NCBI GenBank assembly: GCA_015039365.1
Contig: WION01000376.1
Span: 1-51,357, forward strand
DNA from: Amanita rubescens
Taxonomy: Eukaryota > Basidiomycota > Agaricomycetes > Agaricales > Amanitaceae
Length of the DNA stretch: 51,357 nucleotides
Reading direction: 5' to 3'
In this document: in pieces, positions 1-51,357 of the stretch
Layout: every line of letters starts with the position of its first letter
Numbering within the stretch: the stretch's first letter is position 1
Translations under genes and position numbers: made by a program
The notes under the pieces: generated by a model
Databases searched by the model: none
What the model saw: only the letters and a program-made list of their open reading frames with translations
What the model was told of the DNA's origin: nothing

Positions 1-460
1 GTCAAGAAATATAAACGTGTATCTGACTTGTTCTGGAAGGTAATAGTATGTGTTTCCGCACGGATAACAGCAGCGAAAGCGAGAGCAGAGAGCACGGTGG
101 AGATAAGAGGCCTGTACATGTTTGAAGCTGAGAAGTCAACTGTCTCTACTGGCTTTTGCACGCTGGATTTTATACCCGGCGAGTGCACCTTTTCTTACCA
201 AGATGGAGTAATGGCTGCAACGGATCTCGGGTTGAATGGACTGCCGTGCTTGCGCGGTCGTAAAGGTATCGTGACAGTTTAGATGCGATATGAAAGGAGT
301 GATCAAGCGGCACCTTTTATTTCGGCAGCCATCTTCTACTTGCTGTATTATACAATAAGGAGGCGCACGAATATCGTGAAGACGTGCCGCTGCATATCGG
401 ATGGCACGATACGCCGCACAAACTTCCGTTTCGATGGCCCTCGTTGTTATCAAACGATCC

Positions 461-675
461 CACAGCTCAACAAAGATACTCACGGACAAGTGCCATGAAG
501 GCGCTGTGGAGAGGCGATCTTCTAGACTTCAAAATGGTAATCAGACCGCACTGTCCGGCACCGACCAGCGTTCCATTTCGGGAGCCTTCTTGTATTATTA
601 GACAACTCTGCAACTCAACAAGGAGACTCACGAATGTCATGGACAAGTACGGATAGAGGTGCTGTAGAGATGGCT
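461..675. repeat. Imperfect direct repeat, two ~60-bp units
   Basis: Segments 461-517 and 608-675 share the order 'actcaacaa..ga.actcac' then 'gacaagt' then 'g.gctgt.gaga', with substitutions and small indels. They look like an old local duplication. No open frame is preserved across them. Confidence 0.45.
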
Positions 676-808
676 TGGCATACCAAGCAAGTGATGGTGA
701 CGGATAAATAAAGGTAGGCCTGAGATTGAATTGGAGTCACGTCAATTAGGCACACTGGCATGCAGTAGTCCCTAGTGACGTCATTGGAAACAGCGCAAGT
801 ACAGCTAG

Positions 809-911
809 GAATACGTTGCATCGGTCACGGCGCATACATTAGTTGCAGTGCATACACCCATGAATACGTTGCATCGGTCACGGACATTGGCTGCAGCGCA
901 TACACCCAGGA
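809..911. repeat. Tandem duplication of a ~52-bp unit
   Basis: Unit 809-861 and unit 862-911 both start with 'gaatacgttgcatcggtcac' and both end with 'gcatacaccca'. The second unit is 3 bp shorter. This is a simple recent tandem duplication upstream of the broken gene at 1071. Confidence 0.8.
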
Positions 912-1070
912 CGCATACAGCGCATAGTAAAGGGCAGAGTGGTCTGTGCGTGGGAAAATATTAGATGATGACAAGTTTCGGTATTGGCAGAGTCATCGAC
1001 ACTCTGCAGCCGAAAATCAAAGGGCAGCGCACTGACCATTTCCAATCTCACGTCGATCACAACAGCGCCC

Positions 1071-4000
1071 ATGGCCTCCTCGTCGTCGTCGACGCCGACA
1101 GCGCCCACGAAGCTCGCTCAAATCCACCTGCACCGTCGTGTACAAGGGCAAATTCACAAGGTCGTGGCCTCAGCTCCCGGATGAGCTTGTCAGGTTTGTC
1201 ACCCGCTTACCTACGCCAGCAGACGCGTTACTGGTTGCTGATTTCCACGTAATCCCAGACATATCGCGACCTTTTATCTCTGGGACGCTTCCGTGACCAG
1301 CTATTGCCCACCGGTATGGGACACGCGCGAACTTTGGCAACACCGCATGCTTTATGCGTCCGTACGCGACGCCATTTCACCTCGAGAAGGAATCTCATGT
1401 CCATCTGCCCGCAGTGGTCCAAAGCACGTAAGTTTATTCATCCCTTCCTTGCCAAATAATAAGCGACCATCATAACTCGATCACCACGCTACTTTTGCTG
1501 CGCCCCTTTGAGCGTCTATATCACTTCTCATTCCTAATCACAAATTTAATCTTTACCGAATCTGATTTCTATCTTTGTCAGTGGAAACGCATCTTTTTTG
1601 GCATCACGCAATCGCCCCTAGTTGATCCTCTTGATTGTCTCGCCCATAATGCTATCATCCAACCCTCCAAGCCTCACCTTCCAAGCGACACCAGCCCCTC
1701 GTCCACGGCCGACACCCATATTCAAGACAACCCATCCGTCTCACCCCCTACTGTCACTACCGCAACATCCTCACCTATAGCTGTCTCGTCTGTCGTATCA
1801 ACCAACCCAACTCCTCTGTCGGCCTTACCCTCGCCCAAACGACTTATCCCTTCCCCCCTTCTTGGTTCCATCGCGCTATGTCGCGAACATGACCGTCGAC
1901 GAATCTCATTCTGTGGCATATGCATGCGCGAAGCTCCTCTCTTCGAAGGAAATGCTATCCCGCCATCGTATGCTATCGCTGGCCTCAATCCCAATACGGC
2001 ACTTGCTGCCCAAGCATATAACGCGATGTCTCTAGAATCTATTGTATCTTGCTTAGAAAACGAGGACGACGACACGTGGCCCGGGGTAGCTGCGACGTGT
2101 CGGTTCTGCCGACGGGAGTGGCTTTGGCGAAAGGTTGCTGGCAATTCACGTGACAGAGAAGCCATTGGTGGAAGTAAGCTGGCTAGCGAAGACTGGGAGA
2201 CGCGGCAATGCGTAGAGGGTTTCATCGACCTGGCTGAAGGCTCGATTAACGACGTGATCGGTCTCGCGAGAGAAAAGTGGTGGCTAAGGAAACATACTAG
2301 ATTGGGAGATATGATGCTGCAAGCGTTGGCTGCTGCTAGATTCACCAGTGCGAATGCAGCAGTTGCTGCAGCTGGTGGACGGCGTGGCGGTGTAGGGGAA
2401 GACCGCGTGTACGCTGCAGAGCTCGAAGAAGAAGAGGAGGAGGAGGAGGAAGACGACTGAAGAGGACCCGGAATTGATGCAGCTGACAGAGGAGGGCGGA
2501 GTGCGCGACCTAGCACTCGGAGATTGGGCGAGATCGAGGATTTTAGATGGTTACTGGATCAGCCCAGCTGATCTCTGGTATCACAACGTCGTTCCGGGAA
2601 AGCCTTTGACCGTCTCAGCTGTACATCCATGTCCATTGGGCACGAGAAGATCTTGGACTGGATGCAAGTGATGCCGCGGAGGAGCACCTCGCCCGTCGAC
2701 TTTTAACGCCGAAATGCCACCCTCATTTACGCTGTGCGAGCAAGCGTACATCTCTCATCAGAGACAGATGCGTGTCGTGCTACTGCCTCCTATGAAGAAC
2801 GTTGTGCGCCGGTTGGTGATTGAATGTCTTGAGGATGGCAAGACTTCTTCCAAGGGCGATTGTACGTGGGGAGGGACCTCAGACGATCCGGCGATGAGAG
2901 CGTCGAAGATGAACCTCGAAGAAGTTTTGAGGATACTACGAGAGGAGGAAGGGGTCTGGTTTGATGGTGTTGACTGGGCTGAACGAAGAAGGAATAACGC
3001 TCGGGATCGTATGGCCATCGAGGACAAAGACCGAAAAACATGTGAAATGTCAACGAATAGTCCGACGAGTACGACGGGGAGTAGCAGCACAAGTGACAGC
3101 AAAAGTGGCGCGTCTTCGAGTGCAACGAGCCCCGTCCTGTCGACGTCCACGTTGCAAACGACCCCTTCACCATCTCCTATTTCGTCATCATCTCCATCTT
3201 TGGATGTCACTCCTCGGGAAGGGGACGATTGCCTCGAAGAGTCTGTATCGCCCATAAGCGACTCTAGCGTTCCCGTGCAGAAGGCGAAGCCAGTGGCCTC
3301 CTCCCCTCCCTCCTCGACCTTCGACGCAATTAATCACTATTGCTATTTCCCCTATCCTGAACCCACCTAGACTGTTGAGGCCTATACCGTATGTGCCCGT
3401 GACGTTGGCACATTTACCAAGTTACAGTCTTGAAGCGTTTCGTGCGGTGAGTGAAGGTTTCGCCTTTGTTGTATGGGTGCATGTAATATATATATGCGTG
3501 CGTGCGTGCATGCTGCATGCATCGCGATGGATCTGCTGCGCATATCATATGGAGGGTCGTATGTGCCTGGCTTTTGGCGCGCGACGCTTGTTCGGCACCT
3601 TTAACGTACGATCAGGAACTCATCACGGTTTATCCACAGGTTTGGCGTGAAGCATGTGCACCATTGTATCATTGTCGTTGCAAGATATGTGAGCGCGCGA
3701 TGGCCAAGGCCAACGCTGACGCTGCTGCTGCTAATGCACAGACTAACGGAAGTGTACCTGTCTCACAGGCACAAGATGTGCGGTCAAGTCCGCAAGTACC
3801 TAATCAGGGGCTAAAAAAGCCCGTCGAGATTAGGCTCGATGACGCAACCGAGGCTGATGGAGAAGGAGAAGAGGAGGTTGAGCATGTGCGAGAGGGCGAA
3901 GAAGAGGAAGTCGAGTACGAGCAAGAGTATGAAGAGGAGGAAGAGGAAGATCTCGAGGTCAGCTCGACGTTTGGGGAGTACGGAGGAGAGAGAGGGAGCT

Positions 4001-4536
4001 ATTCCCCCTCTTCTTTCTCTCGCGTTGCTACGCCGGAGATTGTGCTAGATGGGGAAGACGACCCTGAGAATGACCCACTGGAAGGCCATTTTCAGAAACG
4101 ACGATCAAAGGCAGAGTCAAACTCTGACGATGAGTTTGAGCCGTTGCCGCCAGCACGGCGGTCTCGGAAACGTTCATGTGACGAGCTAGAAGAAGATGTA
4201 CAGGAGCTGCGAAGAAAAAAGGAGGGAACGCCTCCCAAGAGGGCAAGGAAAGGTGATGGGACGATGGATCCTCGGCCCGCTGCTACGCTGGCTGTTGGCG
4301 GACGGACCAATCGGATGAGGAAGCGCAACTCGGAAGAGCTGAGGGACGACGACGACGACGACACTCGAGGTGAGTCCACGATACGGACCAACGCGGCTAG
4401 AAGAGGAAGGGGGAATACAAGTTCGGATGAACGGAGCGGGGATACCACGAGCCCACACAAAAGGCTGAAAATGGGTGACGCGGGCCGTGATCATCGTGGT
4501 CGTGATGGAGGCGGGAAGTCGCGTGTACTGCGTTGA
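1071..4536 (+). pseudogene. Conserved F-box-like / Cys-motif nuclear protein, broken by about eight frame changes
   Basis: Protein-like sequence runs from ATG 1071 to TGA 4534-4536 but jumps between all three frames. Visible parts in order: an F-box-like start (WPQLPDELVR, frame 1, about 1156-1185), RELWQHRMLYASVRDA (frame 0), LMSICPQWSKA (frame 2), Cys motifs CGICMRE and CRFCRREW (about 1915-2120), ARSRILDGYWI, LPPMKNVVRRLVIEC, YVPVTLAHLPSY, then VWREACAPLYHCRCKICERA and a long acidic then basic tail with bipartite-NLS-like KR clusters. Two introns are clear: 1428-1581 (GTAAGT...CAG) and 3447-3639 (GTGAGT...CAG, with a TATA/GTGC simple repeat). Frame changes lie near 1100, 1285, 1385, 1618, 2445 (in the GAA/GAG run), 2636, 2716 and 3360. 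The motifs resemble a basidiomycete protein of unknown function. Either the gene is decaying or this stretch is poorly sequenced; the clean genes elsewhere favour decay. Confidence 0.7.
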
Positions 4537-5330
4537 TCAAGGGCACGTTGGTTCCGACGTTGTTTTCGGTATCATGGTCGCTATGGTAATGGCGGTCTTC
4601 GATAAGTTATCGGGAGAGCTGGTCGCATCTCATCCTGCACCACGAAGAGGAGGCACAGGCGTGCTGTTCTATTATTTCTGCCCCCCAATTTCCTTTTTTT
4701 TTTGACTTGTATGACTAGCGGGTTCTTTTCTTTTCTTTTTTTGTTATAAAAAGATGATTGTATTTGGACAACTTGTTTCCGTTAGACCGGTTTGCATACT
4801 TAACTTCCACTTGTGGTTGTCGGTGATGCGATGTCGTGCCTCACCTTTTGATGTGGAGAAATTGCTATTGGGCCCTACTTTCCTGTATATTACCCTTTGT
4901 ATATTTAATAACATACATCACCGTACGCAACTTACTCCTTGCTGATGATCCCAATCTCTACGGCGCCGCGAACGACGGTATAATAGAATATCCTTATGAT
5001 TCAATCCTATGCTGGCTGCGCGGCCTCGAACGAAAAAATCGCGTTCCATGGCATATGATTGCCCCATACCACTGATTGCATTTTTCGATTGGCAGGAGTT
5101 GGCGGTCACAGTACGGGAGTATCTTGGAGAAGACATCTTGCGAACGAAAGCAAGTACACAACATCGCCGGGGCATGGTCCTGGGGAGGGACTACACCTGG
5201 TGTCACTGTCAGTGAATAGTGGCAATGGGCCTTTTAGGTATGTGGAAGCAGGGATAACGCACTGAGGCAATGATGTGTGATGCTGATAAATAAAAAATAA
5301 ATATTGAGACCCGTAGGTCTACCACTCCGG
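4537..5330. other. Intergenic stretch, no gene recognised
   Basis: Contains the presumptive 3' region of the preceding broken gene, with T-rich runs at 4690-4745, followed by unremarkable sequence. Short frames around 4836-5265 show no motif I can name. Confidence 0.4.
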
Positions 5331-5358
5331 AAAAGCGTGTCATCCTTGTGCAGGGGCC

Positions 5359-5389
<31 letters not shown>

Positions 5390-5413
5390 TTCGTATGTCA
5401 CCCCGAAGGGGAC
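5331..5413 (-). ncRNA. U6: U6 spliceosomal snRNA
   Basis: The minus strand starts with GTCCCCTTCGGGG (5' stem-loop) at 5413. It then carries the invariant core: AATTGGAACGATACAGAGAA (ACAGAGA box that pairs with the 5' splice site), GATTAGCATGGCCCCTGC (AGC catalytic triad) and AAGGATGACACGC (U4/U6 stem and telestem region). The RNA catalyses splicing in the nucleus. Right after GACACGC lies TTTT (5331-5334), a Pol III terminator, so the RNA would be about 83 nt with almost no 3' tail. Sequence beyond does not resemble the usual U6 3' stem. This is either a compact functional gene or a copy truncated at the 3' end. Confidence 0.88.
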
Positions 5414-5765
5414 AATAGATAATGTGTACAAATGAAGACCTGAGGTAAAGTTTTGTATTTTTCCCAGCCTGCGGGGTGACTTCCCACGGCGTTTCCTCAT
5501 CTGCCACGGAAACTTTGCCGAACGACTGACTGACAGATGAGCCACAGAATATGGCGGATAAAGGATTATCATAGACGCGGTCGATTTCATTTGCGCCATT
5601 CATCTACATCCACTATAAGAGCTAGGGTGGATAGGAAATGGGGAGTGCGTTTTGTTGTGGGGAAAGTTGTCTGTCCCCGTTTAGGGTATCAAACATCACT
5701 TATCCATTGCCATTCAACAAAGGACGTACTACAAACTCGAAACCAACCATATATTAATCTACACT

Positions 5766-7918
5766 TTAGCATGTCAATTCCATTAACATCGACATATCAT
5801 GTTCTGCTAGGACGGGCTCGTTATCAACAGCTCCCTCTGGACGATACACATCTTCTCGGTTGACATTCATCGGATTCTTAGTCTCGCCAATCTTCCCTGC
5901 CCAATCGAAATCCACTAGCATCGCTGGAAGATCCGGGTCATTTTTTTTGATCATAACATTCACATTACGAACATCGCCATGCACGTATCCGTGCTGATGC
6001 ATTTGTACGAGAATTCCCTTAAGGTGTTTTTTGACAGCCTCCACGCGATCTGGAGCTAAAGAGGACCCAAAGAGGTCAACGTAGTCATTCAGGTCCTCCA
6101 TGATGACCATGTTCCATCCGCCAGACAACTCCTGGAAGGCAAGAAGCTTGGGAGCCCAATTGTTCGTTGCGCAGAACTCATGAACCTTGTCGGAATAACG
6201 TCGAACAAACTTGATGCAAATTTTTTCGCGCGTATCACTGATTTCGCCACGGAATATCAATTTTCCAGACTTCACTAAGGAATGATAGATAAAGTTGCGC
6301 GATTTCGGCTCCTCCAAGGTGCCAGATGTGAAAGAGACAGGGTATGGAAAAATGTCGCGGACGGATGGATGAACACCATCAACCGTCGACGTCTGACGAT
6401 AGAGCAGTTCATTGTAATGTTCTTCGAGGGATCGAACGGCCGAAGAAAAAGCATTGATATGGCGAGCCGTCATTTCCCGGAGTTTCAGATCAGTAGAGTG
6501 GAAATGCAACGGAATTGCCGGTGTAAGGACCTGGACATTGGGGCAACCGTTCCACACAGCACCTGAGAAGGAGAGATATGGACCTAGCGTTCTGTTAGTT
6601 TACTGCTGGCATATAGTTGAGAGACGCACCAGCACAGATAAGGATCAGAGCGGGCAGAATTGACGATGGCAAGGTGGGCGCGACTTCTCGTGTTTGCTCA
6701 AGATAATAAAGTATGGCTTGTAAGAAGGGATCGACATTATTCGTTCCATCGTTCTTGATCTCCCCGGCGATAAGGAGGAATCTGTTGCCCTTGATAAGTG
6801 CCGCGTCCATTTCATATGCAGTTCCAGAAATTCTGATCGTCTGAAGTTCAATACCGAGATCCGAAAAGAGCAGTTTGAGCTCCTTTGCTCGTGCCTTTTC
6901 ATCGGGATAAAATTTGGACATGGACTCGGCAAGTTTAAGCGTAAACTGATTAATCTGACGACTCGGTTGAGAGTGTTCGCAGTCGTCAACAAATTTAGCG
7001 AAGATTGGATGCAAAAGGGTCAGGGGTATAGGGGGAGACGTTCCCGGGGGCCGACTGCACAAAATTTTTGCATTGGTTGTCTGCTTCCCTGCGAAGATTT
7101 TGGGTTGACTGCCGCTAGGTGGCGCTTCAGCACGGCGGTCTTCGAGGAAGTGGTACCGACGTGACGATTCAGACATTGGAGCTTCTGCTACTGCGCGAAC
7201 ACCTCCCGGTTCTTGTGAAGACAGATAAATAAGTCGATTTTAGACGTTGAAAAAATAAAATACATACCGCTGAACCTGGGTTTGACAATAACATGGACGT
7301 ATTTGTGATTTGGAACTTTATCAAACACCTCGAACAATTTCTGCGGCTTCGCAAGCTCTTGATTTTCGGCAGTAGCAATACGCGATGACAAGTCCGCATC
7401 GATTTGATAGATGTCTTCAAGATCATGTATTGCCCTGGAGGGACATTAAGGGCAAGGATCGCCTCTAAAAGTGCTTGGACATTCTCCCTGTACGTAATTC
7501 TTACACGAGAAGGATGAGGAGAGATACCGGGGAAGACGTAGTTTACGTTGATAAATGCAGGTCCTATACGGAAGGATGTCATTAATCCGCTTTTGAGGAC
7601 ACTGTGTTACGCACGAATAATGAGGTGAAGATGGTCTGGTGCAAGATCGGCAGGCGCTATGATGGCGGACAATTTCCTTGTGGCCCTCCAGGTGTTCGCA
7701 GTCTGAGTGAAGGTAAAATTCCGAAGCTTGTCATTGATCTCTTCATCGTCCATTGACATAGAAACCTTCTCAAACTTCACGATCTGTCCGGGAATGAGCA
7801 GATCATGGTTCGACGCGATCTTTGTTCGAAGGCTGGCGACAGTATCAGAGCTGTCAATTTCAATGGATTGAACATATTCGACATTCGGTTCATCTAGAAT
7901 GAGATAATTGATACGCAT
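5766..7918 (-). CDS. Crinkler-type protein: two ubiquitin-like headers, nuclease-like domain and C-terminal protein kinase
   Basis: Exons 7615-7918, 7268-7563, 6630-7190 and 5766-6562. Introns of 51 (GTGCGT), 77 (GTATGT) and 67 nt (GTGCGT). ATG 7918 is the first in-frame ATG. Exon 1 is a Crinkler-type ubiquitin-like header ending HLHLII. Exon 2 reads as a second header ending KYVHVIV. Exon 3 has a YEMDAALI...AGEIKN pattern, like a PD-(D/E)XK nuclease core. Exon 4 is a kinase: KICIKFVRRY (Lys), VIMEDLNDY (hinge), HGDVRNVNVM (catalytic loop) and LVDFDWAG (metal-binding DFD). The family was described in oomycetes and fungi as effectors or intracellular conflict proteins with REase-kinase tails. 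One frame change lies in exon 2 near 7425-7435 (PPGQ / DLEDIYQ); allowing one base there, all exons close in phase and give about 652 residues. So the copy is either slightly broken or has a base error. No signal peptide is visible. Confidence 0.82.
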
Positions 7919-8363
7919 AGCGGTTGGGACAAGCACAACTTGAACGTTTGAACAATTATTGTTGATGCCACCCTAGCAACGTGTCAGCCTTGAACTTAAC
8001 ACGTGCCGCCGCGGTTCCTCAACACGTTTATATCACCGCGCAAGACAAGCCCAGCGCACTATAGGATTACCATGATGTTCCTACGGGAAGGAAGATGAAA
8101 CTGATTACTAATACTACGAAGCAGGCAGTCAGAGCTTTTCACAATCAAAAGTGTCGCATATCGCGCTTCCCAAGGCCACACCTCCATGCCACCTAGTGGC
8201 CAATTTATTCCCTCCGAAGCGTGTAAACCACTTGATGAAAGAGATCAGTTTCTTTCATCGACTTGTTGAGATATAAACAATACACCAGCCTTGACGCTTC
8301 CCGCCCTCTTTCCCCACTCCACACCTCTCGGCCATGGGAGGATAACCAGGACTATGATGTGTA
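7919..8363. promoter_or_regulatory. Presumed intergenic promoter region between divergent genes
   Basis: Lies between the Crinkler start (minus) and a possible small plus-strand gene at 8364. A stretch 'gatataaacaatac' near 8269 could be a TATA element for the plus strand. Nothing else is recognisable. Confidence 0.3.
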
Positions 8364-8614
8364 ATGCAAGCGCAGACTCACAGTACTGATGCGCCTATGA
8401 CGGTGAGTAATGAATATATCATCGTCTCTAATCGACGCGTTTCTAATTGGATATCCAGTTCCGGCTGAACGAGGACCCAATCACCGGGACCGAGCAGACG
8501 CGAGATGTTATCGGTGGGATAAGTGGAGACCATTCAATGGGCATGTATAGACGTTCCAGTGCTTTTTGGGGGATTTTTCTGGGTCCTTATCCATTCGTCA
8601 CACGTATTCCTTGA
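8364..8614 (+). CDS. Small hypothetical two-exon gene
   Basis: Exon 8364-8402 (13 codons from ATG), intron 8403-8458 (56 nt, GTGAGT...ATCCAG with a CTAAT-like branch site), exon 8459-8614 ending TGA. The joined frame encodes 64 residues, including RLNEDPITGTEQTRDVIGG. No family is recognised. The consensus intron is the only strong evidence. Further exons could follow, since a protein-like stretch (GQKDAARGTSWPIETDP) is open at about 8694-8745. Confidence 0.35.
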
Positions 8615-10038
8615 TGTACGTCTTGACTCAAGTGCAGCAGGTTCAATTTGAAAAATATATCCAGTTCACTTGCCGCATTCTTTTTTCAGAGGAAGGTCAA
8701 AAGGATGCTGCCCGCGGAACATCGTGGCCGATTGAAACCGATCCCCTTCAAAAGCATTTGCTCGAACTCGACTCTCCTTCTCGTGTACGGAAAAGGCTGT
8801 CGTAATGGAGGTCGGTTACTGACATAAAGATAGTAGCTAAGAAGTGATGGGGTATTAGCCATTGTAATCTCCGATGCTCGTGTCCGGAAAAGGTTACCGT
8901 CGCGGCTGGTATAAATTTGAACTTGTGTACTGCCAACCACCAATTCTTTCTTTCCTTCTTTCGCTCACCACCTCACACCTCAGAACGTCTATACGCAGAG
9001 GCAAGCGCCAATGAAACGGTATCGTCTTCTTTTCCTTGCTTCCTCTCGCCATTCCTGATTGTTCTTTTTCCAACAGCCCGAAGCTCGCCGTTAAATCTAC
9101 GTTCCCGCTTAGCTCGCCATCCATCAAAATTGTCTCAGACCTTGCCTTGACATCGGGTGGAATGATTTGTTATTAACAAAATGTGCGTCACCGTTTAATC
9201 TATCACTGTCAGAGATTACCACCGGGACCCGTGATATTCTGGTATACTTGCGGCATTACTAAGAGGCTCGGGAGCTGGAACGTTTCTGGGGGTTGGGCGT
9301 TGGGCACGTTCCTCGTATGATGGCGTGAGCTGGCAACCGTCGTTATTTGGTCCCTTTGCATTTCCTTTAGGGAAAGTCTCGGTGGCGCACTCGGCATGAA
9401 ATTTTGTTTTTTTATTTTATTTTTTCAAAATTTTCATGCTGATAAAAACGGTTGTTTTCTTGGCTCTAGATTTGACGACGACACATCGGACCCCAAATTC
9501 TTCGTCAAGGACGCCTAAGAGTAAAGGTGTGCCACCGTTTATTTCATCACTGTCGCTGTCACTGTCAGAGATTGTTTCTGGGACCCGTGATCTTCTGGCA
9601 TACCCGCGACATTACTAGGAGACTCGGGAGCCGGAACGTTTCTGGAGGCTGAACGTTGGGCACGTTCCTCGTCCTAAAGGGTCACCACGATGGCGTGAAC
9701 CGATAATCGTTGTTATTTGGTCCCTTTGCCTTTCCTTTAAGGAACAGTCTCGGTGGCACACTCAGCATTTTATTTATTTATTTTTTTTCAAAACTTTCAT
9801 GCTGATAAAAACGGTTGTTTTCTAGGCTCTGCATCTGATGACGGCTTTGCGTTCTACAGTGGGCCTATGATCGGACATACATAGCGTGGATTTCCGAAGG
9901 ATATGAATATAAATTTACGTACTACCGAAAATTGAGCATCCAAGTCCATTCGAATCAAACGTCCTCCCCATTGTCATGAATCCACCAGCGCCGATACCTG
10001 AACTAGATAGAGGCTGTGGAGGGTAGCAAATAGTGCCT
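8615..10038. other. Gene-poor stretch
   Basis: Holds the tandem duplication at 9181-9844. Otherwise I see only the downstream region of the minus-strand esterase (about 9850-10038) and short frames without recognisable motifs. Confidence 0.4.
9181..9844. repeat. Tandem direct duplication, two ~300-bp units
   Basis: Unit 1 (9181-9482) and unit 2 (9526-9844) align over most of their length. Shared blocks include 'tcagagatt', 'gggacccgtgat', 'gggcacgttcctcgt', 'ttatttggtccctttgc', 'gtctcggtgg' and 'ctgataaaaacggttgtttt'. They differ by scattered substitutions, an insertion of about 16 bp near 9675 and changes in an AT-rich run. No gene is preserved. A 43-bp spacer separates the units. Confidence 0.85.
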
Positions 10039-11677
10039 TCATATGGGTCTTCCGATGATTCTCTCAGGGTACTCTATATAAACTGCGATACTGGATTTAC
10101 TACCACCAAACGCTTCCCGAAAGGACGTAGCTAATTTCCTCTGCGAAAATCCTGTATGCGGCACCTGCATGACATGAGCGACCTAGGCGCAACTGACAAA
10201 ATATCATGACATACTACTAGGATGGTAATTGCCACTGTTGTAAAGGCCATTAGCCCAGCAGGTGATTTTTTCATTAAAGGTGATGTTTACCTCCAAATAT
10301 AGTTGGGATCGTTATTACCATAAGATGTTGCATCTTTGAATCCATAAGCCGTAGGATTATCGAGAATTCTAGTAAACGCAGCATGGGCATCCCACTCCCA
10401 CAACTGAACCTAGGCATACCTGGATCAGATAGGCGGTCACAGAGATTAAAATTTAGCATACATCACTGTGATTTCCCGAAAACCAATCGATCCTTGTTTT
10501 CAGTCTGCTATTGTAGACATTGATAAAAGCCTTCTCGCGCGACTGGTTTGACACAGGGAGCGCAAGGAACTGAAAATATATATATAGAATTAATCCTTCC
10601 GCGGGTAACTACCGGAGGGCTGCGTTCCATCGGGGGTACGTTAATGAAAAGGTAGTTTCTTGCTCCTGCTTGACTGCGGACGAGTAAGATCATTTCTTAA
10701 TGGTCAGTTATATGGGCTTACTACTAGAGGATGGTTAGATCGTGGGATGCTACTGAAGAAGAGGAACTGACTAGTTTCTCGACTAGCTCAAAATAGGCGT
10801 TCATCAGTTCATCAGAAAACCTAAGCCCGGTGTCTATATCAGGAAGCGCAATGAAGAGGCGGTACATACGTGGTCAGATCAGTAACTTGGTTGTACGAAT
10901 CTCCCACATCATTAATACCGATCCACACCGAGAATAATGTATTATCGGTTTGCCATGGTGTAGACGGGGGCTTGCTGGCAAACTTGTTTAGGAAGGTATT
11001 GACTTCGTTCGTCAACGATATGCCTGAACCTGGCGTCACAAGTTTCGCATCGATGGTTGCGCCTCCCCATGCAAAGTTATAAGTGAGAATCAAAGAGTTG
11101 TTGTATGTCGTTGTTAGAAAATCGACCCAATTTTCACCTCCATCAGCGGTGTAACCGGGATATGGAGGATTCCCTAATGGGTTTCCAATTGAGGGAAGAG
11201 TACTTGATGAGTTGAGACTAGTAGTTGAGTAGGAATCACCACTGTAGTAACTTGAGTGTCGTCGAACCACTATAAGAGTGTTACTCACAAACTAAACCAG
11301 AAGTTAGGTGTAGGCTTCGGACACAACTTGCAAAATGAGGATTCTGAGCTCGCATAAGTGACCTGCCTCGTAAAGCAAGTAATTTCTACAAACGCTCGTC
11401 AACAACGGTACAGATGGATCTGAAGCATTATATCAGTCATAGATCCAGAGGACTCTGGAATGGCGAATCACGCACCCTGCCGAGCATATCGTTGGTCCTG
11501 TCCATCCCTGTCCACCGCCTTCCGAGGTAATCAGCAATCGTCGGCTACGCCAGTTCGAGTAAGTAATATTGCGGACGACGTACATTGTTCTCCGATCTGA
11601 GATTGTGCAGCTGCGCTTGGTAAGAAAATGTGAAGGGAAAGAAGCGGAACCACGGCAAACGAAGAAAAGGCAATCAT
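10039..11677 (-). CDS. Secreted GDSL/SGNH esterase (CE16-like) with N-terminal CBM1
   Basis: ATG 11677 opens a signal peptide (MIAFSSFAVVPLLSLHIF...AAA). Exons 11584-11677, 11476-11518, 11394-11419, 11289-11343 and 10870-11241 are joined in phase by introns of 65, 56, 50 and 47 nt. Exons 1-4 encode a CBM1: QCGGQGWTGPTIC, then five residues to C, then ICTVVDEQSSFC, with Cys spacing as in the family. Then WFSFGDSYSTT (Ser block), NFAWGGAT (Gly block), WIGINDVG (Asn block), FSDELMNAYFELVEKL (10821 side), GARNYLFINVPPMERSP, ILDNPTAYGFKDAT and NYHP (His block, about 10215). The border between VEKL and AGARN (10690-10775) is unclear. Such enzymes deacetylate oligosaccharides from hemicellulose outside the cell. 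The aromatic pair near the CBM1 C-terminus is replaced by Gln-Ser-Ser-Phe, so cellulose binding may be weak. The stop at 10039 follows a poorly defined tail. Confidence 0.82.
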
Positions 11678-11892
11678 CCCAGGAAAGCTGTCGTCGAGGT
11701 CATTCCCGTGCTTATATGCAAAGTTCGGGAAAAGCCCACTGAATCGTGTGCCCGCTCTTTGATAACAGTTCGGAGGAGGAACCCCACTTTGATGTGTCAT
11801 GGCGGGTCCAATTTCAGCACGAGGAACTCCGGCCGATGCGGCGTTATTCAAATTGTCCCTAGACATGCTAGGGTGATTCTTACGACTTGAAT

Positions 11893-11900
11893 TTTATATA
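11893..11900 (-). promoter_or_regulatory. Possible TATA box of the CE16-like esterase gene
   Basis: The minus strand reads TATATAAA here, 216 bp before the chosen ATG. A start of transcription about 30 bp downstream would leave a 5' leader of about 190 nt. Confidence 0.3.
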
Positions 11901-12525
11901 TGGGTTCCTTCCCCCTTCTTCTTCGTTCGAGGCTACCAAGAAAGAGCCGACGTTGACGGCGCAAACCACGACCGCCGCTCATAAAATTGGAAGGCTCATT
12001 CACACGTGCGGTCCCAAGTGGCCGACGCATTGGGGACGGAGTTAGAGGCGACAATCAGTTGGGTGGACCAGTGATCTCATTTCTATGCCATCCACTTCTA
12101 CGTTGCGTGCTAAATGCTGTGGAGATCGACAATGATGAGAGTACGGAGGAGCGATGTAGCTTGGATGGACCCGAGCTAGCACTGACATTTAGTACCGCAA
12201 TTGCGTAGGTCTTCGACTGCCTGACCGTTTCAATGAATGCAGAAGACAAACTGGGACAAATACATTTACACGTGGCTGCCATTATGATAAACACTCCCTC
12301 CGAATTGTCATGGACAGAACAGATATGACTGCCTTTCACTTGTGCTATCGGAATAGAAGTCTTCTCGCTTTAGGTCGCTCTTGTCATAGTGCAGAGTCGT
12401 CGTCAGCCTTTATGTAACTCAAAGGTACTCTCGTTACCAACCATCAACATTTCCTGGGCCTCGAGTACAAAGCCGATCAACGGTCGCAGTTGTCGAACCT
12501 TCCACCTATGACCGAAGATGAAATC
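11901..12525. other. Flank of the LINE insertion, no gene recognised
   Basis: Contains a possible exon-like stretch (VTNHQHFLGLEYKAD... about 12437-12538) preceded by an acceptor-like 'ttatgtaactcaaag'. It runs up to the LINE target site. No family is recognised. Confidence 0.3.
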
Positions 12526-12538
12526 GAGCGTTATACTC
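12526..12538. repeat. Target-site duplication, left copy
   Basis: gagcgttatactc, identical to 18903-18915. It directly abuts the poly(T) (poly(A) on the minus strand) of the LINE. Confidence 0.93.
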
Positions 12539-12821
12539 TTTTTTTTTTTTTTTTTTTTTTTAATCCTTGTTTAAGCCCCGCGGCGCTTGTAGCGCATGGT
12601 AGGGCGTACTCTAATGTGGTACTCTTGTCATAATATACGTATGGTTGTCTTCATCTTCCGCTAGAAAAGAACGCGCCATTTCTGGCGCGCGTGGAGTTTG
12701 TGTTGGTGGTTGTAGCGTGGTTGAAGCCTGGATGCGGAATTGCGCACTCTGTGCGCTGTTCATCGTCTTCTCACCTCGCCTCTCATCACCTCTCTCCCAG
12801 TCCCCCCTACCTCGCTGCCTC

Positions 12822-15800
12822 TCACCTGCCCCGCCCCGCTCTTCTCCCCATCGTTCTGTTCTCGTCCTCTCCCCCCCCGCTACGCTGCGCCTCACTTGCC
12901 CCGTCCTCCCTCTCGGGCTCCCCCATCCTTCTCTCTCGTCTCCTGTTGCCTACTGTGAGCCAGCTGCGTATGTCTCCTCTGGCGTATGTGTTCCACTCTT
13001 CCATTACTCTTCCCTGGGCACTAGCCGCTGCTTGTTCCCTGCAGTTTTGGGTGCTGCGCTCCCTTGGCCCTGTACCGTTCCTCTGGTGCATCCTTGCCGT
13101 GTGTCTGTAACCGTCGAATAGGTCGCTTTGCGTTGTCGCCTGTTTTTTGTCCTGTTTTGACAGCCATGTTATGCGCTTTGTTTTTCTGACGAATTCGGTG
13201 ACATAGGTCATATTGCTGTCGTTACCCAAAAGTTTTTTGAGGCCTGTCATGTCACGTTTAACCATTCGACGGAGTTGGGCCCGCGGTTCGTTGTAGGCTC
13301 GGCAGTGGCGTAGCAGGTGGTCCACCGTCTCGTTGTATTGCTTGCAGCCTGGGCAGATTGCGGTTTTGCTTATATTGATGCGGTGAAGATGTGTGTTTAG
13401 GCCGATGTGGCCCGTTTTGAGTTGCGTCCATATGCTGCCTGTGCGGCGGCTGGCCTTCGTCAAGGCTTTCCTGTACCTTTTACCGCTTTCATAGCTGATG
13501 ATTCCTTTGAGCCTCCTCGCTTGAGGGGCCATACGCCAGGCCTCCAGCGCTGCTTCCTTTACTTTGAGCCGAATTGCTGTTTCGCTGCGGATTTACTAGC
13601 TGGCAGTGGTTTCCTGAACAGCTTCGGGAGTGCCGTCTTGGCGCTGCATGTGCCCGCACTCGCTGCCTTTGCTGCCACGTCTGCTTCCTCATTCCCCTTT
13701 ACCCCAACATGGCCTGGCGTCCATCTGATTTTTATTCTTACATTGTTGTTCCTATGTTTAAGTGCATTGATCTGCTCGTGGAATTCATCTAGAATGTACT
13801 TGCCTGGCCCTTGCTTGTTATCCGTGGATGCTATTATGGCTGCTTGGTTATCAACGTTAATCGTGACGGACTTCACGTTCCGCCTGTTCCTGATTGAGAA
13901 GACCCCGAGGGCCATCGCAGCGCACTCCGCCTCGTAAACTGTGTGTTCTGTAGTAGTCCCTAGATGAAATTGTGTGAGCGCCATTCTTTTTCCTTGCTTA
14001 TATATCACCGCCGCGGCGCCAACGCCGTCTTTTGTTAAGGATCCGTCTGTGAATATTTGATATTCAGCCCTGTCTCTGCTGCACTGCGTGATAGCTGTGT
14101 CTTTGTTGTTCGGGATGATGGTTTTTATGTCCGGGTCCCACGAATTGAGGTGGCGTATGGGCGTTACCTTCTCCATCGTGTCCGGCTTGATATTGTATGT
14201 GTGGAAGAGCTCATGTAGGGGGCTGGGGTGCTTTTTTACGTATCGTCGCGCTGTGCGGTGCACCATACCATGTAGGGGATGTCCTTTAGGGATTGTTGCC
14301 AGGCTAAGGGCTGCATTGTAGCGCCATTTGTCGACTGCTAGGTGTATCGGGAGTAGGTCTGACAGCAGGTTTAGGACGGTACTCGCCGTGGTTCTCATGG
14401 CACCTGTAATCATTATTGATGCTCGCCGCTGGACCGTCGCAAGCTGGCGCATGACTGTGACATTGTAGGTTGGGCTTGGGTTGGGCGATGTTAGTTTGTG
14501 GCGCCTTTGAGGAGAGAGGAAAACGTCGGCGGCGTAGAGTATTCGGGGCATTGCTATGGTGAGGTAAAGCTGGCGTACAAAGGCGGGGCTGATCCCTTTG
14601 CTGACACGAGCTAAGCGGCCAAATTGGTTGACCCACTTTTCGCCTTTTGCCAGGGCTGCTGCTATATGTGTTTTCCAGTTGAGCCAGCGGTCGATTGAAA
14701 CCCCAAGTAGTTTTGCCGATTCCTGTGGTCGGACCTCGTGTCCTCGTATGAGTATTGATTCACCTTCACCTTCTCTACCTGTCGTGATGTTTTTTCCCCG
14801 CAGGAAGTCGATGAGTTGGAACTTTTCTATGCCAAAGGTACAGTTGTGCGTGTCCGCCCATTGTAGGATACCATCATGCCTGTGTAACATGTCTTCAATC
14901 TTTCGATGAGTTTCTGTGTAGTTGCAGCCTATCGCGAGAATCGTTGTGTCGTCTACAAATAGAATAGCGTCCTCACCGTTTTTCAGGTTTGGCACGTCTA
15001 GGATGTCTGAGTTGTACAACATGTAGGCAATGGGCGAGAGTGGGTCGCCTTGGTCGAGGCCGTTTGTGATGACGAAAACGTCAGATACGTAGTCATCAAA
15101 CTTGAGTTGTGTTTTCCTGTTGCCCATTCTGCGCACTATCCAGTCGGTGATCTGTTGGGGGATGCCCCTTATGCGCATGTCGTGTACCAATCTGTCAATG
15201 CTGACGCTTGGGAAGGCACCCTTTACGTCTAGGAATAGCGCTGAGACAACTTTCCTCTTCCGCCATGTGTCTTTGACCGTCGTGGTTAGATAGTGGACCG
15301 CTTGTGTTGTCGTGTGGCCCGGGCGAGCTCCGAAGTGGTTTTTTGGCAGAATGTTATGCGTCTCGCATCTATTTGTAATTTCGTTAGCAATGCATGCATT
15401 GAGTAGGCGAGCAAACCCGTTCGAGAGTGAGATTGGTCTCCACGCATTGGGGGACTCATAGCTTGGCCGGCTTGGCTTCTTTAGGATGACTGTCATGGTT
15501 CGCGCCCATGAATCCGGGTAGTAGTTGAGGTCGAAGGTTGCTCGAAAAAGCGGTCCCAAGTGTGGTAGTAGGATCTGCTTGGCTTCCTTGAAAACGCAGT
15601 TTGGCGCGGTGTCTGGAGCTGTCGCCTTGTATGGGGCCATGTTGTCAATCGCTCTTTCGATCTGCTTGTTGGTTATTGGCTTGAATTCCCATTTTGGCGG
15701 GGGGTATGTGAAATCGCCTAGCACCACGTCCTGTAGCGGCTTCTCTGGGAATAGGGCTTCATAGAACATGCGGCTCTTCTGGTCGTTGGTTGTGGCGGTG

Positions 15801-17074
15801 GTGTCGTCTTCACTACCTCTTAGTTTTGCTTTGAGATTGGGTACCCTTGCGCGGCCCGCATCTGTGGGCTCACTGTTAGCATACTTAGCCGCCGTCCACA
15901 CCGTCGTCTCATTGAGGGATTCCAACCATTCAGCCCAGTGGTTGGTTTTAGCTTCACGTATGGCGGCTGTGTATTGATTGCGTAGGCGTCTATATTGTTC
16001 ATGCGCGGGATGGTCTAAGTTGAAGCGCTGGTTATAGGAGTTCCTGCCCTTTTTGGTAACTGCCTTTTTTAGCTTCCTCAGGTCGTTAGACCACCAGCGC
16101 TTCGCATGGGGGGAGGCCTTCGCTTTTGGGACGACTTTTTCTATTGTTTCTTGCACAGCTACATCGAGGCTCATTAGCGTTTGGTCAAAGGTACGAATGT
16201 TGGGGATGGGCTTAGGCTTTGGTATTCCGTTTAGATGAGCTTTCAAAGTTTTCCTGAATTCGTCCCAGTCGGTTTCTTTGAAGTTGAATCGTTCGTGTTC
16301 TTCGTGAAGCGTGACTGAGATGTCGATCTTGGTGATTATCGGGAAGTGGTCAGTGTTCACCGGTTGCTTTTCTGGTTCTGTGTTGCAGTAGATTAGCGCA
16401 TCGATCAGTGAGTGGGAGATAAAAACGTTATCCGGCCGTGTGAGATTGCGCGTATTTAGGGCTCGTAGCGTTGGGATGTCTTTAGGGAGGGCCATCTCCA
16501 TATCGTTGGTCATCGTCAGGTTAAGAACCGTTTGTGCACGTTCGAGGTTTGTTGGCGTGAACAAGTGAGAATTTCTATTTTCATCCCAATATGGGTGGTG
16601 TCGGTTGAAGTCACCAAGCCAAATCATGTGCTCGTTGGATTCTTCGTTGTGGTACTCCTGGGCTGCTTGTGATAGGGATCGTAGGGCGTCGTCGTTGTTT
16701 ATGTCGTTGTATATATTGAAGATGTTGATTGTTCCAGCGCTTGTCTGGAGCCGGATTGCGGTGACGTCACCAGAGTTTGTGTTTAGGGCGCTCCACGTGT
16801 CTGTGAGGATTGATATGTTGATGAGCATGACTGATCTCGTCTTTTTCGGGCTTGTATAATGGGTGTTTGGGTAGACGACCCTCCATTTTGAGTTTGCTTT
16901 GGTGTTAGTAAAACAGTCAATGAATGGCTCCTGTATGGCGCAGATATCGAACTCGCTAGTTCTTAAGGATTGCAGGAGGTCTTCCTGTGCATTACGGGAT
17001 TTGTTGACGTTCTGTTGCCAAAAGCGTAAATGTCTGTCGTTGAGCGGGGGTGTTCTTAAGGTTGTGCTAAACAT
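12822..17074 (-). CDS. LINE ORF2: endonuclease, reverse transcriptase and RNase H, with one frameshift near the C-terminus
   Basis: ATG 17074-17072 overlaps the ORF1 stop. Endonuclease motifs: QQNVNKSR, IQEPFID, WLGDFNRHHPYWDE, TRPDNVFIS and NTDHFPI (residues about 20-250). Reverse transcriptase: RPISLSNGFARLL, NHFGARPGH, ALFLDVKGAFPSV, LDQGDPLSP and catalytic LFVDDT (about 540-780). RNase H: IFTDGSL, YEAECAA, NVDNQAA and WTPGHVGVKGNEEAD (about 1020-1150), so all four acidic residues are present. The frame ends at 13559, 1171 codons in. The expected Cys/His tail (KTGHIGLNTHLHRI, CPGCKQYNETVDHLLRHC) continues in another frame to 12822. One missing A near 13592 in an A-run would explain this. 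RNase H stays intact, but the terminal zinc-finger region is cut off in the read frame. Confidence 0.93.
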
Positions 17075-18741
17075 TAAAATGATTTTGTGGGGTTGGGGCT
17101 AGCGGCTGGTGGCGGAGGCGGTAGCGGGTCTTCCCCTTTTGATCCGAACCAGCTGCCTGGTAGGACGTTTTGGATCATGGTACTAATGCCGGAGCCGTCT
17201 TGTCTGTGACCAGGGGCTTCAGCCTGCACGGCGCTTGAGGGGTCGGGGAGAGGGGACTCATTTGGTGTCCATGTGTACGTGTCTGTTTCTATGGGGTAAA
17301 ACCTATAGCGCGCATCAGGTGTGAACTTTCGGTAATGTTCGATACTTCTCTCAAAAGAGGGGCAGTCTCTGTCGGCAGCGGAGTGACCATTTTGTTTGCA
17401 GTTGGTGCAGCGGGGGGCTCCGGCGTGTTTGCAATCGGTGGTACTGTGATCCTCTGCACAACGGGCACAGGTGGGGGCACTTTCGGGGCATTGGGCTGCG
17501 CGGTGGTCGCCTTTGACGCTTTGACACTTGAAGCACCTAGTTGGCTCGTTTAGCAGCTTCTCGACAAGGATACGTTTGTTTTCTATAATTAGGCCTGTTT
17601 CAATGACCTGGTTGGCTAGCTCTCTCGTATTGAAACCAATGATGACGTGTGCGGTGCGCTGGCCTGGCCTCCTGCGTTCCGGGGCCTTGATGTATTTAGC
17701 GTGTGCTATGGCTTCCGTTGGTAGATTGTTGTTGGATTCCACCAGGTTGCGGCTTAGGCGGTCATCAGGGCTGAACTGGGTGGGTACAAATCTAGCGAGG
17801 ACGTGGAAGAGGCGCGCGTGGGTTGTATTGGCATCACCCATGTTGCTTGTGAAGCTTTCGAGGTTATCTTTGGATTTGAGCCAGACTGCGGCACTTTTTG
17901 AGTTGATTTGGTAGATAACGGCACCGCTTTTCGTGGTGGTGGCATGGACGAAAGCCGCTCCTTTGGGGACTGGAATACCTATGTTCGTCATGAGCCCCAA
18001 AGCCAAGTCTGCCTTCGTTACGAGCTCCCTGGCCGTGAGACGGAGTATGTCCCTTTTTGTCTCTTCGTTCCTGAAGGTGACGATGATCTGTCGTTCACGG
18101 TCATTGCCCTTGGCTATGGCTGAAGAGTGGTGGAGCGAGGTGTTGTTTACGGTTGATGCATATGACGGTTTGATCGGAAGGGCCATTTGTGTTGAAGGTG
18201 CCGCGTTGGTTGCGGGGATGGGCGGGGGCTGCGTGGTGGCCTGGGCGTTGAGTACGCACTGTTTAACTGATTCCATCCCCTTCTTTGTCTCCTCCATGTC
18301 CTTCCTTAATTCCTTAACAATTTCCTTATTGTCGGTTGCCAGTCTGGAGACTAGATCTTCCAGTCTTGTGATGGAGTCGCGCTGTGACTCTAGCTCCTGT
18401 GTCAGGTGGGCGTCGTGCTCTTCACATTCAAAGAAGGCGTCGGCTTCTTCTGCCTGCTCGATGACGAAGCAGATGCTGAGCATGCCGTCCGTGAGGAGTT
18501 TGATTGACCTCTTTGGGTTGGTTGCCAGCGTGCGGAGCGCTGTGAGTGCCAACTTTGCGGTCAGCATCTCTTCTTGCTTCAAGAGGTTCAGTCCAGATAG
18601 GAAGGACCTTGCGCTCTCAACGGAGGTTATTGTGGACTCAGCTGGGTTCCCAGGTTCAGCTATCTTTTTTGAGCGTGGGGTCTTCTTATCACCGCTGCTG
18701 TCTTTTTCTGCCGTACCCGCTGAGCGTGTACTAGCTGGCAT
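17074..18741 (-). CDS. LINE ORF1: nucleic-acid-binding gag-like protein
   Basis: 555 residues from ATG 18741. The N-terminus is basic and Ser-rich, followed by a helical, coiled-coil-like stretch (about 85-170, acidic and Gln-rich). A basic RNA-binding-like region follows (about 210-390). Then come three CCHC knuckles: CFKC..HRAAQC, CARC..HSTTDC and CTNC..HSAADRDC (about 410-460). Such proteins coat element RNA and deliver it to the target. The stop codon TAA shares its last A with the ORF2 ATG (TAATG), which suggests coupled termination and reinitiation. Confidence 0.93.
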   Translation of the reverse strand: MPASTRSAGTAEKDSSGDKKTPRSKKIAEPGNPAESTITSVESARSFLSGLNLLKQEEMLTAKLALTALRTLATNPKRSIKLLTDGMLSICFVIEQAEEADAFFECEEHDAHLTQELESQRDSITRLEDLVSRLATDNKEIVKELRKDMEETKKGMESVKQCVLNAQATTQPPPIPATNAAPSTQMALPIKPSYASTVNNTSLHHSSAIAKGNDRERQIIVTFRNEETKRDILRLTARELVTKADLALGLMTNIGIPVPKGAAFVHATTTKSGAVIYQINSKSAAVWLKSKDNLESFTSNMGDANTTHARLFHVLARFVPTQFSPDDRLSRNLVESNNNLPTEAIAHAKYIKAPERRRPGQRTAHVIIGFNTRELANQVIETGLIIENKRILVEKLLNEPTRCFKCQSVKGDHRAAQCPESAPTCARCAEDHSTTDCKHAGAPRCTNCKQNGHSAADRDCPSFERSIEHYRKFTPDARYRFYPIETDTYTWTPNESPLPDPSSAVQAEAPGHRQDGSGISTMIQNVLPGSWFGSKGEDPLPPPPPAASPNPTKSF

Positions 18742-18902
18742 ATTGTTCTTCGGCGTCTTTTGTGTATTTGTAAGGTAGGGTAGAGTGTAAGAGTATAGAG
18801 ATATTGCTACTACGACCGACTATAGTGTACTGCCCTTCCGTCCACCGATTATTTCGGGGTCCTGGTAGGGGTGCCACGTGGTAGAAGATCAAGAGGCTTT
18901 TT

Positions 18903-18915
18903 GAGCGTTATACTC
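18903..18915. repeat. Target-site duplication, right copy
   Basis: gagcgttatactc, identical to 12526-12538, at the 5' end of the LINE. Confidence 0.93.
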
Positions 18916-19295
18916 ATCATCGCAGGTGCTACTATTCCTCAAGCTTCAAGTACAGACCATTAGAAGTCTCGTTGCGGCTATCGCCGTCGTACTTTGTTTA
19001 TTCTTGGGTACCAATTTGGTCATGGTGTTGTGGTATTCGGCTGGGTGTGGGCGGCTCCTGAAGCCATCAAGGCGACGCTTGCAATCCCGGGAGTGGTGGG
19101 GGGGTACAGAGCCTGTATGACGATGAGGTTCAAGGGATGAAGAATTAAGGTATTTTAAGGACATTATGACGGAGGAAGTACAAAAATGGACCTCGGTCCG
19201 AGTATACGCTGGTATTTTTTTTAGTCGTCCTTGAGATATAATAATGATAATTCACTTATTTTAATAACCAACCGAGTTCTTGCCACGTCAACGCG
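18916..19295. other. Intergenic stretch between LINE and panB
   Basis: The frame SLVAAIAVVLCLFLGTNLVMVLWY (about 18968-19038) looks hydrophobic but has no supporting structure. The AT-rich 19200-19270 probably holds the panB 3' UTR. No gene is assigned. Confidence 0.35.
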
Positions 19296-20361
19296 TCACG
19301 CGCCCGTCATCATCTTTAAGAACCTATCCCATTCTTCCTCTTCCATTCCGTAGCTTTCAGCTTGTGCGTCCGGGAATGAACCGGATCGTACAGCCTCTGC
19401 ATATTTATGAACGCCACCATCACGCAGAGGTTTAAGTTCCGCGAATCTACGGGCGAATTTAGGCTTGTGTCCGGCGTAAGTGCCTAGCGCGTCGTCTATC
19501 ACCAGAACCTGCCAGCGCGTCAGCGCTTCGTCATGATGCGCGCCACGGAGGGAAGAAAACGTACCTGACCGCTCGTCCAAGGCCCCGCGCCGATACCGAT
19601 CGTAGGGATCGAAAGCTTCTCCGTGATGTATTTCCCCAGTTCTTTCGGAACAGCCTCAAGAACGACGGCGAACGCTCCTGCATCTTGCATCGCCATCGCG
19701 TCGCTCAAGACGGATTTAGCAGCCTCTGCCGTTCGTCCTTGTACGCGATATCCAGAGAGTGCGATGACACGTTGCGGCAACAACCCTACGTGCGCCATAA
19801 CGGGTATACCGATCGAGGTGAGGCGGTTAACCATCCCCGCGATTTCTTTTCCTCCTTCCATTTTGACGCCTTCGACTTGTCCTTCGCGGACGAGTCTGAC
19901 TGCGTTTGAGATGGTTGATTCCGGGGAGGAGTGGTACGTTCCGAAGGGCATGTCGGCGACGATGAGAGGGTGGGAGGATCCGCGGCCTCGGAAAACGGCG
20001 CGGGAGTGGTGGATCATTTCGTCGAGGGTGAGTTGGGTTGTGGATGGGTAACCTAGGCAGACTTGGGCGAGGGAGTCGCCAACGAGGATGATGTCGATAA
20101 GAGGAGAGGATGAGCATGCGATGGAAGTTGGGTAGTCGTAAGCTGTGAGCATCGCGATGGGTGTTTTGGATGCGCGGAGGTTTTGTAGGGTTTGAATTGT
20201 GACTTTTTTACGTGCTGGAGGTGGGCGATGTGAGGTGGAAGTAATGGAGGTGAGTCGTATGACGTACCCGGCGTGGATGGGCCGAACTCGGTAGAGGAGG
20301 GGCGGAAGCTCATGTATCTCCTACCTAGAGCGAAGGACATGGAAGCGAGAGACCTTGACAT
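19296..20361 (-). CDS. panB: Ketopantoate hydroxymethyltransferase
   Basis: Exons 20268-20361, 19565-20214 and 19296-19508; introns of 53 and 56 nt (both GTACGT...CAG). They sum to 319 codons exactly, 318 residues. Transfers a hydroxymethyl group from 5,10-methylene-tetrahydrofolate to 3-methyl-2-oxobutanoate, the first committed step to pantothenate and CoA. Motifs: MLTAYDYP, DIILVGDSLA (metal-binding Asp), VADMPFGTY, VKMEGG, IPVMAHVGLLPQ, LEAVPKEL, IPTIGIGAG and VLVIDDALG. The first ~20 residues (MSRSLASMSFALGRRY) could be a mitochondrial targeting peptide. The gene diverges from 20482 across 120 bp. Length and motifs are normal and there are no breaks. Confidence 0.96.
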
Positions 20362-20481
20362 GGTTTGAATACATTCCAGAGAGCGAGTTTAATAATTTTT
20401 ATATCATGATTTTTCGAGTCGGGAGATCATTCGAATCCGGAACGAAAGATTGCCGGACACAGCCACATAAAATAAGGAGTC
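20362..20481. promoter_or_regulatory. Shared 120-bp divergent promoter
   Basis: This is the whole gap between the panB ATG (minus) and the ATG at 20482 (plus). It holds the AT-rich core 'taataatttttatatcatga' near 20390-20410, a plausible TATA region for either direction. Both untranslated leaders must be short. Confidence 0.5.
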
Positions 20482-21847
20482 ATGCCGCCCCTCCAAGACA
20501 TCACACATAAATTCTTGTCGCCCCTGCCTCCGTCTTCATCTCCAGCCCTTTCGTATATCGATGAAGTCGAGGAAAAGATAAACCCATCTTCAGCTTTTTT
20601 AGCGCTCCCAACTTCACCCGCACGTCAAGGATCAAACTTTGTTTTTTCAACTCCCAAGGCTAATACCCCGGCGCCAAGAGACTCCGATCCGTTTGGCTTT
20701 CTCGCAGCAGAGCGCAAGCTCAAGCTCGAACGAGGGAAGGATCACGCGCGTCGTCAGCCTTTAGCTCCCCTAGAACCACAACGAAAACGGCAAAAGCTCG
20801 AAACCAATGCCACGCCTGGTAAGCATGCCCCACACTCGCCCTCAACCCACCCAACTCTAACTCGACTCTATAGGCCACTCTAGGTCTAGCGCTGTCAAAC
20901 TCAACCAGACTACAACTCCCATATCCAAACCATCCGCCGGTACCAGAACCTTACTAACCCCACCCGCCATCGCTCCCCTTCACACCTTAAAGAAAAGACG
21001 CGTTGAACGCACGACAACAACCTTTTCCTTTGACAACGATGACGAGAACAATCCTTTCCTACTAGTCAGCTCTCCGAGCGTGTTATCTACACCTTCCCCT
21101 GTTAAGCCTAGACCTAGGCTGCGTTCTTCTCCCGGGGATGATAACGTGGAAAATGACGAGAATGTCAATCCTTTCTTCAGTCCCGCGTTGGAAGAAGGGG
21201 AAGAAAAGGACGTGCCTTCGGTTGTTAGCTCAGCGGTCGTTACGCCGATAAGGCGTAGAAGGAAACGTGATAGGATGGTACTAGAGGAAGTACAAGAAGA
21301 ACGAGTCCAGAATGTGGATGATTCTGCGCTTGCGGATGGTCCAGAAGCGTTAGGTCGTGCATTGCGGTCTCAGTTGCCGAAGAGGAAGACGAGAGAAGAG
21401 CCTAGTGCGGAGGTTAGCACGCCTGTTAAAAAGAAGGCTAGGACGACCAAATCAACAGGACGGAAGGGTAAGGAGAAGGAAGAGTCGGGGAAGGAAGATG
21501 GAGGAGGGAAGAGACGATCCGCGAGGTTATCCAAGCAAAATCAGCTCGCGGACGGGAATAAAGGGAAGAAGGAAAAGGCGAGCAAGACGACGCGGGGTGT
21601 GGCTAAAGGCAAAGGAAAGGAGAACGCTGGCAAAACGTCTGCTTCTACGAAAGTCAAGGGAAAAGGCAAGGCCAAAGCCAAGGATAGGGAAGACGAAGTT
21701 GATGAAACGGTGAGTTTATCGTTGATCATGTCACCGCATCGTTGACGCGTGCTATTCTAGTGGGAAAAGGAACGAGCTGTGCGGGTCGCGTATTTCAAGA
21801 AGCTGGAGTCGTACGAGTTGGAAACAGAGAATATTTATATTGTTTGA
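20482..21847 (+). CDS. Lysine-rich nuclear protein of unknown function
   Basis: Exons 20482-20818, 20874-21709 and 21761-21847; introns of 55 nt (GTAAGC...TAG) and 51 nt (GTGAGT...TAG). 420 codons in exact frame. The N-terminus has MPPLQDITHKFLSPLPP, then phospho-site-like SP/TP motifs (FSTPKANTPAPRDSDPFG, LSTPSPVKPRP). Repeated basic clusters follow (KKRRVER, RRRRKRDR, PVKKKARTTK) and a Lys/Gly-rich stretch near residues 300-380. The conserved-looking end is WEKERAVRVAYFKKLESYELETENIYIV. Low complexity with many NLS-like patches suggests a chromatin or cell-cycle substrate. I do not recognise the family. Confidence 0.85.
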
Positions 21848-21961
21848 CAGTACACGTTTTTTATATGCACTTTCTCTCTGTACTATAATACCCTATGTGT
21901 ATGTACAGTCCATGTAAACCCAGGTCCCAGGGTATAGTAAATTGTATCATGAATGCCACTA

Positions 21962-24261
21962 TTATTCTTCCTCGCCGGCACATTCCACCTCGAATTTCGC
22001 CTCTGCATTCTCGTTATCCCAGATCCATCGTCCGGTATAGACCACCCCTGTAACCACCATAACCCGCAACTTTGATCCTTCCCGGTCCATCACCGTACGC
22101 GCATGTTCGAGCGTGAACGATCGATGATACTGTTGCTGTTCAATACCACCACCACTGCCACCGCCATCCGCGATGATCTTGCCCCCATTTCTACCATTCC
22201 AATTCCCATTTCCATTTCCGTTTCCGTTTCTGTGCCAGAGATTATCACGACGGGCGTTCATCTCACTGGAACCACTCTGGTTGGCGTTGAAATTTGGGTT
22301 GAACCCGTACGCGGCCATAAGTCTGCTGCTAACAGCTGCGCGTGGTGGTGGTCCGGATGTGCCATCTAAGCTTGCGTCGTGGTGGGCGCTACCACCAACA
22401 CCGTCATTGTCGGAGACGTAGTCAGAGTCCAAGTCCGACTCAGACTCGGTGAGTTCCGGAGAGGGAGTTAAAGCCCGGTCGAACGCCCACGAGTTGCCAT
22501 TGAGGAGGCGTATCTCATCTGAAGGTAACCATGAATGATGATGTTGTTGTTGTGGAAGATCAGGTGGGATCCACTGAACGTGGAGTCTCAACGTATGCAA
22601 GTTGGTTGCAGAAGAAATGGCATCCACGATGGATTCCTATCAAAAAGACACGCGTCAACGTCCCACGTCAACAACCATTTAGGAGACGGACGACTCACCA
22701 TATCCCCCATGACAACAGCAACACTACACGCCAGCTCTTCCAGCTCTGGAAACGTCTTGCACACACACTCGATATCCGACAACGTCATCTGAGCTTGTCC
22801 CACGATCCACTTCCTCAACCCCTTGAAAGTATTTTCAGATCGGGTTGGTTGAGTTTGCCCTGGGAGCACCGAATCGAGGGAAGGGGAGATATCCCCGTGT
22901 ACCCTCGCCATATCCAATATAAATGAACGAGGGATATCTGTGTACCCGCTCGTTGTAAACGTGAGTAGGCGGAGAGATTCGAGGCCTGGGTTGACGACGA
23001 GCGCTCGGATCCAGGGGAATAGTTTGTTAGGGCCTAATGTGTCGATTGAGGATGTGCGTACGGTCAGGTTTCGGAGTGTCGGTAGCACAGGGAGGTTTTG
23101 TGATGCATCGGAGTCGTGGTTGGTAGTCGTGGTAGTAGTAGAGTTTGCGGTGCGGAGCTGGAGAGGCCAACCTCTGGGCCATATGTTTCCTGCTCCGGGA
23201 TTGAGAAATTCGGTGTCGAGAGTGTGAAGGCGGGGTAGGAGGGTGAAGATGGTGAGAACGGCAGAGGGCGGGGCGCCTTTGAGGTAGAGGTTTTGTAAGA
23301 GGGGAAGTTGGGAAATGACGGAGACGAGGATCGTGGGTGGGACACCGGCGCAACGCTGTGTTGTCAAAAATGTTAGAAAAACGTGACTAGTAAGGGACCG
23401 GACGTACGCCGAGTTCAAGCTCTGTCAGGGTTTTCCCTAGCTCTTGGCCTGCCCATCCTTGTAAAACCTTTGGAGGGCCTTCCATGCACCAAATACTGAT
23501 CTTGCACAGTGCCTTCCATTTTGATAGCTCTGACCAGACTTCCGGACCAAGGTCACTGTGTGATCGGATGGTAAGTTCCCGCAAGGGCGCTTTGATTTCT
23601 CGGATCACGGTAAGGAAGCAAAGGAGGGGGTGGAAAAAGGTCTGGTCTCGTTCAGAGGTTGTGCCGTGTAGTATGGAAGATCCGGGAAGTGCGTTGGTTG
23701 ACCAGGGCGACAAGGTAGAGTTGTTTTCGTTGGAGGAGAAAGGAATGTGAAAGGCTACAAAGGATGCTGACGGCGAGTCATCTGTCCAGACTAGAGAATG
23801 TAGGTCCGTGCATAGGGTGAGCGCTTGTAGCGTTTCGTGCGTAATATTTGGCTGTAGCGGTCGATTTGCAAAGTGTACGGCGCCTAGTGGAGTTGATAAG
23901 CTACGTTCGTGAGGTTGTGGAGTTACTGACCTGTTTCCTTGATCTTCCAAACGTATTTGGCGAGTTCTGGTCGGTTTATAAGCGTTGCAGAAGGGTGGTA
24001 CAACTTTGACTATCGAGCATAAATGGCAGGCGATTCTCAAGCGGCGATGAGACGCACCTGTTTTATCCGTGAATCCAACGTTCTATACAGCAACGGCGTA
24101 GCGACCTGGTTGAAGGCTTTGTTCACGAGCGCGCAAGTATGCCAATGTTTGCGGTCAGATAGGTCAGCGAGGATTGGTTGGAGGACGTCCAATGGCAAAT
24201 CAGTAAAACGCCTCGCACGCGAATCAGCTTGCCTCTCAACCACCACCAACGAAGGACTCAC
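21962..24261 (-). CDS. F-box protein with leucine-rich C-terminal region
   Basis: Exons (24058-~24261), 23931-24003, 23408-23883, 22699-23355 and 21962-22636; introns of 54, 47, 52 and 62 nt, all in phase. The N-terminal F-box reads FTDLPLDVLQPILADLSDRKHWHTCALVNKAFNQVATPLLYRTL, followed by LINRPELAKYVWKIKETG, a common start in basidiomycete F-box proteins. Leucine-rich strands follow (LQNLYLKGAPPSAV, LRNLTVRTS, LEELACSV). The last exon is Asn/Gly-rich and acidic. Such proteins recruit substrates to SCF ubiquitin ligases through Skp1. The 5' end is unresolved: the frame opens at a GTG at 24261 with no in-frame ATG, and a GTGAGT there could mark an upstream intron. It ends 115 bp from the neighbour at 21847, tail to tail. 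Confidence 0.83.
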
Positions 24262-24349
24262 ATTGGTTCGGGAACAAGGTTAACCTGGGCTCAGTTGCTT
24301 ACGCATCAGGCCATCAGGGCCTATTACGAAGTTTGTCTAACTCCGCGCG

Positions 24350-24409
24350 CTTGTTTTATCTTATCGGCCTCGGTCTCTGCGACGATATCATTCTTCGTGG
24401 CCTCAATGC
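24350..24409 (+). pseudogene. Short duplicated fragment of the DPH5 first codons
   Basis: About 60 bp match the start of DPH5 (28220-28285). Shared stretches include tgttttatcttatcggcc, tcggtctctgcgacga and ttcgtggcctcaatgc. The start codon is TTG instead of ATG, six bases are missing and one more base differs. It is a non-functional duplication lying 3.9 kb from the parent. Confidence 0.85.
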
Positions 24410-24840
24410 TTGTTAGACTCCGCTGAGATGGCTAAACTCAGGGTATCCTTAGTCGAACAAGATCACACCTACGCAGTGCGCCATCGTGTAGCTACCTGCT
24501 CGTGTGCACGACGTGCAGCCGATTCATTTGCGTCTTTGTACTCAGGAATCAGGACTCGGAATCGATCGATGACACGGCCCGTTTAACATACATGCATGAC
24601 CTTGCGTTCCATACTACAACCGACAATCGCCAGACAAAGTGGTACTACCAGTAATGTACTTCAATAAGCAACTTTTAATCGGTAGCAAATTCGGCGTTAG
24701 GAAAACCTAATTCCTGAAACGTTATTGCAACAGGCATGTTGAATATCTCCCGTGAGGCTGTGTCCCTCATCGCTAGCAAGTGTATTGTAAATGTACCTAT
24801 TTGAAATACAGGGTTGAGTCATGACCACTATTTTAACATT
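24410..24840. other. Intergenic, nothing recognised
   Basis: Follows the DPH5 fragment and probably ends in the 3' UTR of the minus-strand gene stopping at 24840-24842. No motif seen. Confidence 0.4.
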
Positions 24841-27791
24841 CACTCCAACGTAATTGCATCCCAAGGCGTTAAAGGGCCATCCTCGTCTCCTAATGGCCAA
24901 TAACGGTTTAAATTAGAAAAATGACTAAATTGAAAAGAAAAAAAAAGATGCGTACCATCCCATTCAACTGACGCAACGGGTAAGTCCAGGAAACGGGGAA
25001 TATCGGGTGAATCGGCGGCAAACCCAAATATCTGGTGAAAGACGCGTAGATCCTCCCATATCTCAGCCGGCAGGTGCCACGCCCCGACATGGATTTTCGA
25101 CTGATGAAGCTCGCCCAGTCCTAACACGCTCATGTCAGCTGGGCTAAGATGTTTCAACCCTTTTCGATCCTCTGCCCAAAACCATGATATTTCGAACGCG
25201 TCATCAACGTCCTGAAGGTTCTTAACAAATAAAAATACTGCTTGTGGGGCTGGGAAGGGTGATTTCGGAGAGAAGCAGCTCTGGAAGCAGATCTTGCAAT
25301 TTACGCCTGTCACTGATCATCGCATTTCATAAGTAGAGAGTTGTCGTTATCCTAAACTTTTCCTGCTTACCTATCGCCATATCCATGCAAGTAGTACATG
25401 ACAATCGGATTTGGGACAACATTCGTTCGCCTTGTGCAAGGAACGATTCGAGATATAACGATGGAGCGTCAAACTTCGATTGGCAGCAGATAGCTGGGTG
25501 CCCTGCTTGAGGTGCGGACGAAACACTTTGGGGTATGGTAAAACTTGAGGATGTCAATAATGATTTTGATAATCGCATTCTTGACTTACCATGTCCAAGA
25601 GAAGTTGTCAATAGCTACTTCAGACACCTCAATATCCGATTCATCATCGTTGATATGCCAACCATGCCACGTGAAGCGATATTCACGGTTGAAAGTGAGT
25701 CGCACAGCCCTGGCATGCCTCGTTGGCGAGATCAACATGATCGGATTCTTCAACAATGGGCGCCGCAGAAAAAAATAGTTCCTCCCAATCAGAAAATCAT
25801 ATATCGCAAGTAAACACGCTTTCTTGTCAATCTGATACCTATCTGATATAATTCCGTTAGACAGTAAAGCATCCTTCATCGCATCCGTGTCATGCGAAGA
25901 CAGGTTCGGCAACTCCATCATACAATTCCAGGAACCTATACCGTTCACAGGTTCCTGAGTGCAAGAAACATTTGCATCATGAAAAATCAGGTGCGGGTAA
26001 CAAGAAAACGCACGATGGATACTTGTAAACGCTGACAATCGTCGATATAAATATGACAGCTGCAATTAGTAAAATTCACGGATTCAGGAAGAATGCAACG
26101 TTCCCGAGTCTGTCGTGGAGAGGGGCCGGAGAGCCAGCAGAAGAGCCGACCATCAGATGTAAGTCGCATACTACTCGAAAGACAGCCGAGTTGAATCCCT
26201 TGAATGAGGTAGCGAAAAGCAGCCTTAAAGACAGGGAGCTCAGGTGAAGGTTTGTGGATGCTTTGTTACTAACCTGGAGTTCCCCGTGCTGTATATTTTC
26301 GTCAATAAGGTACCGAACTGCTGGTAAGTCGCAGTGACATACCAGCTGAATCCGTCGAAGCAAGGACTCTCGCCTGAGGTAAAGGTTTACGTTCTCCAAA
26401 TATATATCAGATACAAGCCATCTGACTACGAAGTTTAGAAGGATCTCACCACCAGTGGAATATCAGGGTAGGCACTTTGTTAGACAAACACAGCGCCAAA
26501 AAGCTGAGCAAGATGCTGATGTCTTCATGAATCCGTGAGAAGGACATGATCACTGACTGACAATGACTGACGTGACTCGCCGAAAATTGTATTCCAGAAT
26601 CATCTTAGCATCATTCCTGAAAGACTAATATAATATGACCTCCACACCGGCATAAAAGCTTGCGGTAGCACTCACTTGTAAAGCGGATCCCCCTCTGTAA
26701 GGTTCTGGCAGTCATGATCTGATTGTGAATGACAACAGTGTATTCCTGGAATGGGTCCTGTTCATTGACATCGTGAGGCCGGGTTCCTTCATATCTTCTC
26801 CGTGGCGTGCTGATGGCTCGAAGATCACCATATTTAAGGACACTGTACTACTGCATGTCAGCTCCAACACGGGACGATATCAATAAGCATACATCTGAGA
26901 AATCAAGACCATCCATTTTCCTTGCCATATCATTGAGGAGTAACGTTTGAATATCCGCGGTTCCACCGTTGGGGAAGATCTATGAATCATGCCGTTAGCA
27001 TCATACAGACAGGATAAGTCTGGCGCACATATTGGTTCAAGTTGCCTTGAATATCTGTGAACGTTCCTCCTGAAATCGTGACTTCCCTAGAGTTTGAGAG
27101 TAAACCCGTCGACGACGGTATCGGCGAAGAAAGTGACAACGCCTGTCGGATCGCTTTGTTAATCTTCTATAATCAAATTTCCATATTGGTACCTGGAGAT
27201 CTCTGCGCAGGCAACTAACTCGGAACTGGTAAGAAGATAGAACGGTTTGGAATGCCTTCGCTTTCGGTGAGCGCCTAGTGGGGGTCCCAAGTATCTGCTC
27301 CATTTCAGATTGCATGCTTGATACAGTGCTATTTGTCGACGATCAGTTAGCGTAGATGAACCCCGGACGATGGATATACTCACGTCAAGAAATTATCACA
27401 TACTCCCTTAAATCTCTCGCACACCGGATCGTGCTCCCTTGCATACCGAACAGCTAATTCAATAAGACTCGCGATCTCATTAGTGATGACACAAAAGTCG
27501 TTTCTATTCTTGTTCATTGCCTGTGGAGAATGAGCAAACTAATGCACGTAGAGCGGTGATCCAATTCACGTAAAGACGTTCCAACATCCGCGTAAAGACA
27601 TCCGCGATGTCTTTGATAGATGGAACATGTGCGAGGTCGTTGGTCATCGCTGCATTTCTCGCAGTATCCAAAGCGCTCCAAATCCAATCATCATTGGGTG
27701 ATGATTCCGACACTGCTGGTCTGGCTGAAGGTGTGGAACGATCGGAAGAAATTTGAACAGCCTTGACTTTGTTACTTCTGACGAAGGGCAT
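24841..27791 (-). CDS. HeLo-like (MLKL_NTD-type) helical-bundle protein with degenerate kinase-like middle; exon model partial
   Basis: Supported exons: 27570-27791 (ATG 27791), 27384-27520, 27220-27328, 27029-27166, 26893-26979 and 26676-26847; introns of 49, 55, 53, 49 and 45 nt, all in phase. The N-terminus is helical (DIADVFTRMLERLYAMNKNR, CVITNEIASLIELAVRYARE, SEMEQILGT), like the HeLo/MLKL-type bundles of fungal NLR and cell-death proteins. It is followed by REVTISGGTFTDIQGNLNQ and ADIQTLLLNDMARKMDGLDFSD, a linker seen in large basidiomycete families. Then DLRAISTPRRRYEG, and further exons toward 24841 with LSNKVPTLIFHW, VRYLIDENIQ, a Cys pair (LSCTTC, CKICFQSC) and an end DAITLE. Borders between 26675 and 25300 are not secure. 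A role in self/non-self response is inferred from the family only. An extra upstream exon (KEQQGSRQVTPPSAYVAP, about 28035-27985) is possible. Confidence 0.55.
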
Positions 27792-28219
27792 TGTGGTAGG
27801 AACTTGGATGTGAGTGCGCAAAGTGGTGTTGTGTCCTACGTGAGGCGAATGCATTTCCATAACGAGCGAGTGTACTCGGACAAACCTTATCGTTGAGAAC
27901 ACTCACACGTTTCCCACTCCCGTTCTCGCCGTCCCCGTCAACGAGGAAGAGTCTGAAGAAGCTGACCTCAAATGCGGAGTCGTAGTCGGAGCGACATAAG
28001 CCGAAGGTGGAGTAACCTGCCTACTCCCCTGCTGTTCTTTCCCTTTTTCCCAGCGAGAGCCATGGTGAACCCACGCAACCTTATACTCTCGAGTTGGGGT
28101 TGATCGGCTTGCAACACCTTGCCATTCAACCTAGCCTGGTGCGCGCACGCTCTTAATCGACTCTTGGAAAGCAGGCATTGGATGCCGCTGCTATTTACAT
28201 CTATTTGTGCGCCCGGCAC
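27792..28219. promoter_or_regulatory. Divergent intergenic region between the HeLo-like gene and DPH5
   Basis: 428 bp between two divergent starts. The minus strand may hold a 5' exon of the HeLo-like gene (a protein-like, Ser/Thr-rich frame at about 28050-27910). No clear TATA box. Confidence 0.3.
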
Positions 28220-29221
28220 ATGTTTTATCTTATCGGCCTCGGTCTCTGCGACGAAACTGATATCACTCTTCGTGGCCTCAATGCCATCCGAGGTGCCTCA
28301 CGCGTATATCTCGAAGCTTACACGTCGATCTTGATGGTACCAAAGGAACGACTCGAGAATTTCTACCAAAAAACTCTCACTCTTGCGGATAGAGAAACGG
28401 TGGAGTCAAACGCGGACGAGATACTCAACGGAGCGGATAAAGAAGACGTGGCTTTGTTAGTCGTGGGCGATCCATTTGGGTGCGTCTCCGTCCACTCCGA
28501 TCTATGTGAAATATCCGAGTCTAACAGCAGAATTCATCGCAGTGCTACAACCCATACAGATATCATTCTACGCGCCAGACACCTTAACATCCCCACCCAG
28601 ATCATCCATAACGCTTCCATTCTCACCGCCATCGGTTCAAGCGGCCTTCAGTTATACAACTTTGGCCAGACCGTCTCTCTCGTATTCTTCACACCCTCCT
28701 GGCGTCCATCTTCATTTTATCATCGAATATCAGAAAATGCCAAGCTCGGATTACACACACTCGTGTTATTGGACATTAAAGTCAAAGAACAGAGCGAGGA
28801 AAACTTGGCGAGAGGAAGGAAGATCTACGAACCTCCGAGATACATGTCTATTCCGACCGCGTTGGAACAGATGAAGGAGGTGGAGGAGGAAGTGGCCGAA
28901 GGCATATTAGACCCGAAAAAAACGCTCGTCATCGCATTGTCGCGGATGGGCGCACATCCACCACCATCGTCGTCCGCCAGCGATGATCATGCTCCTAATC
29001 CGTCATACGAAGGGGAGCATATTGTGTCCGGTACGCTTGACGACCTGTTATCGGTCCCTCCGGAAGATCACCAACGGGTCTTTGGATCACCGCTTCATAG
29101 CCTGATTGTGGTGGGGAAGAGACTTCATGTGCTGGAAGCGGAATTTGCAGAAGCTTTCGCTGTGAACAAGGAAAATTGGAGAAGAGTGGCAAAGGATGAG
29201 TATGGTGTCGCACTAGGATAA
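28220..29221 (+). CDS. DPH5: Diphthine methyl ester synthase
   Basis: Exons 28220-28479 and 28543-29221, one 63-nt intron (GTGCGT...CGCAG). 313 codons in exact frame. Uses S-adenosylmethionine to tetra-methylate the modified histidine of eEF2 in the cytosol, the second stage of diphthamide synthesis. Motifs: FYLIGLGLCDETDITLRGL at the N-terminus, VYLEAYTSIL, LLVVGDPFGATTHTDIILRA (SAM site, split by the intron), IHNASILTAIGSSGLQLYNFGQ, LLDIKVKEQSEENLARG and LVIALSRMG. The C-terminus has a Ser/His-rich insertion (about residues 255-275) relative to the usual family. Length is close to normal. A short broken copy of its 5' end lies at 24350. Confidence 0.97.
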   Translation: MFYLIGLGLCDETDITLRGLNAIRGASRVYLEAYTSILMVPKERLENFYQKTLTLADRETVESNADEILNGADKEDVALLVVGDPFGCVSVHSDLCEISESNSRIHRSATTHTDIILRARHLNIPTQIIHNASILTAIGSSGLQLYNFGQTVSLVFFTPSWRPSSFYHRISENAKLGLHTLVLLDIKVKEQSEENLARGRKIYEPPRYMSIPTALEQMKEVEEEVAEGILDPKKTLVIALSRMGAHPPPSSSASDDHAPNPSYEGEHIVSGTLDDLLSVPPEDHQRVFGSPLHSLIVVGKRLHVLEAEFAEAFAVNKENWRRVAKDEYGVALG

Positions 29222-29330
29222 CTTGGAGTTCACATCTTGCTTAGTATATCATCCATCGGATCATGTTTACTCGTCGCTCGATGTAGTATACCATGTATAT
29301 TTGGAGGGAGGCAGTGTTGCTATAGAGACA

Positions 29331-30010
29331 AACCAGGACGCTTCGCCGTTTCCGTCCCTGGTCTCAGAGTCATAAAGCGCGACGGTTCTGATAAGATGTA
29401 CAGCACAAGTTGTATCCGAGGATAGTGATAGGTACGTCGACACCTGGCAATGTGACCCTGACTAACAGGAGAGGAAGTAAGAATGTGTGTTGAGTTTGGA
29501 CTGAAACGGCGGCAATTGTGCAAGTTCGTTTAAAATGCGCAAGAGTGGATTCGTGAGTTGTATCTGTTATCAGTCGACCTCTATAGGACGGCAGGCTAGC
29601 TTTAAGGCGCCATTGGGCGTTGGCATCAATGCGGCTTTTTGAGATATAATGTTCTCGTAGGACAATCGATCCAGTATAACGAGGTTCACCCCCGGTTTTA
29701 GCGATGTTATCAGCTCTGTCATTTCCGCGAATGCCGACGTGAGATGGGCAGTATGAAAAGTGGACCCGGACGTCAGAGGAAGAGAAGAGGTTGAGCAGAA
29801 GGAGGTTGATTCGAAGTGACACCATCTGATTGGAGTGCAGATCCATGTTAAGACCGACTTTAAGAACAGCTTCGTTGTCGATGAGGAAGTAAACCGATCG
29901 GTGATGCGCTTTACGGTTGGTGATGAACCACTGGATACCGGCTTACAGAGCTTCAATCTCGGCATCGAAAGAGGCACCATCCTTTCACGCCTCGTGGCTC
30001 GTGGTCGGCG
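29331..30010 (-). mobile_element. Relic of a LINE-like element, RNase H region (repeat copy A)
   Basis: On the minus strand, AEIEAL (about 29960), FLIDNEAVLKVGLN (about 29880) and FSYCPSHVGIRGNDRADNIAKTG (about 29700) are RNase H motifs of a non-LTR element, in shifted frames. The downstream part (about 29337-29560) matches copies B and C elsewhere in the window, including 'ggacgcttcgccgtttc' and a run with 'ttaaaatgcgcaa'. Clearly dead. Confidence 0.75.
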
Positions 30011-30082
30011 CACGTCACCGAGTACCTGTCAGTCATGAAAGGTATATGACTTTTTGTCGTTCGCTTCTGGTACCGCACAATG

Positions 30083-30772
30083 ATAAGTTAGTTTTCCGAA
30101 ATCCTTGACTGTTAGTAAGGAGAACTAGTCACCTTCGGGCGTGTGTGCTTTTCCAAAACCACCTTTCCCGCTCTTGTTAGCGCACCGGTCCTATTTTGTC
30201 GACAGTGAGATGATATCCAAGGCATATTATGCCACGATGCGCACCCCGCGTCCCAAGCCGTGGGATCCAAAGAGACGAGGGCTAGCGGCCATCGCACCGT
30301 GCATACCAAGCTGGGCATCTCCCATGGGGGGGTAATGACTTGAGGGAGAATCATGCTCCACTTGTCATTCTTACTAGGAATAACCTCCGCCAGTGGAGTA
30401 AACTTGTGGCCGATCAGGCCAACTGCGAGATAAAGCAGAGAAACAAAGGGCAGCAACTTGATTTGGGGGGCGAAGACCCGGGGCATTGTTGGGCACGAAC
30501 TGATCCCGTACTTTCTCTGGCAGTGAACGACGGCCAGGAGTCTACTAACGCTTTCGATGAGGCTAGAAATCATAAGTCAGTTTTTCGAAAATCCTTGGCT
30601 GTAAGGAACTAGTCACCTTCGAGTACGTGCGTTTTTCCATAAACCACCCCGCTCTTGTTAACGCACCGGTCCAATGTCGTTGATAACCAAGGCATTTTCT
30701 GCCACGATGCGCATTCCACGTCGCCCTCAAGTTTCCAAAGCCGTTGGATCCAAAGAGGCGAGGGCTAGCGGC
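30083..30772. repeat. Direct repeat, two ~205-bp units with a 276-bp spacer
   Basis: Units 30083-30294 and 30571-30772 share 'aactagtcaccttcg', 'ccgctcttgtta.cgcaccggtcc', 'tgccacgatgcgca' and 'cgagggctagcggcc'. They differ by several substitutions and small indels. They are probably fragments of a dispersed element. Confidence 0.8.
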
Positions 30773-32474
30773 CAGGCGACAATCGGGAAGCTCGCATGCT
30801 CTGGTACGGCGTCCTTAGAAGAAGGTTGCATGTATATTAAATAGAAAATAGGTGACTAATGAGCAGCCAAGTTGGTATACGCCAGAGCTGAGGAGCGAAC
30901 AAAACGACGCGATTTTTGGTGACTCCAGAATAGCCCTGAATCGTATCGATAAGTTAGTCACAGGATATTTTTTTTCAACTGTCTTCAACGCTGGGGTGAA
31001 GTGTTGACGAGACGACAACACCTCTGTAAGACCGAAAAGTTATCCCCAAGGCGAAACGTCTCATCGAGTCATTTGATTCATCAGCCGTACAGTGAAACTC
31101 CACGTCATTTACATTCCCTGCAAAAAGAAGGAATCGTTAGTAAACAAAATTTCCATATCGACGTTCTTACCTTTCTCGCACACCATCAGATTTGGTTTGA
31201 CATAACATTTTCCCTGCACCTTTAGAGCACTGCGCAAGGCACAGATAGGCACAAGGTCCATCCGTTCAATTCATTCGGGATTCGCAAATTAAAAATGGTC
31301 AAGCAGACTTGAAGTCGTGAGGCAGTTGTGACAACTCGTGTGCGTGCTGTGGTCTAGAACTTTGGAATTCTGTGAAAAAGATGGATTAACTTTTCGCCTT
31401 GGCACGTCAATCGTGTATAATTGAACCATCTCCTAGCGATATGACAATAGGGGTCGTTTAGTTAGTTCATACGCGCTTGTTGAAGCCGAGAAAGGAAACC
31501 GAACAAACAAGCGTAACGCGTAACGTCCGCGGCCCGGAACGGCACCCACATCTTAAGCTTATCTTGTGGCACAGCGGCTTCTATCCTCCTTCACGAAGAC
31601 CACGCTAGGAAAGAACCCTTCCTTTCTAACATCATCAAAACTGACGCATTAGCTCATATCCGAATTGCCGTACCTGCGACATGTGTCATCCATAAAGTAC
31701 AAGGATTCCATATTTAGCACGGTTGGCACACACTTGATATAAAGTTCCGAGTCGCGCGACCTCCTGGCCGTTGGTTCCTGAGGCACGCTCACACCTTATC
31801 TCCACTCGTAACTGGTAATAATAATAAACCTCCGTTAACGTACACTAGAGATAGAGAGTGCAACTTTGTTTCTTTCATACACAATATATACATTAAAAAA
31901 ATACCGAGTATACGTATAGAGAATCTCACAATCCGCTAGTTAGCGCTGTTTTTGACAGTTTTTGTACGGGTAGTGTAGTAGATGCAGTAGAACATTTGAA
32001 GAAAATTAGATTGTAAGAAGAAAAGAAAGGAGACTCGGCATGTATGTACTTGGCGCATTCTTGGTTGTTGAATAGAAACCTTCTATAGATGTTGTTTGTT
32101 GTACGACGCGAAAAGGAATGAATGGATCGGACGCCCAAGTGCTCGTGTAAGTCGTGTTCGTATTTCGTTTGTCTAAATATGATAATACAACCCCGTCAGC
32201 TCCTCTCTCTCTCCATCAATTATAATCAAAACCACGCACCACCGAAACCGAAAAACTCGCACCAACACCCGACGCCGCTACTAAAAACCAGAAGAGAAAA
32301 AAAAAGAAGACAGAAATACAACCGCAACCTAGGTATAGATCAAAGAAATCATTCCTTCAACCCCAAAAAAAAATTCAAAAAAAAAAAAACAAATCGAGGG
32401 ACACGGTATAGGAAGCGAGTAGTTGGATATATATATAAAAAAAACACTTCTTTTTGTTTTTCGTTCGTTTGAGT
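30773..32474. other. Gene-free stretch
   Basis: No gene recognised. The last 500 bp (31900-32474) are A-rich with several A-runs and probably hold the OPT gene 3' UTR. The rest has short frames only. Confidence 0.4.
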
Positions 32475-35400
32475 CTATGATTGGTGGACGGGAATGCCAC
32501 CAGATGGAACCGCCCTGAACGCCTTCCTCCTCCAATCCACGTCTAAAAAAAAACAATTAACCAAGGCGACACAAGGGACAAGCAACTGCACTCACTATTC
32601 ATAAACACGGTATTCCCCCACCAATTCACCTGAATCGTTCCCCCTTTAGGAAACTGCAACGTGAAAAAGATAAAAATCAACGAAATCACAGTCCCACTAT
32701 CCATCGCCGCACTGGTAACATAGTTAAACTTGCTCCACCAAGCGAAATTGCGTTTCCTAATCAAATACTGGAAAATGAAACCAACAAGGAACCAAGACGA
32801 ATAGTTGATACCCGTCGCGGGCGGAATGGCCGATACGCCGTTAAGAATGACAGGTGTGCTAACCCATCGAACCCAAGACTGCGGATACCGCCTAGCATAG
32901 AGCCAAAACGGTAACGGGAGAAACACGCCGACGATGATAGCGTACAATTGCGGGTGGTATATCGATCCAGCGCCAAACTGTCGGCTGGGACCGATCAAGC
33001 CCCAAATAGCCGAAGCGGTAAAAAAGACTTGATTGTGCGGGCAAGTGAGGAAGCTCGCTTGAGTAGGCGTACAGATATCCGCCACGTTTGCGAATATCCA
33101 CTGTTTCACTCCGATTTGGACAAACGCCGCCAAGACGGTTGCGACTAGCTGCGCTACGAACGTCGCGCGGGGTGGGACTTTGATGTAATGACCCAATTTG
33201 AGATCTTGCACGAAAGATGTTGCTTCAGTTAGAGTTTGCACGGAATAAGCCTTGAACACCATATTCGCGAATGGGTTCCCGGGGAGGAGTGTGCCGGGGA
33301 TGATTTGCGCCAGGAGATTGAGCGTAATCCCCTGCCCCGTCATTGCATAAATGAACCCCGACGGAAGGACATACAACACCGGCAACGCCACCGAAAGGAG
33401 CAAACTCCACACCGGCATACCCGTATTCCATACTTCTACTGCGACGATCGCCATGGCGAAAAAGACGCAAAATACACATAGGTACCACCAATCGGGGACT
33501 TCGGGGTAGTTTCGCATTAGTTTGAAGTGAATGTCGTCCGCTTCGACGCGGATCCGTTTGAGGCCGTTGAGTAGTGTCCGGCCGTGATAGAGGAGGGTAT
33601 GGACAATCACGCAGGTGGATAGTGCGAACGCGATTAGGTAGGTCATGGCGTAAGTTGCGGGGAGGAAAAGCGGAGAGTAATCACTGTAAGCTTGCGGGTC
33701 GAATAGGTCTTTGGGGGTTAGAACGCGCGTGATATTGTAAACTTTGCCGAATCGATCATAAGGGTTATTGTCGGATATAGGGAAATATGCAAGATACCAG
33801 CTCTGGAGCGGGAGGATTTAGAATGTGAAAACAGGGAGAAAAAAAAGACGGGCTCACGTTGGTATAGTACAATACTGGAGTTAGGATCCAGAAGAACAAC
33901 ACGAATCCAATGAATATCTGGAATTGAGCCCACCACGGAACCATGAGCGGACTACCTGTCCACGTGATTTGGCTCCAATCAAAAGTGAGCAAGGACATGC
34001 CCAAGCCAGAACGGACACCGAACAGTTGATTGACGACAACGTTGTTTGGCGCAGCCCAGCATATAAACGAAAACACGGAAAGTGCCTCGAACAGATATCC
34101 TAAGAACGCGAAATATCAGCTTCAATTCCCAGAAAACAAACCACACTCACCCGGAAGGAAGAAAAACAAAAACGCAGCCACAAGCACAATAATAAAATAC
34201 CTGTACCTCGACAACGGTCTCCTCGTCAACCTTCCCAAAAACCCAAAAGGACCCTCCTCCCCACTCGCATCATCATCTTCCTCCGCATGCAACGTATTCA
34301 GCAACGTACAAGCCACCAAATTCTGCGGCCACACCATACTAGCCGGCCAAACCAAAAACCGCCTACACAACCCCGCCAATCCGAACCCAGTCAACTGCGT
34401 CGCCAGCACAAGCACGAGCTGGAACCAATACCCAACATCCAGGTTGTAAAACTTTTCAGAGGTAACAATGGCGTTGAGGGCGTACGGACTGCCGACGGCG
34501 ACGTTGGCCATGATGTAGACTAGTACGTGTTCCTTGATGTTCCATGGCCCGGGGTTGAGGGAGAATTCGAGGACGTGGGGGATAGTCATTGGATTGACTA
34601 GCCGAACCAAGGGGGTTGGGAGGGAGGCGGGTACGTAAGCGGGTGGGAGGTGAGGTACTGGGACGCGGTAGGATGCGATGGGGAGGGAGAAGGCGAGGAA
34701 TTTACCCATTGGGTAGGATATGAGGAGGAGGACTAGGGGTACGACGGTAGGTGCCGGTGAGCGGAAGTTGAAGAATACGTTGAGGGCTCTGGGGGGGAAT
34801 GCGGGGTTAGTGCGGAAAATAAGATGGAATAAAAATACTCACCCTCCGACTGTACATAGGAATAGACCGATAAACCACATTCGGATCGTCATAGCTGGCA
34901 TATCTGGGTCGTCAATGTTGGATACGGACGCCCTAACTTCAGGGTATGGACTATCCTCTTCTTCAATCGCATCTAGGTCGAGTTCCATCCTACGAGGGGA
35001 GAAAGAAAATGGGTTCAGCGACGTGGTCGACATGGAGGGATGGAACGAGGAGAACGAAGGAAGGTATTAAGAAGGGTGCGGAGGGCTGTCAAAAGCTGAC
35101 AACCTTCTTCTTTGGCTGAGGGCATCAAGCCAAGAAGCCCTAACGAGAATCCGAGCGGATCGTCGCAATGAAACACCAAACTCACTTGATAGATCCTTCC
35201 CTACTCGTTGCGTCCTCCTCCAACATGCTCGGGGTGAGGCTCATGCTCTCCGGGATTGACGGCGGTTGACCTTTAGACCTGACTTTCACATCTTCCATCA
35301 TAGTTCGATCCATGTCGTCTGAGAAACCACATTCCGCATTCCCGGCAGCGCTTATCGGAGCGCTGACGATGCTTTCCCCGCGTCCCCGCGTGACGGGGAT

Positions 35401-35928
35401 AGACCTTGCACTGACGTCCGGTTCACTACCGTCCTCTAGCTCGCGGTTTGGCAAACTGATCCTGACTTCTTTCGAAGAACCGGGGCGGACACTCGTGTTG
35501 AGGCGTTTGAGTCTATATGGATCGTTTTCTGCTGGGTTAGAGTGGGAAGCGGTTGAAGGGGGGGATTGCGGGGGTGGTTGTAGTTGATAAGGTAATGGTT
35601 GTAGGTGGGATGGAGATGAATAGACTGATTCGGCGGGGAAGCGAGAGTATGATGGGTCGAATGTGGGAGAAGGAAATGTGACGTTGGCAGCAGCTGTGGT
35701 GGATGGGCGGTTGAGAGACTGGTGGTCGTCTAGAGGATTTGGGTCTGGATTTTGACCTGCTGCTCGTCTAGGATCTGTACTGGGAGGTAGAAAGGCAAAG
35801 ACATCTTCGTCCTCCGATTCTTCTTCGTACTCTTCGTCATACTCGGGATATTGCCCTGGGTTATACGTAGTAGGTCGCTGGTGAGCTAAAGAAAAAGCGT
35901 CAGAGACTGGACGGGGAGGGGGAGACAT
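32475..35928 (-). CDS. OPT-family oligopeptide transporter
   Basis: Exons 35186-35928, 34843-34989, 34151-34788, 33858-34099, 32596-33802 and 32475-32542; introns of 196, 54, 51, 55 and 53 nt. 1015 codons close exactly. Proton-coupled uptake of small peptides across the plasma membrane (or a vacuolar membrane). Hallmarks: FSLNPGPWNIKEHVLVYIMANVAVGSPYA, the NPG and KEH motifs of the family, then about 14-16 hydrophobic segments, FDWSQITWTGSPL, PWWAQFQIFIGF, GQGITLNLLAQIIPGTLLPGNPFANMVFK, IWGLIGP, GINYSSWFLVGF and NWWGNTVFMN. The first 248 residues are a Pro/Ser-rich acidic cytosolic extension (EYDEEYEEESEDEDVF) encoded by one exon and set apart by the longest intron. It is a likely site of regulation by phosphorylation. 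The end is short and basic (WRRKAFRAVPSGG). Confidence 0.96.
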
Positions 35929-37562
35929 GGCTAAAGCGCCAGCTCAGAAGGGGGAGAGAACGAGACTTTGAGAGAAAGAGAGTAGTGAGGCTGGGAAGTT
36001 TGAACCAGGCACGGGTGATGTGCCTGGCATGTGTGCCCACAGCCACGCCCGCAAGAAACCTGTCACTCTAGTCCTTTCTAGCTCTTCACTATCCGTTCTT
36101 CTTTACTGTTCACTCAATGCTCGTGTCAGGCACTCTCCAACATCCGGGTTCCTGGCTGATTTAAACCGAATAATAATGCACAGCCTCCATATAGTCCCCG
36201 AGCTGTGTACTACTATACTGTGTTCGATCACTTTTCCAGTGTTGATCATGTCGTCACAGACCAACACCGTCTTTGAATATTTGAATACGTAGTGAGACAG
36301 GACAACGGCACTAACGAATGGCGCAATTACATAAGCCGTACAGCTATCTTTAGACGACTACTACTATCCCCTCGGATATGGGCGGCCACTTCCAGGACGA
36401 AATCTCTCTTTTGTGTCTCGGTCAGAGTTGCACACGTCCCTCGGCAATGCACCGTACTCCATTCCACTTCACTCTGCGTAGATGCCACCTAATCAGTCCA
36501 TCGTCAAGCTCGCTTCTCTTAGTATCGCCTCGCCCATTCCCTGGATTATTTTACGCGGTTGTAATCATTCCTTGCGCCGGGTGTCGTGAGAGAATGGCCA
36601 ATACACCATCGCCAAGGAAAGCGGGAGAATAGAAACAGCTTGATCTGACGGCACTGTCCTCCAACAAATTCTGCGTAATACGCCATATGCTATATTGCGA
36701 CAAGTTATTTACGCTTTGTAATACGGGCCCGTTGGCAAATTTACGAGGAAGCACCGGAAAACACTTTGTCAAATTTGTGCCACACATATTCAATGGCTTT
36801 AGTAACATTGCGTTCACGAAAGACCCAGTCAATGACCCTTATCCAATCTCCGACTCTGACGCAACTTGTGATTAGACATGCGGCGTTTCAAGGGCAGGAT
36901 ACCCTGCCCCGGATTTGGATGAAGGCTCGTTATCCTGAGCCTGGTTGAACCTTTATCGATTATCATTTAGGATGGCGCTGTCTTCGGCGTGATGCAGTCT
37001 TTTTAAAACTTGCAGTTCGTCTCTTTTGGATATCTGCATTAGCCACTTCCTGCCCATATCGAATAAAAGTCAATGATTCCTATTGCAACTCGAACGAATT
37101 ATTTACACTTCCTTGCTACGCTAATGACAGCGATACATCCCCATGCACGAAACATGGGAAAGGCATGTTAAGGGAGGAGAAAGAAAAAACAGAGTCGGTC
37201 AGCGACCCGCGCTTGAACCGAATAACATACTTGGCCGACGTAATCGCCGATTCATCGGCACTAACCCCATTCACTTTTGTCAATCCTCATCGAAACCATA
37301 TCTTCAAACTTGACCTGATTCGCACCGTCCAGACAGGTTATTGATCAAAGACTTTAGCAAAAAAAGTAGCAACACACCGGGCGATACGTGCTCTTCGGAT
37401 GATACATTTCTCCACAGAAGAACCGGGTCAGGACTGAGAGGCGGCAGGTCTGCCTAGTCGCAGGTCTGTAGATTCTGGCAGTAGATTAGAGGACGTAGAT
37501 AGAGGAGGCGGATATCAGGCGATGGGGAACAGGAAGGGATTGCAGCACCTTCGTGCTACCAT
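35929..37562. other. Gene-free stretch upstream of OPT
   Basis: Should contain the OPT promoter next to 35928. Short frames only; no motif recognised. Confidence 0.4.
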
Positions 37563-38250
37563 AACACGTGCCTCACCCACCTCGTATCCACCGCGACTCG
37601 GCATCTTTGCCTAAAACATTAAAAGGACATGTAAGCGTTGCAAAACAAAACTTGTGCGGTTTTCTTGACTTTGAGGTTGAATTGAGCCTTACGCTGTCAT
37701 TCAGTACTGCGGGTCGATGAAATGTCCCGTGGAGATAATACCGAAGCATGTCTGTGCGGAACAGCCTTGTGAAAGTCCGTCGCTCATGAGCTCTCAATAT
37801 GTTGCCTGTCATGCCTGTCATGAAGGACGCTTCGCCGTTTCTGGAGTCATAATACGCAGCGGTTGATCCGAGGGTAGTGATAGGCACGTCAACACCTGGC
37901 AAAAGTCAGACCCTGGCTAAGAGATGAGGAAGTTGGAGTGAATGACGTGTGAAACTTCCTTTAAAATGCGCAGGAATGAATTCGTGGGTGGTACCAGTTC
38001 CTGTCTCTACAAAACAGGATCAGGTTTAGATTAGCTGCGTTAAATAGGGAAGGTGAGTTACACCGTAGTCAGCAGTGGGTCAACGGCACGACAGCTTGGG
38101 AGCGGATTCTCACTCGGATATCCTATGACCGTCGTCTTCTCCAGCACGCAATCCACGCGCTCTCCAAAACAGGCCACGTATTGGCGAACCTCGGGGCCAT
38201 TTAGCAGTACCTTGGCCATTCGTTCCTTCTTACGAACCACGATCACTCGG
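37563..38250 (-). mobile_element. Relic of the LINE-like repeat family (copy B)
   Basis: The minus strand matches copy C (44765-45360). Shared features include 'gtactgctaaa..gcc..gaggttcg', 'gcgtg.attgcgtgctggag', 'ctaaacctgatcctgtt' and 'ggacgcttcgccgtttc'. Broken frames include LLNGPEVRQYVACFGERVDCVLEKT. It points away from the AT-rich block that starts at about 38.65 kb. Confidence 0.75.
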
Positions 38251-38994
38251 GCTTACGCGCTTGCTTTGTTTCTTATCCTGGTTGGGAAAGCCGACGTCGT
38301 CGTGATTTCCCTGAATCTGGGGATTCAAGGTGACATTGATGACCGTCGCTGGCCTGAGGGTCCATACTAGACGTTTCGAGAAAGAGCTAGAATGGCCTGA
38401 AGACAGGGTACGCGCGTTGCCAGATGGAGAATAAGTTATCCAAATACGTACAATTGTCGGACTGTCGCCTACTATCGCACGGTCACTTGGCGAGCTTGAC
38501 GCACTTTATCTAGACTCCGAGTCGCCCGCTGCCCTACACGCACCGCTTCATGTACCAGCAGGTCAAGTCACATCAGACTCACCACGTTGTGGATCTTTTG
38601 ATCCCGAGTCACATCACGTCCAGACATGTGACTGTCACTCATTGCCTTTGTCGAGGCACAAATTCAGTTTTAAACACATACCCTTTCATGGTTGTTGTCA
38701 ACACCAATTTCTTAGCTATTGCAGGGTTGGTATGTATGTGGTATATGATACCTTTAACATCTAAGGAGAGGACTCCTGCAATTTCCAATCATGGTTCATA
38801 TTTCATTTGTGTAGCTACCAACCTGTCCCTGAATATATTTCCAACAATCATATATGTATGTATATGTCTGACAAAAGAAACTTTGAGACAGATGCATGAA
38901 TAACCAAAGGAAGGCAACTGATCTATGTACAAAATATGAGCTCAATGCAAAGGCAATGCAGCCAGTTAATCACTTGAATATCATGCTGTAAGTT
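38251..38994. other. Left junction of the AT-rich, CG-poor block
   Basis: Sequence up to about 38540 is CG-rich like the rest of the window. From about 38650 it becomes AT-rich with almost no CG. The part next to 38995 should be the 3' UTR of the GTPase gene. Confidence 0.45.
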
Positions 38995-41900
38995 TCACCC
39001 TGCCATAAATTGTCCATAAGTAGTCCATGACTGCAAAGTATGTACATGCCTACCATCAATGCGAGTCACCTGGCTATAGAGTAATGTGACCAAATTTTGA
39101 TGGTCAGAGCACATAAATTCAGGGGTAATCTCCCTCTTCAGCTTCTGAACATAGCCTTTTTGCTTGTATTGATCCAAGGCATCAGTGACTGATGGCAAAA
39201 ATGTTTTATTGATCCAAAAGGATAGCTTGGCAATGATAATAATTGCTTCAAAGTTTAAGCATAAATACAGTAAATGAAAAGGAATACTTTACAAACTAAG
39301 AGCTGGCAATCAGTAGGCTTTTTGCAATTGCATCAGTTGTGTACCATATGTGAAAAAAAGAATAAAAATACCTTGATGGAAAAGTGCTTGTGCTTGTCTC
39401 CAAACAGGGAGAAAAGTTCATACTGGTTACATATGAGATAGAGTAAATCATCCAATATGCATGTCATAAGACCTACAGACTAGCATGAAGATTGGTATTA
39501 AAATCAATACCTCATGAACCTGCTTCACTCACCTGAAAATCAAGGAAAGTGATATAAGTGAGAGGAATGTTGAAGTGTGTAGTTGAAATGAAATCTTACA
39601 ATCTATGATGATAATAATGTAAAGGGAAGACAATTGGAAAAGATAGGACAACATGCTCACTTTCTGAGATGTAATGATTCATCAGACATTCATAAATTGA
39701 GGTATGCTGAGAATGCAGGTCAGAAAATTTGTGATGTCACTCACAAGCTGTTGGTCAAAGGGAAGATGTGATGAGACTGTTTCACAAAATGTGCAATGTC
39801 ACTCACTCCCTATTGGTCATGTATGAGATTGCTCATTACAAAATCAATGTCACTCACTTCCTGTTGGTCATAAGAAAAGATGTGATGAGATTGCCACAAA
39901 ACATGCAGTCTCACTCACTTCCTGTTGTCCATAGGAGAAGATGTGATGAGATTTTACAAAATTTGCAATGTCACTCACAAGCTGTTTGTTATAGGGAAAG
40001 ATGTGATAGGCTGCCTTTCACAAAATGTGCAATTGCTCACTTGCTGTTGGTACTGGGTTAAGATGTGTTAATGTTGAAATGTGCAATGTCACTCACTTCC
40101 TGTTGGTGATAGATAAGGATATGAAGGGGTTGTCTTTCACAAAATGTGCAATATCACTCACAAACTAGGAAAAGATATGATGAGACTGGCTTTCACAAAA
40201 TATGTAATTCCTCACTTGCTGATTGGAAAAGATGCAATGAGACTGCCTTCCACAAAATCTGCAATGTCACTCACAAACTGATTGTGATATAAAATGTAAT
40301 GAGATTGCCTTTCACAGAATGTGCAACCCCACTCACTCCCTTGATTGGAAAAGATGTATCATGTGGACTTTCTTTGTGTAATGTCACTCACTCCCTGTTG
40401 GTGATCAGGAAAGATGTGATGAGACCATCTTAATGTGCAATGTCACTGACAAACTGTTGGTGGTGCCAAAAGATGTGATGTGGCTGCCTGTCACAAAATC
40501 TGCAATATCACTCACAGACTGTTGGCAATAGGAAAAGATGTGATGAGACTGCCTTTCACAAAGTGTCCAATGACACTCACTCCCTGTTGGTGATAGGAAA
40601 AGATATGGTGAGACTATCTTTCACCAAATGTGCAATGTCACTGACAAACTGTTGGTGATAGGAAAAGATGTGATGAGGCTGCCTTTCACAAAAGCTGCAA
40701 TGTCACTCACTCGCTGTTGGTGAGAAGAAAAAATGTGATGAGACTGCCTTTCATAAAATGTGCAACTTGTCACTCACTCCCTGTTGGCAATAGGAGAGGA
40801 TATGATGAGAATGCCTTCCTCAAAAGGTGTAATGTTACTCACTTCCTGTTGGTGATTGGAAAGGATACATATGATGACAAAATGTGCAACATCACTCACA
40901 AGCTGTTGCTCAAAGGAAAAGATATGATGAGACTACCCTTTACAAAAATTTAAATGTGCAATGTCACTCACTCCCTATTGGTGATGGGAAAAGATGTGAT
41001 GAGACTGCCTTCCACAAAATCTGACATGTCACTCACAAGCTGTTGGTGATAGGAAAAGATGTGATAAGATTGCCTTTCACAAAATGTGCAATGTTGCTCA
41101 CTCCCTGTTGGTGATAGGAAATGATCTGACAATACTGCCTTCCACAAATTTGCAATGTCACTCACTCCCTGTTGGTGATAGGAAAACATATGATGAGACT
41201 GCCTATCACAAAATCTGCAATGTCACTTGCTTGCTGTTTGTCAAATAGAAAAGATATGGTGATCAGAATAGACTGTCTTTCACAAATTTGCAATGTCCCT
41301 CACTTGCTGTTCATCATATGAAAGATGTAATTAGTAAGACTGCCTTTCACCAAATATTCAATCTGACTCACTCCCTGTTGATCATAGGAAAAGGTGTGAT
41401 GACACTGCCTTCCAACAAAATTCTCTAATGGTGCTTACATCCTGTCAAAAAAATACATACATAGAGCAGCTTTTCAGAAATATTTGCAATGTTACTCACA
41501 TACTATAAGCCATGGGTTACAATCTTTTGAACCACTAAAGCAGTTGACATGCTGCTAACCTTCTACATTTATTTGAACAGATGTGATGAGACTGTTATTT
41601 CCAAAAATTGCAATATTACTCACAATCTGTAGTATTTTCTTGTGTCCAAATTGTCTTGCAGAAGAGTGGCCAGCATCACTCACTTCCTTTCAGAATGGAA
41701 TTAGCACATTGAGTTGGGAGGAAAAAAACATTATCACTGACTCTCTTTTACCATAGTATTTTATATAATGAGCCCACATCTCAAAAAAGTATCACATACA
41801 TACATCCTATTTGTTTTGAATTGTGTGAAGAGGCTTTGAAAATGAGAAATATTACTGTCTGTTATTTTTGGACAAGATGTAATGTTTATAAGCAAACAGA

Positions 41901-43893
41901 AAGGAAATGTTGCTTACTTCCTGTTATTAATCCAATGAGGTCTTTTGAGACTTTAGACTACCATATGTCACCAACTTTCTATTGTCCATGGAGTTGTGTC
42001 TGATACACTTCAACCTCAAAGTTGCTTACTTTCTTTAAGCAGGTCAGATGTGGTGTGAGGCTGTGTTTTATCACCCACTCCCTGTCCATGAGAGACTGGA
42101 GTGACAAGTCTGCTTACAATGATAGATTGACTCACTTTCTATTGGTCATGTAAATTGTAATGCATCATGGAAAATCAAATTGAGTGATGGCACTCACTTC
42201 CTGTAGATTATGGGACAAGACTGCTGATCACAAAGAAAGCATTGCTCACAAACTGTTGTCATGAGACATTACTATATCAGATCTATGCTAGTTTAATATC
42301 ACTTACCCACTGATATCAATTTCATCAGATCCTGTCACCAAGAATATCATGTGACAACTAACCTGTGCTTCACTCAATTGTTTATTAGTCATCTGAAATA
42401 TTACTACTCCTGTTTTCATGTCAAGGCATTGGAGTGTCACTTACCTCCTGTTAAATCTTTTGCAAGTATCTATTGTCATATGAAGGCCACCTACCTCCCT
42501 GGACACCTATTGCCATTAATGTTTCCTAAGCTGATGTGCAGTTTGACAAAAATATGTATGTACATACCCAGAAATGTGGAAATTTTGAAAAAACTATGAG
42601 AACAACATCACCCCATGCCAAAGGTTCATGTTTCAGAACATGTCTGAACAATATTAATGCTAATAAGGGACATTGTGCATTTGTCCTCACTGAAGTGCAG
42701 ATCTAACACAAAGGTCAAGATTATTCATCTGTGTTGAAACAAATAGCTGATGTATGCAGTCATCATCTATTGCATCAGCAGTTTTCAGGGTTAATTCAGG
42801 ACAATTCTTCTCTGGTAAATCCATGTCTATCAAAAAATATTATTCCCATGTTCAGAAAGAAATCTACATTGTGCCCACCTTCTAATAGCACATATGCCCT
42901 GGGAGGATATTTGGCATTCAAAACTTTAGGAAGATAAACTTTCTGAAAAGTGACTTCAGCAATTTCCCTGGCCCTCCCCCACTTATCTTCATCCTTTCTA
43001 TCAATCAAGTTGACATATTCACTGTCTATTTGACCATCAAACTTAGTGAATATTACCAATAAAGGAACTGTAAAGGAAATATTTACTAGTCAGTACTGTT
43101 AGATTTTGCAGCACCTTGGCCAATGGAAAGGAGGTAACAATAGTCAAGTGTAAACAATCTCTCCAAACCAACAAGATGTGGCATGTGTTCATTAGGGCTT
43201 ACCTCTGCCTGTCCCTTTATTGAAGAATTCAAGTTCTGCAGGCAGAATTGGGCGAGGGCTGTCCATGGGTATACAGTACCTACAGAAAGCCAAATCAGAC
43301 AGTACTGTATTGAAAGGGATGAAGCAAGATACCAGATTGCATGCAGCTGATTCTTCAGCTCAGTTTCTGCACACCTCTTTTCAATGAACTTCCAAGCAAT
43401 CTCCAGTTCCTCAGTTGATCCAGATTCAAAACCCTGAGAGTCATGGAAGATAAAGTTACTTCCAGGGTATGTAATTTGATGCTCAATATCATGCTGGCCT
43501 CTCTGTTATGTGTCATTGCATGTGAATGGGCACATCCATATCATTAGCTGACCTCAAGTGATGGCATCAAATGATTCTCAGACTGTTCAAGCTGATTACC
43601 TGCAAGAAACTCAACAGTTAGTAAGGAAGCACAAAACTCAGACCAACTCACCATCCTTGTCATATATGATGGGCTCTGTTGCCTTTGCTACACCACAGAC
43701 CTTCTCAAGGATGGTTGTTTTGCCTGCATTTGCCCTCCCAATAACAAGGATGCGAAAGTGTGGGCAAAGATAATATTCCCTGAGCATTTGAACACGTGTC
43801 TCATCTGGATTTGATATGATATTTGTCAGTCAAGGACTAGCAATACACATAAATTAGCATACTCAAAAGAGGTACACCAGTTGCGGCAGCCAT
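38995..43893 (-). CDS. G-domain (AIG1-like) GTPase with an array of 47 single-codon exons
   Basis: ATG 43893. Ordinary exons 43863-43893, 43652-43804, 43553-43599, 43333-43502, 43203-43279, 42879-43067, 42691-42826, 42568-42643 and 42495-42506; introns of 58, 52, 50, 53, 135, 52, 47 and 61 nt; 297 codons in exact frame. Motifs: RILVIGRANAGKTTILEKV (P-loop), FIFHDSQGFESG (DxxG), WYCIPMDSPRP and LLVIFTKFDGQ (TKxD). The family is large in basidiomycetes; a signalling or defence role is inferred only. An exon GAG (42445-42447) and a 30-nt exon (42363-42392, MTNKQLSEAQ) follow. From 42309 to 39600 come 45 more 3-nt exons, then 39372-39479 (SVGLMTCILDDLL...), a 3-nt exon TTT (39293-39295) and the last exon 38995-39225 (LSFWINKTFLPSVTDALDQ..., TGA). 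All internal exons are phase 0. The protein would be about 465 residues. The join between 39600 and 39479 is ambiguous. Inclusion of the microexons is not proven. Confidence 0.8.
39293..42447 (-). repeat. Array of 47 three-nucleotide microexons in intron-like units
   Basis: On the minus strand the pattern AG-NNN-GT recurs at intervals of about 50-85 nt. The triplet is preceded by CAG (mostly), TAG or AAG. It is followed by GTGAGT (mostly) or GTGAGC, GTGAGG, GTAAGC, GTCAGT, GTATGT, GTTAGC, and once GCAAGT (41225-41230, a GC-AG type donor). Triplets by count: GGA 10, GAA 7, TTT 6, AAA 4, CAA 4, CTT 4, GAT 2, ATT 2, and once each GAG, TGG, ACA, AGA, AAG, TAT, CGA, TCT. None is a stop. Units between about 39740 and 41380 are near-identical (GTGAGTGACATTGCA...TATCACCAACAG). 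Those above 41400 have unrelated intron bodies yet keep the same spacing. Confidence 0.9.
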
Positions 43894-44764
43894 AACTGAT
43901 ACTATGCAAGTTGAGAATCATCATGTGATTGTCTGATAAGGGGCAGTGAAATACACACCAGAGAAGATGGGGGAAAACTAGGTATGTAAATTAAGATTCA
44001 AAAGTGTACTTCTGGACTTGATGGAGGCAATGGATGATGTGTTTCTGGATTAAGAGAGGCAACAATGATTCGGAGTTACATAATGTGGTTGACTTACTCT
44101 GACAAAGAGATATGTTTGCCAGGTGACACTTGAGAGCGCACAGAGGGATGCGAGCGTGTGATCGAACGGTAGGCCTGGTCAAAGGGTCAAGAGCGCGCGA
44201 CTATAAGTTCACGAGGCTGCACCGTGTGACCCGGAACAGGGTTACTCTCAAGCCAAGTCCAAATTTAGATATCAACTCCATTCGGGAACGTACCCCGTCT
44301 TACCTTGTCTTCTTGCCTGGAAACTAAGGAGTCTCAGGCCAGTGACTCAACACCACGGACGGTCGCTTACGAAGACGCCTGCAGCCCTGTCTTCGCTGAC
44401 CCGCTTCTACAGGCTACAATTTGTCCACAATGTCCAACCACCGTCTTCTATCCGCGTCTACGTCAATTCATCGCAGTCTAACCAATCTTGTAATTCGGCC
44501 AACAAACGTATGAAACAGATGAGGCTAGTTTAGCAGGCCTGCAATTCCATCCTTTCTGACATCATCCCAGTATCCCTCGAGTAATGCAATGTCAACTTGA
44601 AGCCCCAGTACGCCGGCTTTCCCAATACCCTTCTTGTTATCGCAGGACAGACGTAGATCCCAAGAAGGGCCGGATTCCAGCCAAGGTACGTCCGCGCCGA
44701 TTGTGCTGTAATCCTAGCGGACTGACCTCGTTCTTCCTATCCATCGCTACAACGAATCGCACAG
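43894..44764. other. GTPase upstream region and right junction of the CG-poor block
   Basis: 43894-44110 is still AT-rich and CG-poor and should hold the GTPase promoter. From about 44125 (gcgcacagagggatgcgagcg) the sequence becomes CG-rich again. No gene seen. Confidence 0.45.
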
Positions 44765-45360
44765 GTAGAGAACAAAGCTACTGCTAAACGGCGGGGAGGT
44801 TCGTCAATAAGTAGGAGAGCGCGTGTATTGCGTGCTGGAGAAGACAACGCTCATGACGGAGATAAGGTTGTCGCGGCCAAGCTGTCTGACTGGAGGTTGG
44901 TGAAATTACCGCCGGGCCACGGCTGACCACGGTGCGTCTCACGTTCTCTACGCATCTAAACCTGATCCTGTTTCGTAGAGGCAGGAACTGATACCACTCA
45001 TGAATCCGCCGTTGCGCGGTTTAAACGAACTTTCACGCATTCACTCCACCAAACTCAACTCTCAACCCAAACGTTCTTACTTCCTAGCGTCGGACGTTGC
45101 CGGATGTCGACGCGCCTATTACCCTCGGATCCAACTATGCTGCACATCTCCTTATCAGAACTGCCGCGTTTATGACACTGAGACCAGGGACGGAAACGGC
45201 GAAGCGTCCTGATTTGTCTCCATAACCCATCCTTACTCAGTATGAGTGCTGGATTGACGACGTGTCAAGTGCGCGAAGATATGTTGACCCGAGAAAGGAC
45301 AGAATCGTCGCTGGGCAACATGTTGGAAGTCCACAAGCGAAGGGCTTTCGCAAGACTGTT
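44765..45360 (+). mobile_element. Relic of the LINE-like repeat family (copy C)
   Basis: Matches copy B in inverted orientation and copy A in part (45000-45215), e.g. gaggcaggaactg.taccac, the complement of 'ggacgcttcgccgtttc' near 45200, and 'tttcgcaagactgttc'. Frames are broken. It points away from the CG-poor block. Confidence 0.75.
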
Positions 45361-45554
45361 CTACCCACAAACATGTTTCAAATTACGCCGGAATCTTGAC
45401 CTCAGCTCCATCCATGAAGAAATCATCTTGTTTCCCTTCCTCAACCTCCAGTAATGAACGACGGGCGACAGACTCAATTCTACGTCGAAGTCGAGCGAAT
45501 CGCGACAGCTTTTCAACACTTGCATACCATTATATGTTCTCTCAACCCGGGGCA

Positions 45555-46356
45555 AAGAAATTGTTGCGTTTCATGGGCGAGGCGCGCGTTATAGTACGAA
45601 GGTACTGAAACCCTTTCTTGTGGGCTTACCTCGTACTTCCATAGGCACGAATCATCTACATCCATCCTCTACCCACGCCCTTTAATCTGCCGCCAGAATC
45701 TACAAACCTGCGCCCAGGTAAAGCCTAAGTGTGACTTTAGGGGTCACCGAGCTCCCAAGATCACATGCCAGATACGCACCTTGACCTGGTCCTTCTGCGC
45801 TTCTGCGGAGAAATGTATTATCCGAAGGGCGCGTCTCAGATGCTATGATGAGTGATGAGCGGGTTGTGTAGTACTTTTTGCTGAAGCCTTAGATTAATAT
45901 GCCACCATGTCGATGACTCTTCCAATGCCATATCCCCAGATCTTTTGGGTCAATTGCTAATCTCTGTTGAAAAGGGGTTCGCCGGGGACGAAGAATTTAT
46001 GCTGGTTAATTTAATTTCGTTTAGTCATCACAGCCTGTAACCGATCAGGTGTGTTTCTATGGCAACGACAACCGAATCAACAGACCTCGTCACCTCGACG
46101 TCTCGTCGTCTCTGTCTATCATTTTGAATCCATTTCATCTGTTGGAATGACGCAATCAACCTGCAAGCGTTGACTCACCCATGCAAGTCTCATCGGAGTC
46201 AAACGAACCGCAACGGCTGTCCCAATGTGCTCCGACAACATCCTAGGAAAAGGAAGCAGGCGACATTGGTCAACGTAGGTGCATGAACTTGAAATACGTT
46301 CATGGGCGAGGGGATAGTGGCATGTTATGCTCTGAAGGTACTACAATCCCTTCATG
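45555..46356. repeat. Diverged direct repeat, ~65-bp units
   Basis: Segments near 45563-45630 and 46290-46356 share 'ttcatgggcgagg', 'gttat', 'gaaggtact' and 'aatcccttc'-like sequence. They are about 0.7 kb apart and probably belong to degraded repeats downstream of copy C. Confidence 0.45.
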
Positions 46357-48758
46357 TATGCGTAGTAGAGGTTTGACCTGGTTCTTCTCCCGGCAGTTAC
46401 AAGCAAATTTTCACCGTCCAACATCGTCTATGCCCCACTCGCGCCTTTCGCCCATCTACCATCCATTTCTTGGTTATAGCGGGAAGGCCACCGCTCAGAC
46501 AGGCCCAAGTACGACTTTGATGGCATCGAAAGTCGTTGTTGGACGGTCAAAACCACCTCCAGCGATGCATCTGCCACCTCTCACAGCATATGGCCCATAA
46601 TGGGGAATCTCGTCGGACTCGGGAAAAGCTAAAATGGCCCTCTTCTTCTCACCTTCAACACACACCTACGCCGGCGTCGGAGACATGCCTTTTCATCCAT
46701 GCTAATCCAATCCGCAATGCATTGGATTCACCCCAAACAACGCTTTGAGCTTCCAACCTCCGATATGCAGGGTTCTCTGTAGCAGGTACCAGCAGGACAA
46801 CGCGGCCTCAAATCACGGCTTTGACCGCTTCGCAATATCACTTAATGTGCTCTAACCTGCGCGCCCACCGTGCACCACTGGATATGGCGAGGCATGTGAT
46901 AAAGATACGGGATGTCCCAGTCACAAGCGCCTGGCATGGCAGGCCTCTTTCGGCCCATCGAAGCGCCATTTTTTTCCTGCGTTTTGCTAGGGTGACCATT
47001 CTATCGACGAGTGTGCATTGTCAGCCGAGAATCCAGTGGGAGAAAGTGAACTGTCACAGTAAGTACGGGTTACCGGGTATTTCAGCTTGATCTGATTCCG
47101 TGCAGGGCTGAAACTAGATACCCTCGGTTTTTCTCTGTTCCCTTCTGTATTCAACGCGTAGATTCGTCTATGGCACGCACCATACGATATCGAGTATTTC
47201 AATTGCAGTATTGTTCGCCAAAATCACGGATTCGACGCGTGTCTGACTTCTCCAGCACCCGTCTTTTCATCTCCTTCGGGTCGGAACTCACTACCGGGCT
47301 GGACATTTTCCGAGTCCGTAACCAGAATTTCCATATTCATCGTCGAGCTCGGGCCAAAAACGGTCTCATTAGGAAATCGAGTATGGATAAATTGAGAAAT
47401 ACTCATTGGTGCCCCCGATCAGACTTCATTGGTGTTCTTTATGGAGATCGAACAATCTGTTGCCATTCTGTTTGGTGCTTTGAAAACTGCCAGTCTTATT
47501 AGCGAATGTGTAGGGCGTGAATCCAAGGAGAGAAAACGAGATCGCGGTTTGGTTCTGCGGAGGTGACATATGCATTGGCTACTGTTGTCCTTGTGATTTA
47601 AACATTGCATTGAGTGTCGGAAGGGGTGTCTTGGCCGAAGCATCACGGAGGAACATAAATGTATGTGTCAGAACAAAGGTAGCTGGACAGATTGTGAGCG
47701 GGCGCCAGGCACAAATGGCTCTTCAATGCAGCCAGCACGTTAATCCGGCATGTTGCCTATCAATCGAAGCACAGCATGCTTAGACGGTAATCCTCCATTT
47801 AGCGCGATAGGGATTGAGCGAATGCCTTGAGCTTCACAGATGCACTTCTGTTGCTTGCGACTTTCACTTCTGACTCACACGGTGGCCGCCAATGCGCTGT
47901 AACAGGTACCTCTATGAGTCTTTCCATGACATTACTCGCAGAACTAGCCATATGTTTTATCAACGGAGATCACTATCAATCGATCAAAACAGGCAAGGCA
48001 CTCTGATTAACACCACTGCCTGTCACATGTCACTGCTAACGGCGTCGGACGACGCCGATGCGGTAGTCGTCGTTATGCTCTGAGTGTCGGCTGTCAAGTT
48101 GATACCTTTCAGAACGATTCACACCTGGCCAAGGCGTAAACACAATCAAGGGAAAGTCATCCATGGGACATGATATATTTCATTTGGTGTGTAGGCACTC
48201 GGCGCCCCGCGGCCGGCCCCGGGGAAGCAGATATTTCCGTCGTTCCGACCTCCCGAACATTAGCATTGGTAAGTGAATGATACCGTACAAGTAGAATTGT
48301 GGCGCTGACAATTAGGAGTGCAAATGATAGGAATCTCCAAATGTGCCGTGGAATACGTGTGAATGGAGAAGAACAGCAATAACGTTTTCTTTCAACTTGT
48401 GATTGAGCAACATGTACTTGGTTGCCTCTTTCTAGGTTCGTTACTCGCACCGTTCCCGGGTCTCTGGAATCCTCTTGGATTGGCATTGCAAGCTTCACGA
48501 CATAAGGAGCTGGCACCTGCCAGCAGAACGGATTCATATCCGGTATTCAACCCCAGAGCGCATATAAATACAGAGAGATGGACATCAACCCAAAGAAAGT
48601 GGTCTACATTATACTAATGCTATTTTTGAATCTAATATCCTCTCTCCCATCAGGCACCTAGAAAGCGTCATGCATCAACCAGGAACGCAAATTACCTGGG
48701 GACGGCAGCGTGAGGCTTGGCAACCACCGATCTTGGCTTTGCTGTGGGCAATGCTCGG

Positions 48759-48766
48759 TATAAAAG
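48759..48766 (+). promoter_or_regulatory. TATA box of the laccase gene
   Basis: TATAAAAG, 53 bp before the laccase ATG at 48819, a good distance for a strongly expressed fungal secretory gene. Confidence 0.55.
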
Positions 48767-48818
48767 TGCTTACCATGGATGTCAATTGGTAAGATCGTGT
48801 TCTCTGAAGCCTCGTCCA

Positions 48819-51041
48819 ATGCGGCTCTCGCCCCCCTTTGTTTCTCTCTCCTTCGCCTTATTCGTCTATGCTTCTATAGGTCCCGTCACTGATTTGTACA
48901 TCGTCAACAAAGTCATTGCACCCGATGGGTTTAGCCGAACGTGAGTAACGCATTATTAGGAAAGTTATTGTGTTGACAGCGTTCGACAAAGTGCTGTTCT
49001 TGCTGGCGGTACACCGGGATCTGCTACTTTTCCAGGACCCCTTATTGTCGGAAACAAAGTATTTGTCGTCTTTGCCTTTGAATAAACTGTCTCTCATCGC
49101 GTGGTTAAAGGGAGACCAACTTCGCATTAATGTCAAAGATCAATTGACCGACAGCATCTTGATGTTGACTACTACTAGCATTGTACGTTCTTTCTTGACC
49201 ATATCACGAGCCAGACTTTTAAAGGCGGAATATAGCATTGGCACGGGTTTTTTCAACAAGGAACCCAGGGGCTGATGGCCCTGTAGGAGTCAGCCAGTGT
49301 CCAATAATTCCAGGCGAATCGTTCCTATATCAGTTCAATGTTCGGAATCAGCGGGTTCATTTTGGTACCACTCTCATCACGGTACGTATGCACCGTTTGT
49401 TTCCTTTTTTGGTTAATTGACCATTAGGGACACAATATTGCGACGGGTTGCGAGGACCCCTCGTAATTTATGACCCCCATGACCCCTTGAGGCATTTGTA
49501 AGTACATGTTTATCCGTCCATCGCAAAGTTAACTTGGATTATTAGGTATGATGTTGACGACGGTAAGGCTAGAAGCGTACACCGCCCAATCATTATTGAC
49601 GCCCCGCGAACAGAGAATACCGTCATTACTCTGGCTGACTGGTAAGCAGTTATTGCTACTCATTGAACCTTATCATAAACGACACTGACACCAGGTATCA
49701 TTTACCCTCGGGTGCTGAACCTCTAATCGCCATCGCCGATTCCACCCTTATTAACGGTCTCGGTCGCTATTTTGGAGGTCCGAGTTCGCCATTGGCCATA
49801 GTTAATGTCCACCGGAACAGGCGATATCGAATGCGTCTCTTTTCAATCTCATGTGATCCCAACTTTATTTTTACCATTGATAACCATAAAATGGTACGTA
49901 TCACACACAGATGACGAATATCTCATCTTATAGTTACACTACTCAGACTGTGATCGAAGCCGATGGAGTTGAGACCAATCCCGTGACAGTCGATTCCATT
50001 CAAATCTTTGCAGGGCCAACGTTATTCATTTATCTTGAAAACGAACCAACCTGTGAATAATTACTGGATCAGAGCAAGCTCTAGCGGAAGCTTAGTAACA
50101 ATATTCGAAAACGGCTCAACTCCGCGATCTTGCGATATGCAGGTGCTCCCATCGCAGATCCAACGACGACGCAGACCCCAAGCGTCAACCCATTGCTGGA
50201 GGACTAGTCTATCTCCACTCCGACACCCAGGTGCCCCTGGAAAGCCTTCCCAGGGTGGTGCAGATATCAACCTGAATCTTAACATTGTTTTTAATATCGC
50301 CGATCTGAAGTTTTTTATTAACGGCGCAACCTTCAAGCCTCCCACCGTTCCTGTGCTTTACAGATTCTCAGTGGTGCAAAACTCCGCAAGAGTTGCTCCC
50401 TCCTGGCAGCGTTTATATTCTTCCTCGCAATAAAGTTGTTGAAGTATCAATTCCTGGCGGGTCTCCTGGAGCTCCCGTGAGTTTATGTTAGAATCAGGAA
50501 ATATTGTCGACGGTGACCTTCTTGATACAGCATCCTTTTCACCTGCACGGAGTGAGTCCTAGTTCGAGTCAAATTCTCGTTTCTTATGCCTGGATAGCAA
50601 ACGTTTGATGTCGTTCGAAGCGCTGGCAGTTCCAGCTACAACTACGTGAACCCAGCGAGGCGCGACGTCGTCAATACTGGTCTTGCCGGCGACAACGTTA
50701 CTTTCCGGTTCAGCACAGAAAACCCTGGACCATGGATCCTTCATTGGTGCGAATCATTGTCTTTTCTCCTGTCTATCTTTCTGATGCGTCACTTCTGCTT
50801 AGCCATATTGATTTCCACCTGAACCTGTAAGTAGTTATGAACGCCCGGTTAGTCGTGACGAAATTGATATAATAAAATAGTGGCCTTGCTATAGTATTTG
50901 CCACAGATGTCGATACGACGTCTAAGCTCCATCCCCCTAGTAAGTCATTTCGCACTCGCGATATTCATTTATCGTGACCTGGTATACGTAGCTTCCTGGG
51001 AGAAACTGTGCCCTATTTACGATAAGAGCGGCCTCCCGTGA
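48819..51041 (+). pseudogene. Laccase (multicopper oxidase), broken by several frame changes
   Basis: ATG 48819 opens a signal peptide (LSFALFVYASIG) and the laccase start VTDLYIVNKVIAPDGFSRT. Copper motifs follow in order: HWHGFFQQG (about 49226), SFWYHSHH (about 49360), HPFHLHG (about 50533) and ILHC then HIDFHL near 50740-50820, so all four ligand regions can be seen. So can YCDGLRGPLVIYDPHDPLRHL, TVITLADW and the end ASWEKLCPIYDKSGLP at 51041. At least ten introns of about 40-60 nt have clear borders. Frame breaks are near 49270 (GGGG), 49357, 50012 (GGG), 50150-50195 and 50435. A working copy would be a secreted phenol oxidase acting on lignin or pigments. This copy looks inactivated. 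Confidence 0.85.
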
Positions 51042-51357
51042 TGATGTCAAGGGCGAGGTGAGCCAAGACTCGAACGACATCGGGAGGAATGGACTAGTGC
51101 GTATTTTATTAGACAGGCCTTCAACTACGAGGACCGTTTTCGCGCCATGGGACGAAATATGTTGCATCGTCAATTTGCAGTGACTCAAGTACAATTAGTT
51201 TTGCCCAATAAACGTGCACCCCTTACGAGACTGAGTTCGGTCGCCGTGAACTTGTTAAATGTGACCGATTCCGAACTCTGTGGGTTGTGGCCCACCGCTT
51301 CGCGTGGCATGATCCGAGGCCGGAGATTACGACGCAAATGTAGAATGCTCACCGCAG
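51042..51357. other. Downstream of laccase, nothing recognised
   Basis: No gene seen. Contains a short imperfect inverted repeat (gagttcgg at 51233 and ccgaactc at 51271). Confidence 0.4.

Follow-up and report, generated by a model that had tools for sequence, protein, structure and literature searches.

In a GTPase gene of Amanita rubescens, encoded on the minus strand of contig WION01000376.1, each of 46 triplets would be a genuine one-codon exon, spliced in order into the linker of the protein. We give this reading a probability of about 0.88, because 18 of the triplets match homologous proteins in their order, stop codons are nearly absent from such triplets, and an exon length of 3 nt dominates over every other length. 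The window, by which we mean the whole stretch of 51,357 nt that was analysed, contains one of many such arrays, which sit mainly in one large GTPase family and not in one gene. This family has at least 148 C-terminal exons in the genome, and the 100 array places listed form 20 clusters. Of these, counted by hand, 15 have a family exon within a few kb, three have none among the matches listed (C13:194k, C31:16k, and C45:115k), and two are of other sequence (C13:303k and C13:358k).

According to the mechanism we propose, the spliceosome would remove introns of 46-81 nt in succession by intron definition, and the codons would be joined in order to form the linker leading from the G domain to the C-terminal helices. 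A 3-nt exon is too short to hold both neighbouring splice complexes simultaneously, so splicing would have to proceed in sequence. The last 28 triplets would be spliced in as the first ones are, and all codons would be constitutively included. If true, this would place an exon at the in-frame minimum, with the spliceosome adding one residue after another to a stretch of protein, dozens of times running, and the recognition of very short exons would become directly testable. It would also mean that many models of a large fungal gene family are cut short, and it suggests that protein length and sequence could vary codon by codon without frameshift.

The gene model and its protein

The model joins the 46 triplets and 13 longer exons into one open frame of 451 codons, all of them on the minus strand. 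Exon 1, of 16 nt and with a start codon picked by eye (43878..43893), is followed by exon 2 (43652..43804), exon 3 (43553..43599), exons 4 and 5 of the G domain (43333..43502 and 43203..43279, respectively), exon 6, also of the G domain (42879..43067), exon 7 (42691..42826), exon 8, whose C-terminal end reads ...FPHFW (42568..42643), and the 12-nt exon 9 encoding VSRE (42495..42506), with which VGRD of the JGI ORF P0005 aligns. Then come the first single-codon exon, GAG (E; 42447-42445), a 30-nt exon encoding MTNKQLSEAQ (42363..42392; MANKQLSEAQ in P0005), and 45 more single-codon exons, from TGG at 42309 to ATT at 39602-39600. The first 17 of these, WFEKGKKETDREIKYDG (41372..42309), are separated by introns with unrelated bodies, and the next 28, QQGGLGLEGRFGSFGGFQFEQLEEGLKI (39600..41306), by introns many of which are repeat-like and of about 62 nt, this later part of the array repeating in tandem about every 65 nt. 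After the last triplet, a 120-nt intron leads to the first C-terminal exon, SVGLMTCILDDLLYLICNQYELFSLFGDKHKHFSIK (39372..39479), which is followed by a 25-nt exon encoding PTDCQLLV (39293..39317), similar by eye to ATECQLVV of P0017, and by a C-terminal exon encoding IIIIAKLSFWINK...LLYSQ (39070..39245), the final exon of the gene lying beyond the model. The introns modelled in the gene measure 46-135 nt in all.

A sequence-only reading of this stretch had counted 47 triplets, separated by GT-AG introns of about 46-81 nt. The array is real and the intron sizes are right within it, but the number of triplets is 46, since the supposed 47th (probably 39295-39293) belongs more plausibly to the 25-nt exon (39317-39293), as its final three bases, and a single intron, GCAAGT...CAG (41169..41230), departs from GT-AG through its GC donor at 41230. 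The phases given in that reading were also correct: the nine upstream exons end in phase 0, and both the 30-nt exon and those further downstream keep the phase. Nor is any of the triplets, now 46, a stop.

The assignment to the P-loop GTPases relies on G-domain homology, with 1138 homologues at E<=1e-3 (the best 120 of 1138 being listed), and on the presence in the model of GRANAGKTT (exon 2) and TKFD (exon 6), which we take to be the P-loop and a G-domain motif, respectively. The match to Pfam MMR_HSR1 scores 19.1 bits, below its cut-off of 21.9, and the best Foldseek matches are BDLP and Irga6-type proteins, a lead at most with a query TM of only about 0.2-0.3. The arrays encode a variable, low-confidence linker that connects the G domain to the C-terminal helices. 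Micro-exons extend up to about 36 nt in multiples of three, and the 46 exons of 3 nt together with those of 12 and 30 nt give this gene a micro-exon layout. In Mycena, Athelia, Lactifluus, and Lyophyllum, gene models of homologues also end at FPHxW, and the array layout may therefore extend across the Agaricomycetes without gene finders noticing it.

Exon length, stop codons, and codon order

The spacing of the splice signals was compared with that of the backwards pattern and with a 4-nt gap as controls. Genome-wide, CAG-N3-GTGAGT occurs 6,499 times against 460 for the backwards control, whereas CAG-N4-GTGAGT occurs 473 times against 498. Over six stretches (the window and L061-L065, counting two copies of the window gene that are byte-identical), the gap from [CT]AG to GTRAG[TC] is of 3 nt 259 times, and of any other length from 0 to 12 between 2 and 12 times; the 3-nt spacing is therefore far above chance and not restricted to the window gene. 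When splice sites were chained without regard to coding content, 33 exons in this gene still came out at exactly 3 nt, and the final model keeps 32 of them.

Triplets TAA and TGA occur only twice genome-wide in the matched pattern (15 times in the backwards control), whereas CAA and CGA occur 998 times (7 in the control). None of 372 array units contains a stop, against 26.7 expected from the composition of each position, a sample of related units that are not independent. A looser scan shows stops within some arrays; the one in the window is a register artefact, AAG/TGA/GT, read 4 nt past a GAA codon. Forced 17-codon chains, in turn, run into stop triplets at L047-L051 (five family loci, three of them distinct), so some family copies are relics or are spliced otherwise.

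The last base of the codon is A or T in 353 of the 372 array units. Synonymous change is very rare among the array starts of paralogues (pS 0.019, pN 0.083), and a pS lower than pN is not predicted by simple purifying selection. With the third base so nearly limited to A or T, silent positions do not evolve neutrally, and dN/dS was set aside.

From VSRE to YDG, the spliced product VSREEMTNKQLSEAQWFEKGKKETDREIKYDG and the continuous VGRDEMANKQLSEAQWFEHGKKDTDKQIVYDG of P0005 share 24 of 32 residues without gaps. The run of 17 triplets agrees with P0001 at 15/17 residues and with P0005 at 12/17, and neither score was reached by any of 100,000 shuffles. Altogether, 18 of the 46 triplets (GAG plus the run of 17) are matched in order to homologues. 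In a paralogue (C1:30870-34923), 46 of the 48 residues F..I of P0017 occur as triplets in order and 38 of these 46 are identical, once the 48 rows are reduced by the final L and by a TGA row whose register overlaps; the best of 100,000 shuffles reached 16. A 4-nt unit stands where P0017 has S. For the last 28 triplets of the window gene, no homologous continuous protein was found. A protein search limited to residues 284-400 returned nothing at E<=1, and its sensitivity was poor, because P0001 was missed as well. Retrocopies or an uncut exon of the array peptide were rejected, since uncut peptides of 74 and 88 aa gave no candidate in the genome and the control, the 82-aa C-terminal exon, gave 148 matches.

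The linker is carried by 8 of the 26 JGI ORFs looked at, and five of these eight run into the C-terminus of the family. The contigs of the eight are short (1.1-1.9 kb, and 1.4-1.9 kb for P0001, P0005, and P0017) and their ORFs intron-free, and so they are probably transcripts; they come from the family, the window gene itself not being among the matched JGI proteins. The colinear homologues, the few stops, and the dominant 3-nt length give good support to the earlier proposal of selection instead of a chance minisatellite.

Origin of the arrays and alternative readings

Intron bodies at the array start are 0.645 identical within a gene, against 0.615 when shuffled, and the same introns are 0.834 alike between paralogues, so that splice signals do persist over unrelated intron bodies, as had been noticed from the sequence. 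Among ten paralogues, the array-start triplets are conserved at 0.928, against 0.834 for the intron bodies; these ten were retained out of 29 chains after the exclusion of duplicates, short chains, L032, L033, and L067 (which skip F), L047-L051 (stops), and L064. The branch-point-like TATGAC is present in 134 of 372 introns, whose ancestry is partly shared, against 2.5 in shuffles. The window gene is identical over 5,101 nt to its C14 and C283 copies, and a comparison of the three, as alleles or duplicates, showed no differences and was uninformative.

We propose that a unit consisting of a codon and its following intron duplicates in tandem, as the arrays suggest, by which whole codons would be gained in frame. 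Once duplicated, the codons would diverge and the introns stay alike, and the array would thus act as a codon-by-codon hypervariable cassette. In L070, an adjacent three-unit repeat adds LQK, with intron identities of 1.0, 1.0, and 0.96, and the codons are tied to the intron after them (1/500 permutations), whereas a tie to the one before is not clear (47/500). Such a block duplication was present in one of the six arrays examined. Only tentatively do we extend this to a spliceosome-dependent codon cassette, where unequal exchange would add, remove, and shuffle single residues in frame, perhaps for self/non-self recognition; if so, the linker would have a built-in engine of hypervariability.

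The main competitor of tandem duplication, possible but rather doubtful in our judgement, is that copies of an intron family entered each codon boundary of an existing exon in the manner of introner-like elements, with no duplication of units. Near-identical introns in many copies, a feature of such elements, are present here: among the places listed, variants of one 62-nt intron sequence turn up in arrays on C1, C3, C13, and others, and the C8 array has 13 byte-identical introns of 53 nt that stand after six different codons. These 13 were picked for their identity, and a probability calculated for them was rejected for that reason; only the comparison of the whole array counts, where introns differ by 0.087 per site over 45 units of equal length, and codons by 0.46-0.61. 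The 17-codon start, a conserved protein segment cut at each codon by unrelated introns, would also fit insertion. However, since the mRNA stays the same wherever an intron goes in, insertion gives no reason for the exact 3-nt spacing, which duplication of units requires, and the block duplications seen in L070 carry their codons with them.

Variable inclusion of the codons, giving many isoforms from one gene, was the suggestion of the sequence-only reading, and we consider it improbable. The linker ORFs P0001, P0005, and P0008 do diverge past the array start and fail to reach the family C-terminus, and several other JGI ORFs (P0011, P0057, P0083, and the more distant P0110 and P0132-P0134) end shortly after FPHxW; both could reflect incomplete splicing or cut contigs. 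Against variable inclusion, the colinear ORF P0017 holds the full ordered series, and strong GTGAGT-type donors would favour efficient splicing. The pair P0021 and P0024 has linkers only 53.2% identical over 47 aligned residues, with 21 gap columns, but because their flanks differ too (95.5% and 94.6% identity), the two are more likely separate genes or alleles than isoforms. The suggestion is thus left without support, the diversity lying between gene copies.

Far less probably, the whole array would be a single large intron, or the relic of a minisatellite with splice-like motifs, and would contribute nothing to the protein. The tandem repeat of its later part would agree with this, as would the annotated Amanita proteins, which are gene models and not transcripts: most of those reaching FPHxW stop within about 30 residues of the motif, and P0060, from A. 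rubescens, joins FPHYWV to the C-terminal part without the linker. Yet codon order fits a continuous homologous protein in two different paralogues, stops are nearly missing genome-wide, the 3-nt length outweighs every other, and at about 3 kb such an intron would greatly exceed all the others modelled in the gene. There is just as little to be said for the triplets being way-stations of recursive splicing, where introns are removed stepwise and the 3-nt pieces dropped from the mRNA: AG-N3-GT does look like the zero-nucleotide recursive sites reviewed in the accessible part of PMC13149111, and one zero-length AG/GTGAGT was seen by eye near 39534, at the array end, but the looser scan of array stretches found 15 zero-length sites against 545 of 3 nt, and way-stations need no coding content, whereas these codons are conserved, nearly stop-free, and spell a homologous protein.

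Comparison with known systems

Searches of the open-access PMC literature gave no description of single-codon exon arrays, in Amanita or elsewhere. The long array is no lone curiosity but recurs across a large family. A close layout is that of the Schistosoma MEG genes, which also have runs of small exons, usually multiples of three, are hard to annotate automatically, and encode variable proteins, according to the parts available of PMC10526429 and PMC10399815. The former gives 10 to 20 small exons per gene, of 6-81 bp in its text (3-81 in its abstract) and mostly of 15 bp, with introns of 0.1-5 kb and secreted products (PMC10526429). Contrary to these, the Amanita gene has 46 exons all of 3 nt, introns of 46-81 nt, and a largely tandem-repeat array that encodes a GTPase linker. 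Its lineage, short introns, and 3-nt exons led us to reject membership in the MEG, the likeness being one of layout alone.

The exons of the aphid bicycle genes are longer than one codon. These genes and megacycle resemble the arrays in forming a large, fast-evolving family with many microexons of one phase, more than 100 in one gene, but nearly all bicycle exons are of phase 2, and the accessible text describes no tandem repeat of codon plus intron (PMC9168663). In RPS24 and PICALM, a 3-nt exon or a one-codon insertion is found, in isolation as far as the available descriptions go, compared with 46 here. Xlr2 from Trichoderma has a functional microexon, the first such report in a filamentous fungus according to its authors, and in the part available it acts as a single switch, with no codon array (PMC11121469). 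In introner-like elements, too, similar spliceosomal introns form families that multiply within a fungal genome (PMC4457414, PMC9860276, as far as accessible); the known ones spread among genes, whereas the Amanita introns occur every 3 nt and mainly in one gene family. Recursive splicing, as described in the available part of PMC13149111, shares with our system a likely stepwise removal and an AG close to a GT, but differs from it in that the Amanita pieces between the sites would, by the present reading, be kept as codons.

The probable single-codon exon array of the GTPase gene

The GTPase gene was modelled on the minus strand between 44,500 and 38,800, being read and spliced by hand and with a script. 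Its G domain is encoded by nine upstream exons, the ninth of which is only 12 nt long (VSRE) and ends in phase 0, in agreement with the sequence-only reading, where these exons closed in frame. Next are a lone GAG and an exon of 30 nt (MTNKQLSEAQ). A series of 45 triplets then begins with TGG at 42309 and finishes with ATT at 39602-39600, and exons of 108, 25 and 176 nt lie 3' of the last triplet. The 59 resolved exons, that is, without the last exon of the gene, add up to 1,353 nt free of stops, as proposed for the triplets, and the 30-nt exon and the downstream exons stay in phase, as was also proposed. Of the 47 single-codon exons originally claimed, the array itself is borne out but the count is not: the model contains 46, the remaining triplet being located inside the 25-nt exon. 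Similarly, introns within the array do measure 46-81 nt, but one of the 58 introns in the model is GC-AG and the other 57 are GT-AG. The intron following the last triplet has 120 nt and holds, near 39534 on the minus strand, a zero-length AG|GTGAGT site resembling a recursive splice point.

A splice-site chain search blind to coding content recovered 33 exons of 3 nt in this gene, 32 of them present in the final model. In the window plus five further stretches (L061-L065), a spacing of 3 nt was found 259 times, and none of the remaining lengths between 0 and 12 exceeded 12 occurrences. A set of fifteen stretches, which partly overlap and include two identical copies of the window gene, gave 545 for 3 nt, with no other length between 0 and 15 above 18. 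Genome-wide (75.7 Mb), the acceptor-triplet-donor pattern CAGNNNGTGAGT occurs at 6,499 places versus 460 for its backwards control, whereas the 4-nt equivalent CAGNNNNGTGAGT occurs at 473 versus 498; paired CAGNNNGTGAGT-type units spaced 30-60 nt apart number 3,758 versus 0. According to these counts, 3 nt is the rule across many loci, and the array exceeds chance, as had been argued from the sequence.

The gene is present in three copies identical over 5,101 nt (the window, C14:118100-128000 and C283:7000-16900), which points to either a recent duplication or a redundant assembly. A very long array region at C3:123000-142800 (L064 and L065) has 80 and 34 clustered triplets with a C-terminal exon between them; a search of both stretches for a G-domain match gave none. 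By eye, other window features include a non-LTR retrotransposon-like set of long ORFs at 12822-18819 (minus), comprising one with zinc-knuckle-like CX2C motifs (17074-18819, minus) and another in which stretches resemble endonuclease, reverse transcriptase and RNase H (13559-17098, minus), all spanned by a strong AT skew at 12-20 kb. ORFs resembling ketopantoate hydroxymethyltransferase (19520-20320, minus), diphthine synthase (28157-29221, plus) and an oligopeptide transporter (32543-35943, minus) were also seen by eye.

Triplets as probable codons and the one-large-intron alternative

Genome-wide, the triplet pattern with TAA or TGA occurs at 2 places (backwards control, 15), and with CAA or CGA, one base off stops, at 998 (control, 7), a few places being counted twice where a gap can end at two points. 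Among 372 units from 11 arrays, which omit the identical copies L061 and L062, there are no stops versus 26.7 expected from base composition by position, a figure to be taken as a guide since the units are mutually related.

The spliced product retrieved 1,138 homologues at E<=1e-3. Among the best 120 of these 1,138, the best named ones are gene models of Amanita rubescens (F5887DRAFT) and A. brunnescens, the others being ORFs on short JGI contigs, which we infer to be RNA. In these ORFs, the VSRE-to-YDG stretch is continuous in P0005 (24/32 identical), and a 17-codon motif in P0001 (15/17). In a paralogue at C1:30870-34923, 46 of the 48 residues F to I of P0017 are present as triplets in the same order, 38 of them identical; of the two missing, the G does occur, next to a GC donor, and the S is on a 4-nt unit. 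By eye, a preceding W at 31250 has a GC donor as well. The uncut array peptide was not found in the genome, where a C-terminal exon of similar length was found 148 times. The homologue match covers 18 of the 46 triplets in the window gene; the coding status of the last 28 would rest on frame, splice signals and the family pattern.

Several observations speak against the codon reading. The annotated A. rubescens protein P0060 joins FPHYWV, with the FPHxW motif that in the window gene closes an exon upstream of the array, to the C-terminal part without any linker. A gene finder skipping the array would produce this, and the unlikely reading of the array as one large intron would predict it too. 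The linker is carried by 8 of the 26 JGI ORFs examined, three of which (P0001, P0005 and P0008) stop short of the family C-terminus; further ORFs end near FPHxW, namely P0011, P0057 and P0083, as well as P0110 and P0132-P0134, which are more distant. A forced chain required stop triplets at five family loci, L047-L051 (three distinct), and on inspection the acceptor beside AAA was absent in L048 and L051.

None of the annotated Amanita proteins examined that reach FPHxW continues through the linker to the C-terminus. Most stop no more than about 30 residues past the motif; P0036, P0067 and P0100 extend some 38 to 52 residues. P0100 shares its contig with the C1 paralogue and, by eye, breaks off soon past KHNEVD, the exon just 5' of the triplets there. 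In Mycena, Athelia, Lactifluus, Lyophyllum and Galerina, annotated members of the family likewise frequently stop at FPHxW or shortly past it, with exceptions that include P0150 and P0105. Single-codon exon arrays may be hidden in these genera too; the proteins from Mycena, Athelia, Lyophyllum and Lactifluus that break off in this way include P0107, P0109, P0117, P0119 and P0123.

Splicing and origin of the array introns

In the 372 units, introns are short, with GTGAGT-type donors and CAACAG-like ends, and 134 hold a branch-point-like TATGAC versus 2.5 in shuffles, the introns being partly related. The exon base before the donor, the third of the codon, is A or T in 353 units, G in 18 and C in one, so the signals are mostly intronic; next to the donor, C- or G-ending codons seem to be disfavoured. 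Since 3 nt leave too little room for two splice complexes, intron removal is probably sequential.

Ten paralogues, of 29 chains built, share 92.8% identity over the first 13 codons and 83.4% over intron bodies at the same positions, whereas intron bodies at different positions of one gene are 64.5% identical versus 61.5% when shuffled. The array start thus consists of unrelated introns, an old set that the paralogues share, upholding the view that splice signals persist where intron bodies are unrelated. Farther along the arrays, introns grow alike. In L070, a gene on C8 with 45 units and 53-nt introns, per-site differences are 0.087 for introns and 0.46-0.61 for codons; six other arrays give 0.19-0.43 and 0.38-0.79. 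In the C1:30870 array, whose introns are unrelated, the values are 0.59 and 0.48-0.81. L070 also contains an adjacent three-unit duplication adding LQK (intron identities 1.0, 1.0 and 0.96) and further repeated blocks (LER, QR, RY and ER); by the same rule, none was found in five other arrays examined. Its codons are tied to the following intron (1/500 permutations), the link to the preceding one being unclear (47/500). Tandem duplication of a codon-plus-intron unit fits this pattern, and the insertion of an intron family at pre-existing codon boundaries is a serious rival as to origin.

The encoded linker and known systems

In the AlphaFold2 model of P0017 (mean pLDDT 77), the array-coded stretch (about residues 327-375) lies between the G domain and the C-terminal helices. 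Mean pLDDT is 38-48 in the ten-residue blocks spanning 321-360, the lowest in the protein together with block 21-30 near the N-terminus (47), in keeping with a flexible linker; residues 361-375 form a helix in the model, where block means exceed 80. The folds retrieved resemble IRG and dynamin-like proteins at TM values of about 0.2-0.3, a lead only. Between P0021 and P0024, the flanks are 95.5% and 94.6% identical, whereas the linker shows 53.2% identity over 47 aligned residues, with 21 gap columns, and FPHYW-to-REIL lengths of 77 and 60, respectively, which makes the linker the variable segment of the two. Copy number and variability prompt the guess of a role in recognition.

The known neighbours of these arrays include the micro-exon genes of schistosomes, the bicycle genes of aphids, introner-like elements, a Trichoderma microexon and isolated 3-nt exons; as described in the sources consulted, none of these has runs of single-codon exons. 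No description of such runs was found in the open-access literature searched, against which we rate them as a new gene layout.
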